Assembly: GCA_013151775.1 (NCBI GenBank)
Contig: JAADHO010000180.1
Location: 1-32,455, forward strand
Length of the DNA: 32,455 bases
Source of the DNA: Deltaproteobacteria bacterium
Lineage (GTDB): Bacteria > Myxococcota_A > Polyangia > Polyangiales > Houyiibacteriaceae
Direction: 5' to 3'
This document shows, piece by piece, positions 1 to 32,455 of the stretch; positions within the stretch are counted from its first letter, which is position 1, and each line of letters begins with the position of its first letter. Below the pieces are notes generated by a model. The model saw only the letters and a program-made list of their open reading frames with translations. It ran no database searches and had not been told where the DNA came from. The position numbers and the translations under genes were made by a program.

Positions 1-330
1 CAGGCCGCGCTCGAGCAGCTCGTGGCCGCCGACGACGTCCCGGCCGCGCCGGCCGCGCCGCCCACGGCCCCGGAGACCACGGATTCCCAGGGCACGGACG
101 GCAGTGAGGCGGCGGCTCGCGAGCTCGAGCCCAGCTCGGCAGAGAACGAGAACTCGGCGCCCGAGGTCGACGCGGCGCCCGAGAGCGCGCCGGAGCTCGA
201 CGCGGCGCCCAGGCCCAGCCCGAACCCCAAGCGCTCGGAGCATGGGGCGGATTGGATCATCTACGCGCTCGCCGCCGCAGTGCTCGCCCTGAGCGCAGCG
301 AGCCTAATTTGGCTCTTTGGCAGCAACTAG
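1..330 (+). CDS. C-terminal part of a Pro/Ala-rich tail-anchored protein (partial, cut by window start)
   Basis: The frame is open from base 1 to the TAG at 328-330, so the 5' end probably lies outside the window; an internal GTG at 22 is possible but has no convincing ribosome site. The visible part is low-complexity, rich in Ala, Pro, Glu and Asp, with a repeated E-x-D-A-A-P-type pattern (residues about 45-65 counting from the GTG). It ends in one hydrophobic segment of about 20 residues (YALAAAVLALSAASLIWLF) followed by only four residues. This is the layout of a tail-anchored or C-terminally membrane-tethered protein. No domain is recognised. It converges on the dehydrogenase gene 24 bp away. 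Function unknown. Confidence 0.55.
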   Translation, partial: QAALEQLVAADDVPAAPAAPPTAPETTDSQGTDGSEAAARELEPSSAENENSAPEVDAAPESAPELDAAPRPSPNPKRSEHGADWIIYALAAAVLALSAASLIWLFGSN

Positions 331-353
331 CGGCCAACTTTGACCTACGCGGC

Positions 354-1214
<861 letters not shown>

Positions 1215-1220
1215 CCGCGC

Positions 1221-2225
1221 TCACTCTGGTGTCGGGACGGTCAGCCCCGAGGCGTCGGACTCTACCACCGCGGAGCCCGGACCTGTAGGTGCCGGATGCG
1301 GCGGCGGATCCGCGCCCCGCTCACGTCGCTCCGCTGTGGCCGGCGCGGCGCCGAGATCGAAGCCCAGCGCGAGCTGAAACGCAGGCCCGAAGCCGTAACG
1401 ATGGAGCTGATCATACATGAGCGTGAATCCGGCCTGAGCGCGAACGAAGAGCCCGCCCGGACCGTGCACGGTGGTGCCAAAAGCGTAGACGATGCCGGGC
1501 TTGCTGCTCAGCCTCGCGCCGGGCCCGGGCTCGTCGTCGAAGCCGACGTTGGTGAGCGCGTTCTGCACCGAACCCTGAACGAAGAGCTCGAGGTAGGAGT
1601 TCAGGGCGAGGTTGCCGCCGAAGGTCACGACGTAGAACCAATGTCCTTCGCGCCCCGTCTCCACTACATGGTACGGGGGTCCGAGCCCGGGACCGAAGCG
1701 GTAGTCGGTGCTGGTGAGACCGTCGTCGCGCTCCCAGACGGCATAGGGGACGCTGACGTAGCTCAGCGCGATGCCCCCGCCGACGCCCCAGGCAAATTTG
1801 CGCGTGCGACCGAAGCGCCTGCCATAGTGAAACGCCACGTTCGGGCCGCCTCCATAGAGCCGCTGCCCGCGGATGGTCGCCGAGCCCTCAGCCGTCTCGC
1901 GAGAAAACCTGGTGTGGGCCAACACACCTTGAGCGCCCAACGTCAGATGCGGCACGAGGACGACCCGGACCTGTCCGCCGAATTCCAGGGTCGGTGCCTG
2001 GAGCGCGGGGTCACCCGGCTCCGGATATTCCTCCGGATCCGTCCGCCCGAAGTTGGCCACGCCCTGGACCTCGACGCGCCCGCGCAGCTGTTGCGAGAGC
2101 GTGCTCGGCGCGGGCATGGGCACGAACGCGACCCGCTCGAAGCGCGTGCTCGGAGGCCCCGGGACGATGCAGCCCGAGAGCACGAGACCGACCGCCAGCG
2201 CACTCCCCCATCGAACACGAGCCAT
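1221..2225 (-). CDS. Outer-membrane-type lipoprotein, paralogue 1 of a tandem pair
   Basis: A 334-residue protein with a lipoprotein signal peptide: short basic N-terminus, hydrophobic core, and lipobox LSGC with Cys19. The mature part alternates short hydrophobic and Gly/aromatic stretches typical of beta-barrel or beta-rich outer-membrane proteins. It closely resembles the next protein upstream on this strand (2322-3242), sharing stretches such as AFVP, GDPAL, VSVPY.VWER, TN.GFDD and GGL..RAQ. The last 35 residues are Pro/Arg-rich and charged. The ATG at 2225 is preceded by a strong ribosome site (GAGGAGG, about 5 bases before the start). No named family is recognised and the function is unknown. 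The pair is separated by 96 bp and probably arose by tandem duplication. Confidence 0.75.
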   Translation of the reverse strand: MARVRWGSALAVGLVLSGCIVPGPPSTRFERVAFVPMPAPSTLSQQLRGRVEVQGVANFGRTDPEEYPEPGDPALQAPTLEFGGQVRVVLVPHLTLGAQGVLAHTRFSRETAEGSATIRGQRLYGGGPNVAFHYGRRFGRTRKFAWGVGGGIALSYVSVPYAVWERDDGLTSTDYRFGPGLGPPYHVVETGREGHWFYVVTFGGNLALNSYLELFVQGSVQNALTNVGFDDEPGPGARLSSKPGIVYAFGTTVHGPGGLFVRAQAGFTLMYDQLHRYGFGPAFQLALGFDLGAAPATAERRERGADPPPHPAPTGPGSAVVESDASGLTVPTPE

Positions 2226-2321
2226 CCTTCCTCCTCGTCGGGGTCAGCTGTCCAGCGGACCCGGTGCTCCAGCAGACCCGGGGGCAAGTGTAGCCCCAGC
2301 ACCGCACTCCCGGTAGGGCGA

Positions 2322-3242
2322 CTACTGCTTGGTCGGGTCGTCAGGCAGTACGCCTCGCGGCGCTCCCAGTTCGACGCCGACGGTGAACTGAAGCGTGCCC
2401 CAGCTGGAAGAGCCGACATAGAACTGCTCGAAGCCGATGGGGAATCCGTATTGGGCGCGCAGCAGCAGGCCGCCCGGGACATGCCCCGTGACGCCGAGGA
2501 AGGGCACCGCACCGACCTCTCCGGCCGAGATGGTGGAGCCGCTGCGCTGCGTGTCGTCGAAGCCGATGTTGGTCATGGAGTTCTGGATCGAGACGCCGCC
2601 GAAGAGATCCACGTAGTCGTTGAGCCCGAGGGTGCCTCCAATGGAGAAGTTGACCAGCCCTCGGATGTCGCGCCCGGACTCGATGAGGTGGTAGTTCCCG
2701 GCGTCGGTGTCGATCAGTTCATCGAGGCTGGTGCCGCCATCGTTCCTCTCCCATACGCTGTAGGGCACGCTGACGAAGCTCAGCGCCAACCCCATGCCGA
2801 AGCCCCAGCTCATATGCCCCGTGTTGATGGGTCCACCGAAGTGCAGAGAGACGTTCGGTCCGAACCCGAAGAGGCTCTTGTTCTCCATCGGCGGCGTCCC
2901 GAGGGCCGTCGCCTGAGACATGCTCGAGTGGGCGTAGACGGCCTGCGTGCCCACGGCGAAGTGGCGACCGATGGCGAAGCGCGCCTGCCCGCTGAACTGC
3001 GTACGCGCGGCGCGAAGGGCCGGATCGCCCACCTGAGGCGTGAAGTCCGTGTTCACGTCGCCCGTGGAGACCTCCCCCGTCAGCTCGACGCCACCGCGCA
3101 CGGCCTGGGTCAAGGAGTCTCCCCGGGGTGTTGGCACGAAGGCCGCACGACGAAAGCGGGTCTGGGGTGTGCAACCGGCGAGCAGGGCGAGGCCCAGCAC
3201 GAACGCCAGCGCACGCTGCGACGACAAGTAAAGTTCCTTCAT
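2322..3242 (-). CDS. Outer-membrane-type lipoprotein, paralogue 2 of a tandem pair
   Basis: The frame extends to 3395, but the ATG at 3242 is chosen because it has an excellent ribosome site (AGGAGG five bases upstream) and is followed directly by a signal peptide with lipobox LAGC (Cys24). The product is then 306 residues. It is a paralogue of the neighbouring protein at 1221-2225: the same order of motifs (AFVP, GDPAL, GFGPNV, VSVPY.VWER, TNIGFDD, GGLLLRAQYGF) runs through both. The many short amphipathic stretches with Gly and aromatic residues suggest a beta-rich outer-membrane protein attached by lipid. The substrate or partner is unknown. Codon and base composition match the neighbours. 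Confidence 0.78.
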   Translation of the reverse strand: MKELYLSSQRALAFVLGLALLAGCTPQTRFRRAAFVPTPRGDSLTQAVRGGVELTGEVSTGDVNTDFTPQVGDPALRAARTQFSGQARFAIGRHFAVGTQAVYAHSSMSQATALGTPPMENKSLFGFGPNVSLHFGGPINTGHMSWGFGMGLALSFVSVPYSVWERNDGGTSLDELIDTDAGNYHLIESGRDIRGLVNFSIGGTLGLNDYVDLFGGVSIQNSMTNIGFDDTQRSGSTISAGEVGAVPFLGVTGHVPGGLLLRAQYGFPIGFEQFYVGSSSWGTLQFTVGVELGAPRGVLPDDPTKQ

Positions 3243-3370
3243 GGCTCCTCCTAAGAGTCGAAGCGAGAACCTAGCAGCTTCCGTGCCAGCGTCGGCACGC
3301 GCAACAAAAACAGCCTCTCGCCGCTCGCCGCGCAGGTCACGACGCGGAAGTGCGCACGGACGGTCGCACA

Positions 3371-3388
3371 TGTGGCGAAATCGCCACA
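3371..3388 (-). terminator. Perfect 18-bp inverted repeat after the TetR gene
   Basis: TGTGGCGA and TCGCCACA flank a 2-base centre, forming an 8-bp stem (realistically 7 bp with a 4-base loop). It lies 6 bases beyond the TetR stop codon (3395) and about 130 bp upstream of the lipoprotein start at 3242. No T-run follows on the minus strand, so it could end the ten-gene operon in the manner of high-GC terminators, or be a binding site for the downstream gene. The symmetry is certain; the role is inferred. Confidence 0.5.
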
Positions 3389-3394
3389 GCTCCA

Positions 3395-4024
3395 TCAGCC
3401 GGACGGGAGCAGCCCGTGGAGATTGAAGTCGAGCACGGCGAGGGCCGCGCGATCGACGTCGAAGTGGTCGTCCTCGGCCATCACATACTGCTCCATCAGC
3501 TGCTTCACGGAGCCGAGCACACAGATGGCCGCCACCTCCGTGTCGATGGGACGCAAGAGGCCCACGCGGCGACCCTCCTCGAGGGCGAGGCGGATGTAGC
3601 GCAGGAGCTTCTGATAGAAGAGGCGAAGGCGCACGTCCACCTCATCGCCGAGGCCCACAGCCTCGCGAATGATGATCGTCGACAGCAGGCGATTGTCCGC
3701 CACGGTGCGCAAGACCCGGTGCACGATGGTGTCGAGCTGTACGCTCAGAGGCGGCGCGCCCTCCTTGCGATCGACTCCCACGATGCTGGCGCGCAGCTCG
3801 ACCAAGAGCCGGTCGAGCAGCTCGAGGAAGATCGCGCTCTTGCCCTCGAAATACAGATAGAAGGTGCCGCGCGCGATGCCCGCAGCCTGGATGATGTCCG
3901 CGACGGTGGTCTGGTGAAATCCCTTCTCACCGAAGGTCCGCAGAGCCGCCTCGAGGATCGCGCTGCGGCGGTTCTCGCGCCGAGCCTCCGCCCTCAGCGT
4001 GCGTCCGTCCACCTGCCCCCTCAT
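3395..4024 (-). CDS. TetR/AcrR family transcriptional regulator
   Basis: A 209-residue DNA-binding repressor-type protein. The N-terminal TetR helix-turn-helix is clear: AILEAALRTFGEKGFHQTTV (residues 22-41) followed by ADIIQAAGIARGTFYLYFEG (42-61). The remainder is the helical ligand-binding and dimerisation domain. An upstream ATG at 4195 is in frame, but the ATG at 4024 is chosen: it overlaps the TGA of the 83-residue gene upstream by one base (TGATG), a translational-coupling junction, and it gives the normal TetR length. It is the last gene of the ten-gene minus-strand lipid operon, so it is likely to regulate that operon in response to an acyl-CoA or related lipid. A candidate operator lies in front of the first gene (13185-13198). 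The ligand is unknown. Confidence 0.9.
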   Translation of the reverse strand: MRGQVDGRTLRAEARRENRRSAILEAALRTFGEKGFHQTTVADIIQAAGIARGTFYLYFEGKSAIFLELLDRLLVELRASIVGVDRKEGAPPLSVQLDTIVHRVLRTVADNRLLSTIIIREAVGLGDEVDVRLRLFYQKLLRYIRLALEEGRRVGLLRPIDTEVAAICVLGSVKQLMEQYVMAEDDHFDVDRAALAVLDFNLHGLLPSG

Positions 4025-4275
4025 CAGCTGCACTCCCGCGCGGCGCGCTCGTCCAGCCAGGCGTCGACGCGCGCGGCGATCACCGAGCGCACGTGCTCCA
4101 CCAGCTCGGGGATCTGCGCGTCGCAATACAGTCGATTCATCCACTGCATCTGATCCGGGCGCCAGACCTTCTGCATGGCCATCATGGCGGCCCACGCGAT
4201 GCCGCTGAGCAACAGCTCCTTGGCGTTCTCGACGGCGCTCAGGGGCGGCGTCTCTTGCTGAATCCGCATGTCCAT
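4024..4275 (-). CDS. 83-residue orphan protein of the lipid operon
   Basis: A short reading frame wedged between the lipid kinase and TetR genes with one-base TGATG overlaps at both ends (4275-4277 and 4024-4026). This is strong evidence that it is translated. The product appears mostly helical and soluble, with Met/Trp-rich residues in the middle (IAWAAMMAMQKVWRPDQMQW, about residues 26-45) and a charged C-terminus (AARVDAWLDERAARECS). There is no signal peptide, membrane segment or recognisable motif. It could be a small partner of the kinase or of another operon enzyme. I do not recognise a family. Confidence 0.72.
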   Translation of the reverse strand: MDMRIQQETPPLSAVENAKELLLSGIAWAAMMAMQKVWRPDQMQWMNRLYCDAQIPELVEHVRSVIAARVDAWLDERAARECS

Positions 4276-5189
4276 CAGGCCATCAACTCCAACGCGCCGG
4301 GGAGCACCTCGATGGACTCGATGCAGAGCCGCATGACCTCACCATCGACCATCACGTCCTGCTCGCGAGGGTCTACGAACTCGACGCGCTTCGATCGACA
4401 CTGCTCCACGTCCGGGTGATCGACATGGGTCCCAGTGAAGATCCGCGGAAACGTCCCCAACAGGCCACGTCTGCTAAGACCGCCTGCACGGATCACGTCG
4501 ACCTCCCCGTCGGTGGGATCAGCGTCGGGCGCCATCATCATGGTGCCGCCCGTGTAGCGGCTGTTGGAGAAAGAGAGGAAGACCGCCGGGCGCTCGTCCA
4601 CGTCGCCTCCGTCGAGGCGAATGGCGTCGACGGGGTGTTTCAATCGGATCACTTCGATGCACACCGCGGCGACATAGCCCGCGCTGCCGAGCGCCTTGAA
4701 GCGCCGATTCATCAGGCCACCGGCGGCGGCCGTGAAGCCGAGCCCGAGGATGTTGATGTAGTGCAGGACGCCATCCTTATGGCGCACCTCGATCACATCC
4801 ACGGCGCGTCGGCGCCGGCTGCTGAGGGCGTCGAAGGCCGCCTCCTCGCTGGTGATGCCGAAGTCGCGCAGGAAGGAGTTCCCCGTGCCGAGGGGCAAGA
4901 TGCCGAGCACGGGCTTGTCGTCAGCCGAAGCGCGCGGAAAGAGCCCGTTGACGACCTCATAGCTCGTCCCGTCACCACCGAAGGCGAGGAAATGACGCGC
5001 ACCTCGCTCCCACGCCTCGGCGGCCAGCTCCGTGGCGTGACCCGCGGCGTGGGTGAAGTGCACCTCGAGCTCGAGGCCGTGATCGCGCAGTCGGTCGAGG
5101 GCTACGTCCGCGCGAGAGCGACAGCGCCCTCCCCCGGCGGCTCCGTTGACGATGGCGACGAATGGCTCGCTGTTGTTGTTGTCGTCCAC
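4275..5189 (-). CDS. Diacylglycerol-kinase-type lipid kinase (DagK/YegS/sphingosine kinase-like)
   Basis: A 304-residue cytoplasmic or membrane-peripheral enzyme predicted to phosphorylate a lipid hydroxyl with ATP. The DAGK catalytic signature is present: GGDGT (residues 71-75) in the phosphate-binding loop and LGTGNSF (100-106), the family's LGTxN motif. The C-terminal beta-rich domain carries MMAPDADPTDGEVDVI and ends near a DVMVDGE stretch, as in YegS-type kinases. The start is GTG at 5189, 13 bp after the ligase stop. The stop overlaps the next start by one base. Inside an operon with acyl activation and acyl reduction genes, the substrate may be a diacylglycerol, an alkylglycerol or another long-chain alcohol. 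The exact substrate cannot be told. Confidence 0.9.
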   Translation of the reverse strand: MDDNNNSEPFVAIVNGAAGGGRCRSRADVALDRLRDHGLELEVHFTHAAGHATELAAEAWERGARHFLAFGGDGTSYEVVNGLFPRASADDKPVLGILPLGTGNSFLRDFGITSEEAAFDALSSRRRRAVDVIEVRHKDGVLHYINILGLGFTAAAGGLMNRRFKALGSAGYVAAVCIEVIRLKHPVDAIRLDGGDVDERPAVFLSFSNSRYTGGTMMMAPDADPTDGEVDVIRAGGLSRRGLLGTFPRIFTGTHVDHPDVEQCRSKRVEFVDPREQDVMVDGEVMRLCIESIEVLPGALELMA

Positions 5190-5202
5190 GCTGAACCCCC
5201 GC

Positions 5203-6888
5203 TCAAAGACGAATGATCGATTCCAGGGAGGCCTTCTCCCTCAGCTCGCCCGCCAGCACGGCGCGCTTCACCTTCATGGACGCCGTGCGCGGGAACTCGT
5301 CGTCCCAACGCAAGATGCCCGTCACACGTTTGAAGTCCGGCAGGCGCTTGTTGCGCTGCTCGAGCTGCGATTGCAGCCCACGCTCGGCGCCCTGCACCAC
5401 GGCGATCAGCCCCTCGTCCGTGAGCGGAACGCCTGGCCACACGTAGCCCGTGGCGAAGACCGCGAGCTCATCGCAGGGCAAGCCGTCGAAGGCGCCCTCG
5501 ATGTCCTCGGGGTAGATGTTCTTCCCGCCGGGCGTGACGATCATGTTCTTGCTGCGGCCCACGAGGTGCAGATGTCCCGATGGGTCGAGCCAGCCGAGGT
5601 CGCCGGTCTTCAGCCATCCGTCGTGGAGCACCTCGGCCGTCTGCTCGGGATCATCGAGGTAGCCATCGAAGACGGTGGGGCTCTTGGCCCAGACCTCGCC
5701 GATGCCGCTCTCGGGATCGGGCGAGCGGATCTCGAGCTCCACGCCGTCGAGCGGCCGCCCCACGGAGTCTGCGCGGAAGGGCGCCAGATCATTCACGGTG
5801 AGCACGGTGCAGGCTTCCGTCAGGCCGTAGCCGATCACCACGGGGATGCCCAGGTCGTAGAAGAAGCGCGCACGCGCCGGATCGACGAAGGCGCCGCCAC
5901 AAAAGAGCATCTTCAACGTACCGCCGAAGGCGTCGTGCACGGGCTTGAGCAGGCTGCGGCTCAGCGCGTGGCGCGGCTTGTCCAAGGTGGCGCGCACGTT
6001 GATGCCGACGAGGGCGTCGAAGAGACGCTTGGTCAGCGGCCCCGCCTCATCCTGTTTTTCGCGGATGCGACGCTCGAAGGCCTCGAGCAAGAGCGGCACC
6101 ACGGCCATGTGGGTGATGCCGGCCTTGCGCAGCGTGTAGTTCACCATCTCGGGCCGCAGAGCGCGCTGATGCACGATGGTCGCGCCGCTCGCGAAGGGTC
6201 CGACGAAGCCGACCATGAAGTCGATGGCGTGGTTGGTCGGGAGGATCGAGAAGTAGCGATCGCCCACGTCCATGGGGAAGATGTCCGAGAGCATGCGGAA
6301 CTGCTCGAGGTAGTTCGCGTGGGTGAGCACGCAACCCTTGGGATCGCCGCCCGTGCCCGAGGAGTAGACCAGGGTCGCCTGATCGGCGCGCTCGCGAGCG
6401 ACGTGCTCACCGGCCACGACATCCCGCGGCAGGTCTTCGAAGCGCGTGGCGGCCCCGAGCTCCGCGCCTTCGGGAGCGTCCGTGACCCACACATGCTGCG
6501 CGTCGGCCTCGCCCCCGAGCTTTCGCCACTCACCATATTCGGTGATCAAGAGCTGCGGCTTGGCGTGGGCCAAGAGCGCGCGCTGCTCGTCGCCCTTCAG
6601 CTTGTAGTCGATGGGCACGAGCACGGCGCCGCGCAGGAAGGTGGCCGTGGCGCTCAGCAGCCAGGTCGGCTGATTGCTCATCAGCATGGCGACGCGGTCG
6701 CCCGCGCCGACACCGAGCTCCTGCATGGCGCGCGTGAGCGCGTCGACCTCACGCTTGGCCTCGAGGTAGCTGAGCCTGCCGGACTCGCGCTTGCGGTTGT
6801 ACTCGACGAAGGCCGTCTCGCTCTTGTAGGTCAGCAGCGAGTCGTAGAGCAGCTCACCCAAGCTCGGATACGCGTCGGGGTGGATCAT
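5203..6888 (-). CDS. AMP-dependent acyl ligase (long-chain fatty acyl-CoA/acyl-ACP synthetase)
   Basis: A 561-residue member of the adenylate-forming ANL superfamily. The core motifs are visible in order: the phosphate loop YSSGTGGDPKG (175-185), YGLTEA (354-359), TGDLGWLD (428-435), GRSKNMIVTPGGKNIYPEDIE in the hinge region (444-464), and the C-terminal catalytic lysine in TASMKVKR (Lys539). The hinge form resembles fatty acyl-CoA synthetases rather than amino-acid adenylation domains. The ATG at 6888 overlaps the stop of the acyl carrier protein gene in an ATGA junction. That tight coupling suggests the ligase may load its acyl-adenylate onto the carrier protein instead of, or as well as, CoA. 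That is inference. Confidence 0.92.
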   Translation of the reverse strand: MIHPDAYPSLGELLYDSLLTYKSETAFVEYNRKRESGRLSYLEAKREVDALTRAMQELGVGAGDRVAMLMSNQPTWLLSATATFLRGAVLVPIDYKLKGDEQRALLAHAKPQLLITEYGEWRKLGGEADAQHVWVTDAPEGAELGAATRFEDLPRDVVAGEHVARERADQATLVYSSGTGGDPKGCVLTHANYLEQFRMLSDIFPMDVGDRYFSILPTNHAIDFMVGFVGPFASGATIVHQRALRPEMVNYTLRKAGITHMAVVPLLLEAFERRIREKQDEAGPLTKRLFDALVGINVRATLDKPRHALSRSLLKPVHDAFGGTLKMLFCGGAFVDPARARFFYDLGIPVVIGYGLTEACTVLTVNDLAPFRADSVGRPLDGVELEIRSPDPESGIGEVWAKSPTVFDGYLDDPEQTAEVLHDGWLKTGDLGWLDPSGHLHLVGRSKNMIVTPGGKNIYPEDIEGAFDGLPCDELAVFATGYVWPGVPLTDEGLIAVVQGAERGLQSQLEQRNKRLPDFKRVTGILRWDDEFPRTASMKVKRAVLAGELREKASLESIIRL

Positions 6889-7127
6889 AGGCGCCTCTCG
6901 ATCACCTCGGCGAGACCACCGAAGGTGTTGACGCCCTGGATCTCGTAGTCGGGGATCTCGACCTCGAACTCTTCTTCGAGATCCGTCAGCAGCTCCATGG
7001 CCTGGTAGCTGTCGATGCCGAGTTTTTCGAACAGGTCATCCTCAGGGGTGAGACCCGAGGTGTCCTTCTCGAAGCGGCGGGCGGCGAGCTCGAGCAGGCG
7101 GGGGACGAGGTGTTTGGCGTCAGTCAT
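6885..7127 (-). CDS. Acyl carrier protein
   Basis: An 80-residue acidic helical carrier. The phosphopantetheine attachment site is the Ser of GIDS (Ser40) followed by YQAMELL, the usual DSxxxMEL-type helix II start. The rest matches the four-helix carrier fold in length and charge (DLFEKLGID before the serine, EEEFEVEIPDYE after it). This is unlikely to be the housekeeping carrier of fatty acid synthesis, because it sits between an enoyl-CoA hydratase gene and an acyl ligase gene and overlaps the latter by four bases. It probably holds the acyl chain for the dedicated ligase and reductases of this operon. A 24-bp gap separates it from the hydratase gene. Confidence 0.93.
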   Translation of the reverse strand: MTDAKHLVPRLLELAARRFEKDTSGLTPEDDLFEKLGIDSYQAMELLTDLEEEFEVEIPDYEIQGVNTFGGLAEVIERRL

Positions 7128-7151
7128 GATCTCTGGGGCTGGTCGGTGAAA

Positions 7152-8060
7152 TCAGGGCAGATAGGGGCGGACAGAGTCGTCCTCTACGAATTTGCGCAGC
7201 GCCGCCGAGACGACGTCGGAGCCGAGCATCTCGATGAAGAGGTCGCGCTCACGTGCGAGCTCCTCCCGCGGCAGAGGTTTGGTGAAACGCTTGGCGGCGG
7301 CGGTGGTGGCAGCGTCGAAGCGGGCGGCCTGCTCGGCGACCTTCTTGGCCACCTCGAGCCCGCGACCTCGGGCCACGACCTGGGAGACGAGGCCCACATC
7401 CTGCGCCTTCTTGGCGTTGATGGAGCGGCCCGTGAAGAGGATGTCGCGGATCACGGCATTGCCCACGTCGCGCTTCAAGCGCGGGATGCCGCCGAAGCCG
7501 GGGACGAGACCGAGGCGCAGCTCGGGGAAGGCGAAGCGCGTGCTCTTCTCGGCCACGAGCACATCGCAGCAGAGGGCGAGCTCGAAGCCGCCACCGAAGC
7601 AGAAGCCGTGCAGCGCGCCGATGGTCGTCACGGGCGCCATGTCGATGGCGTCGAAGGCGGCGTGGATGCGGTCGATGAAGTCGCGCGCCTCGGCGGCCAC
7701 GCGAAGCCGGCTCGCGCCCTCCCCCGCGCGCGACATCAAGCCGCCGTGCAGCTCCGCCAAGTCGGCGCCCGCGCAGAAGCCACGGGAGACCGAGCTGTGG
7801 AAGATGGCCGCGCGCACGCGATCGCCCGGACGGCTTAGCAAGCGCGCCACGATCTCGAGCTCGGCGAGCGCCGTGGTGCCTATCTCGTTGCACGGCTCGC
7901 GGTGCAGCGTGACGAGCAGCGTCTCACCCTCGAGGGTGGTCGACAGGGCCTCACCGCGAAACTCGAAGCTCGCGGGAGCCGTGCGCGGGATCGCCTCCTC
8001 GACCAGCGTCCCGACCTTGCGTGCGAGCAGGCGCGCCTGCCATGGCAGGGGCACTCTCAT
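7152..8060 (-). CDS. Enoyl-CoA hydratase/isomerase (crotonase family)
   Basis: A 302-residue crotonase-fold protein. The start is placed at ATG 8060, which overlaps the upstream TGA as ATGA; the longer in-frame start at 8123 would lie inside the preceding gene. The oxyanion-hole segments are RGFCAGADLAEL (93-104) and GALHGFCFGGGFELALCCD (148-166). Both acid/base glutamates of true hydratases appear to be kept, Glu160 in GGFEL and Glu180 in FAFPEL, so hydratase activity is plausible. The N-terminal 35 residues before the crotonase fold are Arg/Leu-rich and not recognised. In this operon it could modify the acyl chain of a carrier- or CoA-bound intermediate. Confidence 0.9.
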   Translation of the reverse strand: MRVPLPWQARLLARKVGTLVEEAIPRTAPASFEFRGEALSTTLEGETLLVTLHREPCNEIGTTALAELEIVARLLSRPGDRVRAAIFHSSVSRGFCAGADLAELHGGLMSRAGEGASRLRVAAEARDFIDRIHAAFDAIDMAPVTTIGALHGFCFGGGFELALCCDVLVAEKSTRFAFPELRLGLVPGFGGIPRLKRDVGNAVIRDILFTGRSINAKKAQDVGLVSQVVARGRGLEVAKKVAEQAARFDAATTAAAKRFTKPLPREELARERDLFIEMLGSDVVSAALRKFVEDDSVRPYLP

Positions 8061-9643
8061 GCGTGCCCCACCCGCTCCACGATAGCCTGCACCGCGGGCG
8101 GTAGGGTCGGCAGATGATCCCAAGGATCGCCATCGCCTCCGAGGCCTTCGGCGAAGGGAAAGTCGGCATGCTGCTCGCGCACGCGATCGACCAAGACCAT
8201 GCCCATCTCACCCATCCGGCGCAGGTTCTGCACGTAGCAGCGATCGATGCCATCACGCACCTCGGCCGCACGCGGGATCAGATCGCGCAGCGTCTCGTAG
8301 AGGTGCTGTTCGAGCTCTTCGTCTTCGACCTCGAGGGCGAGCTCGGGCTGACCGCGATCGATCATCAGGTTGCGAATGCGCTCGTCCATGGTGATGCCCG
8401 CGGAGGCCACGCCGCCGGCCATGCTCGTGACGATGGCGTGGTAGCGCGACGAGACCATGTAGCTCGCCTGACGCATGACGCTGACCATCTCGTACATGTC
8501 GTGCTCGTCCGAGACGATGATCGGGTGGCCGCCACCGAGCTCCAAGCTCAGCGCCTCGCAGGCGCGACGGTCGAGCTGCTCGGAGCCGATCATCACGGGG
8601 AAGATGTCGAACTCCGCCTGAACTCTGCGCACGGCGCCGGCGATGGCGGCGATGTACGCGGCCTGCCTGCGATCCACGTCGGCGCCCGAGGCGTGGAAGT
8701 AGACCGAGCCGTAGTGGGCGTCGTCCTCCTCGTCGTCGAGGGCGTTGACCAGGGCGCGCGGCACGTTGGGCTTCACCGGCCACCAGAAGGGGTTGATGGG
8801 ACACAAGGCGAGCACTGGCGTCTCGCCATCCCAGCCGGCGTCCTGCAGGATCTTTCGGCCCACCTCGGGCGGCGCCGGGTCGAAGGTCCACGCCGTGTCC
8901 GTGCCCGAGCGCGACGCCACGCCGAGCTCCGCCAGCACCTCGCGCGAAGCCTCGTTGCGCGTGATGATCAGCGCGTCCTGACAGTAGCGCCGCACCATGC
9001 TCGCGAGGGACGCGTCCATGTTCCCGGCCTCGCCTCCATAACCCACGGCGAGCTTCTGCTCCGCCGCGGCGAGCCCGAGGGCGCCGACCATCATGGTCGA
9101 CAGAGCGTTGGCGAACTTGCTCTTGAACATGGAGCCTTCGCAGGCGATCACGCCATGCTGCTGATGCACTGTGTCGAACAGGAAGCGCGGGAAGATCTTG
9201 GGCAAGAGCAGCTGCCGCACGGTGCGGAAGTAGCCGCGCGTCAGCTCGAGGTCGAGGCTGAGGATCGACATCTCCACGTGCTCGTCACCGAAGAGGTGAC
9301 GGAACTGCCGGATCATCTCCTCGACGCGCACGTCCGCGCCCGTGTTGCGCGTACCGCTGTAACCAGCGAGCAGCAGCTTCAGCGGCACGCCGGGCTGCCA
9401 GCGCTGCCCGGCGTCGAGGGCGTAGCGACTCGCCGCGAGCTCGATCAGGCCCGCCATGGAGTGGGAGAGCAGGCGGTCGGCGTCGAGGTGGCCCTTGGCG
9501 CGATCGTAGACCTGCTTGGCCACGTCCTTGAAGACGCGCAAGAGTCCATCGTCCTCGGGCGCGGGCGGCGCCTTCACCTCGGGCTGAATGTCCCTGCTGC
9601 GCGGACGGTAGACACGCACGCGGCGACTCGTCGTGCCGGGCAT
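8057..9643 (-). CDS. Polysaccharide pyruvyl transferase family protein
   Basis: A 528-residue protein. The start is ATG 9643, which overlaps the upstream gene's TGA by one base (TGATG); the frame continues to 9985 but that part is a shadow of the upstream gene. After about 85 residues of unassigned N-terminus comes the family signature LLLAGYSGTRNTGADVR (90-106). Later features are an EGSMFKSKF stretch, a conserved-looking VSDEHDMYEM and, near the C-terminus, ASYMVSSRYHAIVTSMAGG, the typical end of the pyruvyl transferase domain. The family adds pyruvate ketals to sugars, but members also occur with unknown roles. Its place in a fatty acyl reductase operon is unusual and suggests a sugar-bearing lipid product or a different acceptor. 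Confidence 0.85.
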   Translation of the reverse strand: MPGTTSRRVRVYRPRSRDIQPEVKAPPAPEDDGLLRVFKDVAKQVYDRAKGHLDADRLLSHSMAGLIELAASRYALDAGQRWQPGVPLKLLLAGYSGTRNTGADVRVEEMIRQFRHLFGDEHVEMSILSLDLELTRGYFRTVRQLLLPKIFPRFLFDTVHQQHGVIACEGSMFKSKFANALSTMMVGALGLAAAEQKLAVGYGGEAGNMDASLASMVRRYCQDALIITRNEASREVLAELGVASRSGTDTAWTFDPAPPEVGRKILQDAGWDGETPVLALCPINPFWWPVKPNVPRALVNALDDEEDDAHYGSVYFHASGADVDRRQAAYIAAIAGAVRRVQAEFDIFPVMIGSEQLDRRACEALSLELGGGHPIIVSDEHDMYEMVSVMRQASYMVSSRYHAIVTSMAGGVASAGITMDERIRNLMIDRGQPELALEVEDEELEQHLYETLRDLIPRAAEVRDGIDRCYVQNLRRMGEMGMVLVDRVREQHADFPFAEGLGGDGDPWDHLPTLPPAVQAIVERVGHA

Positions 9644-10779
9644 CAGGCCGCCTCCTCGACGCGCGCGGGCGGCAGCGGACGATAGGGGTAGCGATAGCCG
9701 ACGCCCTTGGCGTAGCGGTAGAGAGCGCCCGCGTACTCGGTGAAGGGCGTGGGCGCCATGCCCACCTCTTTCACGGCGCGGCTGTTGTCGAAGACCGTGT
9801 CGTAGGTGATGTAGGGCAGGAAGACCTTGAAGAGCGAGCCCACGAGGGTGAGCGTGTTGCGCCGCTTCATGCTCGCGAGCTGATTCATGGCGCTGCCAAA
9901 GGGGCCCTCGAGGGCGGGCACGAAGCGCGGCGCGCGGCGGCTGTTGCCGGAGGTCAGGGCCTCGGTGATCTGCCGGGCCGTGCACGCGCTCTCACCCGCG
10001 CTGAGGTGATAGATCTCGTGCTCGGTGACGTCCTTGGCGTGGATCGTGGCGATTGCGCGTCCGACCCAATCGGCGTTGACGATGTCGAGTCGCACGTCCG
10101 CGCGGAAGGGCAGGATGGGCATATCCGCGAGCACGCAGAACGCCCGCACCATGTCGAACTGAGAGGTCTCGGCCGTGCGCGAATCGCCCATGACGATGGA
10201 CGGGCGGAGGAAGGTCTTGGGCACCTCGGGCAAGAGGCGGCGCACCATGTGCTCGGCGAACTTCTTGGTGCGGGCGTAGGGATCGTAGTCGGAGCGTGCC
10301 CAGTCGATCGCCTCGTCCTCCTGCACGACCTCGCGATCGCGCTGACCGGCGACCGCCACGGTGGAGACATGGCTGAAGCGACGCAGGCCGGTCAGGTCCT
10401 TGGCTGCGCGCGCAAACTCGATCACGGAGAGCGTGCCTCGTAGGTTGTGGTTGAGGCAGGCCTTCTCGCTCTTGCGATTCAAGGAGGCGGCGATGTGCAG
10501 CACGGAGTCGCACTCGCGCGTGAGCCGCTCGTAAGAGCTCGCCTCGATGCCGAGGTTGGTCGCCGTGAGGTCTCCTGGCACGAGCTCGATGCGCGGCAAG
10601 AAGGATCGAAACGTGTCGGCGTCCATGTGCTGCTGCAGACCGCGCCAGAGCTTCTCGACGCCTTCCGCGTCGCTCTTGGCGCGCGTGAGCACGGCCACCC
10701 GCTCATCGCTCTCGCGCATCATCACGTCGAGGACGTAGGAACCGAGGTAACCGGTCGCGCCGGTGATGAAGGTGGTCAT
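9643..10779 (-). CDS. NAD(P)-dependent epimerase/thioester-reductase-like SDR protein
   Basis: A 378-residue extended short-chain dehydrogenase. The N-terminal nucleotide-binding motif TGATGYLG (6-13) is followed by the typical second-strand segment and HIAASLN. The active site has Ser139 in HVSTVAVAG, Tyr168 and Lys172 in YARTK. The pattern best fits the NAD_binding_4 group, which holds thioester reductases and fatty acyl reductases, though a sugar or lipid epimerase is also possible. The ATG at 10779 overlaps the stop of the preceding acyl reductase gene as ATGA. Two related reductases side by side suggest consecutive reductions, for example acyl thioester to aldehyde to alcohol. Confidence 0.85.
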   Translation of the reverse strand: MTTFITGATGYLGSYVLDVMMRESDERVAVLTRAKSDAEGVEKLWRGLQQHMDADTFRSFLPRIELVPGDLTATNLGIEASSYERLTRECDSVLHIAASLNRKSEKACLNHNLRGTLSVIEFARAAKDLTGLRRFSHVSTVAVAGQRDREVVQEDEAIDWARSDYDPYARTKKFAEHMVRRLLPEVPKTFLRPSIVMGDSRTAETSQFDMVRAFCVLADMPILPFRADVRLDIVNADWVGRAIATIHAKDVTEHEIYHLSAGESACTARQITEALTSGNSRRAPRFVPALEGPFGSAMNQLASMKRRNTLTLVGSLFKVFLPYITYDTVFDNSRAVKEVGMAPTPFTEYAGALYRYAKGVGYRYPYRPLPPARVEEAA

Positions 10780-12455
10780 GCGCTCGCGCTCCTCTGGGAT
10801 CTACGACCCTCGGCGGCCTCGGAATGCGTCGCGAGTCCACGGCGCTTCTCATCGACGTTCTCCCCGAGCTTTTCCTCCGCGCGCCTGCGCCCCGCGCGAC
10901 GACTCCCGTGGGCCAGGGGCAGGGGTTCGTCCTCCGGCACGCTGTCTCCCTTGAGCAGCGGGATGCACCAGGTCTCGAGCCCGGGGACTTGCACGTCGAG
11001 CCAATAGCGACGCCAGTCGATATCGTCCACGTCGAAGCCAAAGAGCTGCCGCTCGGCGTCGTCGAGGCGACGCGTCGCGGCGGGCAAAGCTTCGGTCTCG
11101 TAGATCCAGTCGTGGTCGTGAATGAAGGGCCGGTAGGTGCGCAGCATGTCGTCCACGCGCCCGAGCTGACGGTCGAGGTTGCGACACTTCATGGAGGCCG
11201 ACTTCATGCGTCGATTGAGCGAGTCGGCGAGCTCACCGCGCATACGCTCCGGCAGAGCGTTCGCCGCGTCGCGACCCTTGAGCAGCGCCCGCAGAGATCG
11301 CGCCACTCGCCGCACCGTGTGCACGTCGAGGAAGCGCTCTTGATCGGCCTCCACGGGGCGCCCCTCGAGGTGACGCAACACCAAGGACTCGAAGGCCGTG
11401 GCCTGCTCGCGCCCGTGGATGCGACGCCACGCCAAGGCCGTGAGCTCCACCGCACGACCGAAGCTCAGCGGGTTCCGCTGACTCGACGCCACGTGGTAAA
11501 TTTCGCGGCCTTCACCGCGCATGGACTCGGCGGCAGCCAAGGTCATGCTGCGCGCGACCGTGTCCACCGGCACCACGTCGAAGCGATTGGTCGGCCGGGA
11601 CGGGAAGCGACAGAAGGTCGTGCCGAGCAGCCAGACCAGTGGGCCCGAGGTGTTGATGCCCTCGTTCCAGCCGAGCATGGGGAAGCTGCGCGCGCACTCG
11701 ACGATGGCGGGCCGCACGATGGAGACGTCGAGCTCGGGAATGGTGAGCAAGAGATGCTCGGCCAGGCCCTTGGTGTAGGTGTAGATGTTGGGCCAGCCCA
11801 GACGCTGTCCGCGTGCCATGGCGTGGTCCGTGCGCGCGCGGACGCTGTCCAGCGGCAGCATCTCCGCGCTCAGCTCGTCGAGCTCCTGACGCGGATCGAA
11901 CTTCACCCCCAAGGGTGAGACGCCATGCTCGAGAAATTCGGGCACCTCGCGCGACGGTCGACCGGCTACGAAGCAGGTGGAGATGTGGATCATGCGCTTG
12001 CCGGCGCTGCGCTTGGCGAGCTCCGCCACGTTCAGCGCGCCGCGCAAGTTGGCCTCGATGGCCAAGGGCGGATCGGGCTCGAAGTCGGTCAGGCCCGCGA
12101 CGTGCACCACGAGGTCCACGTCAGACATCAGGCGACTCGCCTCGGCCTCCGAGAGCCCGCAGAGATCGGCGCTCAGACACGCCTCCACCACGTCGACCTT
12201 CTCACTCAGGACCTCGCGAAAGTCGGGCCCATGGAGCGCGCGGAAGGGACGCAGCGCGGGCGAGCGCTCGGCGATCTCCTCGAAGCGCGCTTTGGCGTCC
12301 ACACCCTTGCGGCCACGCGCCAGCAGAGTCATGCGGCGGATCTCGGGCAGCTCGGTCAGGAGCATGGAGAGCCAGACCTTGCCCAAGAAGCCCGTCACAC
12401 CCGTGATCAGGATGTGCTTCCCTCGAAAGGTCTCGGCGATACGCAATGGCTCCAT
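10776..12455 (-). CDS. Fatty acyl-CoA/ACP reductase (FAR-like, male-sterility type)
   Basis: A 559-residue protein starting at ATG 12455. An in-frame TTG lies two codons upstream at 12461, but the ATG sits 8 bases after a GGAG ribosome site. The Rossmann motif TGVTGFLG (18-25) and the catalytic pair Tyr225/Lys229 in YTYTKG identify the extended SDR reductases that turn fatty acyl thioesters into alcohols or aldehydes. The first part also contains HVAGLTDF and HISTCFVAG, typical of this family. The C-terminal third (about 340-540) is a FAR-type helical region with YRPFIHDHDWIYETE and DVDDIDWRRYW. It ends in a highly charged tail. Together with the linked ligase and carrier protein it defines this operon as making a reduced acyl chain. 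Confidence 0.88.
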   Translation of the reverse strand: MEPLRIAETFRGKHILITGVTGFLGKVWLSMLLTELPEIRRMTLLARGRKGVDAKARFEEIAERSPALRPFRALHGPDFREVLSEKVDVVEACLSADLCGLSEAEASRLMSDVDLVVHVAGLTDFEPDPPLAIEANLRGALNVAELAKRSAGKRMIHISTCFVAGRPSREVPEFLEHGVSPLGVKFDPRQELDELSAEMLPLDSVRARTDHAMARGQRLGWPNIYTYTKGLAEHLLLTIPELDVSIVRPAIVECARSFPMLGWNEGINTSGPLVWLLGTTFCRFPSRPTNRFDVVPVDTVARSMTLAAAESMRGEGREIYHVASSQRNPLSFGRAVELTALAWRRIHGREQATAFESLVLRHLEGRPVEADQERFLDVHTVRRVARSLRALLKGRDAANALPERMRGELADSLNRRMKSASMKCRNLDRQLGRVDDMLRTYRPFIHDHDWIYETEALPAATRRLDDAERQLFGFDVDDIDWRRYWLDVQVPGLETWCIPLLKGDSVPEDEPLPLAHGSRRAGRRRAEEKLGENVDEKRRGLATHSEAAEGRRSQRSASA

Positions 12456-12457
12456 GC

Positions 12458-13117
12458 TCAACGCTCCACCACGGGCCAGTCGTTGTCGCGGGCGATGCGA
12501 CGTAAGCGGAAATCCGGCGCGACGGCGCAGGGCTTGCCGATGGCGCTGAGCAAGAGGCTGTCACCGCCGCGGGCGCCATAGGCCCAGGAGAGATCGAGGT
12601 CGATGTCGTTCGCCTTGGCGAAGCCGCGCGCCCACTGACCCGCGAGGTTTCCGCCGACGACCGGCTCCTCGAGGCGGCCCGTGGCCTTGCTGCGAGTGAT
12701 CTCGAGCCGATTGCAGATCAGGTCGTCCGCCTCGAGGTCGTCGGCGAAGCGCCCGGCGATCTGCTCGATGTTGTCGCTGACGAGCACGATACGGCGTCCG
12801 TCCTTGCGCGCCCGCCGCAGCAGGCGCTTGCCCACGTCGAGCAGCTCGTCCTTCACGAAGTCGTCGTAGTACTCCTCGGCGAGCACCTCGACCCGATCCT
12901 CGGTCATGCCGCGCAGGCCCATCCAGGTGATGCGCGTGGCGGTGGCGCCGCTCGCCAAGGAGCCGGCGAAGCTGAGGGGCGCAGCCAGGGCCACGTTGCC
13001 GAGGCGCAGAGCGCGCTCGCCCAGACCACGGGCGTTGCCCGCGAGCCAGGCGGCGGCGGCCAGGGCGGGACGATCGAGGAGCGTCCCTTCGACGCGAAAG
13101 AAGGCAGCTTGGTGCAC
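12458..13117 (-). CDS. HAD-superfamily subfamily IB protein with degenerate active site
   Basis: A 219-residue protein with the overall layout of SerB-like HAD-IB phosphatases, but with altered catalytic motifs. Motif I, normally DxDGT, reads RVEGT (Arg8, Glu10), so the nucleophilic Asp is missing. Motif II keeps Ser114 in VLVSDN. The usual motif III lysine is not evident in GGNLAGQWARGF. Motif IV (YGARGGDSLLLSAIG) keeps one of two aspartates (Asp186). Phosphatase activity is therefore doubtful; it may act as a regulatory or scaffold partner of the reductase encoded next. It is the first gene of the operon, with GTG start at 13117 and an AGGAGT ribosome site. The stop lies 2 bases before the reductase ATG. 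Confidence 0.82.
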   Translation of the reverse strand: MHQAAFFRVEGTLLDRPALAAAAWLAGNARGLGERALRLGNVALAAPLSFAGSLASGATATRITWMGLRGMTEDRVEVLAEEYYDDFVKDELLDVGKRLLRRARKDGRRIVLVSDNIEQIAGRFADDLEADDLICNRLEITRSKATGRLEEPVVGGNLAGQWARGFAKANDIDLDLSWAYGARGGDSLLLSAIGKPCAVAPDFRLRRIARDNDWPVVER

Positions 13118-13184
13118 GAAGACTCCTGTGCTGACGGGCGCGGCTGCGCCAGAAGTGGGGTGGCAGCCTCATAGACCAAAATAG

Positions 13185-13198
13185 ACTGACGTGTCAGT
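13185..13198. promoter_or_regulatory. Candidate TetR operator upstream of the lipid operon
   Basis: ACTGAC and GTCAGT flank a 2-base centre, a perfect palindrome of the size bound by TetR-family dimers. It lies 68 bp upstream of the GTG of the first operon gene and inside the only promoter-sized gap (13118-13242). On the minus strand it follows a possible -35 (TTGAAA, 13206-13211 on the plus strand as TTTCAA), so binding would overlap the promoter. The operator role and the link to the TetR at 3395-4024 are inference. Confidence 0.5.
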
Positions 13199-13242
13199 GC
13201 TTTTTTTCAAGCAGGAGGCAGCTGTGGAAATTATTGAGCTTT

Positions 13243-13890
13243 CTAGCCGTCAGATCCAACACCGCGATGGAGAGGGCGGCTTGGCACAAAGAGGGAGAGC
13301 GCTACGACCACGCCCGTGAGCACGCCAGAGAGCATCTCCACGCTCAGCACGAAGAGGCTGAAGGGCCCGTCGGGAACCCACTGGCTCACCAGCGCACCCA
13401 CCAGCATGCCGGAGGCCCAGGCGAACGCGTTGGCGACGACCCAGCCCTTGCCCAAAGCAGGCAACGCGAGGGCTTGGCAGGCTCCGAGCACGGCGCCGAG
13501 CAGCGCCCCCGCGCCGGCCGCGACTGCCAAGAGGGTACCGACCGAGGGCGCCGAGGGCTCGACTCCAGAGGCCAAGGCGCCGAGGATCCAGAGGACCCCG
13601 AAGGCCAGGGCAGAGGAGGCGATCAGCCGCCGGCCCGAACGCGACGCCGGCCCGAATCCCCACGCCCAGGCCTCCGCGAAGCCGACGAGCGCCCCCTCGA
13701 GCACACCCGCGAGCAGCATGGCCGCAGCCAAGAAGAGCTGCGCCCGCGCCGGAGGTCCCTCGCCCACGAGCGCGCCCACCGACGTGGCCATCACGGAGAG
13801 CAGAGCGCGAGCGGCCCACTCGGCGGCCCCGAGCGCGAGCACCCAACGAAGCCACGGACGGAACGCTGCGCTCAGGGACTCCAGGGACAC
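13243..13890 (-). CDS. Multi-pass membrane protein of unknown function
   Basis: A 215-residue, strongly hydrophobic protein with about six predicted membrane segments (roughly residues 15-35, 48-72, 88-108, 116-146, 150-172 and 180-202). Many small residues (Ala, Gly, Ser) occur in the helices, giving Gly-zipper-like stretches such as AVAAGAGALLGAVLGA. The start is GTG at 13890; the C-terminus is short and basic. No family is recognised. It is transcribed in the same direction as the lipid operon and ends 125 bp before its first gene, but the candidate operator and promoter between them suggest a separate unit. It is divergent from the gene at 14140. Confidence 0.65.
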   Translation of the reverse strand: MSLESLSAAFRPWLRWVLALGAAEWAARALLSVMATSVGALVGEGPPARAQLFLAAAMLLAGVLEGALVGFAEAWAWGFGPASRSGRRLIASSALAFGVLWILGALASGVEPSAPSVGTLLAVAAGAGALLGAVLGACQALALPALGKGWVVANAFAWASGMLVGALVSQWVPDGPFSLFVLSVEMLSGVLTGVVVALSLFVPSRPLHRGVGSDG

Positions 13891-13904
13891 GCCGGCACCC
13901 TACC

Positions 13905-13990
13905 GGCGCCTGGGCCGAGGTGCGACCCATTGCATGTGGCGCGCGCCGTCCAGCGCTGGGCGGCGCGTGGATCTTCCGGCCCCAGGCGCC
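13905..13990. repeat. Nested inverted repeats in a divergent intergenic region
   Basis: An outer pair, GGCGCCTGGG (13905-13914) and its exact complement CCCAGGCGCC (13981-13990), encloses a second, longer palindrome at 13942-13967. The inner one has arms CGCGCCG-T-CCAGC and GCTGG-G-CGGCGCG meeting with no spacer, mismatched only at one T/G pair, and can be extended outward to 13940-13969 with one more G/T pair. The stretch lies between the divergent starts at 13890 and 14140. It would form a very stable hairpin in RNA or a cruciform in DNA. Its role is unknown. Confidence 0.6.
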
Positions 13991-14139
13991 TAGTTTCCCC
14001 CACGGGCACGTGTAGGGTCGGGATGGTGAGGAGAATCGTATGACTAGACTAGATGGAACCTGGAGTCGAGGGCGGTGTCTGGAGTTCTGTGCCTCAGTCT
14101 CGTCACGGCCAAACTTCGGCGCCAGGGTCCCACGTGCAT

Positions 14140-14649
14140 ATGAATGAACCTCTCCACGGCCGTGCGGCCTCACGCGGAATCCTCGGCTTGCTGAGCGTCG
14201 TCCTGCTTTGGGCGTCGGCGCCAGCCGTGACGGAAGCACGCAGGCCGCCGCCACAAATGCGTGTCGTTGCCCGGGTTCGACTGCGCATGCTCACGAGCTC
14301 CTCGGACCAAGGTCTGGATGACGTGGCGCAGGCGTTGCGTCGGAACATGGGCAGATTCAGGGCATGCTACATGCGTGAGCTGCGCCGGGATCCGGACATC
14401 GAGGGCCGGCTCCTGCTGATATTCGGCATTGGTCCGGAGGGTCCGGAGGGTCGCACCGAGCGGCCGCGTGTCGTCAGGAATAGGACGGGAAGTCGCAGAT
14501 TGGCCACGTGTGTGCGTCGAGTGCTCTGGCACTTGCGCCTGCCGGCGGCATCGGCCCGAGCCAGAGCGGTACGGCGCTATTCGCTCGACTTCAGAAGCGA
14601 GCGCGTGCGGCGGCGGCGTCGAGGTCGAGGTTTTCCCGAAGACTTCTAG
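14140..14649 (+). CDS. Secreted AgmX/PglI C-terminal-domain-like protein
   Basis: A 169-residue protein beginning with a signal peptide (MNEPLHGRAASRGILGLLSV..., hydrophobic core about 14-27, likely cut after an Ala near 31-34). The frame is open from an ATG at 14053, but the 14140 ATG places the signal peptide at the N-terminus. The mature part shows the pattern common in myxobacterial TonB-like/AgmX-PglI domains: F-R-A-C-Y followed by a short helix, then a strand ending GIGPEGPEG, then a second Cys in ATCVRRVLWHLRLP. The two cysteines may form a disulfide. The C-terminus is very Arg-rich. The function of such proteins is generally unknown; AgmX itself is linked to gliding motility. Confidence 0.62.
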   Translation: MNEPLHGRAASRGILGLLSVVLLWASAPAVTEARRPPPQMRVVARVRLRMLTSSSDQGLDDVAQALRRNMGRFRACYMRELRRDPDIEGRLLLIFGIGPEGPEGRTERPRVVRNRTGSRRLATCVRRVLWHLRLPAASARARAVRRYSLDFRSERVRRRRRGRGFPEDF

Positions 14650-14685
14650 AACGAGCCACTCGTCGGCGCAGGCTAGTCTCGCGAG

Positions 14686-15039
14686 ATGCCCCTGACGTGC
14701 GCGACCGACGCCCCCGAATGCCTCTGCTGCGGCGTGTGCTGCTTCAGCCGCGAACCACGCTATCTGCGCGTAAGTGGCGACGACCACCTGCGCTTGGGTG
14801 AGGACGCGGAGCGCATGACGCACTTCATCGACAACCGCTGCTTCATGCGCCTCGAGCAAGCCCACTGCGCGGCGCTGCGCGTGGAGGAGACAACGGCGCG
14901 CTTCGTCTGCACAGTGTACGAGCAGCGCCCCGAGACGTGTCGAGAGCTCACGCGAAATTCACCCGAGTGCGGCGGCGAGCGACACGGCAAAGCCGAGCGG
15001 CCGGCGGCGCTCCTGACACAGCTACGCCTCGCGCGCTGA
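14686..15039 (+). CDS. YkgJ-family cysteine cluster protein
   Basis: A 117-residue small protein with the Cys pattern of the YkgJ/CxxCxxCC zinc- or iron-binding family. The N-terminal cluster ECLCCGVCC (residues 11-19) is followed by a mid-protein Cys in DNRCFMRL, a Cys in AHCAAL, and the family hallmark C.VYEQRPETCREL. Metal binding is expected from these cysteines; the biological role of the family is poorly defined. It starts at ATG 14686, 36 bp after the secreted protein gene, and converges on the hydrolase gene (13-bp gap). A further Cys occurs in NSPECGG, which is normal for the family's last ligand. Confidence 0.85.
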   Translation: MPLTCATDAPECLCCGVCCFSREPRYLRVSGDDHLRLGEDAERMTHFIDNRCFMRLEQAHCAALRVEETTARFVCTVYEQRPETCRELTRNSPECGGERHGKAERPAALLTQLRLAR

Positions 15040-15052
15040 AGCGGTCCGAGTT

Positions 15053-15868
15053 CTAGCCGACCCGCATGAGCCGGAGCAGGTCGTCGGGGGCGTCGACGTG
15101 CACGAAGTGGCCGGCGTCGGGCAGGATGTGCGTGTGCACGTTCGGTCTGCGCGCGGCGATGGCGCGAGCGCGGGCGCGGTCGTCGATGTCGAAGACGTTG
15201 GAGCGGCCGCCTACCACGAGGTGCAGGGCGCCCACCTCGGAGCCCTCCACGGCGGGCCAGAGATCCTGCGCGAAGTAGTCGTCGAGCAGGGCCTCGATGG
15301 CGTCGAGATCGACGCTGAAGACCAGGCCTCCGTCGACCTCGGGGCGCAGGTTCATGGCCAGCCATTGGGCCAGGCTCTCGGAGAAGCCCATGCTCACGAG
15401 GCGTCGAACCAAGTCGCCACGCGTGGGCCAGCTCCGCGGCATGACGCGCAGGGCCGCGAGCACCTCGAGCAGACGCTCGGAGCCGTGGCGATCGGGGCGC
15501 GCGCCCGGCGTGGAGTCGACCACCCAGACTTCGTCGAAGGAGGCACCTCGATCCTGCGACCAGCGCAGCGCGACCTTGCCGCCGAAGCTGTGCCCGAGCA
15601 CGCCCGCGACGGGTCGCCCAAGATGCTCGGCCAGCCCGTCGAGATCCGCGGTGCAGGACGCCAGCGTGGAAGGCCCAGGACGCGCTCCCGAGTCGCCATG
15701 CTCGCGCAGATCCACCAACACGGCGCCAATATCGGGACGGCCCGCCACCAGACGTCGCGCAACGCTGCGCCAGTTGGAGCGGCTGCCGAGCACGCCGTGC
15801 AGAAAGTAGAAGTCCCGCGAGGCATTCGCGCCCGGAGCGACGAGGCGGGTATGGGCCAGCGGCGTCAT
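15053..15868 (-). CDS. Alpha/beta hydrolase (YbfF-like esterase)
   Basis: A 271-residue cytoplasmic hydrolase. The ATG at 15868 is used instead of the in-frame start at 15925, because AGGAGG sits seven bases upstream. The oxyanion segment FLHGVLGSRSNW (22-33), the nucleophile elbow GHSFGG (Ser94), the strand VVVDSTPG (about 116-122) and the final His254 in AGHFVHVD form the alpha/beta hydrolase signature. The combination DLREHGDS plus GHSFGGKVAL is closest to YbfF-type esterases acting on acyl-CoA or short esters. The substrate is unknown. It is convergent with the YkgJ gene and divergent from citrate synthase across a 664-bp gap. Confidence 0.87.
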   Translation of the reverse strand: MTPLAHTRLVAPGANASRDFYFLHGVLGSRSNWRSVARRLVAGRPDIGAVLVDLREHGDSGARPGPSTLASCTADLDGLAEHLGRPVAGVLGHSFGGKVALRWSQDRGASFDEVWVVDSTPGARPDRHGSERLLEVLAALRVMPRSWPTRGDLVRRLVSMGFSESLAQWLAMNLRPEVDGGLVFSVDLDAIEALLDDYFAQDLWPAVEGSEVGALHLVVGGRSNVFDIDDRARARAIAARRPNVHTHILPDAGHFVHVDAPDDLLRLMRVG

Positions 15869-16532
15869 GTCGGAGCCTCCTGCCACGGATCCTCGTCCTG
15901 GGGCCAGGGACATGTCGGCCGACAATTAGACAAGGCCTCTCGGCGTATTCGGGCAATGCAAGGAGGGGAGGGACTGCAGAACCCGAACGGCACGAAAGGC
16001 CTATGTAGTTGTGTACGCATCGAGGGGAAAAGCGTTACGGAGATATCGACCAAGACGCACACAGCCGTCACCACGGTCACTTCGCCGCGAGCTGCGCTAC
16101 CGACCCTCTGCTCCGCTGCAACTCATCGGTTGCGTGCTGGAGGAGAAATAAAAAATGAGAGCAACCCCCGCAGAACATCCTCGGGGCTGGTGCAAGAGGG
16201 GAGGGACTGCAGGCTCCGCGGCGACGCAGGGGCGCTCTCAAGAAGATTTATGGCGTGGAGCGGGCCTGTGCGCAAGGGAAAAGTCACCGCCCCAGGAGAT
16301 TTTTTTTCGTACGCACCATGTTCGAATGGGCACCAACACACGTTCTAGCGCCAATTGCGGGACATAACGCCCGTGCATGACCTCTAGTGCCTCGGACCGA
16401 GATGGACAGTGTGGCGATCGAATGTGGCGCCCCGCGCGGCGACAAGTGGGGAGTGTGACGTAACTCCTCCTACCCCCTTCCATAGACCCTGAACGGGGTT
16501 ATTCTCCTGCCCCCTACGCACGCGGAGATACC
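15869..16532. other. 664-bp gene-free stretch upstream of citrate synthase
   Basis: No reading frame here has a credible ribosome site or protein-like composition, and no tRNA fold is seen. It contains a 17-bp direct repeat (15963-15979 and 16196-16212), an eight-base T-run at 16300-16307, and less GC-rich patches near 16141-16160. It must hold the divergent promoters of the hydrolase and citrate synthase genes, but no convincing -35/-10 pair stands out. A small RNA cannot be excluded. Confidence 0.6.
15963..16212 (+). repeat. 17-bp direct repeat pair upstream of citrate synthase
   Basis: GAGGGGAGGGACTGCAG occurs exactly at 15963-15979 and 16196-16212, 233 bp apart. In both copies TGCAAG precedes it, with one extra G in the first, so the similarity spans about 22 bases. 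The rest of the interval shows no matching similarity. Possible binding sites or remnants of a small duplication. Confidence 0.6.
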
Positions 16533-17819
<1,287 letters not shown>

Positions 17820-17837
17820 GCTCGGCCGGAAACGCCC

Positions 17838-17874
17838 TCAGGCCCCGGTTCGGCGTCGCCGAGCTGGGGTCTGA
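17838..17874 (+). terminator. Strong hairpin after citrate synthase
   Basis: Bases 17838-17855 and 17857-17874 can pair along 18 positions (15 Watson-Crick and three G-U) around a central T; the real loop will be 3-5 bases. It begins 18 bases after the citrate synthase stop. The three G-U pairs are allowed in plus-strand RNA and become A-C mismatches on the other strand, so it fits a plus-strand terminator. No U-tract follows, as is common in GC-rich genomes. Confidence 0.65.
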
Positions 17875-17894
17875 CGCGTCCGGCGCCTGACGGC

Positions 17895-20495
17895 TCAGCC
17901 CGCCTTGGTGAACGTGAGCTTGTCACCCTTCACGTCCACGAGCACCTTCTCGCCGGGCCCATAGCCACCGCGCAGGAGCGCGTCCGCCAAGGGGTCTTGG
18001 AGCTCACGCAGGATCACGCGCTTGAGCGGCCGCGCGCCGAACGCCGGCTGATAGCCGAGGTCCACGATGTGGTCCACGGCAGCGTCCGTGACCTCGAGCC
18101 CAACGCGCCGATGGCCGAGCAGCTTGGCGAGAGCGCGTAGTTGGATGGCGGCGATTCCCTTCAGATCTTGCTTGTCCAGGGGATCGAAGATCACGACGTC
18201 GTCGATGCGGTTCAAGAACTCGGGCCGGAAGTGATCGTGCAGCGCCGCCCGCATCTTCTCCTTCAGCTCCTCGTTCGTGCCCTCGTGGTCGAGGATCAGC
18301 TCGCTGCCCACGTTCGAGGTCATGAGCACGACCGTGTCTTGAAAATGCGCCAAGCGGCCACGGCTGTCCGTGAGCCGGCCGTCGTCGAGCACTTGCAAGA
18401 GGATGTTGAACACGTCGGGATGCGCCTTCTCCATCTCGTCGAAGAGCACGACGCTGTACGGGCGCTGACGCACGGCCTCGGTGAGGAAGCCGCCCTGATC
18501 CGAGTCGACGTAGCCAGGCGGTGAACCGAGCAGGCGCGCCACACTGTGCTTCTCCATGAACTCGCTCATGTCGATGCGCGTGAGCGACGCCTCGTCGTCG
18601 AAGAGAAACTCCGCGAGGGTCTTGGCGAGCTCCGTCTTGCCGACGCCCGTCGGACCCAAGAAGAGGAAGGAGCCGATCGGTCGACGTGGATCACGCAGCC
18701 CTACCCGCCCTCGACGCACGGCCTTGGAGAGCGCCGTGACGGCCGCGTCCTGACCGATCACGCGCTCGCGCAGGCTGTCCTCCATGCGCAAGAGCTTCTG
18801 CGTCTCCTCCTCGAGCATGCGCGCCACAGGCACGCCCGTCCACGCCGCGACCACGTCCGCCACGTCCTCGGGCATGACCGTGTCGTGCACCATGGTGTCG
18901 CCGTGAGCGCCGAGCTTCTCTTCAGCCTCCACGAGCTGCTTCTCGAGCAGCGGGATCGAGCCGAAGCGCAGCTCCCCCGCTCGCGCGTGATCGTCCGCCG
19001 CGCGCACCTGCTCGAGCTCACGCTGCGCCGCGCCAAGCTCACCCTTGAGGCGCTTCACCTCACCCACGATACCGAGCTCCGCCTCCCAACGCTCGCGCAT
19101 CTCCGCGATGCGTGGAGTGAGCTTCTCGGCCTCGTCCGCCAACTTTTCGCGGCTGCGCTGCGACGCCTCGTCGAGATCGTCGTCGAGGCTCTGCTCTTGG
19201 ATGCGCAGGGCCTCGAGCTTCCGTTCCATGGCGTCGAGCTCGGCCGGGACGCTCTCCATCTCGACGCGCACACGCGCGGCGGCCTCGTCGATCAGATCGA
19301 TGGCGCTCTTGGGCAGCTGCACGCCGGGCACGTAGCGGCGACCAAACTGCACGGCGGAGTTCAGCGCCGGATCGCTGATGCGCACGCCGTGATCAATCTC
19401 GAAGCGGCCGACCACACCGCGCAGCACCGCGAGCGCCTCGTCGAGGGTGGGCGGATCCACGGGGATGGACACGAAGCGACGCGCGAGCAGCGGCTCCTCG
19501 TCCATCACCTTCCGCAGCTCGTCGGGTGTGGCCACGGCGATGGCGCGCACTTCGCCCCGCGCGAGTGCGTTGGCGAGCAGACCGGCGGCGCCGCCACGCC
19601 CGGTCAAGGAGGGGAGGTCGGAGAGGAAGAGGATCACCTCGCCACCCGAGTCACGCAGCGCCGCGAGCAGACTGCGCAGGCGCTCCTCGAGCTGACCTCG
19701 GAGCTTGGCGCCCGCCACCAAGGCGCCCATCTCCAGCCCCACCACGCGCCGGCCCTCGAGGAAACGCGGGACGTCACCGCGGGCCAGGCGCCCGGCGAAG
19801 CCGTTGACGATGGCCGTCTTGCCGATCCCCGGCTCGCCGACCAGGAGCGGATTGTTTTCGCGACGGCGAGCGAGCACCTGCAGGATGCGCCTCAGCTCCG
19901 CGTCGCGCCCTACGGTGGGATCGAAACCGCCGTGGGCCGCCTGACGTGTCAGGTCACGCCCGAACTCCTCGAGGGGATCGCCTTCATCACGCTTAGCGCC
20001 CGAGCGCGAGGAGGACGTCGATCCCCCCGCAGATGGCGACCGGGCTGCCTTCTGCATGATGCCGTCGAGGGTGGCGCGAAGAATGGGCGCGCTGAGGCCC
20101 GTCGCGCGAAACACTTTCTTCACAGCGCCGCCGTTCTCCTGCGCGCAGGCGAGCATCAGATCCGCCGAGGTCACGGGGACGCCTCCGTTGCGTGCGGCCT
20201 CACCCTCGGCGCGGCCCAGCAGCTCCAGCAGGCGCGGCGAGAGGAAGGTGGGCACGTCCTCGATGGACGCGAGCTTGCGGATCATCAGCTCGGCCTCGAC
20301 CATCACGTCCATGGGATCGACCCCCGCCTTCTCCACCGCCGCGCTCGAGATCGCGTCTCGATCGAGCAGCGTGTAGAGCAGATGCAGCGGCAGAACCTCG
20401 GGGTTCTTGCGCTCGTCACCTAGGGTCTGTGCCGCGGCGATCGCGGTCTTGGCGGCCTTGTCGTAGGCCTCGAGTCTCAACGTCAGGGTGCTCAT
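17895..20495 (-). CDS. ClpB-like AAA+ disaggregase with degenerate first ATPase domain
   Basis: An 866-residue Hsp100 protein with ClpB domain order: Clp N-domain (1-145), Ser-rich linker (150-170), D1 (about 175-410), coiled-coil middle domain (415-530) and D2 (545-866). The middle domain marks it as ClpB-like rather than ClpA. D1 keeps Walker A GEPGIGKT (220-227) but its Walker B reads LFLSDLP (Ser292-Asp293 in place of Asp-Glu). The pore loop, usually KYRG, is KLRG (264-267). D2 has intact Walker A GPTGVGKT (614-621), Walker B VVLFDE (682-687), pore GYV (661-663) and sensor-2 GARPLKR. ATG 20495 is preferred to a TTG at 20504. It may be a specialised paralogue rather than the main ClpB. Confidence 0.9.
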   Translation of the reverse strand: MSTLTLRLEAYDKAAKTAIAAAQTLGDERKNPEVLPLHLLYTLLDRDAISSAAVEKAGVDPMDVMVEAELMIRKLASIEDVPTFLSPRLLELLGRAEGEAARNGGVPVTSADLMLACAQENGGAVKKVFRATGLSAPILRATLDGIMQKAARSPSAGGSTSSSRSGAKRDEGDPLEEFGRDLTRQAAHGGFDPTVGRDAELRRILQVLARRRENNPLLVGEPGIGKTAIVNGFAGRLARGDVPRFLEGRRVVGLEMGALVAGAKLRGQLEERLRSLLAALRDSGGEVILFLSDLPSLTGRGGAAGLLANALARGEVRAIAVATPDELRKVMDEEPLLARRFVSIPVDPPTLDEALAVLRGVVGRFEIDHGVRISDPALNSAVQFGRRYVPGVQLPKSAIDLIDEAAARVRVEMESVPAELDAMERKLEALRIQEQSLDDDLDEASQRSREKLADEAEKLTPRIAEMRERWEAELGIVGEVKRLKGELGAAQRELEQVRAADDHARAGELRFGSIPLLEKQLVEAEEKLGAHGDTMVHDTVMPEDVADVVAAWTGVPVARMLEEETQKLLRMEDSLRERVIGQDAAVTALSKAVRRGRVGLRDPRRPIGSFLFLGPTGVGKTELAKTLAEFLFDDEASLTRIDMSEFMEKHSVARLLGSPPGYVDSDQGGFLTEAVRQRPYSVVLFDEMEKAHPDVFNILLQVLDDGRLTDSRGRLAHFQDTVVLMTSNVGSELILDHEGTNEELKEKMRAALHDHFRPEFLNRIDDVVIFDPLDKQDLKGIAAIQLRALAKLLGHRRVGLEVTDAAVDHIVDLGYQPAFGARPLKRVILRELQDPLADALLRGGYGPGEKVLVDVKGDKLTFTKAG

Positions 20496-20550
20496 CGAGG
20501 CCAACGTTCGACCGGTCCGACGGGGAAGTCAATGCTCGTCGAGCTGCTCC

Positions 20551-20571
20551 GCGCCTCGTCGCGGGAGGCGC
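20551..20571 (-). terminator. Hairpin after the two-module cytochrome gene
   Basis: GCGCCTC (20551-20557) and GAGGCGC (20565-20571) form a 7-bp GC-rich stem with a 7-base loop, 6 bases beyond the stop of the cytochrome gene at 20578 and about 55 bp upstream of the ClpB-like start. There is no T-run. It may terminate or attenuate transcription of the cytochrome operon before the chaperone gene. Confidence 0.45.
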
Positions 20572-20577
20572 CTCTAC

Positions 20578-22314
20578 TCAGAGGAAGTGGCAGTCCGAGC
20601 AGGGCAGGTCGGGTGGATCCGTGTCCCACTCCGCCGAGGCGGGGTGTGCCGCGTCTCCGTGGCAGTAGAGGTTCGCACAGACTCCCGTCACGGGGTCGTA
20701 GGTCGCCACCGGGTTCTTGCCGTCGAAGACGACCTCCGCCCTTCCGTCTCCGTCGATGTGACCGGGGCTCAGCGCCGACGTCGGCTTCACGTGGCAGCGG
20801 GTGCAATCCCAACCACCGTGCCAGGTGACGTGCTCCATGTGAGCGCCGACGGCCAGAGTCAGCCGCCCCGTGCGACCGTCGACGGCAGCGGCCGGAGCGC
20901 CCGTCATGTTGTCCGTGCCGCCGTGGCAGAAGGTGCAGTTGGTCTGCCAGCCGGGATGGCAGCTCTCGCACGAGACGCCCACGAGACCGCCCGTGAGGTC
21001 GGCGCCGTGACAGGCTTGGCAGGTCGAGAGGCCCGTGCGGTCGGCCGTCAGGCCGTGGGCGCTCGGGTCACGCCAGCCGTCGGGGTGATTCGAGATCACC
21101 TCCACGACGCCATCGATGTGACGGGCCGGATCGATGATGGCGCCGCTCTCATCAACGCTGGGATGGCAGATCGAGCACTGCGTCAGGCTCGGATGTGACC
21201 CGCCGGGCGGCAGGCTGTGGCATGTGCCGCAAGCGGCCTGAGTGCCGTCGACCGTGGTCCACTCGGGGGTGGTATTGCTGCCACCGGGGAGCAAGGTCTC
21301 GCCGTGGCAGTAGACGCCGCTGCAGGTCGTGCCGTCCCAGACGGGCGTGGCGCCGTCGGTCGTCGCCAGCGCGCCCCAGGTCAGCTCTGCAGGACGAGGC
21401 GTGTCGATGTGGCCCGTGGCGAAGACGCCAGCGCCCGCTAGGTCGGGGACGAGATGACAATCCTCGCACAGCACCTGCCGATGCCAGTCCGAGGCAGCCA
21501 GGTGACTTCGATGGGCGCCGACGCTGCGCACCTCGGTGCTCGTCCGGCCGCTGGTGTCGCGTGGAGGGGCAGGTATTCCGTCCGAGCCGTGGCAGCTGGT
21601 GCAGGTCAGGTCGCTGATCTCCAGGTCGAGCTGACCGTCGATATGTCGCTCGGGAGCGACGATGCTCCAGGAGGCGTCGATGGTCGGATGACAGACCTGG
21701 CAGCCGTCGTACTTGGGATGGGTGCCGCCAGGGGGCAAGCTGTGGCAGGTGCCGCAGAAGCCCTGCGTGCCGTCGACGACGGTCCACTTGGGCGTCGTGT
21801 TCGTTCCTCCTGGGTCCAGGCGCGAGCCATGACAGTAGACATCGGAGCAGCTCGTACCGTCGAAGCTCGGCTCGGCCCCGCGTTGCAGAGGAACGGTTCC
21901 CCACGTCAACTCGGCCGGCAGCGGCGTGTCGATGTGCCCCGGATCATCTACCTCCGTGGGCACGAGGTGGCAGTCCTCGCACTGCACCTGCCGATGCCAA
22001 TCGGAGCTGCTCAGGTGGCTGCGGTGAGCGCCCACGCCGCGCTCGCGGGTCGCCGTGTGCCCCGCGAGATCGAGCGGTGGCGCCGGGCTGGTCTCGTCGC
22101 CGTGGCAGTCGTCGCAGGCAGGTGGCGGGAGCGTTCCGACGGGTACGCCGGGCGGCCGCAGAGTCGGGCCGGCGTCGATGGCCGAGTCCAGGCTACCGTC
22201 CAGCGAGGCATCGAGTCCGGCGTCGAAGCCAGCATCCTCGCCGCCCGTGGACCCTCCGCACCCGACAGCGCCGCAGATCGCTAGTACTCCCAGCGTGACA
22301 ATCGAAATCTTCAC
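20578..22314 (-). CDS. Two-module multiheme c-type cytochrome lipoprotein (16 heme motifs)
   Basis: A 578-residue protein read from GTG 22314, which lies six bases after a GGGAGG ribosome site; the GTG at 22320 abuts that site. A signal peptide ends in AVGC (Cys19) and is followed by an Asp/Ala/Ser-rich linker, the layout of a surface lipoprotein. There are 13 CxxCH and 3 Cx4CH motifs. Two modules of about 173 residues carry five motifs each, and a C-terminal section carries six (CQACH, CESCH, CTFCH, CTRCH, CANLYCH, CSDCH). The Cx4CH...CxxCH pairing is typical of Geobacter-type repeat cytochromes. It lacks the last about 100 residues found in its two larger paralogues. It lies about 35 bp after the six-module gene, so the two are probably cotranscribed. 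Confidence 0.93.
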   Translation of the reverse strand: MKISIVTLGVLAICGAVGCGGSTGGEDAGFDAGLDASLDGSLDSAIDAGPTLRPPGVPVGTLPPPACDDCHGDETSPAPPLDLAGHTATRERGVGAHRSHLSSSDWHRQVQCEDCHLVPTEVDDPGHIDTPLPAELTWGTVPLQRGAEPSFDGTSCSDVYCHGSRLDPGGTNTTPKWTVVDGTQGFCGTCHSLPPGGTHPKYDGCQVCHPTIDASWSIVAPERHIDGQLDLEISDLTCTSCHGSDGIPAPPRDTSGRTSTEVRSVGAHRSHLAASDWHRQVLCEDCHLVPDLAGAGVFATGHIDTPRPAELTWGALATTDGATPVWDGTTCSGVYCHGETLLPGGSNTTPEWTTVDGTQAACGTCHSLPPGGSHPSLTQCSICHPSVDESGAIIDPARHIDGVVEVISNHPDGWRDPSAHGLTADRTGLSTCQACHGADLTGGLVGVSCESCHPGWQTNCTFCHGGTDNMTGAPAAAVDGRTGRLTLAVGAHMEHVTWHGGWDCTRCHVKPTSALSPGHIDGDGRAEVVFDGKNPVATYDPVTGVCANLYCHGDAAHPASAEWDTDPPDLPCSDCHFL

Positions 22315-22348
22315 GTGCACCCTCCCTCACTCAGACGAGTATCCTGTG

Positions 22349-25300
22349 TCAGTACCAACTCCTGTTTCCATGGCACGCCGGGTTGCACGAGGGCGCCGTC
22401 GTGCCCGAGCCAGGCGTGAAGGTTCCGCCGCGTCGCAGTGAGATCTCGGGCTGACCATCGACGTGAAGCGCCAAGCCGATGATGTTGCCCGAAGCGTCAA
22501 CCACGCTGGCGTGACACTCCACGCACCGGTAGCGCGAGCGCATACCCGCGATGTGACGATAGTGTTGTCCAGACATGGCTTGTAGATCCGTGCGCGACGA
22601 GCCGATGTAGGCGTGACAGGAGTTGCACTGAAGTGTCGGGTTGGTGTCCCAGTCTGCCGTGCCGAGGCGCGACGAACCGTTGCCGTGGCAGTAGAGGTTC
22701 GCGCACACACCCGTCGCCGGGTCGAAGGTGGCAGACGGGTTCATGGGATCGAAGATCACCTCGGCCTGTCCGTCGCCGTCGATGTGGCCCGGGCTGAGCG
22801 CGGACGTCGGCTTGGGGTTGTGGCAGCGCGTGCAGTCCCACGCCACATGCAGCGAGGTGGCGCCCACGTGCTCCGTGTGCGCGCCCACGGCGATGGTGTT
22901 GCGCCCCGTGCGACCGTCGACGGCCGCGGGCGGCGCGCCCGTCATGTTGTCCGTGCCGCCGTGGCAGAAGGTGCAGTTCGTCTTCCAACCCGGGTGGCAG
23001 CTCTCGCAGGAGACGCCCACGACGCCGCCACGCAGATCCGCGCCATGGCACGCTTGGCAAGAGCTGAAGCCGTTGTTGTTGGCGGTCGCTCCGTGTGAGG
23101 TCGGCGCACTCCAGCCCGTGGGGTGATTGGAGATGATGTCCACCACGCCGTTGATGTGCTTGGCGGGTTGGATGATCGTGCCCGCCGCGTCGGTGGTCGG
23201 GTGGCAGGTGGAGCAGTTGGTGCTCGTCGGATGCGTGCCGCCGGGAGGCAGACCGTGGCAGGTACCGCAGGCCGCCTGCGATCCGTCCACAGTGGTCCAG
23301 TTGGGCCGCGTGTTCGTGCCGCCCGGCAAGAGCGTCTCGCCGTGACAGTAGACGCCGCTGCAGGTCGTCCCGCTCATGCTCGGCGTCGCGCCGTTGGAGG
23401 TCGCGAGGCCTCCCCAGGTCAGCTCCGCGGGCAGCCCGGTGTCGATGTGTCCAGGTTGCGTGACGCTGGCGGGGACCATGTGGCAGTCCGAACAGATGAC
23501 CTCCTTGTGCCAACTCGACGTACCCAGGTGGCTCCGGTGAGCGCCCACGCCACGCCGAGTGGTCGCCGTGCCGCCGGTGGTGTCCCGTGGTGGAGCCGGG
23601 GTTCCGTCGGCCGCGGAGCCGTGGCAATCCGTGCAGCTGACGCGGCTGAAGTCGAGGTCCAAGACGCCGTTGATGTGGCGAGCCGGGTCCACGATGGTCA
23701 TGCCCGGCCCCATCGTCGGATGACAGACTTGGCAGTTGGTGGTGCGCGGATGGAAGCTCCCCGGAGGCGTGCTATGGCAGGTGCCGCAAGCCGCCTGCGA
23801 GCCATCGACGGTGGTCCAATTGGGCCGCGTATTCGTACCGCCCGGCATCAAGGTCGCGCCGTGGCAGTACACGCCGCTGCAGGTCGTGCCGCTGAACCTC
23901 GGGCTGGCCCGATCCGCCTTGGCCAGCGCGCCAAAGGTGAGCTCCGCGGGCAGAGCCGTGTCCAGATGGCCCACCGCGCCCACGCTCGTGGGTACGACGT
24001 GGCAGTCCGCGCAGACCACCTGCTTGTGCCAGGTCGAGGTGCCCAGATGACTGCGATGAGCGCCCACGCCGCGCACGTTGGTGTTGGTGTTGCCCTGCGT
24101 GTCCTGTGGTGGCGCCGGGGTTCCATCGGCCGCGGAACCGTGACAATCCGTGCAGGTGGCGCGCGAGAAGTCGATGTTGACGACGCCATTGATGTGGCGC
24201 GCGGGATCGGTGATCCGGAGGCCGTTGCCCATGGTCGGGTGACAGGCCTTGCAGTTCGTCGAACGGGGATGCCTGCCGCCCGGCGGCAGCCCGTGACAGG
24301 TGCCGCAGGTCGCCTGCGTGCCGTCCACGCGCGTCCAGTTGGGCGTGGTGTTCGAGCCGCCAGGCAAGAGCGTCTCACCGTGGCAGTACACGCCGCTGCA
24401 GGTCGTGCCGCTGAAGCGCGGAGACGCAGCATCCGCTCGCGCGAGCGCGCCCCAGGTCAGCTCTGCGGGCAAGGGCGAATCGAGATGGCCCACATCCATC
24501 ACGGCCGCGGGTACCACATGGCAGTCCGTGCAGACCACCTGCTTATGCCAGCTCGAGGGCCCCAGATGACTGCGGTGAGCGCCCACGCCGCGGGCGTTGG
24601 TCGTCGCATTGCCCGCCGTATCCCTCGGTGGTGCGGGCGTTCCGTCCGCCTCCGAGCCGTGGCAGGTGGTGCACGACGCGCTGCTCAGGTCCACGTCCAC
24701 CACACCGTTGATGTGACGTGAGGGATCCGCGATCGTCAGGCCCGTGCCCATGGTCGGGTGACAGCCCGCACAGTTCGTGTTGTTCGGGTGACCGCCTCTG
24801 GGGGGCGTGCTGTGACAGGTGCCGCAGGCCGCCTGCGTGCCGTCCACCGTCGTCCACGTGGGCTTGGTGTTCGAACCACCCGGCAAGAGCGTCTCACCGT
24901 GGCAGTACACGCCGCTGCAGGTCGTCCCGCTGAAGCTCGGCGTGGCGCCATCCGTCGTCGCTAGCGCGCCCCAGGTCAGCTCCGCGGGACGAGGCGTGTC
25001 GATATGACCGACGTCCATCACGGCGCTCGGCACCACGTGGCAGTCGGTGCACAGGATCTCTCGGTGCCAATCCGACGTCCCGAGGTGACTGCGGTGCGCG
25101 CCCACGCCACGCTGCGTGGTGTCCACATTGCCCGAGGTGTCGAAGGGTGGCGCCGGCGTGCCGTCCACGGCCGAGCCGTGACACGTGGTGCACGACGCGC
25201 TGCTCAGATCCACATCCACCACGCCGTCGATGTGACGCGAGGGATCGGTGATCGTCATCCCCGGGCCCATGGTCGGGTGGCAGCCGGAGCAGTTCGTGTT

Positions 25301-26473
25301 GTTCGGGTGACTCCCGCCCGGAGGCGTGCTGTGACACGTGCCGCACGCCGCCTGCGTGCCGTCCACCGTGGTCCACGTGGGCGTCGTGTTCGTGCCGCCC
25401 GGCAAGAGCGTCTCGCCGTGGCAGTAGACGCCGCTGCAGGTCGTGCCGCTCCAGTCGGGCGTCGCGCCATCCGTGGTCGACAGCGGACCCCACGTGACCT
25501 CCGCGGGACGCGGCGTGTCGATGTGGCCCGTCGCCCAGATCCCGCCTCCGGCCGGATCGGGGACGATGTGACAGGCCTCGCACTGTACCTCCTTGTGCCA
25601 ATCCGAAGGCCCGAGGTGACTGCGGTGCGCGCCGATCGAGCGCTCGGAGGTGTCCGTGCGCTGCGCCGTGTCACGCGGAGGAGCCGGCGTGCCATCGGCC
25701 TCCGAGCCGTGACAGCTCGTGCAGGTCAGCCCCGAGATGTCGAGGTCCAACATGCCGTCGATGTGCCGGTCGGGATCGGTGATCGTGCCCGACTCGTCGA
25801 TCGTCGAGTGACACGTGGCGCAGCGATCGTACTTCGGATGCGAACCCTCGGGAGGCACGCCGTGGCAGCTGCCGCAATACACCTGTGAGCCGTCCACGAT
25901 CGTCCAGGTCGGCGTCATCAGCGTGCCGCCTGGATCGAGGCGTGCGCCATGACAGTACACGTCCGAACAGCTCGTGCCGTCGAAGCTCGGAGACGCCCCA
26001 CGCGAGGTCGGCACGTCACCGAAGGTCAGCTCCGCGGGCCACGGGGTGTCGATGTGCCCCGGGTCGTCGACGGCCGTGGGCACGAGGTGACAATCCGAGC
26101 ACTGCACGTCCCGATGCCAGGAGGAGTCGTAGAGGTGATTGCGGTGCGCGCCCACGCCTCGCTCCGACGGGTCGATGCGCCCCTCGAGATCCACCGGCGG
26201 CGCCGAGCTCGTGCGATCGCCATGGCACTCGCTGCAGTCAGGACCTAGGGGCAGTTGACCCACGGGCGCCGTCGGACGCGTGGGCAGGAGATAGCCAGCA
26301 CCATCGAGCACGTCGCCGTCCACGACGTCGCCGTCGCCGGCCTGCGCGTCGAGCACGTCAGCGTCAGGGCCCGCGTCCAGATCCACAGCCGATCCACCGC
26401 TGCCACCACAGCCCGCCAGACCGAACGCCACTACAACCAGGGAAACGAGACGCCTGACGGCAATGCTCTTCAT
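22349..26473 (-). CDS. Six-module multiheme c-type cytochrome lipoprotein (38 heme-type motifs)
   Basis: A 1374-residue exported protein. The signal peptide ends in lipobox LAGC (Cys22) and is followed by an Asp-rich linker of about 35 residues. Six modules follow, each with five heme motifs in the order CxxCH, CxDCH, C-S-(G/D)-V-Y-C-H (Cx4CH), CG(T/S)CH, CxxCH. The C-terminal domain adds CQACH, CESCH, CTFCH, CTRCH, CANLYCH, CNSCH, CVECH and a final CNPACH, which is Cx3CH. The total is 30 CxxCH, 7 Cx4CH and 1 Cx3CH. Modules share GAHRSHL, WH, GHID, PAE(L/V)T(W/F)G, LLPGG and RHI(D/N)G. Such proteins carry electrons across the periplasm or on the cell surface; no partner oxidoreductase or porin is in the window. 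Its upstream DNA is nearly identical to that of the next cytochrome gene. Confidence 0.95.
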   Translation of the reverse strand: MKSIAVRRLVSLVVVAFGLAGCGGSGGSAVDLDAGPDADVLDAQAGDGDVVDGDVLDGAGYLLPTRPTAPVGQLPLGPDCSECHGDRTSSAPPVDLEGRIDPSERGVGAHRNHLYDSSWHRDVQCSDCHLVPTAVDDPGHIDTPWPAELTFGDVPTSRGASPSFDGTSCSDVYCHGARLDPGGTLMTPTWTIVDGSQVYCGSCHGVPPEGSHPKYDRCATCHSTIDESGTITDPDRHIDGMLDLDISGLTCTSCHGSEADGTPAPPRDTAQRTDTSERSIGAHRSHLGPSDWHKEVQCEACHIVPDPAGGGIWATGHIDTPRPAEVTWGPLSTTDGATPDWSGTTCSGVYCHGETLLPGGTNTTPTWTTVDGTQAACGTCHSTPPGGSHPNNTNCSGCHPTMGPGMTITDPSRHIDGVVDVDLSSASCTTCHGSAVDGTPAPPFDTSGNVDTTQRGVGAHRSHLGTSDWHREILCTDCHVVPSAVMDVGHIDTPRPAELTWGALATTDGATPSFSGTTCSGVYCHGETLLPGGSNTKPTWTTVDGTQAACGTCHSTPPRGGHPNNTNCAGCHPTMGTGLTIADPSRHINGVVDVDLSSASCTTCHGSEADGTPAPPRDTAGNATTNARGVGAHRSHLGPSSWHKQVVCTDCHVVPAAVMDVGHLDSPLPAELTWGALARADAASPRFSGTTCSGVYCHGETLLPGGSNTTPNWTRVDGTQATCGTCHGLPPGGRHPRSTNCKACHPTMGNGLRITDPARHINGVVNIDFSRATCTDCHGSAADGTPAPPQDTQGNTNTNVRGVGAHRSHLGTSTWHKQVVCADCHVVPTSVGAVGHLDTALPAELTFGALAKADRASPRFSGTTCSGVYCHGATLMPGGTNTRPNWTTVDGSQAACGTCHSTPPGSFHPRTTNCQVCHPTMGPGMTIVDPARHINGVLDLDFSRVSCTDCHGSAADGTPAPPRDTTGGTATTRRGVGAHRSHLGTSSWHKEVICSDCHMVPASVTQPGHIDTGLPAELTWGGLATSNGATPSMSGTTCSGVYCHGETLLPGGTNTRPNWTTVDGSQAACGTCHGLPPGGTHPTSTNCSTCHPTTDAAGTIIQPAKHINGVVDIISNHPTGWSAPTSHGATANNNGFSSCQACHGADLRGGVVGVSCESCHPGWKTNCTFCHGGTDNMTGAPPAAVDGRTGRNTIAVGAHTEHVGATSLHVAWDCTRCHNPKPTSALSPGHIDGDGQAEVIFDPMNPSATFDPATGVCANLYCHGNGSSRLGTADWDTNPTLQCNSCHAYIGSSRTDLQAMSGQHYRHIAGMRSRYRCVECHASVVDASGNIIGLALHVDGQPEISLRRGGTFTPGSGTTAPSCNPACHGNRSWY
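23160..26250 (-). repeat. Six tandem ~519-bp cytochrome modules
   Basis: The Cx4CH-encoding segment recurs close to positions 23345, 23865, 24383, 24901, 25421 and, in a diverged form, 25945. The period is therefore about 519 bp (173 codons). The first module differs most (CSDVYCH, LDPGG, VPPEG); the inner ones are highly alike at DNA level. The similarity explains several long shadow frames and is a substrate for recombination. Confidence 0.9.
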
Positions 26474-26497
26474 ACCCTTTAATCTCCTGTCTTCGGG

Positions 26498-26518
26498 TCG
26501 TCGCGCGGCGCGCCACGA
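26498..26518. promoter_or_regulatory. Near-perfect 21-bp palindrome, copy A
   Basis: Arms TCGT-C-GCGCG and CGCGC-C-ACGA around a central G pair at all positions but one. It starts 25 bp upstream of the cytochrome ATG, between the possible -10 and the start codon. An identical copy stands before the nine-module gene (32402-32422). It may be an operator or an RNA hairpin in the leader. Confidence 0.5.
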
Positions 26519-26679
26519 TCCCGCGTGTCCTCACCCATTAGATAGGATCGATCGGGCGGGCCTGCATTGCGCCGGACGCAACACGAAACGCGCATCCGTT
26601 GCGCCACGAGAGCAACTTCCTCAAAACCCGTGCATATTTTGCGCGTGGACGAGGTCGAGGACTCGCAGGACGAAATTCC

Positions 26680-26697
26680 GGCGACTCAGGAGCCGCC
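26680..26697 (-). terminator. Weak hairpin after the nine-module cytochrome gene
   Basis: On the minus strand GGCGGCT and AGTCGCC pair (one G-U) around a 4-base loop, 23 bases after the stop at 26721. A short AATTT follows two bases later. A modest terminator candidate. Confidence 0.4.
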
Positions 26698-26720
26698 TGG
26701 AGGTGCTTCCCGTGAGGAAC

Positions 26721-28166
26721 TCAGAGCCAGACCTCGTTTCCATGGCAGGCGGGGTTGCACGAGGGCGGACTGCCCGGCGTGAAGCGACCGCCGCGACGCA
26801 GGGAGACCTCGGGCTGACCGTTCACGTGCAGGGGCAGGCCGATGATGTTCCCGGACGAGTCCACCACCGTCGCGTGGCATTCGACGCAGGCGATGCCCTT
26901 GCCGCGCACGTGCTTCTCGTGCTTGCCCGACATCGCACGAAGGTCCGCCTTGGAAGACCACGTGTAGGCGTGACACGAGTCGCATTGCAGCGTCGGGTTC
27001 GTGTTCCAATCCGCCGTGCCCAGGCGCGACGAGCCGTTGCCGTGGCAGTAGAGGTTCGCGCACACGCCCGTCGCCGGGTCGTAGGTGGCCGACGGATTCA
27101 TCCAGTCGAAGATCACCTCCGCCTGACCGTCCCCGTCGATATGCCCGGGGCTCAGCGCGGAGGTCGGCTTCGGGTTGTGGCAGCGCGTACAATCCCACGC
27201 CACGTGCATCGACGTGCTGCCCACGTGCTCCGTGTGCGCGCCCACCGCGATCGTGTTGCGACCCGTCCGGCCGTCCACCGCCGCGGGCGGCGCCCCGGTC
27301 GCGTTGTCCACGCCGCCGTGACAGAAGGTGCAGTCCGTCTGCCAGCCCGGGTGACAGCTCTCGCAGGACACGCCGACCACGCCACCGCGGAGATCCGCGC
27401 CGTGGCACGCCTGGCAATTCGTGAAGCCCGTGTTGTTCGCCGTCATCCCGTGGGATGTGGGCGCGCTCCAGCCCGCCGGGTGGTTCGAGACGAGCTCGAC
27501 CGTGCCGTTGATGTGGATGGCCGGCTGAATGATCGTGCCCGAGGCGTTGGTCGTAGGATGGCACATGGAGCAATCGGTGACGGTCACGTGTGTTCCACCT
27601 GGAGGCAGCCCATGACACGTGCCGCAGGCCGCCTGCGAGCCGTTCACCGTCGTCCATGTGGGCGTGATGTTCGTGCCGCCCGGCTGGAGCGTCTGCCCGT
27701 GGCAATACACGCTGCAGCTCGTGCCGCTGAAGGTCGGAGTCGCGCCATCTGCGGTCGCCAGCGCGCCCCAGGTGAGCTCCGCCGGAAGCGCCGTGTCGAT
27801 GTGGCCCGTCGCCGTCACGCTCGCGGGCACCAGATGACAGTCCGTACAGACGACCTCCTTATGCCAGCCCGAGGTGCCGAGGTGGCTGCGGTGAGCGCCC
27901 ACGCCACGCACGGCGGTGGCCGTGTTGCCCGTGGTGTCCTGAGGAGGCGCGGGCGTGCCGTCCGCCGCCGAGCCGTGGCAGTCGGTGCACGACACTCCCG
28001 TCAGGTCGACGTCCACTACTCCGTTGATGTGACGCGCAGCGTCGACGATCGTCAGGCCCGCGCCCATGGTCGGGTGACACACGGAGCAGTTGCTGTTCCG
28101 CGGGTGCGTGCCAAGCGGAGGCGTGCCGTGGCAGGTGCCGCAGGCCGCCTGCGTGCCGTCGACCAC
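26721..28166 (-). CDS. C-terminal fragment of the broken nine-module multiheme cytochrome
   Basis: The frame opens at a GTG (28166) exactly at a deletion junction and runs 481 residues. It has no signal peptide, so it could not receive hemes as an independent protein. It begins within module 8 (VDGTQAACGTCH) and contains the last two motifs of that module, all of module 9, and a C-terminal domain matching the six-module paralogue (CQACH, CESCH, CTFCH, CTRCH, CANLYCH, CDSCH, CVECH, CNPACH). In total there are 15 heme-type motifs. In module 9 the usual CSGVYCH has lost one residue and reads CSVYCH, a Cx3CH. Adding seven bases at 28164/28165 joins it to the upstream fragment. Best read as part of one gene that is either mutated or wrongly sequenced. 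Confidence 0.85.
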   Translation of the reverse strand: MVDGTQAACGTCHGTPPLGTHPRNSNCSVCHPTMGAGLTIVDAARHINGVVDVDLTGVSCTDCHGSAADGTPAPPQDTTGNTATAVRGVGAHRSHLGTSGWHKEVVCTDCHLVPASVTATGHIDTALPAELTWGALATADGATPTFSGTSCSVYCHGQTLQPGGTNITPTWTTVNGSQAACGTCHGLPPGGTHVTVTDCSMCHPTTNASGTIIQPAIHINGTVELVSNHPAGWSAPTSHGMTANNTGFTNCQACHGADLRGGVVGVSCESCHPGWQTDCTFCHGGVDNATGAPPAAVDGRTGRNTIAVGAHTEHVGSTSMHVAWDCTRCHNPKPTSALSPGHIDGDGQAEVIFDWMNPSATYDPATGVCANLYCHGNGSSRLGTADWNTNPTLQCDSCHAYTWSSKADLRAMSGKHEKHVRGKGIACVECHATVVDSSGNIIGLPLHVNGQPEVSLRRGGRFTPGSPPSCNPACHGNEVWL

Positions 28167-31100
28167 ATGGGCGTGGTGTTGGTGCCGCCGGGGAGCAGCG
28201 TCTCGCCATGGCAGTAGACGCCGTTGCAGCTCGTGCCGTCAAAGCTCGGCGACGCCGCGTCGGCCTGCGCCAAGGTGCCGAAGGTCAGCTCCGCAGGCAG
28301 CGCCGTGTCGATATGACCCGCCGCCGTCACCGTCGCGGGCACGATGTGGCAGTCCGTGCACACCACCTGCTTGTGCCAGCTCGAGGTGCCCAGGTGACTG
28401 CGGTGCGCACCCACACTGCGGAAGCTCGTGGCGAGGCGCCCGCGCGTGTCTTGTGGAGGCGCGGGCGTGCCGTCCGCCGCCGAGCCGTGGCAGTCGGTGC
28501 ACGACACTCCGGAGAGGTCGAGGTCGACCACTCCGTTGATATGACGCGCCGGAATCGCAATGGTCAGCCCCGCGCCCATGGTCGGGTGACACACGGAGCA
28601 GTTGCTGTTGCGCGGATGCGTGCCGCCCGGAGGCGTGCCGTGACACGTCCCGCAGGCCGCCTGCGTACCGTTCACCGTCGTCCACGTGGGCGTGGTGTTG
28701 GTGCCACCGGGCAGCAACGTCTCGCCGTGACAGTAGACGCCGTTGCAGCTCGTGCCGTCAAAGCTCGGCGACGCTGCGTCCGCTCGCGCCAGGGCGCCCC
28801 AGGTCAGCTCCGCAGGCAGCGCCGTGTCGATGTGACCCGCCGCCGTCACCGTCGCGGGCACGATGTGGCAGTCCGTGCAGACCACCTGCTTGTGCCAAGT
28901 CGAGGTGCCCAGATGGCTTCGATGAGCGCCGACGCCACGCACACTCGTTGCCGTGTTCGAGGAGGTATCCTGCGGAGGCGCGGGCGTACCCGCCGCCGCC
29001 GAGCCATGGCAATCCGTGCACGTGGCGCCGGCAAGATCGAGATCGACCACGCCGTTGATGTGACGCGCGGGATCCGTGATGGTGAGGCCGCTCCCCATGG
29101 TGGGGTGACAGGCCGAGCAGCGGCTGCTGCGGGGATGCGTGCCACCCGGAGGCGTGCCGTGGCAGGTGCCGCACGCCGCCTGCGTGCCGTTCACCGTGCG
29201 CCAGTTCGGCGTCGTGTTGGTGCCGCCCGGGAGCAGCGTCTCGCCGTGGCAGTAGACGCCGCTGCAGGTCGTCCCGCTGAAGCTCGGCGACGCACCGTCC
29301 GCCGTAGCGAGAGCGCCCCAGGTCAGCTCCGCCGGCAGCGCCGTGTCCATGTGACCGACGGCGGTCACCGTCGCGGGCACCACGTGGCAGTCCGTACAGA
29401 CCACCTCCTTATGCCAGCCCGATGTGCCCAGGTGACTGCGGTGAGCGCCCACGCCTCGCCGAGCGGTCGCCGTGCCGCCGGTGGTGTCCCGCGGAGGAGC
29501 GGGCGTGCCGTCGGCCGCGGAGCCATGACAATCCGTACAGGTGGCTGAAGAGAAATCGAGATTGACCACGCCGTCGATGTGGCGAGCCGGATCCGTGATC
29601 GTCAGCCCCGCGCCCATGGTCGGGTGGCAGGTCGCGCAATTGCTGTTGCGCGGATGACGCCCACCGGGAGGCGTCCCGTGGCAGGTTCCGCAGGCCGCCT
29701 GCGTGCCGTCCACCGTCGTCCAATTCGGCGTCGTGTTACTGCCGCCGGGCAAGAGCGTCTCGCCGTGGCAGTACACTCCGCTGCAGGTCGTCCCGCTCAT
29801 GCTCGGAGACGCGCCATCGGCCGTGGCGAGCGCGCCCCAGGTCAGCTCCGCGGGAAGCGCCGAGTCGATGTGACCGGCCGCCGTCACCGTCGCAGGCACC
29901 ACGTGGCAGTCCGTGCAGACCACCTCCTTGTGCCAGCCCGAGGTGCCGAGATGGCTGCGGTGAGCGCCCACGCCGCGCACGCTCGTCACCACGTTGCCCG
30001 TCGTGTCCTGTGGTGGCGCCGGCGTGCCGTCGGCCGCGGAGCCGTGACACGTGGTGCACGATCCGCTGCCCAGGTCCAGGTCCACGACGCCGTTGATGTG
30101 ACGCGCTGGATCCGTGATGGTCATCCCCGGACCCATGGTCGGGTGACAGCCCGCGCAGTTGCTGTTGGTCGGGTGCGTGCCGCCCGGAGGCAGCCCGTGG
30201 CAGGTGCCGCAGGTCGCCTGCGTGCCGTCCACGCGCGTCCAGTTGGGCGTCGTATTCGTGCCGCCAGGCAAGAGCGTCTCGCCGTGGCAGTACACCCCGC
30301 TGCAGGTCGTCCCGCTGAAGGTGGGAGACGCCGCGTCGGCTCGCGCCAGCGCGCCCCAGGTCAGCTCCGCCGGGAGCGGCGTGTCGATGTGACCCACATC
30401 TGTCACCGCCGCCGGCACCACGTGGCAGTCCGTGCACACCACCTCCTTATGCCAGCTCGAGGTGCCTAGATGACTGCGGTGAGCGCCCACGCCGCGGGCG
30501 TTCGTCGTCGCGTTGCCCGCCGTGTCCTTGGGCGGCGCGGGCGTCCCATCCGCGGCCGAGCCGTGGCAGGTCGTGCACGACGCGCTGCTCAGGTCCACGT
30601 CCACCACGCCGTTGATGTGACGCGCCGGATCCGCGATCGTCAGGCCTGTGCCCATCGTCGGGTGACACGCCGAGCAGTTCGTGTTGTTCGGGTGACCACC
30701 CCCCGGAGGCAGCCCGTGGCAGGTGCCGCACGCTGCCTGCGTGCCGTCCACCGTCGTCCAGTTCGGAGTCGTATTCGTGCCGCCCGGCAAGAGCGTCTCA
30801 CCGTGGCAGTACACCCCGCTGCAGGTCGTCCCACTGAAGCTCGGAGACGCCGCGTCCGCCGTCGCCAGAGCACCGAAGGTCAGCTCAGCGGGTAGCGGCG
30901 TGTCGATGTGACCCACGTCCGAGACGGCGCCGGGGACCACATGACAATCCGTGCAGGTGACCTCGGCGTGCCAATCCGACGTCCCGAGGTGGCTGCGGTG
31001 AGCGCCCACGCCTCGCTGCGTGGTCGCCGTGCCACCGGTCGTGTCGCGTGGAGGCGCTGGCGTGCCGTCGAGTTCCGAGCCGTGACACGTCATGCAGCCG

Positions 31101-32140
31101 GCGCCGCTCAGGTCCAGGTCGACGACGCCGTCGATGTGACGCGACGGATCGGTGATCGTCATGCCCGGGCCCATCGTCGGGTGACAGCCCGCGCAGTCGG
31201 TCGAGTTCGGGTGACTCCCGCCCGGAGGCGTGCTGTGACACGTGCCGCACGCCGCCTGCGTGCCGTCCACCGTCGTCCACTCCGGCGTTGTGTTGCTGCC
31301 GCCAGGCAAGAGCGTCTCGCCGTGGCAGTACACCCCGCTGCAGGTCGTCCCGCTCCAGTCAGGAGTCGCCCCATCCGTCGTCGACAGCGGACCCCAGGTC
31401 ACCTCCGCCGGACGTGGCGTGTCGATATGACCCACCGCCCACACACCGCCGAGCACTGGATCGGGGACGATGTGACACGCCTCGCACTGCACCTCCTTGT
31501 GCCAATCCGAAGGCCCGAGGTGGCTGCGGTGCGCGCCCACCGTCCGCTCGGAGGTGTCCGTGCGATCCGACGTGTCACGCGGAGGAGCCGGCGTGCCGTC
31601 CGCCTCTGAGCCGTGGCAGCTCGTGCACGTCAGGCCCGAGATGTCGAGGTCCAACAGGCCGTCGACATGCCGGTCTGGATCCGTGATCGTACCCGACCCG
31701 TCGATCGTCGGGTGACAGACGGAGCAGCGATCGTACTTCGGGTGCGGACCCTCGGGCGGCACACCGTGGCAGCTGCCGCAATACGCTTGTGAGCCGTCCA
31801 CAATCGTCCAGGTCGGCGTCATCAGCGTGCCGCCTGGGTCCAGGCGCGTGCCATGACAGTACACATCCGAGCAGCTCGTTCCGTCGAAGCTCGGAGACGC
31901 CCCGCGCGACGTCGGCACGGCGCCGAAGGTCAGCTCCGCGGGCCACGGCGTGTCGATATGCCCCGGGTCGTCGATGCCCGTGGGCACGAGGTGGCAGTCC
32001 GTGCACACGATGTCGCGGTGCCACGACGAGTCGTAGAGGTGGTTGCGGTGCGCCCCCACGCCTCGCTCCGAAGGGTCGATGCGACCCTCGAGATCCATCG
32101 GGGGCGCCGAGCTCGTGCGATCGCCGTGGCACTCGCTGCA
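27520..32140 (-). repeat. Nine tandem ~519-bp cytochrome modules
   Basis: The Cx4CH-encoding segment recurs near 27707, 28213, 28735, 29255, 29770, 30292, 30809, 31328 and 31858, mostly 515-525 bp apart. The interval 27707-28213 is shorter because of the 7-base and 3-base deletions. Inner modules are very similar (for example the repeated TDCHGSAADGTPAPP and CGTCHG.PPGG.HP segments), which favours unequal crossing-over. Confidence 0.9.
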
Positions 32141-32377
32141 GTCCGGACCCAGGGGCAGGCGACCCACGGGCGCCGTCGGACGCGTGGGCAGGAGATAGCC
32201 GGCGCCATCGAGCACGTCGCCGTCCACGACGTCGCCGTCGCCGACCTGCGCGTCGAGAACGTCCGCGTCAGGGCCCGCGTCCAGATCCACAGCCGGTCCA
32301 CCGCTGCCACCGCAGCCCGCCAGACCGAGTGTCAATACAACTAGGCAAACGAGACGCCAAACGGCAATGCTCTTCAT
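28052..32377 (-). CDS. N-terminal fragment of the broken nine-module multiheme cytochrome lipoprotein
   Basis: Starts at ATG 32377 with a signal peptide almost identical to that of the six-module paralogue (lipobox LAGC, Cys22) and the same Asp-rich linker. Seven full modules of five heme motifs and the first three motifs of an eighth follow, 38 motifs in all. At 28165 the frame shifts; the last 36 residues (from STARRRPAAP) are out of frame and end at TGA 28052. Modules 7 and 8 use CNGVYCH for the Cx4CH site, and module 8 is the interrupted one. Together with 26721-28166 the intact gene would encode 1887 residues with 53 heme-type motifs: 51 CxxCH or Cx4CH and two Cx3CH. Predicted to be a surface or periplasmic electron carrier. 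As written it would be a truncated lipoprotein lacking the C-terminal domain. Confidence 0.88.
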   Translation of the reverse strand: MKSIAVWRLVCLVVLTLGLAGCGGSGGPAVDLDAGPDADVLDAQVGDGDVVDGDVLDGAGYLLPTRPTAPVGRLPLGPDCSECHGDRTSSAPPMDLEGRIDPSERGVGAHRNHLYDSSWHRDIVCTDCHLVPTGIDDPGHIDTPWPAELTFGAVPTSRGASPSFDGTSCSDVYCHGTRLDPGGTLMTPTWTIVDGSQAYCGSCHGVPPEGPHPKYDRCSVCHPTIDGSGTITDPDRHVDGLLDLDISGLTCTSCHGSEADGTPAPPRDTSDRTDTSERTVGAHRSHLGPSDWHKEVQCEACHIVPDPVLGGVWAVGHIDTPRPAEVTWGPLSTTDGATPDWSGTTCSGVYCHGETLLPGGSNTTPEWTTVDGTQAACGTCHSTPPGGSHPNSTDCAGCHPTMGPGMTITDPSRHIDGVVDLDLSGAGCMTCHGSELDGTPAPPRDTTGGTATTQRGVGAHRSHLGTSDWHAEVTCTDCHVVPGAVSDVGHIDTPLPAELTFGALATADAASPSFSGTTCSGVYCHGETLLPGGTNTTPNWTTVDGTQAACGTCHGLPPGGGHPNNTNCSACHPTMGTGLTIADPARHINGVVDVDLSSASCTTCHGSAADGTPAPPKDTAGNATTNARGVGAHRSHLGTSSWHKEVVCTDCHVVPAAVTDVGHIDTPLPAELTWGALARADAASPTFSGTTCSGVYCHGETLLPGGTNTTPNWTRVDGTQATCGTCHGLPPGGTHPTNSNCAGCHPTMGPGMTITDPARHINGVVDLDLGSGSCTTCHGSAADGTPAPPQDTTGNVVTSVRGVGAHRSHLGTSGWHKEVVCTDCHVVPATVTAAGHIDSALPAELTWGALATADGASPSMSGTTCSGVYCHGETLLPGGSNTTPNWTTVDGTQAACGTCHGTPPGGRHPRNSNCATCHPTMGAGLTITDPARHIDGVVNLDFSSATCTDCHGSAADGTPAPPRDTTGGTATARRGVGAHRSHLGTSGWHKEVVCTDCHVVPATVTAVGHMDTALPAELTWGALATADGASPSFSGTTCSGVYCHGETLLPGGTNTTPNWRTVNGTQAACGTCHGTPPGGTHPRSSRCSACHPTMGSGLTITDPARHINGVVDLDLAGATCTDCHGSAAAGTPAPPQDTSSNTATSVRGVGAHRSHLGTSTWHKQVVCTDCHIVPATVTAAGHIDTALPAELTWGALARADAASPSFDGTSCNGVYCHGETLLPGGTNTTPTWTTVNGTQAACGTCHGTPPGGTHPRNSNCSVCHPTMGAGLTIAIPARHINGVVDLDLSGVSCTDCHGSAADGTPAPPQDTRGRLATSFRSVGAHRSHLGTSSWHKQVVCTDCHIVPATVTAAGHIDTALPAELTFGTLAQADAASPSFDGTSCNGVYCHGETLLPGGTNTTPMWSTARRRPAAPATARLRLARTRGTATAPCVTRPWARA
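28164..28165 (-). other. Frameshift junction (7-base deletion) in the nine-module cytochrome gene
   Basis: Every other module has seven more bases between the codons for W-T and V-D-G-T-Q. Module 7, for example, reads ACC-GTCGTCC-ACGTGGG on the plus strand where module 8 reads ACC-ACATGGG. On the coding strand the missing piece is equivalent to ACCACGG, a segment bounded by GG on both sides, fitting slippage between 2-base repeats. Restoring it makes 26721-32377 exactly divisible by three. Confidence 0.9.
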
Positions 32378-32455
32378 ACCCTTTAATCTCCTGTATTCGG
32401 GTCGTCGCGCGGCGCGCCACGATCCCGCGTGTCCTCTCTATGTAGATACGATCAA
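32378..32455 (-). promoter_or_regulatory. Leader and promoter region of the nine-module cytochrome gene (cut by window end)
   Basis: The 60-odd bases before ATG 32377 match those before the six-module gene with only about one change up to the CCGCGTGTCCTC block, then diverge. It contains the same near-perfect palindrome (32402-32422) and a TATCTA on the minus strand (about 32443-32448). The upstream limit of the promoter is outside the window. Confidence 0.5.

What the first reader, a model, noticed from the sequence alone, without database searches (positions are those of the whole stretch)
3395..13117. Ten-gene coupled lipid operon with an unknown product
HAD-IB-like protein, fatty acyl reductase, second SDR, pyruvyl transferase-like protein, enoyl-CoA hydratase, carrier protein, acyl ligase, lipid kinase, orphan and TetR are transcribed together, with one- to four-base overlaps or very short gaps at nearly all junctions. 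Known: ligase plus carrier plus FAR can yield fatty alcohols, and DagK-type kinases phosphorylate lipid hydroxyls. Myxobacteria make unusual ether lipids with related enzyme types. Inference: a dedicated pathway for a modified (alkyl, ether or glycosylated) phospholipid.
Basis: partly seen in the sequence, partly recalled or inferred. Interest (0 to 1): 0.68.

Follow-up and report, generated by a model that had tools for sequence, protein, structure and literature searches.

The report
Unfused ether-lipid-type operon with pseudo-phosphatase
This ten-gene operon is a split-up, elaborated relative of the myxobacterial ether-lipid (elb) genes that recurs in the same order in distant bacteria, carries a phosphatase that has lost its catalytic residues, and has its own predicted repressor and operator, so it probably makes a special membrane lipid that has not yet been identified.

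Summary
Ten minus-strand genes (13117 to 3395) overlap by 1-4 bases at 6 of 9 junctions; the other gaps are 2, 13 and 24 bases. The same order recurs across Polyangia, other Myxococcota, Acidobacteriota and Latescibacterota.

Two gene readings change. The 'orphan' is an 83-aa remnant of a PlsC-type acyltransferase, intact in relatives. The 'HAD phosphatase' has lost its nucleophile: Arg/Glu replaces Asp/Asp in 56 of 56 split-operon copies.

The operon is an unfused relative of the elb ether-lipid locus. Its reductase is sister to the ElbD N-terminus; ElbD's best matches in this genome lie here; its HAD is homologous to the catalytically intact HAD beside ElbD. Split and fused forms co-occur in 1 of 152 genomes (5.8 expected, uncorrected for ancestry). 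Lipid kinase, pyruvyl-transferase-like protein and hydratase are additions; the LarA-like elb gene is absent.

The terminal TetR has a predicted operator, ACTGACNNGTCAGT: upstream in 24 of 25 complete operons with TetR, 0 of 15 without, and once in this whole genome.

An alkyl/ether or other fatty-alcohol-derived phospholipid is the likeliest product, but no lipid was measured.

The parts
13185..13198 (.). predicted TetR operator, inverted repeat ACTGAC-AC-GTCAGT (minus strand), about 80 bases before the HAD start
   Evidence: only exact copy of ACTGACNNGTCAGT in this 6.05-Mb genome; conserved upstream of HAD in relatives and tracks presence of the operon's TetR gene
12458..13117 (-). HAD-IB-fold pseudo-phosphatase, ElbB homologue (219 aa), nucleophile Asp replaced by Arg8 and second Asp by Glu10
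   Evidence: (dN/dS 0.12)
10776..12455 (-). fatty acyl reductase (FAR) with C-terminal Sterile-like region, homologous to the N-terminus of ElbD
9643..10779 (-). second SDR, thioester-reductase/epimerase-like, YxxxK kept in 75 of 75
8057..9643 (-). polysaccharide-pyruvyl-transferase-like protein (PF04230), GT-B fold
7152..8060 (-). enoyl-CoA hydratase/crotonase, both catalytic Glu kept in 70 of 70
6885..7127 (-). acyl carrier protein, phosphopantetheine Ser kept in 61 of 61
5203..6888 (-). AMP-forming acyl ligase (LIG1), best match in this genome of the acyl-CoA-synthetase domain of ElbD
4275..5189 (-). DagK/YegS-type lipid kinase, GGDGT kept in 53 of 53
4024..4275 (-).
   Evidence: relatives have 261-294 aa with PF01553; the remnant matches only residues 5-61 and 230-261
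3395..4024 (-). TetR-family regulator (209 aa), last gene of the operon

Best explanation
It is an unfused and elaborated counterpart of the myxobacterial elb ether-lipid locus, kept as one TetR-controlled operon. Shown: gene order and its recurrence across phyla; homology of FAR and HAD to elb parts, with the ligase as the genome's best ElbD match; catalytic residues kept in FAR, SDR, ECH, ACP, ligase, kinase and PPT but lost in HAD; HAD-FAR gene fusions in Acidobacteriota/Latescibacterota; a conserved predicted operator. Inferred: the ligase activates a fatty acid and loads it on the ACP; ECH sets the beta-position; FAR, helped by the pseudo-phosphatase as a binding or regulatory partner, and the second SDR reduce the acyl thioester to an alcohol/alkyl level; the PlsC-type enzyme (in this genome perhaps a housekeeping one, since its own copy is a remnant) acylates the glycerol backbone; the kinase restores the phosphate that feeds phospholipid synthesis; the PPT-like protein modifies the head group. 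TetR probably represses the operon until an acyl ligand releases it. Likely product: an alkyl (ether) or other fatty-alcohol-derived phospholipid.
For: Synteny: PPT in 26 of 57 relatives and 38 of 192 class genomes; 340 relatives in genome contigs, of which 80 were returned and examined; same order. elb homology: FAR profile finds, after split FARs, the N-termini of about 1400-2250-aa FAR-ACS-acyltransferase proteins; split FARs are one clade (97/86) next to 22 ElbD-type FARs, with two other FARs outside; a fused ElbD-type protein hits this operon best in its genome, ligase 236 bits against 178 for the next ligase, FAR 171+96 bits. The elb HAD sits beside ElbD with DxDG in 14 of 14; split HAD has RxEG in 56 of 56. 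HAD and FAR are one protein in 18 loci. Split and fused: 21 and 42 of 152 genomes, 1 with both, Fisher p 0.007 without correction for ancestry. A preprint lists Nannocystis and Sandaracinus amylolyticus as lacking the VEPE/AEPE (elb) cluster (PMC12224551, passages); Nannocystis loci L114, L115, L125, L129 and Sandaracinus-labelled L060, L088 carry the split operon. Operator: 24 of 25 versus 0 of 15.
Against: No lipid data: product and every enzymatic step are inferred. The presence of ElbD homologues does not guarantee ether lipids (Pontiella, PMC11868695 passage). The SDR model scores only 20-34 bits on elb-locus SDRs, so that pair is not shown to be orthologous. The ligase tree has no outside ligases and cannot by itself show sisterhood. 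Fused loci were identified by architecture and neighbours, not by a named M. xanthus record. No alkyl-DHAP synthase or known ether-forming enzyme is in the operon. In this genome the operon's acyltransferase is broken, and some relatives lack both ACP and acyltransferase. Most genomes of one genus of the same family lack PPT and show no strong FAR where tested.
Confidence: 0.6

Rival explanations
1. The operon makes a fatty-alcohol- or enal-derived lipid that is not an ether (a wax-type ester, alkyl phosphate or pyruvylated/glycosylated glycolipid); elb parts were recruited for a different product, as the additions and the swap of an active phosphatase for a kinase suggest.
For: PPT, ECH and kinase are each in 41 of 41 complete loci, but no kinase, ECH or PPT operon homologue was seen in the 22 fused loci beyond one 58-bit ECH hit; the LarA-like elbC-position gene is in 15 of 22 fused loci and in no split locus; PPT has a GT-B fold whose best-aligned chains include the lipid glycosyltransferase PimA; a KAS III gene lies inside some acidobacterial copies.
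Against: The core FAR-ligase-ACP-acyltransferase set is the ElbD set, and the kinase fits a phospholipid product.
Confidence: 0.3
2. A fatty-acid salvage or remodelling operon under an acyl-responsive TetR, without a special product.
For: TetR resembles fatty-acid regulators (FadR-type model 66.5 bits, below its cut-off); ligase, ECH and SDR occur in general fatty-acid metabolism.
Against: Two reductases, lipid kinase, PPT and pseudo-HAD have no place in salvage; the operator occurs once in the genome, not as a regulon; order is kept across phyla.
Confidence: 0.07
3. Neighbours without a common pathway, co-inherited as a block.
For: Insertions of unrelated genes (peptidases, glycosyltransferase, others) are tolerated in some loci.
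Against: Recurrence in order in 41 complete loci over several phyla, HAD-FAR fusions, one operator; dN/dS 0.07-0.20 for the nine intact genes.
Confidence: 0.03

Closest known systems
Myxococcus xanthus elb operon (elbA-E; VEPE/AEPE, BGC0000871), described in PMC9131029 (passages read)
   Same: FAR, acyl ligase, ACP, PlsC-type acyltransferase, HAD homologue and SDRs in one operon; FAR sister in the tree
   Different: ElbD domains are separate genes here; HAD is catalytically dead instead of intact; LarA-like elbC-position gene absent; PPT, ECH, lipid kinase, TetR and often a second ligase added
elbD-type clusters of sponge Acidobacteriota/Poribacteria (PMC9426513, passages read)
   Same: phylum overlap and domain types
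   Different: those are multidomain ElbD proteins; no pyruvyl transferase is mentioned there (0 hits for the term in that text)
MXAN_1675/1676 type (FAR-GNPAT plus AGPS) ether-lipid genes (PMC9131029 passages)
   Same: FAR used for ether lipids
   Different: FARs of long ORFs thought to be of this kind lie outside the split+ElbD group (label inferred from size and domains); no AGPS in the window operon
PlsAR / Ger ester-to-ether reductases (PMC10087280, PMC11868695 passages)
   Same: alternative bacterial route to alkyl/alkenyl ethers
   Different: no PlsA/PlsR-type gene in this operon
CsaB/WcaK polysaccharide pyruvyl transferases (PF04230)
   Same: Pfam match above cut-off, SxRxH motif, GT-B fold
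   Different: far below the CsaB and WcaK equivalog cut-offs; sits in a lipid operon without polysaccharide genes

Membership tests
elb ether-lipid locus | single multidomain ElbD protein (FAR-ACS-ACP-acyltransferase) | tested here: not met
   separate genes in the window and in split loci; no ORF of that size with a strong FAR match in this genome
elb ether-lipid locus | FAR domain of the ElbD lineage | tested here: met
   (split clade 97/86 next to 22 ElbD-type FARs)
elb ether-lipid locus | acyl ligase of the ElbD lineage | tested here: inconclusive
   best genome match of the ElbD ligase domain, 236 against 178 bits; tree lacks outside ligases
elb ether-lipid locus | HAD (ElbB) beside it | tested here: met
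   homologue found next to fused ElbD with the split-HAD profile, 143-216 bits
elb ether-lipid locus | catalytically intact HAD | tested here: not met
   RxEG 56 of 56 split copies; DxDG 14 of 14 ElbB-type
elb ether-lipid locus | elbC-position LarA-like (Lar_N) gene | tested here: not met
   15 of 22 fused loci, no split locus
elb ether-lipid locus | acyltransferase domain/gene | tested here: not met
   window copy is an 83-aa remnant; intact in 36 of 41 complete relative loci
elb ether-lipid locus | production of alkyl/vinyl ether lipids | not testable with these tools
   needs lipidomics
HAD-IB phosphatase | HAD fold | tested here: met
   PF12710; model pLDDT 88.9, TM-score 0.83 to 3fvv
HAD-IB phosphatase | DxD nucleophile/acid-base motif | tested here: not met
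polysaccharide pyruvyl transferase (PF04230) | family model above gathering score | tested here: met
   38.2 bits against 25.3
polysaccharide pyruvyl transferase (PF04230) | CsaB or WcaK equivalog | tested here: not met
   59.6 against 213 bits, 16-19 against 399-727
polysaccharide pyruvyl transferase (PF04230) | transfer of pyruvate from PEP | not testable with these tools
   RxH kept in 86 of 86 (its PEP role is recalled)
TetR autorepressor | palindromic operator upstream that co-occurs with the regulator gene | tested here: met
   24 of 25 with TetR, 0 of 15 without
TetR autorepressor | DNA binding and repression | not testable with these tools
   needs EMSA/reporter

The most novel reading that the evidence does not exclude
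A second, phylum-spanning counterpart of the elb pathway, in which the active phosphatase became a pseudo-enzyme partner of the fatty acyl reductase and a lipid kinase plus a pyruvyl-transferase-like enzyme were added, so that it makes a lipid class not yet described (for example an alkyl phospholipid with a pyruvate- or sugar-modified head group); it would give Nannocystis, Sandaracinus and many Acidobacteriota that lack ElbD their own route to such lipids.
Probability: 0.3. Interest if true: 0.85.

Novelty: new variant of a known kind. Interest (0 to 1): 0.66.

Why it matters
Genome surveys for bacterial ether lipids look for ElbD, Ger/PlsA or AGPS (PMC11868695 passages). A split, re-equipped relative of elb would escape an ElbD cluster search: a preprint scores Nannocystis and Sandaracinus amylolyticus as lacking the elb cluster (PMC12224551 passages), yet Nannocystis and Sandaracinus-labelled genomes carry this operon. 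Which genes make the alkyl ethers of acidobacteria that lack ElbD is an open question for palaeoclimate lipids (PMC10087280 passages); this operon, common in Acidobacteriota, is a concrete candidate, though whether Solibacter usitatus has it was not tested. It also offers a clean, conserved case of an enzyme turned pseudo-enzyme and then fused to its partner, and a predicted one-site repressor switch with which the pathway could be turned on in culture.

Tried and rejected
ORF9 as an unknown protein: rejected, since relatives show a full PlsC-type acyltransferase. The genes 354-3242 downstream (two barrel-like proteins, 3-hydroxyacyl-CoA dehydrogenase) as part of the operon: rejected, not kept next to it in relatives. 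elbC homologous to PPT: rejected, profile comparison gave 0.5% probability and elbC-position proteins are Lar_N. A TetR regulon in this genome: rejected, one exact site only. Fatty-acid salvage and chance neighbourhood: see rivals. PDB sequence search with the PPT profile: no match up to E 1; the fold lists show GT-B enzymes and no chain described as a pyruvyl transferase among the rows shown, which says nothing against membership. Rfam: nothing at gathering threshold. Promoter/terminator scan: no excess over shuffles. Paper searches and the passages read showed no description of this gene set; a search for the operator letters gave 19 papers, of which the 10 listed are by title unrelated. The library holds only open-licence papers, and Lorenzen 2014 itself was not read.

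Caveats on counts: the split/fused lists were typed from the table (genomes by FAR score and frame length; G269, cut by a contig end, was left unclassified; G033, G242 and G266 were counted as split), and genomes are related, so p is only indicative. In one search, HAD rows under 80 bits and duplicate loci were dropped; one of 17 HAD-FAR rows (L136) does not show the motif and looks misaligned. In one search one TetR locus (L048) has no exact site. In one search every second split row was used; 42 rows out of 144. In one search, 41 of 91 PPT loci were complete enough to count.
Full report
What is there. On the minus strand from 13117 to 3395 lie HAD, FAR, SDR, PPT-like, ECH, ACP, AMP ligase, lipid kinase, ORF9 and TetR. 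Six of nine junctions overlap by 1-4 bases, the other three are 2, 13 and 24 bases. Pfam and NCBIfam support each label except ORF9, which matches nothing. The genome has 6.05 Mb in 460 contigs. Its nearest held relative is a Myxococcales groundwater bin (L058, which is the contig of G001 by length), and the relatives place it in the Polyangia.

Recurrence. The PPT-like protein is in 26 of 57 relatives and 38 of 192 genomes drawn from the class. A scan of one genome per species found 340 relatives; the best 80 were returned and examined. Gene calling in 27 regions and profile annotation of these plus the 80 named loci show the same order: HAD-FAR-SDR-PPT-[second ligase]-ECH-ACP-ligase-kinase-acyltransferase-TetR. 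Among 41 non-redundant complete loci, of 91 with PPT, presence is: HAD 40, FAR 41, SDR 40, PPT 41, second ligase 27, ECH 41, ACP 37, ligase 41, kinase 41, acyltransferase 36, TetR 26. Carriers include Nannocystis, Paraliomyxa, Sandaracinus-labelled bins, many Acidobacteriota and a Latescibacterota chromosome. Many genomes lack it: one genus of the same family is wholly negative among those tested.

The orphan. In relatives ORF9 is a 261-294-aa acyltransferase (PF01553), apart from one 197-aa call. The window copy keeps only residues 5-61 and 230-261 of the same-genus protein after two in-frame deletions. No close second copy exists in the genome; the best other match is 29% identical. Five of 41 complete relatives have no acyltransferase gene at all, and four of these also lack the ACP, so loss has happened repeatedly. 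That the remnant stays in frame may serve translational coupling to TetR; this is inference. An assembly error cannot be excluded without reads, though two separate in-frame deletions make it less likely.

The HAD. The model keeps a HAD fold (pLDDT 88.9; TM-score 0.83 to 3fvv). At the position of the nucleophile it has Arg, and Glu at the next catalytic position, in 56 of 56 split-operon copies; the HAD beside fused ElbD proteins has Asp and Asp in 14 of 14. The motif IV Asp at window position 182 is likewise present in 14 of 14 and absent in 56 of 56. The gene is under purifying selection (dN/dS 0.12 against the same-genus relative), so this is not decay. In 18 loci, all from Acidobacteriota or Latescibacterota by record title, HAD and FAR are one protein, with the Arg in 16 of 17 aligned copies. 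A conserved, inactive HAD that fuses to the reductase most likely acts as its partner. By contrast the other enzymes keep their catalytic residues: SDR 75/75, FAR 72/72, ECH 70/70 for both Glu, ACP Ser 61/61, kinase GGDGT 53/53, PPT RxH 86/86, ligase Lys 54 of the 55 rows with a residue there (the roles of these motifs are recalled).

Relation to elb. The review PMC9131029 (passages read) gives elbA SDR, elbB HAD-like, elbC unknown, elbD FAR-ACS-ACP-acyltransferase, elbE SDR. Searching 152 genomes of the phylum with the FAR profile gave, after the split FARs, the N-termini of frames of about 1400-2250 aa. In 22 fetched loci these carry FAR, ligase and acyltransferase matches, many with a HAD upstream and an SDR downstream. 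One of them has NAD_binding_4, AMP-binding, PP-binding and Acyltransferase in that order, and the gene between HAD and ElbD is a Lar_N (lactate-racemase-like) protein. I take these as elb loci by architecture; no named M. xanthus record was available. Split FARs form one clade (97/86), adjacent to the ElbD-type FARs, with two other FARs outside. A fused ElbD-type protein finds its best ligase and only FAR matches of its length in this operon of the window genome. The LarA-like gene is in 15 of 22 fused loci and in none of the split ones. The SDRs are only weakly similar (20-34 bits). So the operon is an elb relative, not an elb locus.

Exclusion. Of 152 genomes, 21 have the split FAR, 42 the fused one, 1 both, 90 neither; 5.8 with both are expected, Fisher p 0.007. 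Ancestry is not corrected for. Twelve further split-operon genomes showed no fused form. A preprint (PMC12224551, passages) lists Nannocystis, Polyangium and Sorangium among genera without the elb cluster and scores Sandaracinus amylolyticus, Enhygromyxa salina and Pseudenhygromyxa negative; the first and the Sandaracinus group carry the split operon here. Polyangium, Sorangium, Enhygromyxa and Pseudenhygromyxa were not tested by name.

Regulation. Upstream of HAD in 16 of 16 called loci lies the inverted repeat ACTGAC-NN-GTCAGT, often extended to TAGACTGAC-NN-GTCAGTCTA and sometimes doubled, amid unlike flanks. In the window genome it occurs once, at 13185-13198; among 57 relatives 28 have it (21 of 26 with PPT, 7 of 31 without), the reversed control pattern in 2 of 57; in 19 genomes the site has HAD beside it. 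Over complete loci it is present in 24 of 25 with the TetR gene and 0 of 15 without; TetR-less copies are acidobacterial, latescibacterial or from Polyangia such as Nannocystis, so ancestry contributes. In L217 the TetR gene is divergent and the site lies at its start. This predicts a one-site, cluster-specific repressor.

PPT. The model (pLDDT 89.4, pTM 0.86) is a GT-B fold; the highest VIA Z are UDP-GlcNAc 2-epimerases (21.8) and PimA (20.8). The Pfam score passes, the equivalog cut-offs do not. Pyruvate transfer or glycosyl transfer to a lipid head group are both open.

Mechanism, with status. Ligase to ACP: inferred by homology; ElbD ACS and ACP activity is reported in PMC9131029. FAR/SDR reduction: inferred from families. 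Pseudo-HAD as FAR partner: inferred from fusion and conservation. Acylation by PlsC type: inferred, and in this genome needing another enzyme. Phosphorylation by the kinase: inferred; note that the operons with an active HAD lack the kinase and those with a dead HAD have it, as if dephosphorylation had been exchanged for phosphorylation. Head-group step by PPT: speculative. Ether bond: not explained by any gene here, as also for ElbD.

Verdict. Real, conserved, and a new variant of a known kind; the lipid product is the open question.

Noticed in passing
window 20578-32290 (-): Four neighbouring multihaem c-type cytochromes with 13, 30, 10 and 30 CxxCH motifs, suggesting extracellular electron transfer.
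   Followed up: no
window 1221-3242 (-): Two tandem paralogous lipoprotein/barrel-like proteins with no Pfam match between the operon and a 3-hydroxyacyl-CoA dehydrogenase (354-1214); not kept in relatives.
   Followed up: partly
L083 and L127: Records titled Klebsiella pneumoniae MAG carry this operon and group with Myxococcota/proteobacterial bins; the titles look wrong.
   Followed up: no
L105, L113, L119, L135 between ECH and ACP: A gene of about 335-345 aa lies between ECH and ACP in these acidobacterial copies; the L105 one is a KAS III, the other three were not scanned. It may supply or extend the acyl chain.
   Followed up: partly
L118 between PPT and second ligase: Two intact genes of the thiol-activated cytolysin family inserted in the operon of an environmental Myxococcales bin.
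   Followed up: no
L202, L225 and 13 other fused elb loci: The gene between HAD and ElbD (elbC position) matches the lactate racemase N-terminal family, a lead for the unknown elbC.
   Followed up: partly
L220:2557: A second copy of the TetR palindrome lies inside the operon, between PPT and ECH, where other genes are inserted.
   Followed up: no

What the first reader, a model, noticed from the sequence alone, without database searches (positions are those of the whole stretch)
20578..32377. Tandem array of three module-built multiheme cytochromes with 2, 6 and 9 modules
Three adjacent minus-strand lipoproteins share a signal-peptide/Asp-linker head, a variable number of about 173-residue five-heme modules and a common C-terminal heme section. 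Motif counts read directly are 16, 38 and 53 (the last after frame repair). Known: CxxCH binds c-type heme, and Cx4CH paired with CxxCH is typical of Geobacter-type repeat cytochromes. Inference: a series of surface cytochromes of stepped length, made by module duplication, serving as electron conduits or electron stores in an organism related to myxobacteria. No quinol oxidoreductase, porin or cytochrome maturation gene is within the window, so partners must be elsewhere.
Basis: partly seen in the sequence, partly recalled or inferred. Interest (0 to 1): 0.8.

Follow-up and report, generated by a model that had tools for sequence, protein, structure and literature searches.

The report
Four-gene ladder of modular heme lipoproteins
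An uncultured myxobacterial relative carries four side-by-side genes for lipid-anchored proteins built from 2, 4, 6 and 9 copies of the same five-heme unit, probably electron carriers of different lengths on the cell surface; the protein type is known, but a same-genome length series of four is unusual.

Summary
Genes C, B and A have 2, 6 and 9 modules of about 173 residues and 16, 38 and 53 heme-attachment motifs. It is also incomplete: the window's last 91 bases are identical to the first 91 of another contig, which carries a fourth paralog, D (4 modules, 28 motifs), most simply placed just upstream of A. The array is then D-A-B-C, 135 motifs.

Module trees show one origin. First, second and last modules match by position; A3/B3 and A4/B4 pair; A7/A8 are sisters. 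A is a mosaic: B-like 5' half, D-like 3' end. The frameshift in A is a 7-bp deletion; sequence after it still shows purifying selection, so it is recent or an assembly error.

Each module pairs five heme motifs with five conserved extra histidines, fitting a bis-His pentaheme unit. All genes match TIGR01904. The genome also holds heme-lyase genes and a porin-cytochrome cluster; related modular lipoproteins sit inside such clusters elsewhere.

Best reading: outer-surface electron relays of stepped length fed by that conduit. Surface location, heme loading and electron transfer are untested.

The parts
20578..22320 (-). gene C: lipoprotein cytochrome, 580 aa, 2 modules (starts at 22032 and 21519), 16 heme motifs; shortened C-terminal section from 20847 down to 20578
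22321..22348 (-). 28-bp gap between B and C, suggests co-transcription
22349..26473 (-). gene B: lipoprotein cytochrome, 1374 aa, 6 modules (starts 26152, 25633, 25102, 24583, 24064, 23545), C-terminal section 22885-22349, 38 heme motifs
26461..26549 (-). promoter/leader and first codons of B, 92% identical to those of A (32365-32453): the duplicated unit included its 5' region
28169..32377 (-). gene A, first frame (frame stays open to 28052): signal peptide, lipobox, Asp-rich linker, modules 1-7 and the first half of module 8 (starts 32056, 31537, 31006, 30487, 29968, 29449, 28930, 28411)
28163..28168 (-). frameshift in A: 7 bases fewer than sister modules; the missing ACGACGG would lie next to a near-copy TCGACGG
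26721..28163 (-). gene A, second frame: rest of module 8, module 9 (start 27899), C-terminal section 27242-26721; still under purifying selection
32365..32455 (-). 5' end and leader of A; identical to bases 1-91 of contig C353 (L009), which carries gene D (L009:303-3365 minus, 1020 aa, 4 modules, 28 motifs)

Best explanation
A tandem family (D-A-B-C) of outer-membrane lipoprotein multiheme c-type cytochromes. Each is a lipid anchor and flexible Asp-rich linker, then 4, 9, 6 or 2 copies of a bis-His pentaheme module, then a C-terminal heme section. Hemes in successive modules would form one continuous chain, so the protein acts as an electron relay reaching away from the outer membrane. Electrons would cross the outer membrane through a porin-cytochrome (Pcc) conduit encoded elsewhere (contig C422) and pass along the modules to an extracellular acceptor or neighbouring cytochromes; longer versions give more reach and also more storage. 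The ladder arose by tandem gene duplication and by duplication and recombination of internal modules while the end modules were kept. Shown: sequence anatomy, module homology, motif and histidine conservation, selection, family membership, presence of a conduit cluster and of maturation genes. Inferred: surface exposure, heme loading, a continuous heme chain, coupling to the C422 conduit, the acceptor.
For: Anatomy and counts. Lipobox-type N-termini LAGC/AVGC/TLGC followed by Asp/Gly-rich linkers in all four. 99 two-module stretches from the window and 28 related loci keep the five heme motifs per module, with H3, H6 and H130 invariant and H33 and H105 nearly so (equivalents in the second module), i.e. 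one distal His per heme. Position-specific module tree. dN/dS 0.13-0.23 throughout. TIGR01904 hits of 70-231 bits against a cut-off of 27. Related modular lipoproteins lie beside a barrel gene and an 11-heme cytochrome in L040, L051 and L066. In the same genome C422 has a TIGR01904 cytochrome, a protein predicted as a beta barrel of about 24 strands (pLDDT 82; best PDB matches outer-membrane ushers and porins) and a 12-heme cytochrome. All 12 other genomes with that barrel also carry module matches, against 115 of 379 genomes overall, and nearly every barrel locus has a cytochrome with 9-14 motifs beside it. Three PF01578 heme-lyase genes. Published Pcc clusters have just these parts, including outer-membrane cytochromes with CX3-4CH motifs (PMC4245776).
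Against: No barrel or periplasmic cytochrome is linked to the array; its neighbours are ClpB and a DHOD/PFOR pair. The two-module model has no match among solved structures, so a continuous heme chain is not shown. Gene A is frameshifted in this assembly. No expression or localisation data.
Confidence: 0.65

Rival explanations
1. Electron capacitors: the array mainly raises the number of hemes per cell to store charge when acceptors run out; length is only a by-product and reach does not matter.
For: 135 motifs in four genes; capacitor function is proposed for GSU1996-type heme nanowires (PMC10138318) and for 24/49-heme cytochromes (PMC7399161). The array is not linked to a conduit.
Against: Conserved first, second and last modules and a conserved C-terminal section suggest defined entry and exit ends. 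Relatives lie in conduit operons.
Confidence: 0.22
2. Periplasm-facing lipoproteins of the inner leaflet that carry electrons across the periplasm.
For: Localisation is not shown; GSU1996 and GSU2210 are long periplasmic modular cytochromes.
Against: CX4CH-rich TIGR01904 proteins occupy the outer-membrane cytochrome place in Pcc-like operons here, and published Pcc periplasmic cytochromes lack atypical motifs. Long Asp/Gly-rich linkers after the lipobox fit display away from the membrane (inference).
Confidence: 0.08
3. A decaying, recombining repeat array with little function: gene A is already broken and copy number drifts.
For: Frameshift in A; mosaic A; no array found in sampled genomes of the same family.
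Against: dN/dS 0.13-0.23 in all parts, and 0.14 after the frameshift, the same as for D against B. B, C and D are intact.
Confidence: 0.05

Closest known systems
CxxxxCH/CxxCH domain c-type cytochromes (TIGR01904, PF09698 GSu_C4xC__C2xCH)
   Same: All four proteins and their relatives match well above cut-off.
   Different: The family model covers 36-73 residues around two motifs; here the repeat unit is a 173-residue five-heme module with fixed end modules, in four tandem genes.
Pcc porin-cytochrome outer-membrane cytochromes (Geobacter OmcB/OmcC type; IALB_1837 of Ignavibacterium album), PMC4245776
   Same: Multiheme outer-membrane cytochromes with CX3-4CH motifs; homologues of the array genes sit with a barrel gene and an 11-14-heme periplasmic-type cytochrome.
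   Different: In that survey the Pcc outer-membrane cytochromes have 1-15 typical motifs; here 13-42. The array itself has no linked barrel.
Large cytochromes whose heme domains vary in number between relatives (24- and 49-heme proteins beside an OmbB-like porin, Burkholderiales; Chloroflexi), PMC7399161
   Same: Domain insertion/deletion changes heme number; two large cytochromes in tandem.
   Different: There the variation is between genomes; here four sizes stand side by side in one genome. No sequence comparison with those proteins was made.
Monomeric heme nanowires GSU1996 and GSU2210 of Geobacter (PMC10138318)
   Same: Head-to-tail heme modules in one chain.
   Different: Periplasmic triheme domains, one His-Met heme per domain; no sequence match found to any PDB chain.
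Tandem duplicated omcB and omcC clusters of Geobacter sulfurreducens (PMC4589669)
   Same: Tandem duplication of outer-membrane cytochrome genes.
   Different: There whole barrel-periplasmic-surface clusters are duplicated; here only the cytochrome, with changing module number.

Membership tests
TIGR01904 / PF09698 CxxxxCH/CxxCH cytochromes | Score above curated cut-off | tested here: met
   TIGR01904 70.5-231 bits vs 27; 25 PF09698 places in the genome, all over cut-off
TIGR01904 / PF09698 CxxxxCH/CxxCH cytochromes | Paired CX4CH and CX2CH motifs | tested here: met
   One CX4CH plus four CX2CH per module, except A9 (CX3CH)
c-type multiheme cytochrome | Covalently bound heme at each motif | not testable with these tools
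   Motifs, distal histidines and PF01578 lyases only
Outer-membrane lipoprotein cytochrome | Signal peptide with lipobox | tested here: met
   Read from sequence: LAGC (A, B), AVGC (C), TLGC (D); no dedicated predictor was run
Outer-membrane lipoprotein cytochrome | Exposure on the cell surface | not testable with these tools
   inferred from family and operon context
Porin-cytochrome (Pcc) cluster | Barrel gene beside periplasmic and outer-membrane cytochrome genes | tested here: not met
   None next to the array; met at C422 in the same genome
Polymerising nanowire cytochromes (OmcS/OmcE/OmcZ) | Sequence or fold similarity | tested here: inconclusive
   No match by sequence or Foldseek; loop-rich heme folds are hard for Foldseek

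The most novel reading that the evidence does not exclude
One cell makes surface electron wires in four set lengths (2, 4, 6 and 9 pentaheme modules) from one module stock, kept in variation by recombination between paralogs, and the 7-bp repeat in A lets its length switch between a 53-heme form and a shorter form without the C-terminal section.
Probability: 0.12. Interest if true: 0.75.

Novelty: new variant of a known kind. Interest (0 to 1): 0.5.

Why it matters
It is a natural length series: the same heme module in runs of 2, 4, 6 and 9 with the same end modules in one genome. That would let one test directly how conduction rate, reach and charge storage depend on the number of modules. 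It also shows how very long multiheme cytochromes grow: inner modules multiply while end modules stay fixed. It extends a Geobacter-type electron-transfer family to a Myxococcota lineage in which nearly all sampled family members lack the modular form.

Tried and rejected
Solved-structure searches by sequence found nothing credible; Foldseek and VIA-align on the two-module model found no match. The barrel of L040 has no match in the own genome; the own barrel is of another sequence group, related to L066. My first frame for the C422 barrel (2726-3802) was wrong and gave no family hit; the right frame is 2742-4061. Search for the ancestral (array-free) site: ClpB orthologs of relatives have no cytochrome, DHOD or PFOR beside them, and DHOD/PFOR pairs are kept together in other genomes, so no clean empty site was found. 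Contig C353's far end and the window's left end share no overlap with other contigs, so the 91-base overlap is not shown to be a general assembly feature. A promoter scan found nothing. A gathered collapse of identical repeats was considered for the A/D similarity and rejected: their 3' ends are 85% identical, not 100%.

Full report
OBSERVATION. C (20578-22320), B (22349-26473) and A (26721-32377, two frames), all minus strand, hold 16, 38 and 53 CH-type heme motifs; shuffled B and C proteins hold 0-3. Splitting at the GAHRxHL anchor gives 2, 6 and 9 modules spaced 171-177 residues. Motif number follows one head motif, five per module, two extra in the last module and a C-terminal section of five (three in C).

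A FOURTH GENE. The window is one whole contig, C106. Its last 91 bases are identical to the first 91 of contig C353, and the only other similar place in the genome is the 92% identical leader of gene B. C353 begins, on the minus strand, with the start codon and first codons of an A/B-type gene, a 289-bp gap and then gene D (L009:303-3365; 1020 aa, 4 modules, 28 motifs). So D is followed by an A/B-type gene in any case, and A is the simplest candidate. Upstream of D lie a dihydroorotate-dehydrogenase-like gene and a pyruvate:ferredoxin oxidoreductase, downstream of C lies ClpB, so D and C are the ends. The array is D(4)-A(9)-B(6)-C(2), 135 motifs. The join itself is an inference: the other ends of these contigs show no such overlaps.

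HOW IT GREW. In the module tree the four first modules form one group (100/100), the second modules of D, A and B another (100/98), the last modules another (100/99); A3/B3 and A4/B4 pair more weakly, and A7/A8 are sisters (100/98). C2 carries the insertion typical of second modules and the C-terminal end typical of last modules, so C is a two-module form in which second and last module are one. Thus end modules are kept by position and inner modules multiply. The A/B duplication took the leader along (92% over 89 bp). At the 5' end A and B are 88% identical and A and D 74%; at the 3' end A and D are 85% and A and B 79%; informative sites change from 105:15:15 for A+B at the 5' end to 33:27:23, leaning to A+D, at the 3' end. 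A is therefore a mosaic, as recombination between paralogs gives. In a tree of the C-terminal region D, A and B group together with moderate support (83/91), C outside.

FRAMESHIFT IN A. Sister modules read TGG ACG ACG GTN GAC GGC here; A lacks seven bases, which a slip between ACGACGG and TCGACGG would explain. After the shift dN/dS against B is 0.14, the same as D against B (0.14), and the other comparisons lie at 0.13-0.23. The change is recent or an assembly error; reads are needed.

MODULE CHEMISTRY. In an alignment of 99 two-module stretches from the window, its second contig and related loci, the five heme motifs of each module are invariant, and five further histidines per module (H3, H6, H33, H105, H130 in the first) are invariant or nearly so. 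One conserved distal histidine per heme fits bis-His hemes, an inference. AlphaFold2 gives a fairly confident two-module model (pLDDT 81, pTM 0.64) of mostly loops with short helices; nothing in the PDB matches. Heme positions could not be measured.

FAMILY AND SPREAD. All proteins match TIGR01904 and PF09698. Profile matches occur in 115 of 379 sampled Myxococcota genomes; within the family of this genome only members of one other genus match, and weakly. The closest modular relatives are single genes in other families of the order (G031: 4 modules, 28 motifs; G029). Among 78 loci of genome contigs no run longer than two adjacent CX4CH-rich genes was found, while single proteins with up to 80 motifs exist. 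So long proteins of this sort are not new; four paralogs of stepped size side by side were not seen elsewhere here, within that sample.

PARTNERS. Heme lyase PF01578 occurs at three places. Contig C422 holds a TIGR01904 lipoprotein cytochrome (12 motifs), then a 440-aa protein, a 12-motif cytochrome, a 9-motif cytochrome ending in a membrane anchor, and a 740-aa cytochrome whose open frame holds 33 CX2CH. The 440-aa protein is predicted as an outer-membrane barrel of about 24 strands (pLDDT 82), with ushers and porins as best matches. Relatives of that barrel in 12 other genomes stand beside cytochromes with 9-14 motifs in all but one locus examined, and all 12 genomes are among the carriers of the module profile. 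In L040, L051 and L066 the modular lipoprotein is itself next to a barrel gene and an 11-motif cytochrome. This is the layout of published Pcc clusters, where outer-membrane cytochromes carry atypical CX3-4CH motifs (PMC4245776).

MECHANISM. Most likely the proteins are lipid-anchored at the outer surface and pass electrons between a Pcc-type conduit and outside acceptors along a heme chain, with length setting reach and capacity (0.65). Storage as the main role is the chief rival (0.22). The steps from sequence to surface location, heme loading and electron flow are inferred.

NOVELTY. Variation in heme-domain number between relatives is published (PMC7399161), as are tandem outer-membrane cytochrome clusters (PMC4589669) and modular heme wires (PMC10138318). 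New here is the combination: one module stock in four lengths, in tandem, with fixed ends, in a Myxococcota genome. I rate it a new variant of a known kind.

Noticed in passing
L033:7720-11307 (G017:C13, same family): A relative repeats the C-terminal section instead of the five-heme module: four head-to-tail copies of about 258 residues, 28 motifs in one protein. A different part of the same protein type was multiplied.
   Followed up: partly
L010:6360-8582 (own genome, C422): 740-aa cytochrome with an N-terminal membrane segment; its open frame holds 33 CX2CH motifs, about 22 residues per heme.
   Followed up: partly
L064:9752-19120; L072:3026-11935; L078:3116-11929: Single frames of about 3,000 residues with 80, 72 and 72 heme motifs in other Myxococcota-type contigs.
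   Followed up: no
G001:C316 (same genus): The contig with the ClpB ortholog (89% identical) breaks within the first codons of clpB, just where the array would begin; it may have been lost from that assembly.
   Followed up: no
L009:3577-8173: Dihydroorotate-dehydrogenase-like gene and pyruvate:ferredoxin oxidoreductase upstream of D; the pair is kept together in five other genomes, two of which also carry modular cytochromes.
   Followed up: partly
window 9643-13117: Two fatty acyl-CoA reductase-like (male sterility domain) genes and a HAD-type hydrolase in a row, beside acyl-CoA enzymes: perhaps a lipid or wax pathway.
   Followed up: no
L034:10130-11167 (own genome, C360): 346-aa protein that is a stand-alone version of the C-terminal section (45% identical).
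   Followed up: no
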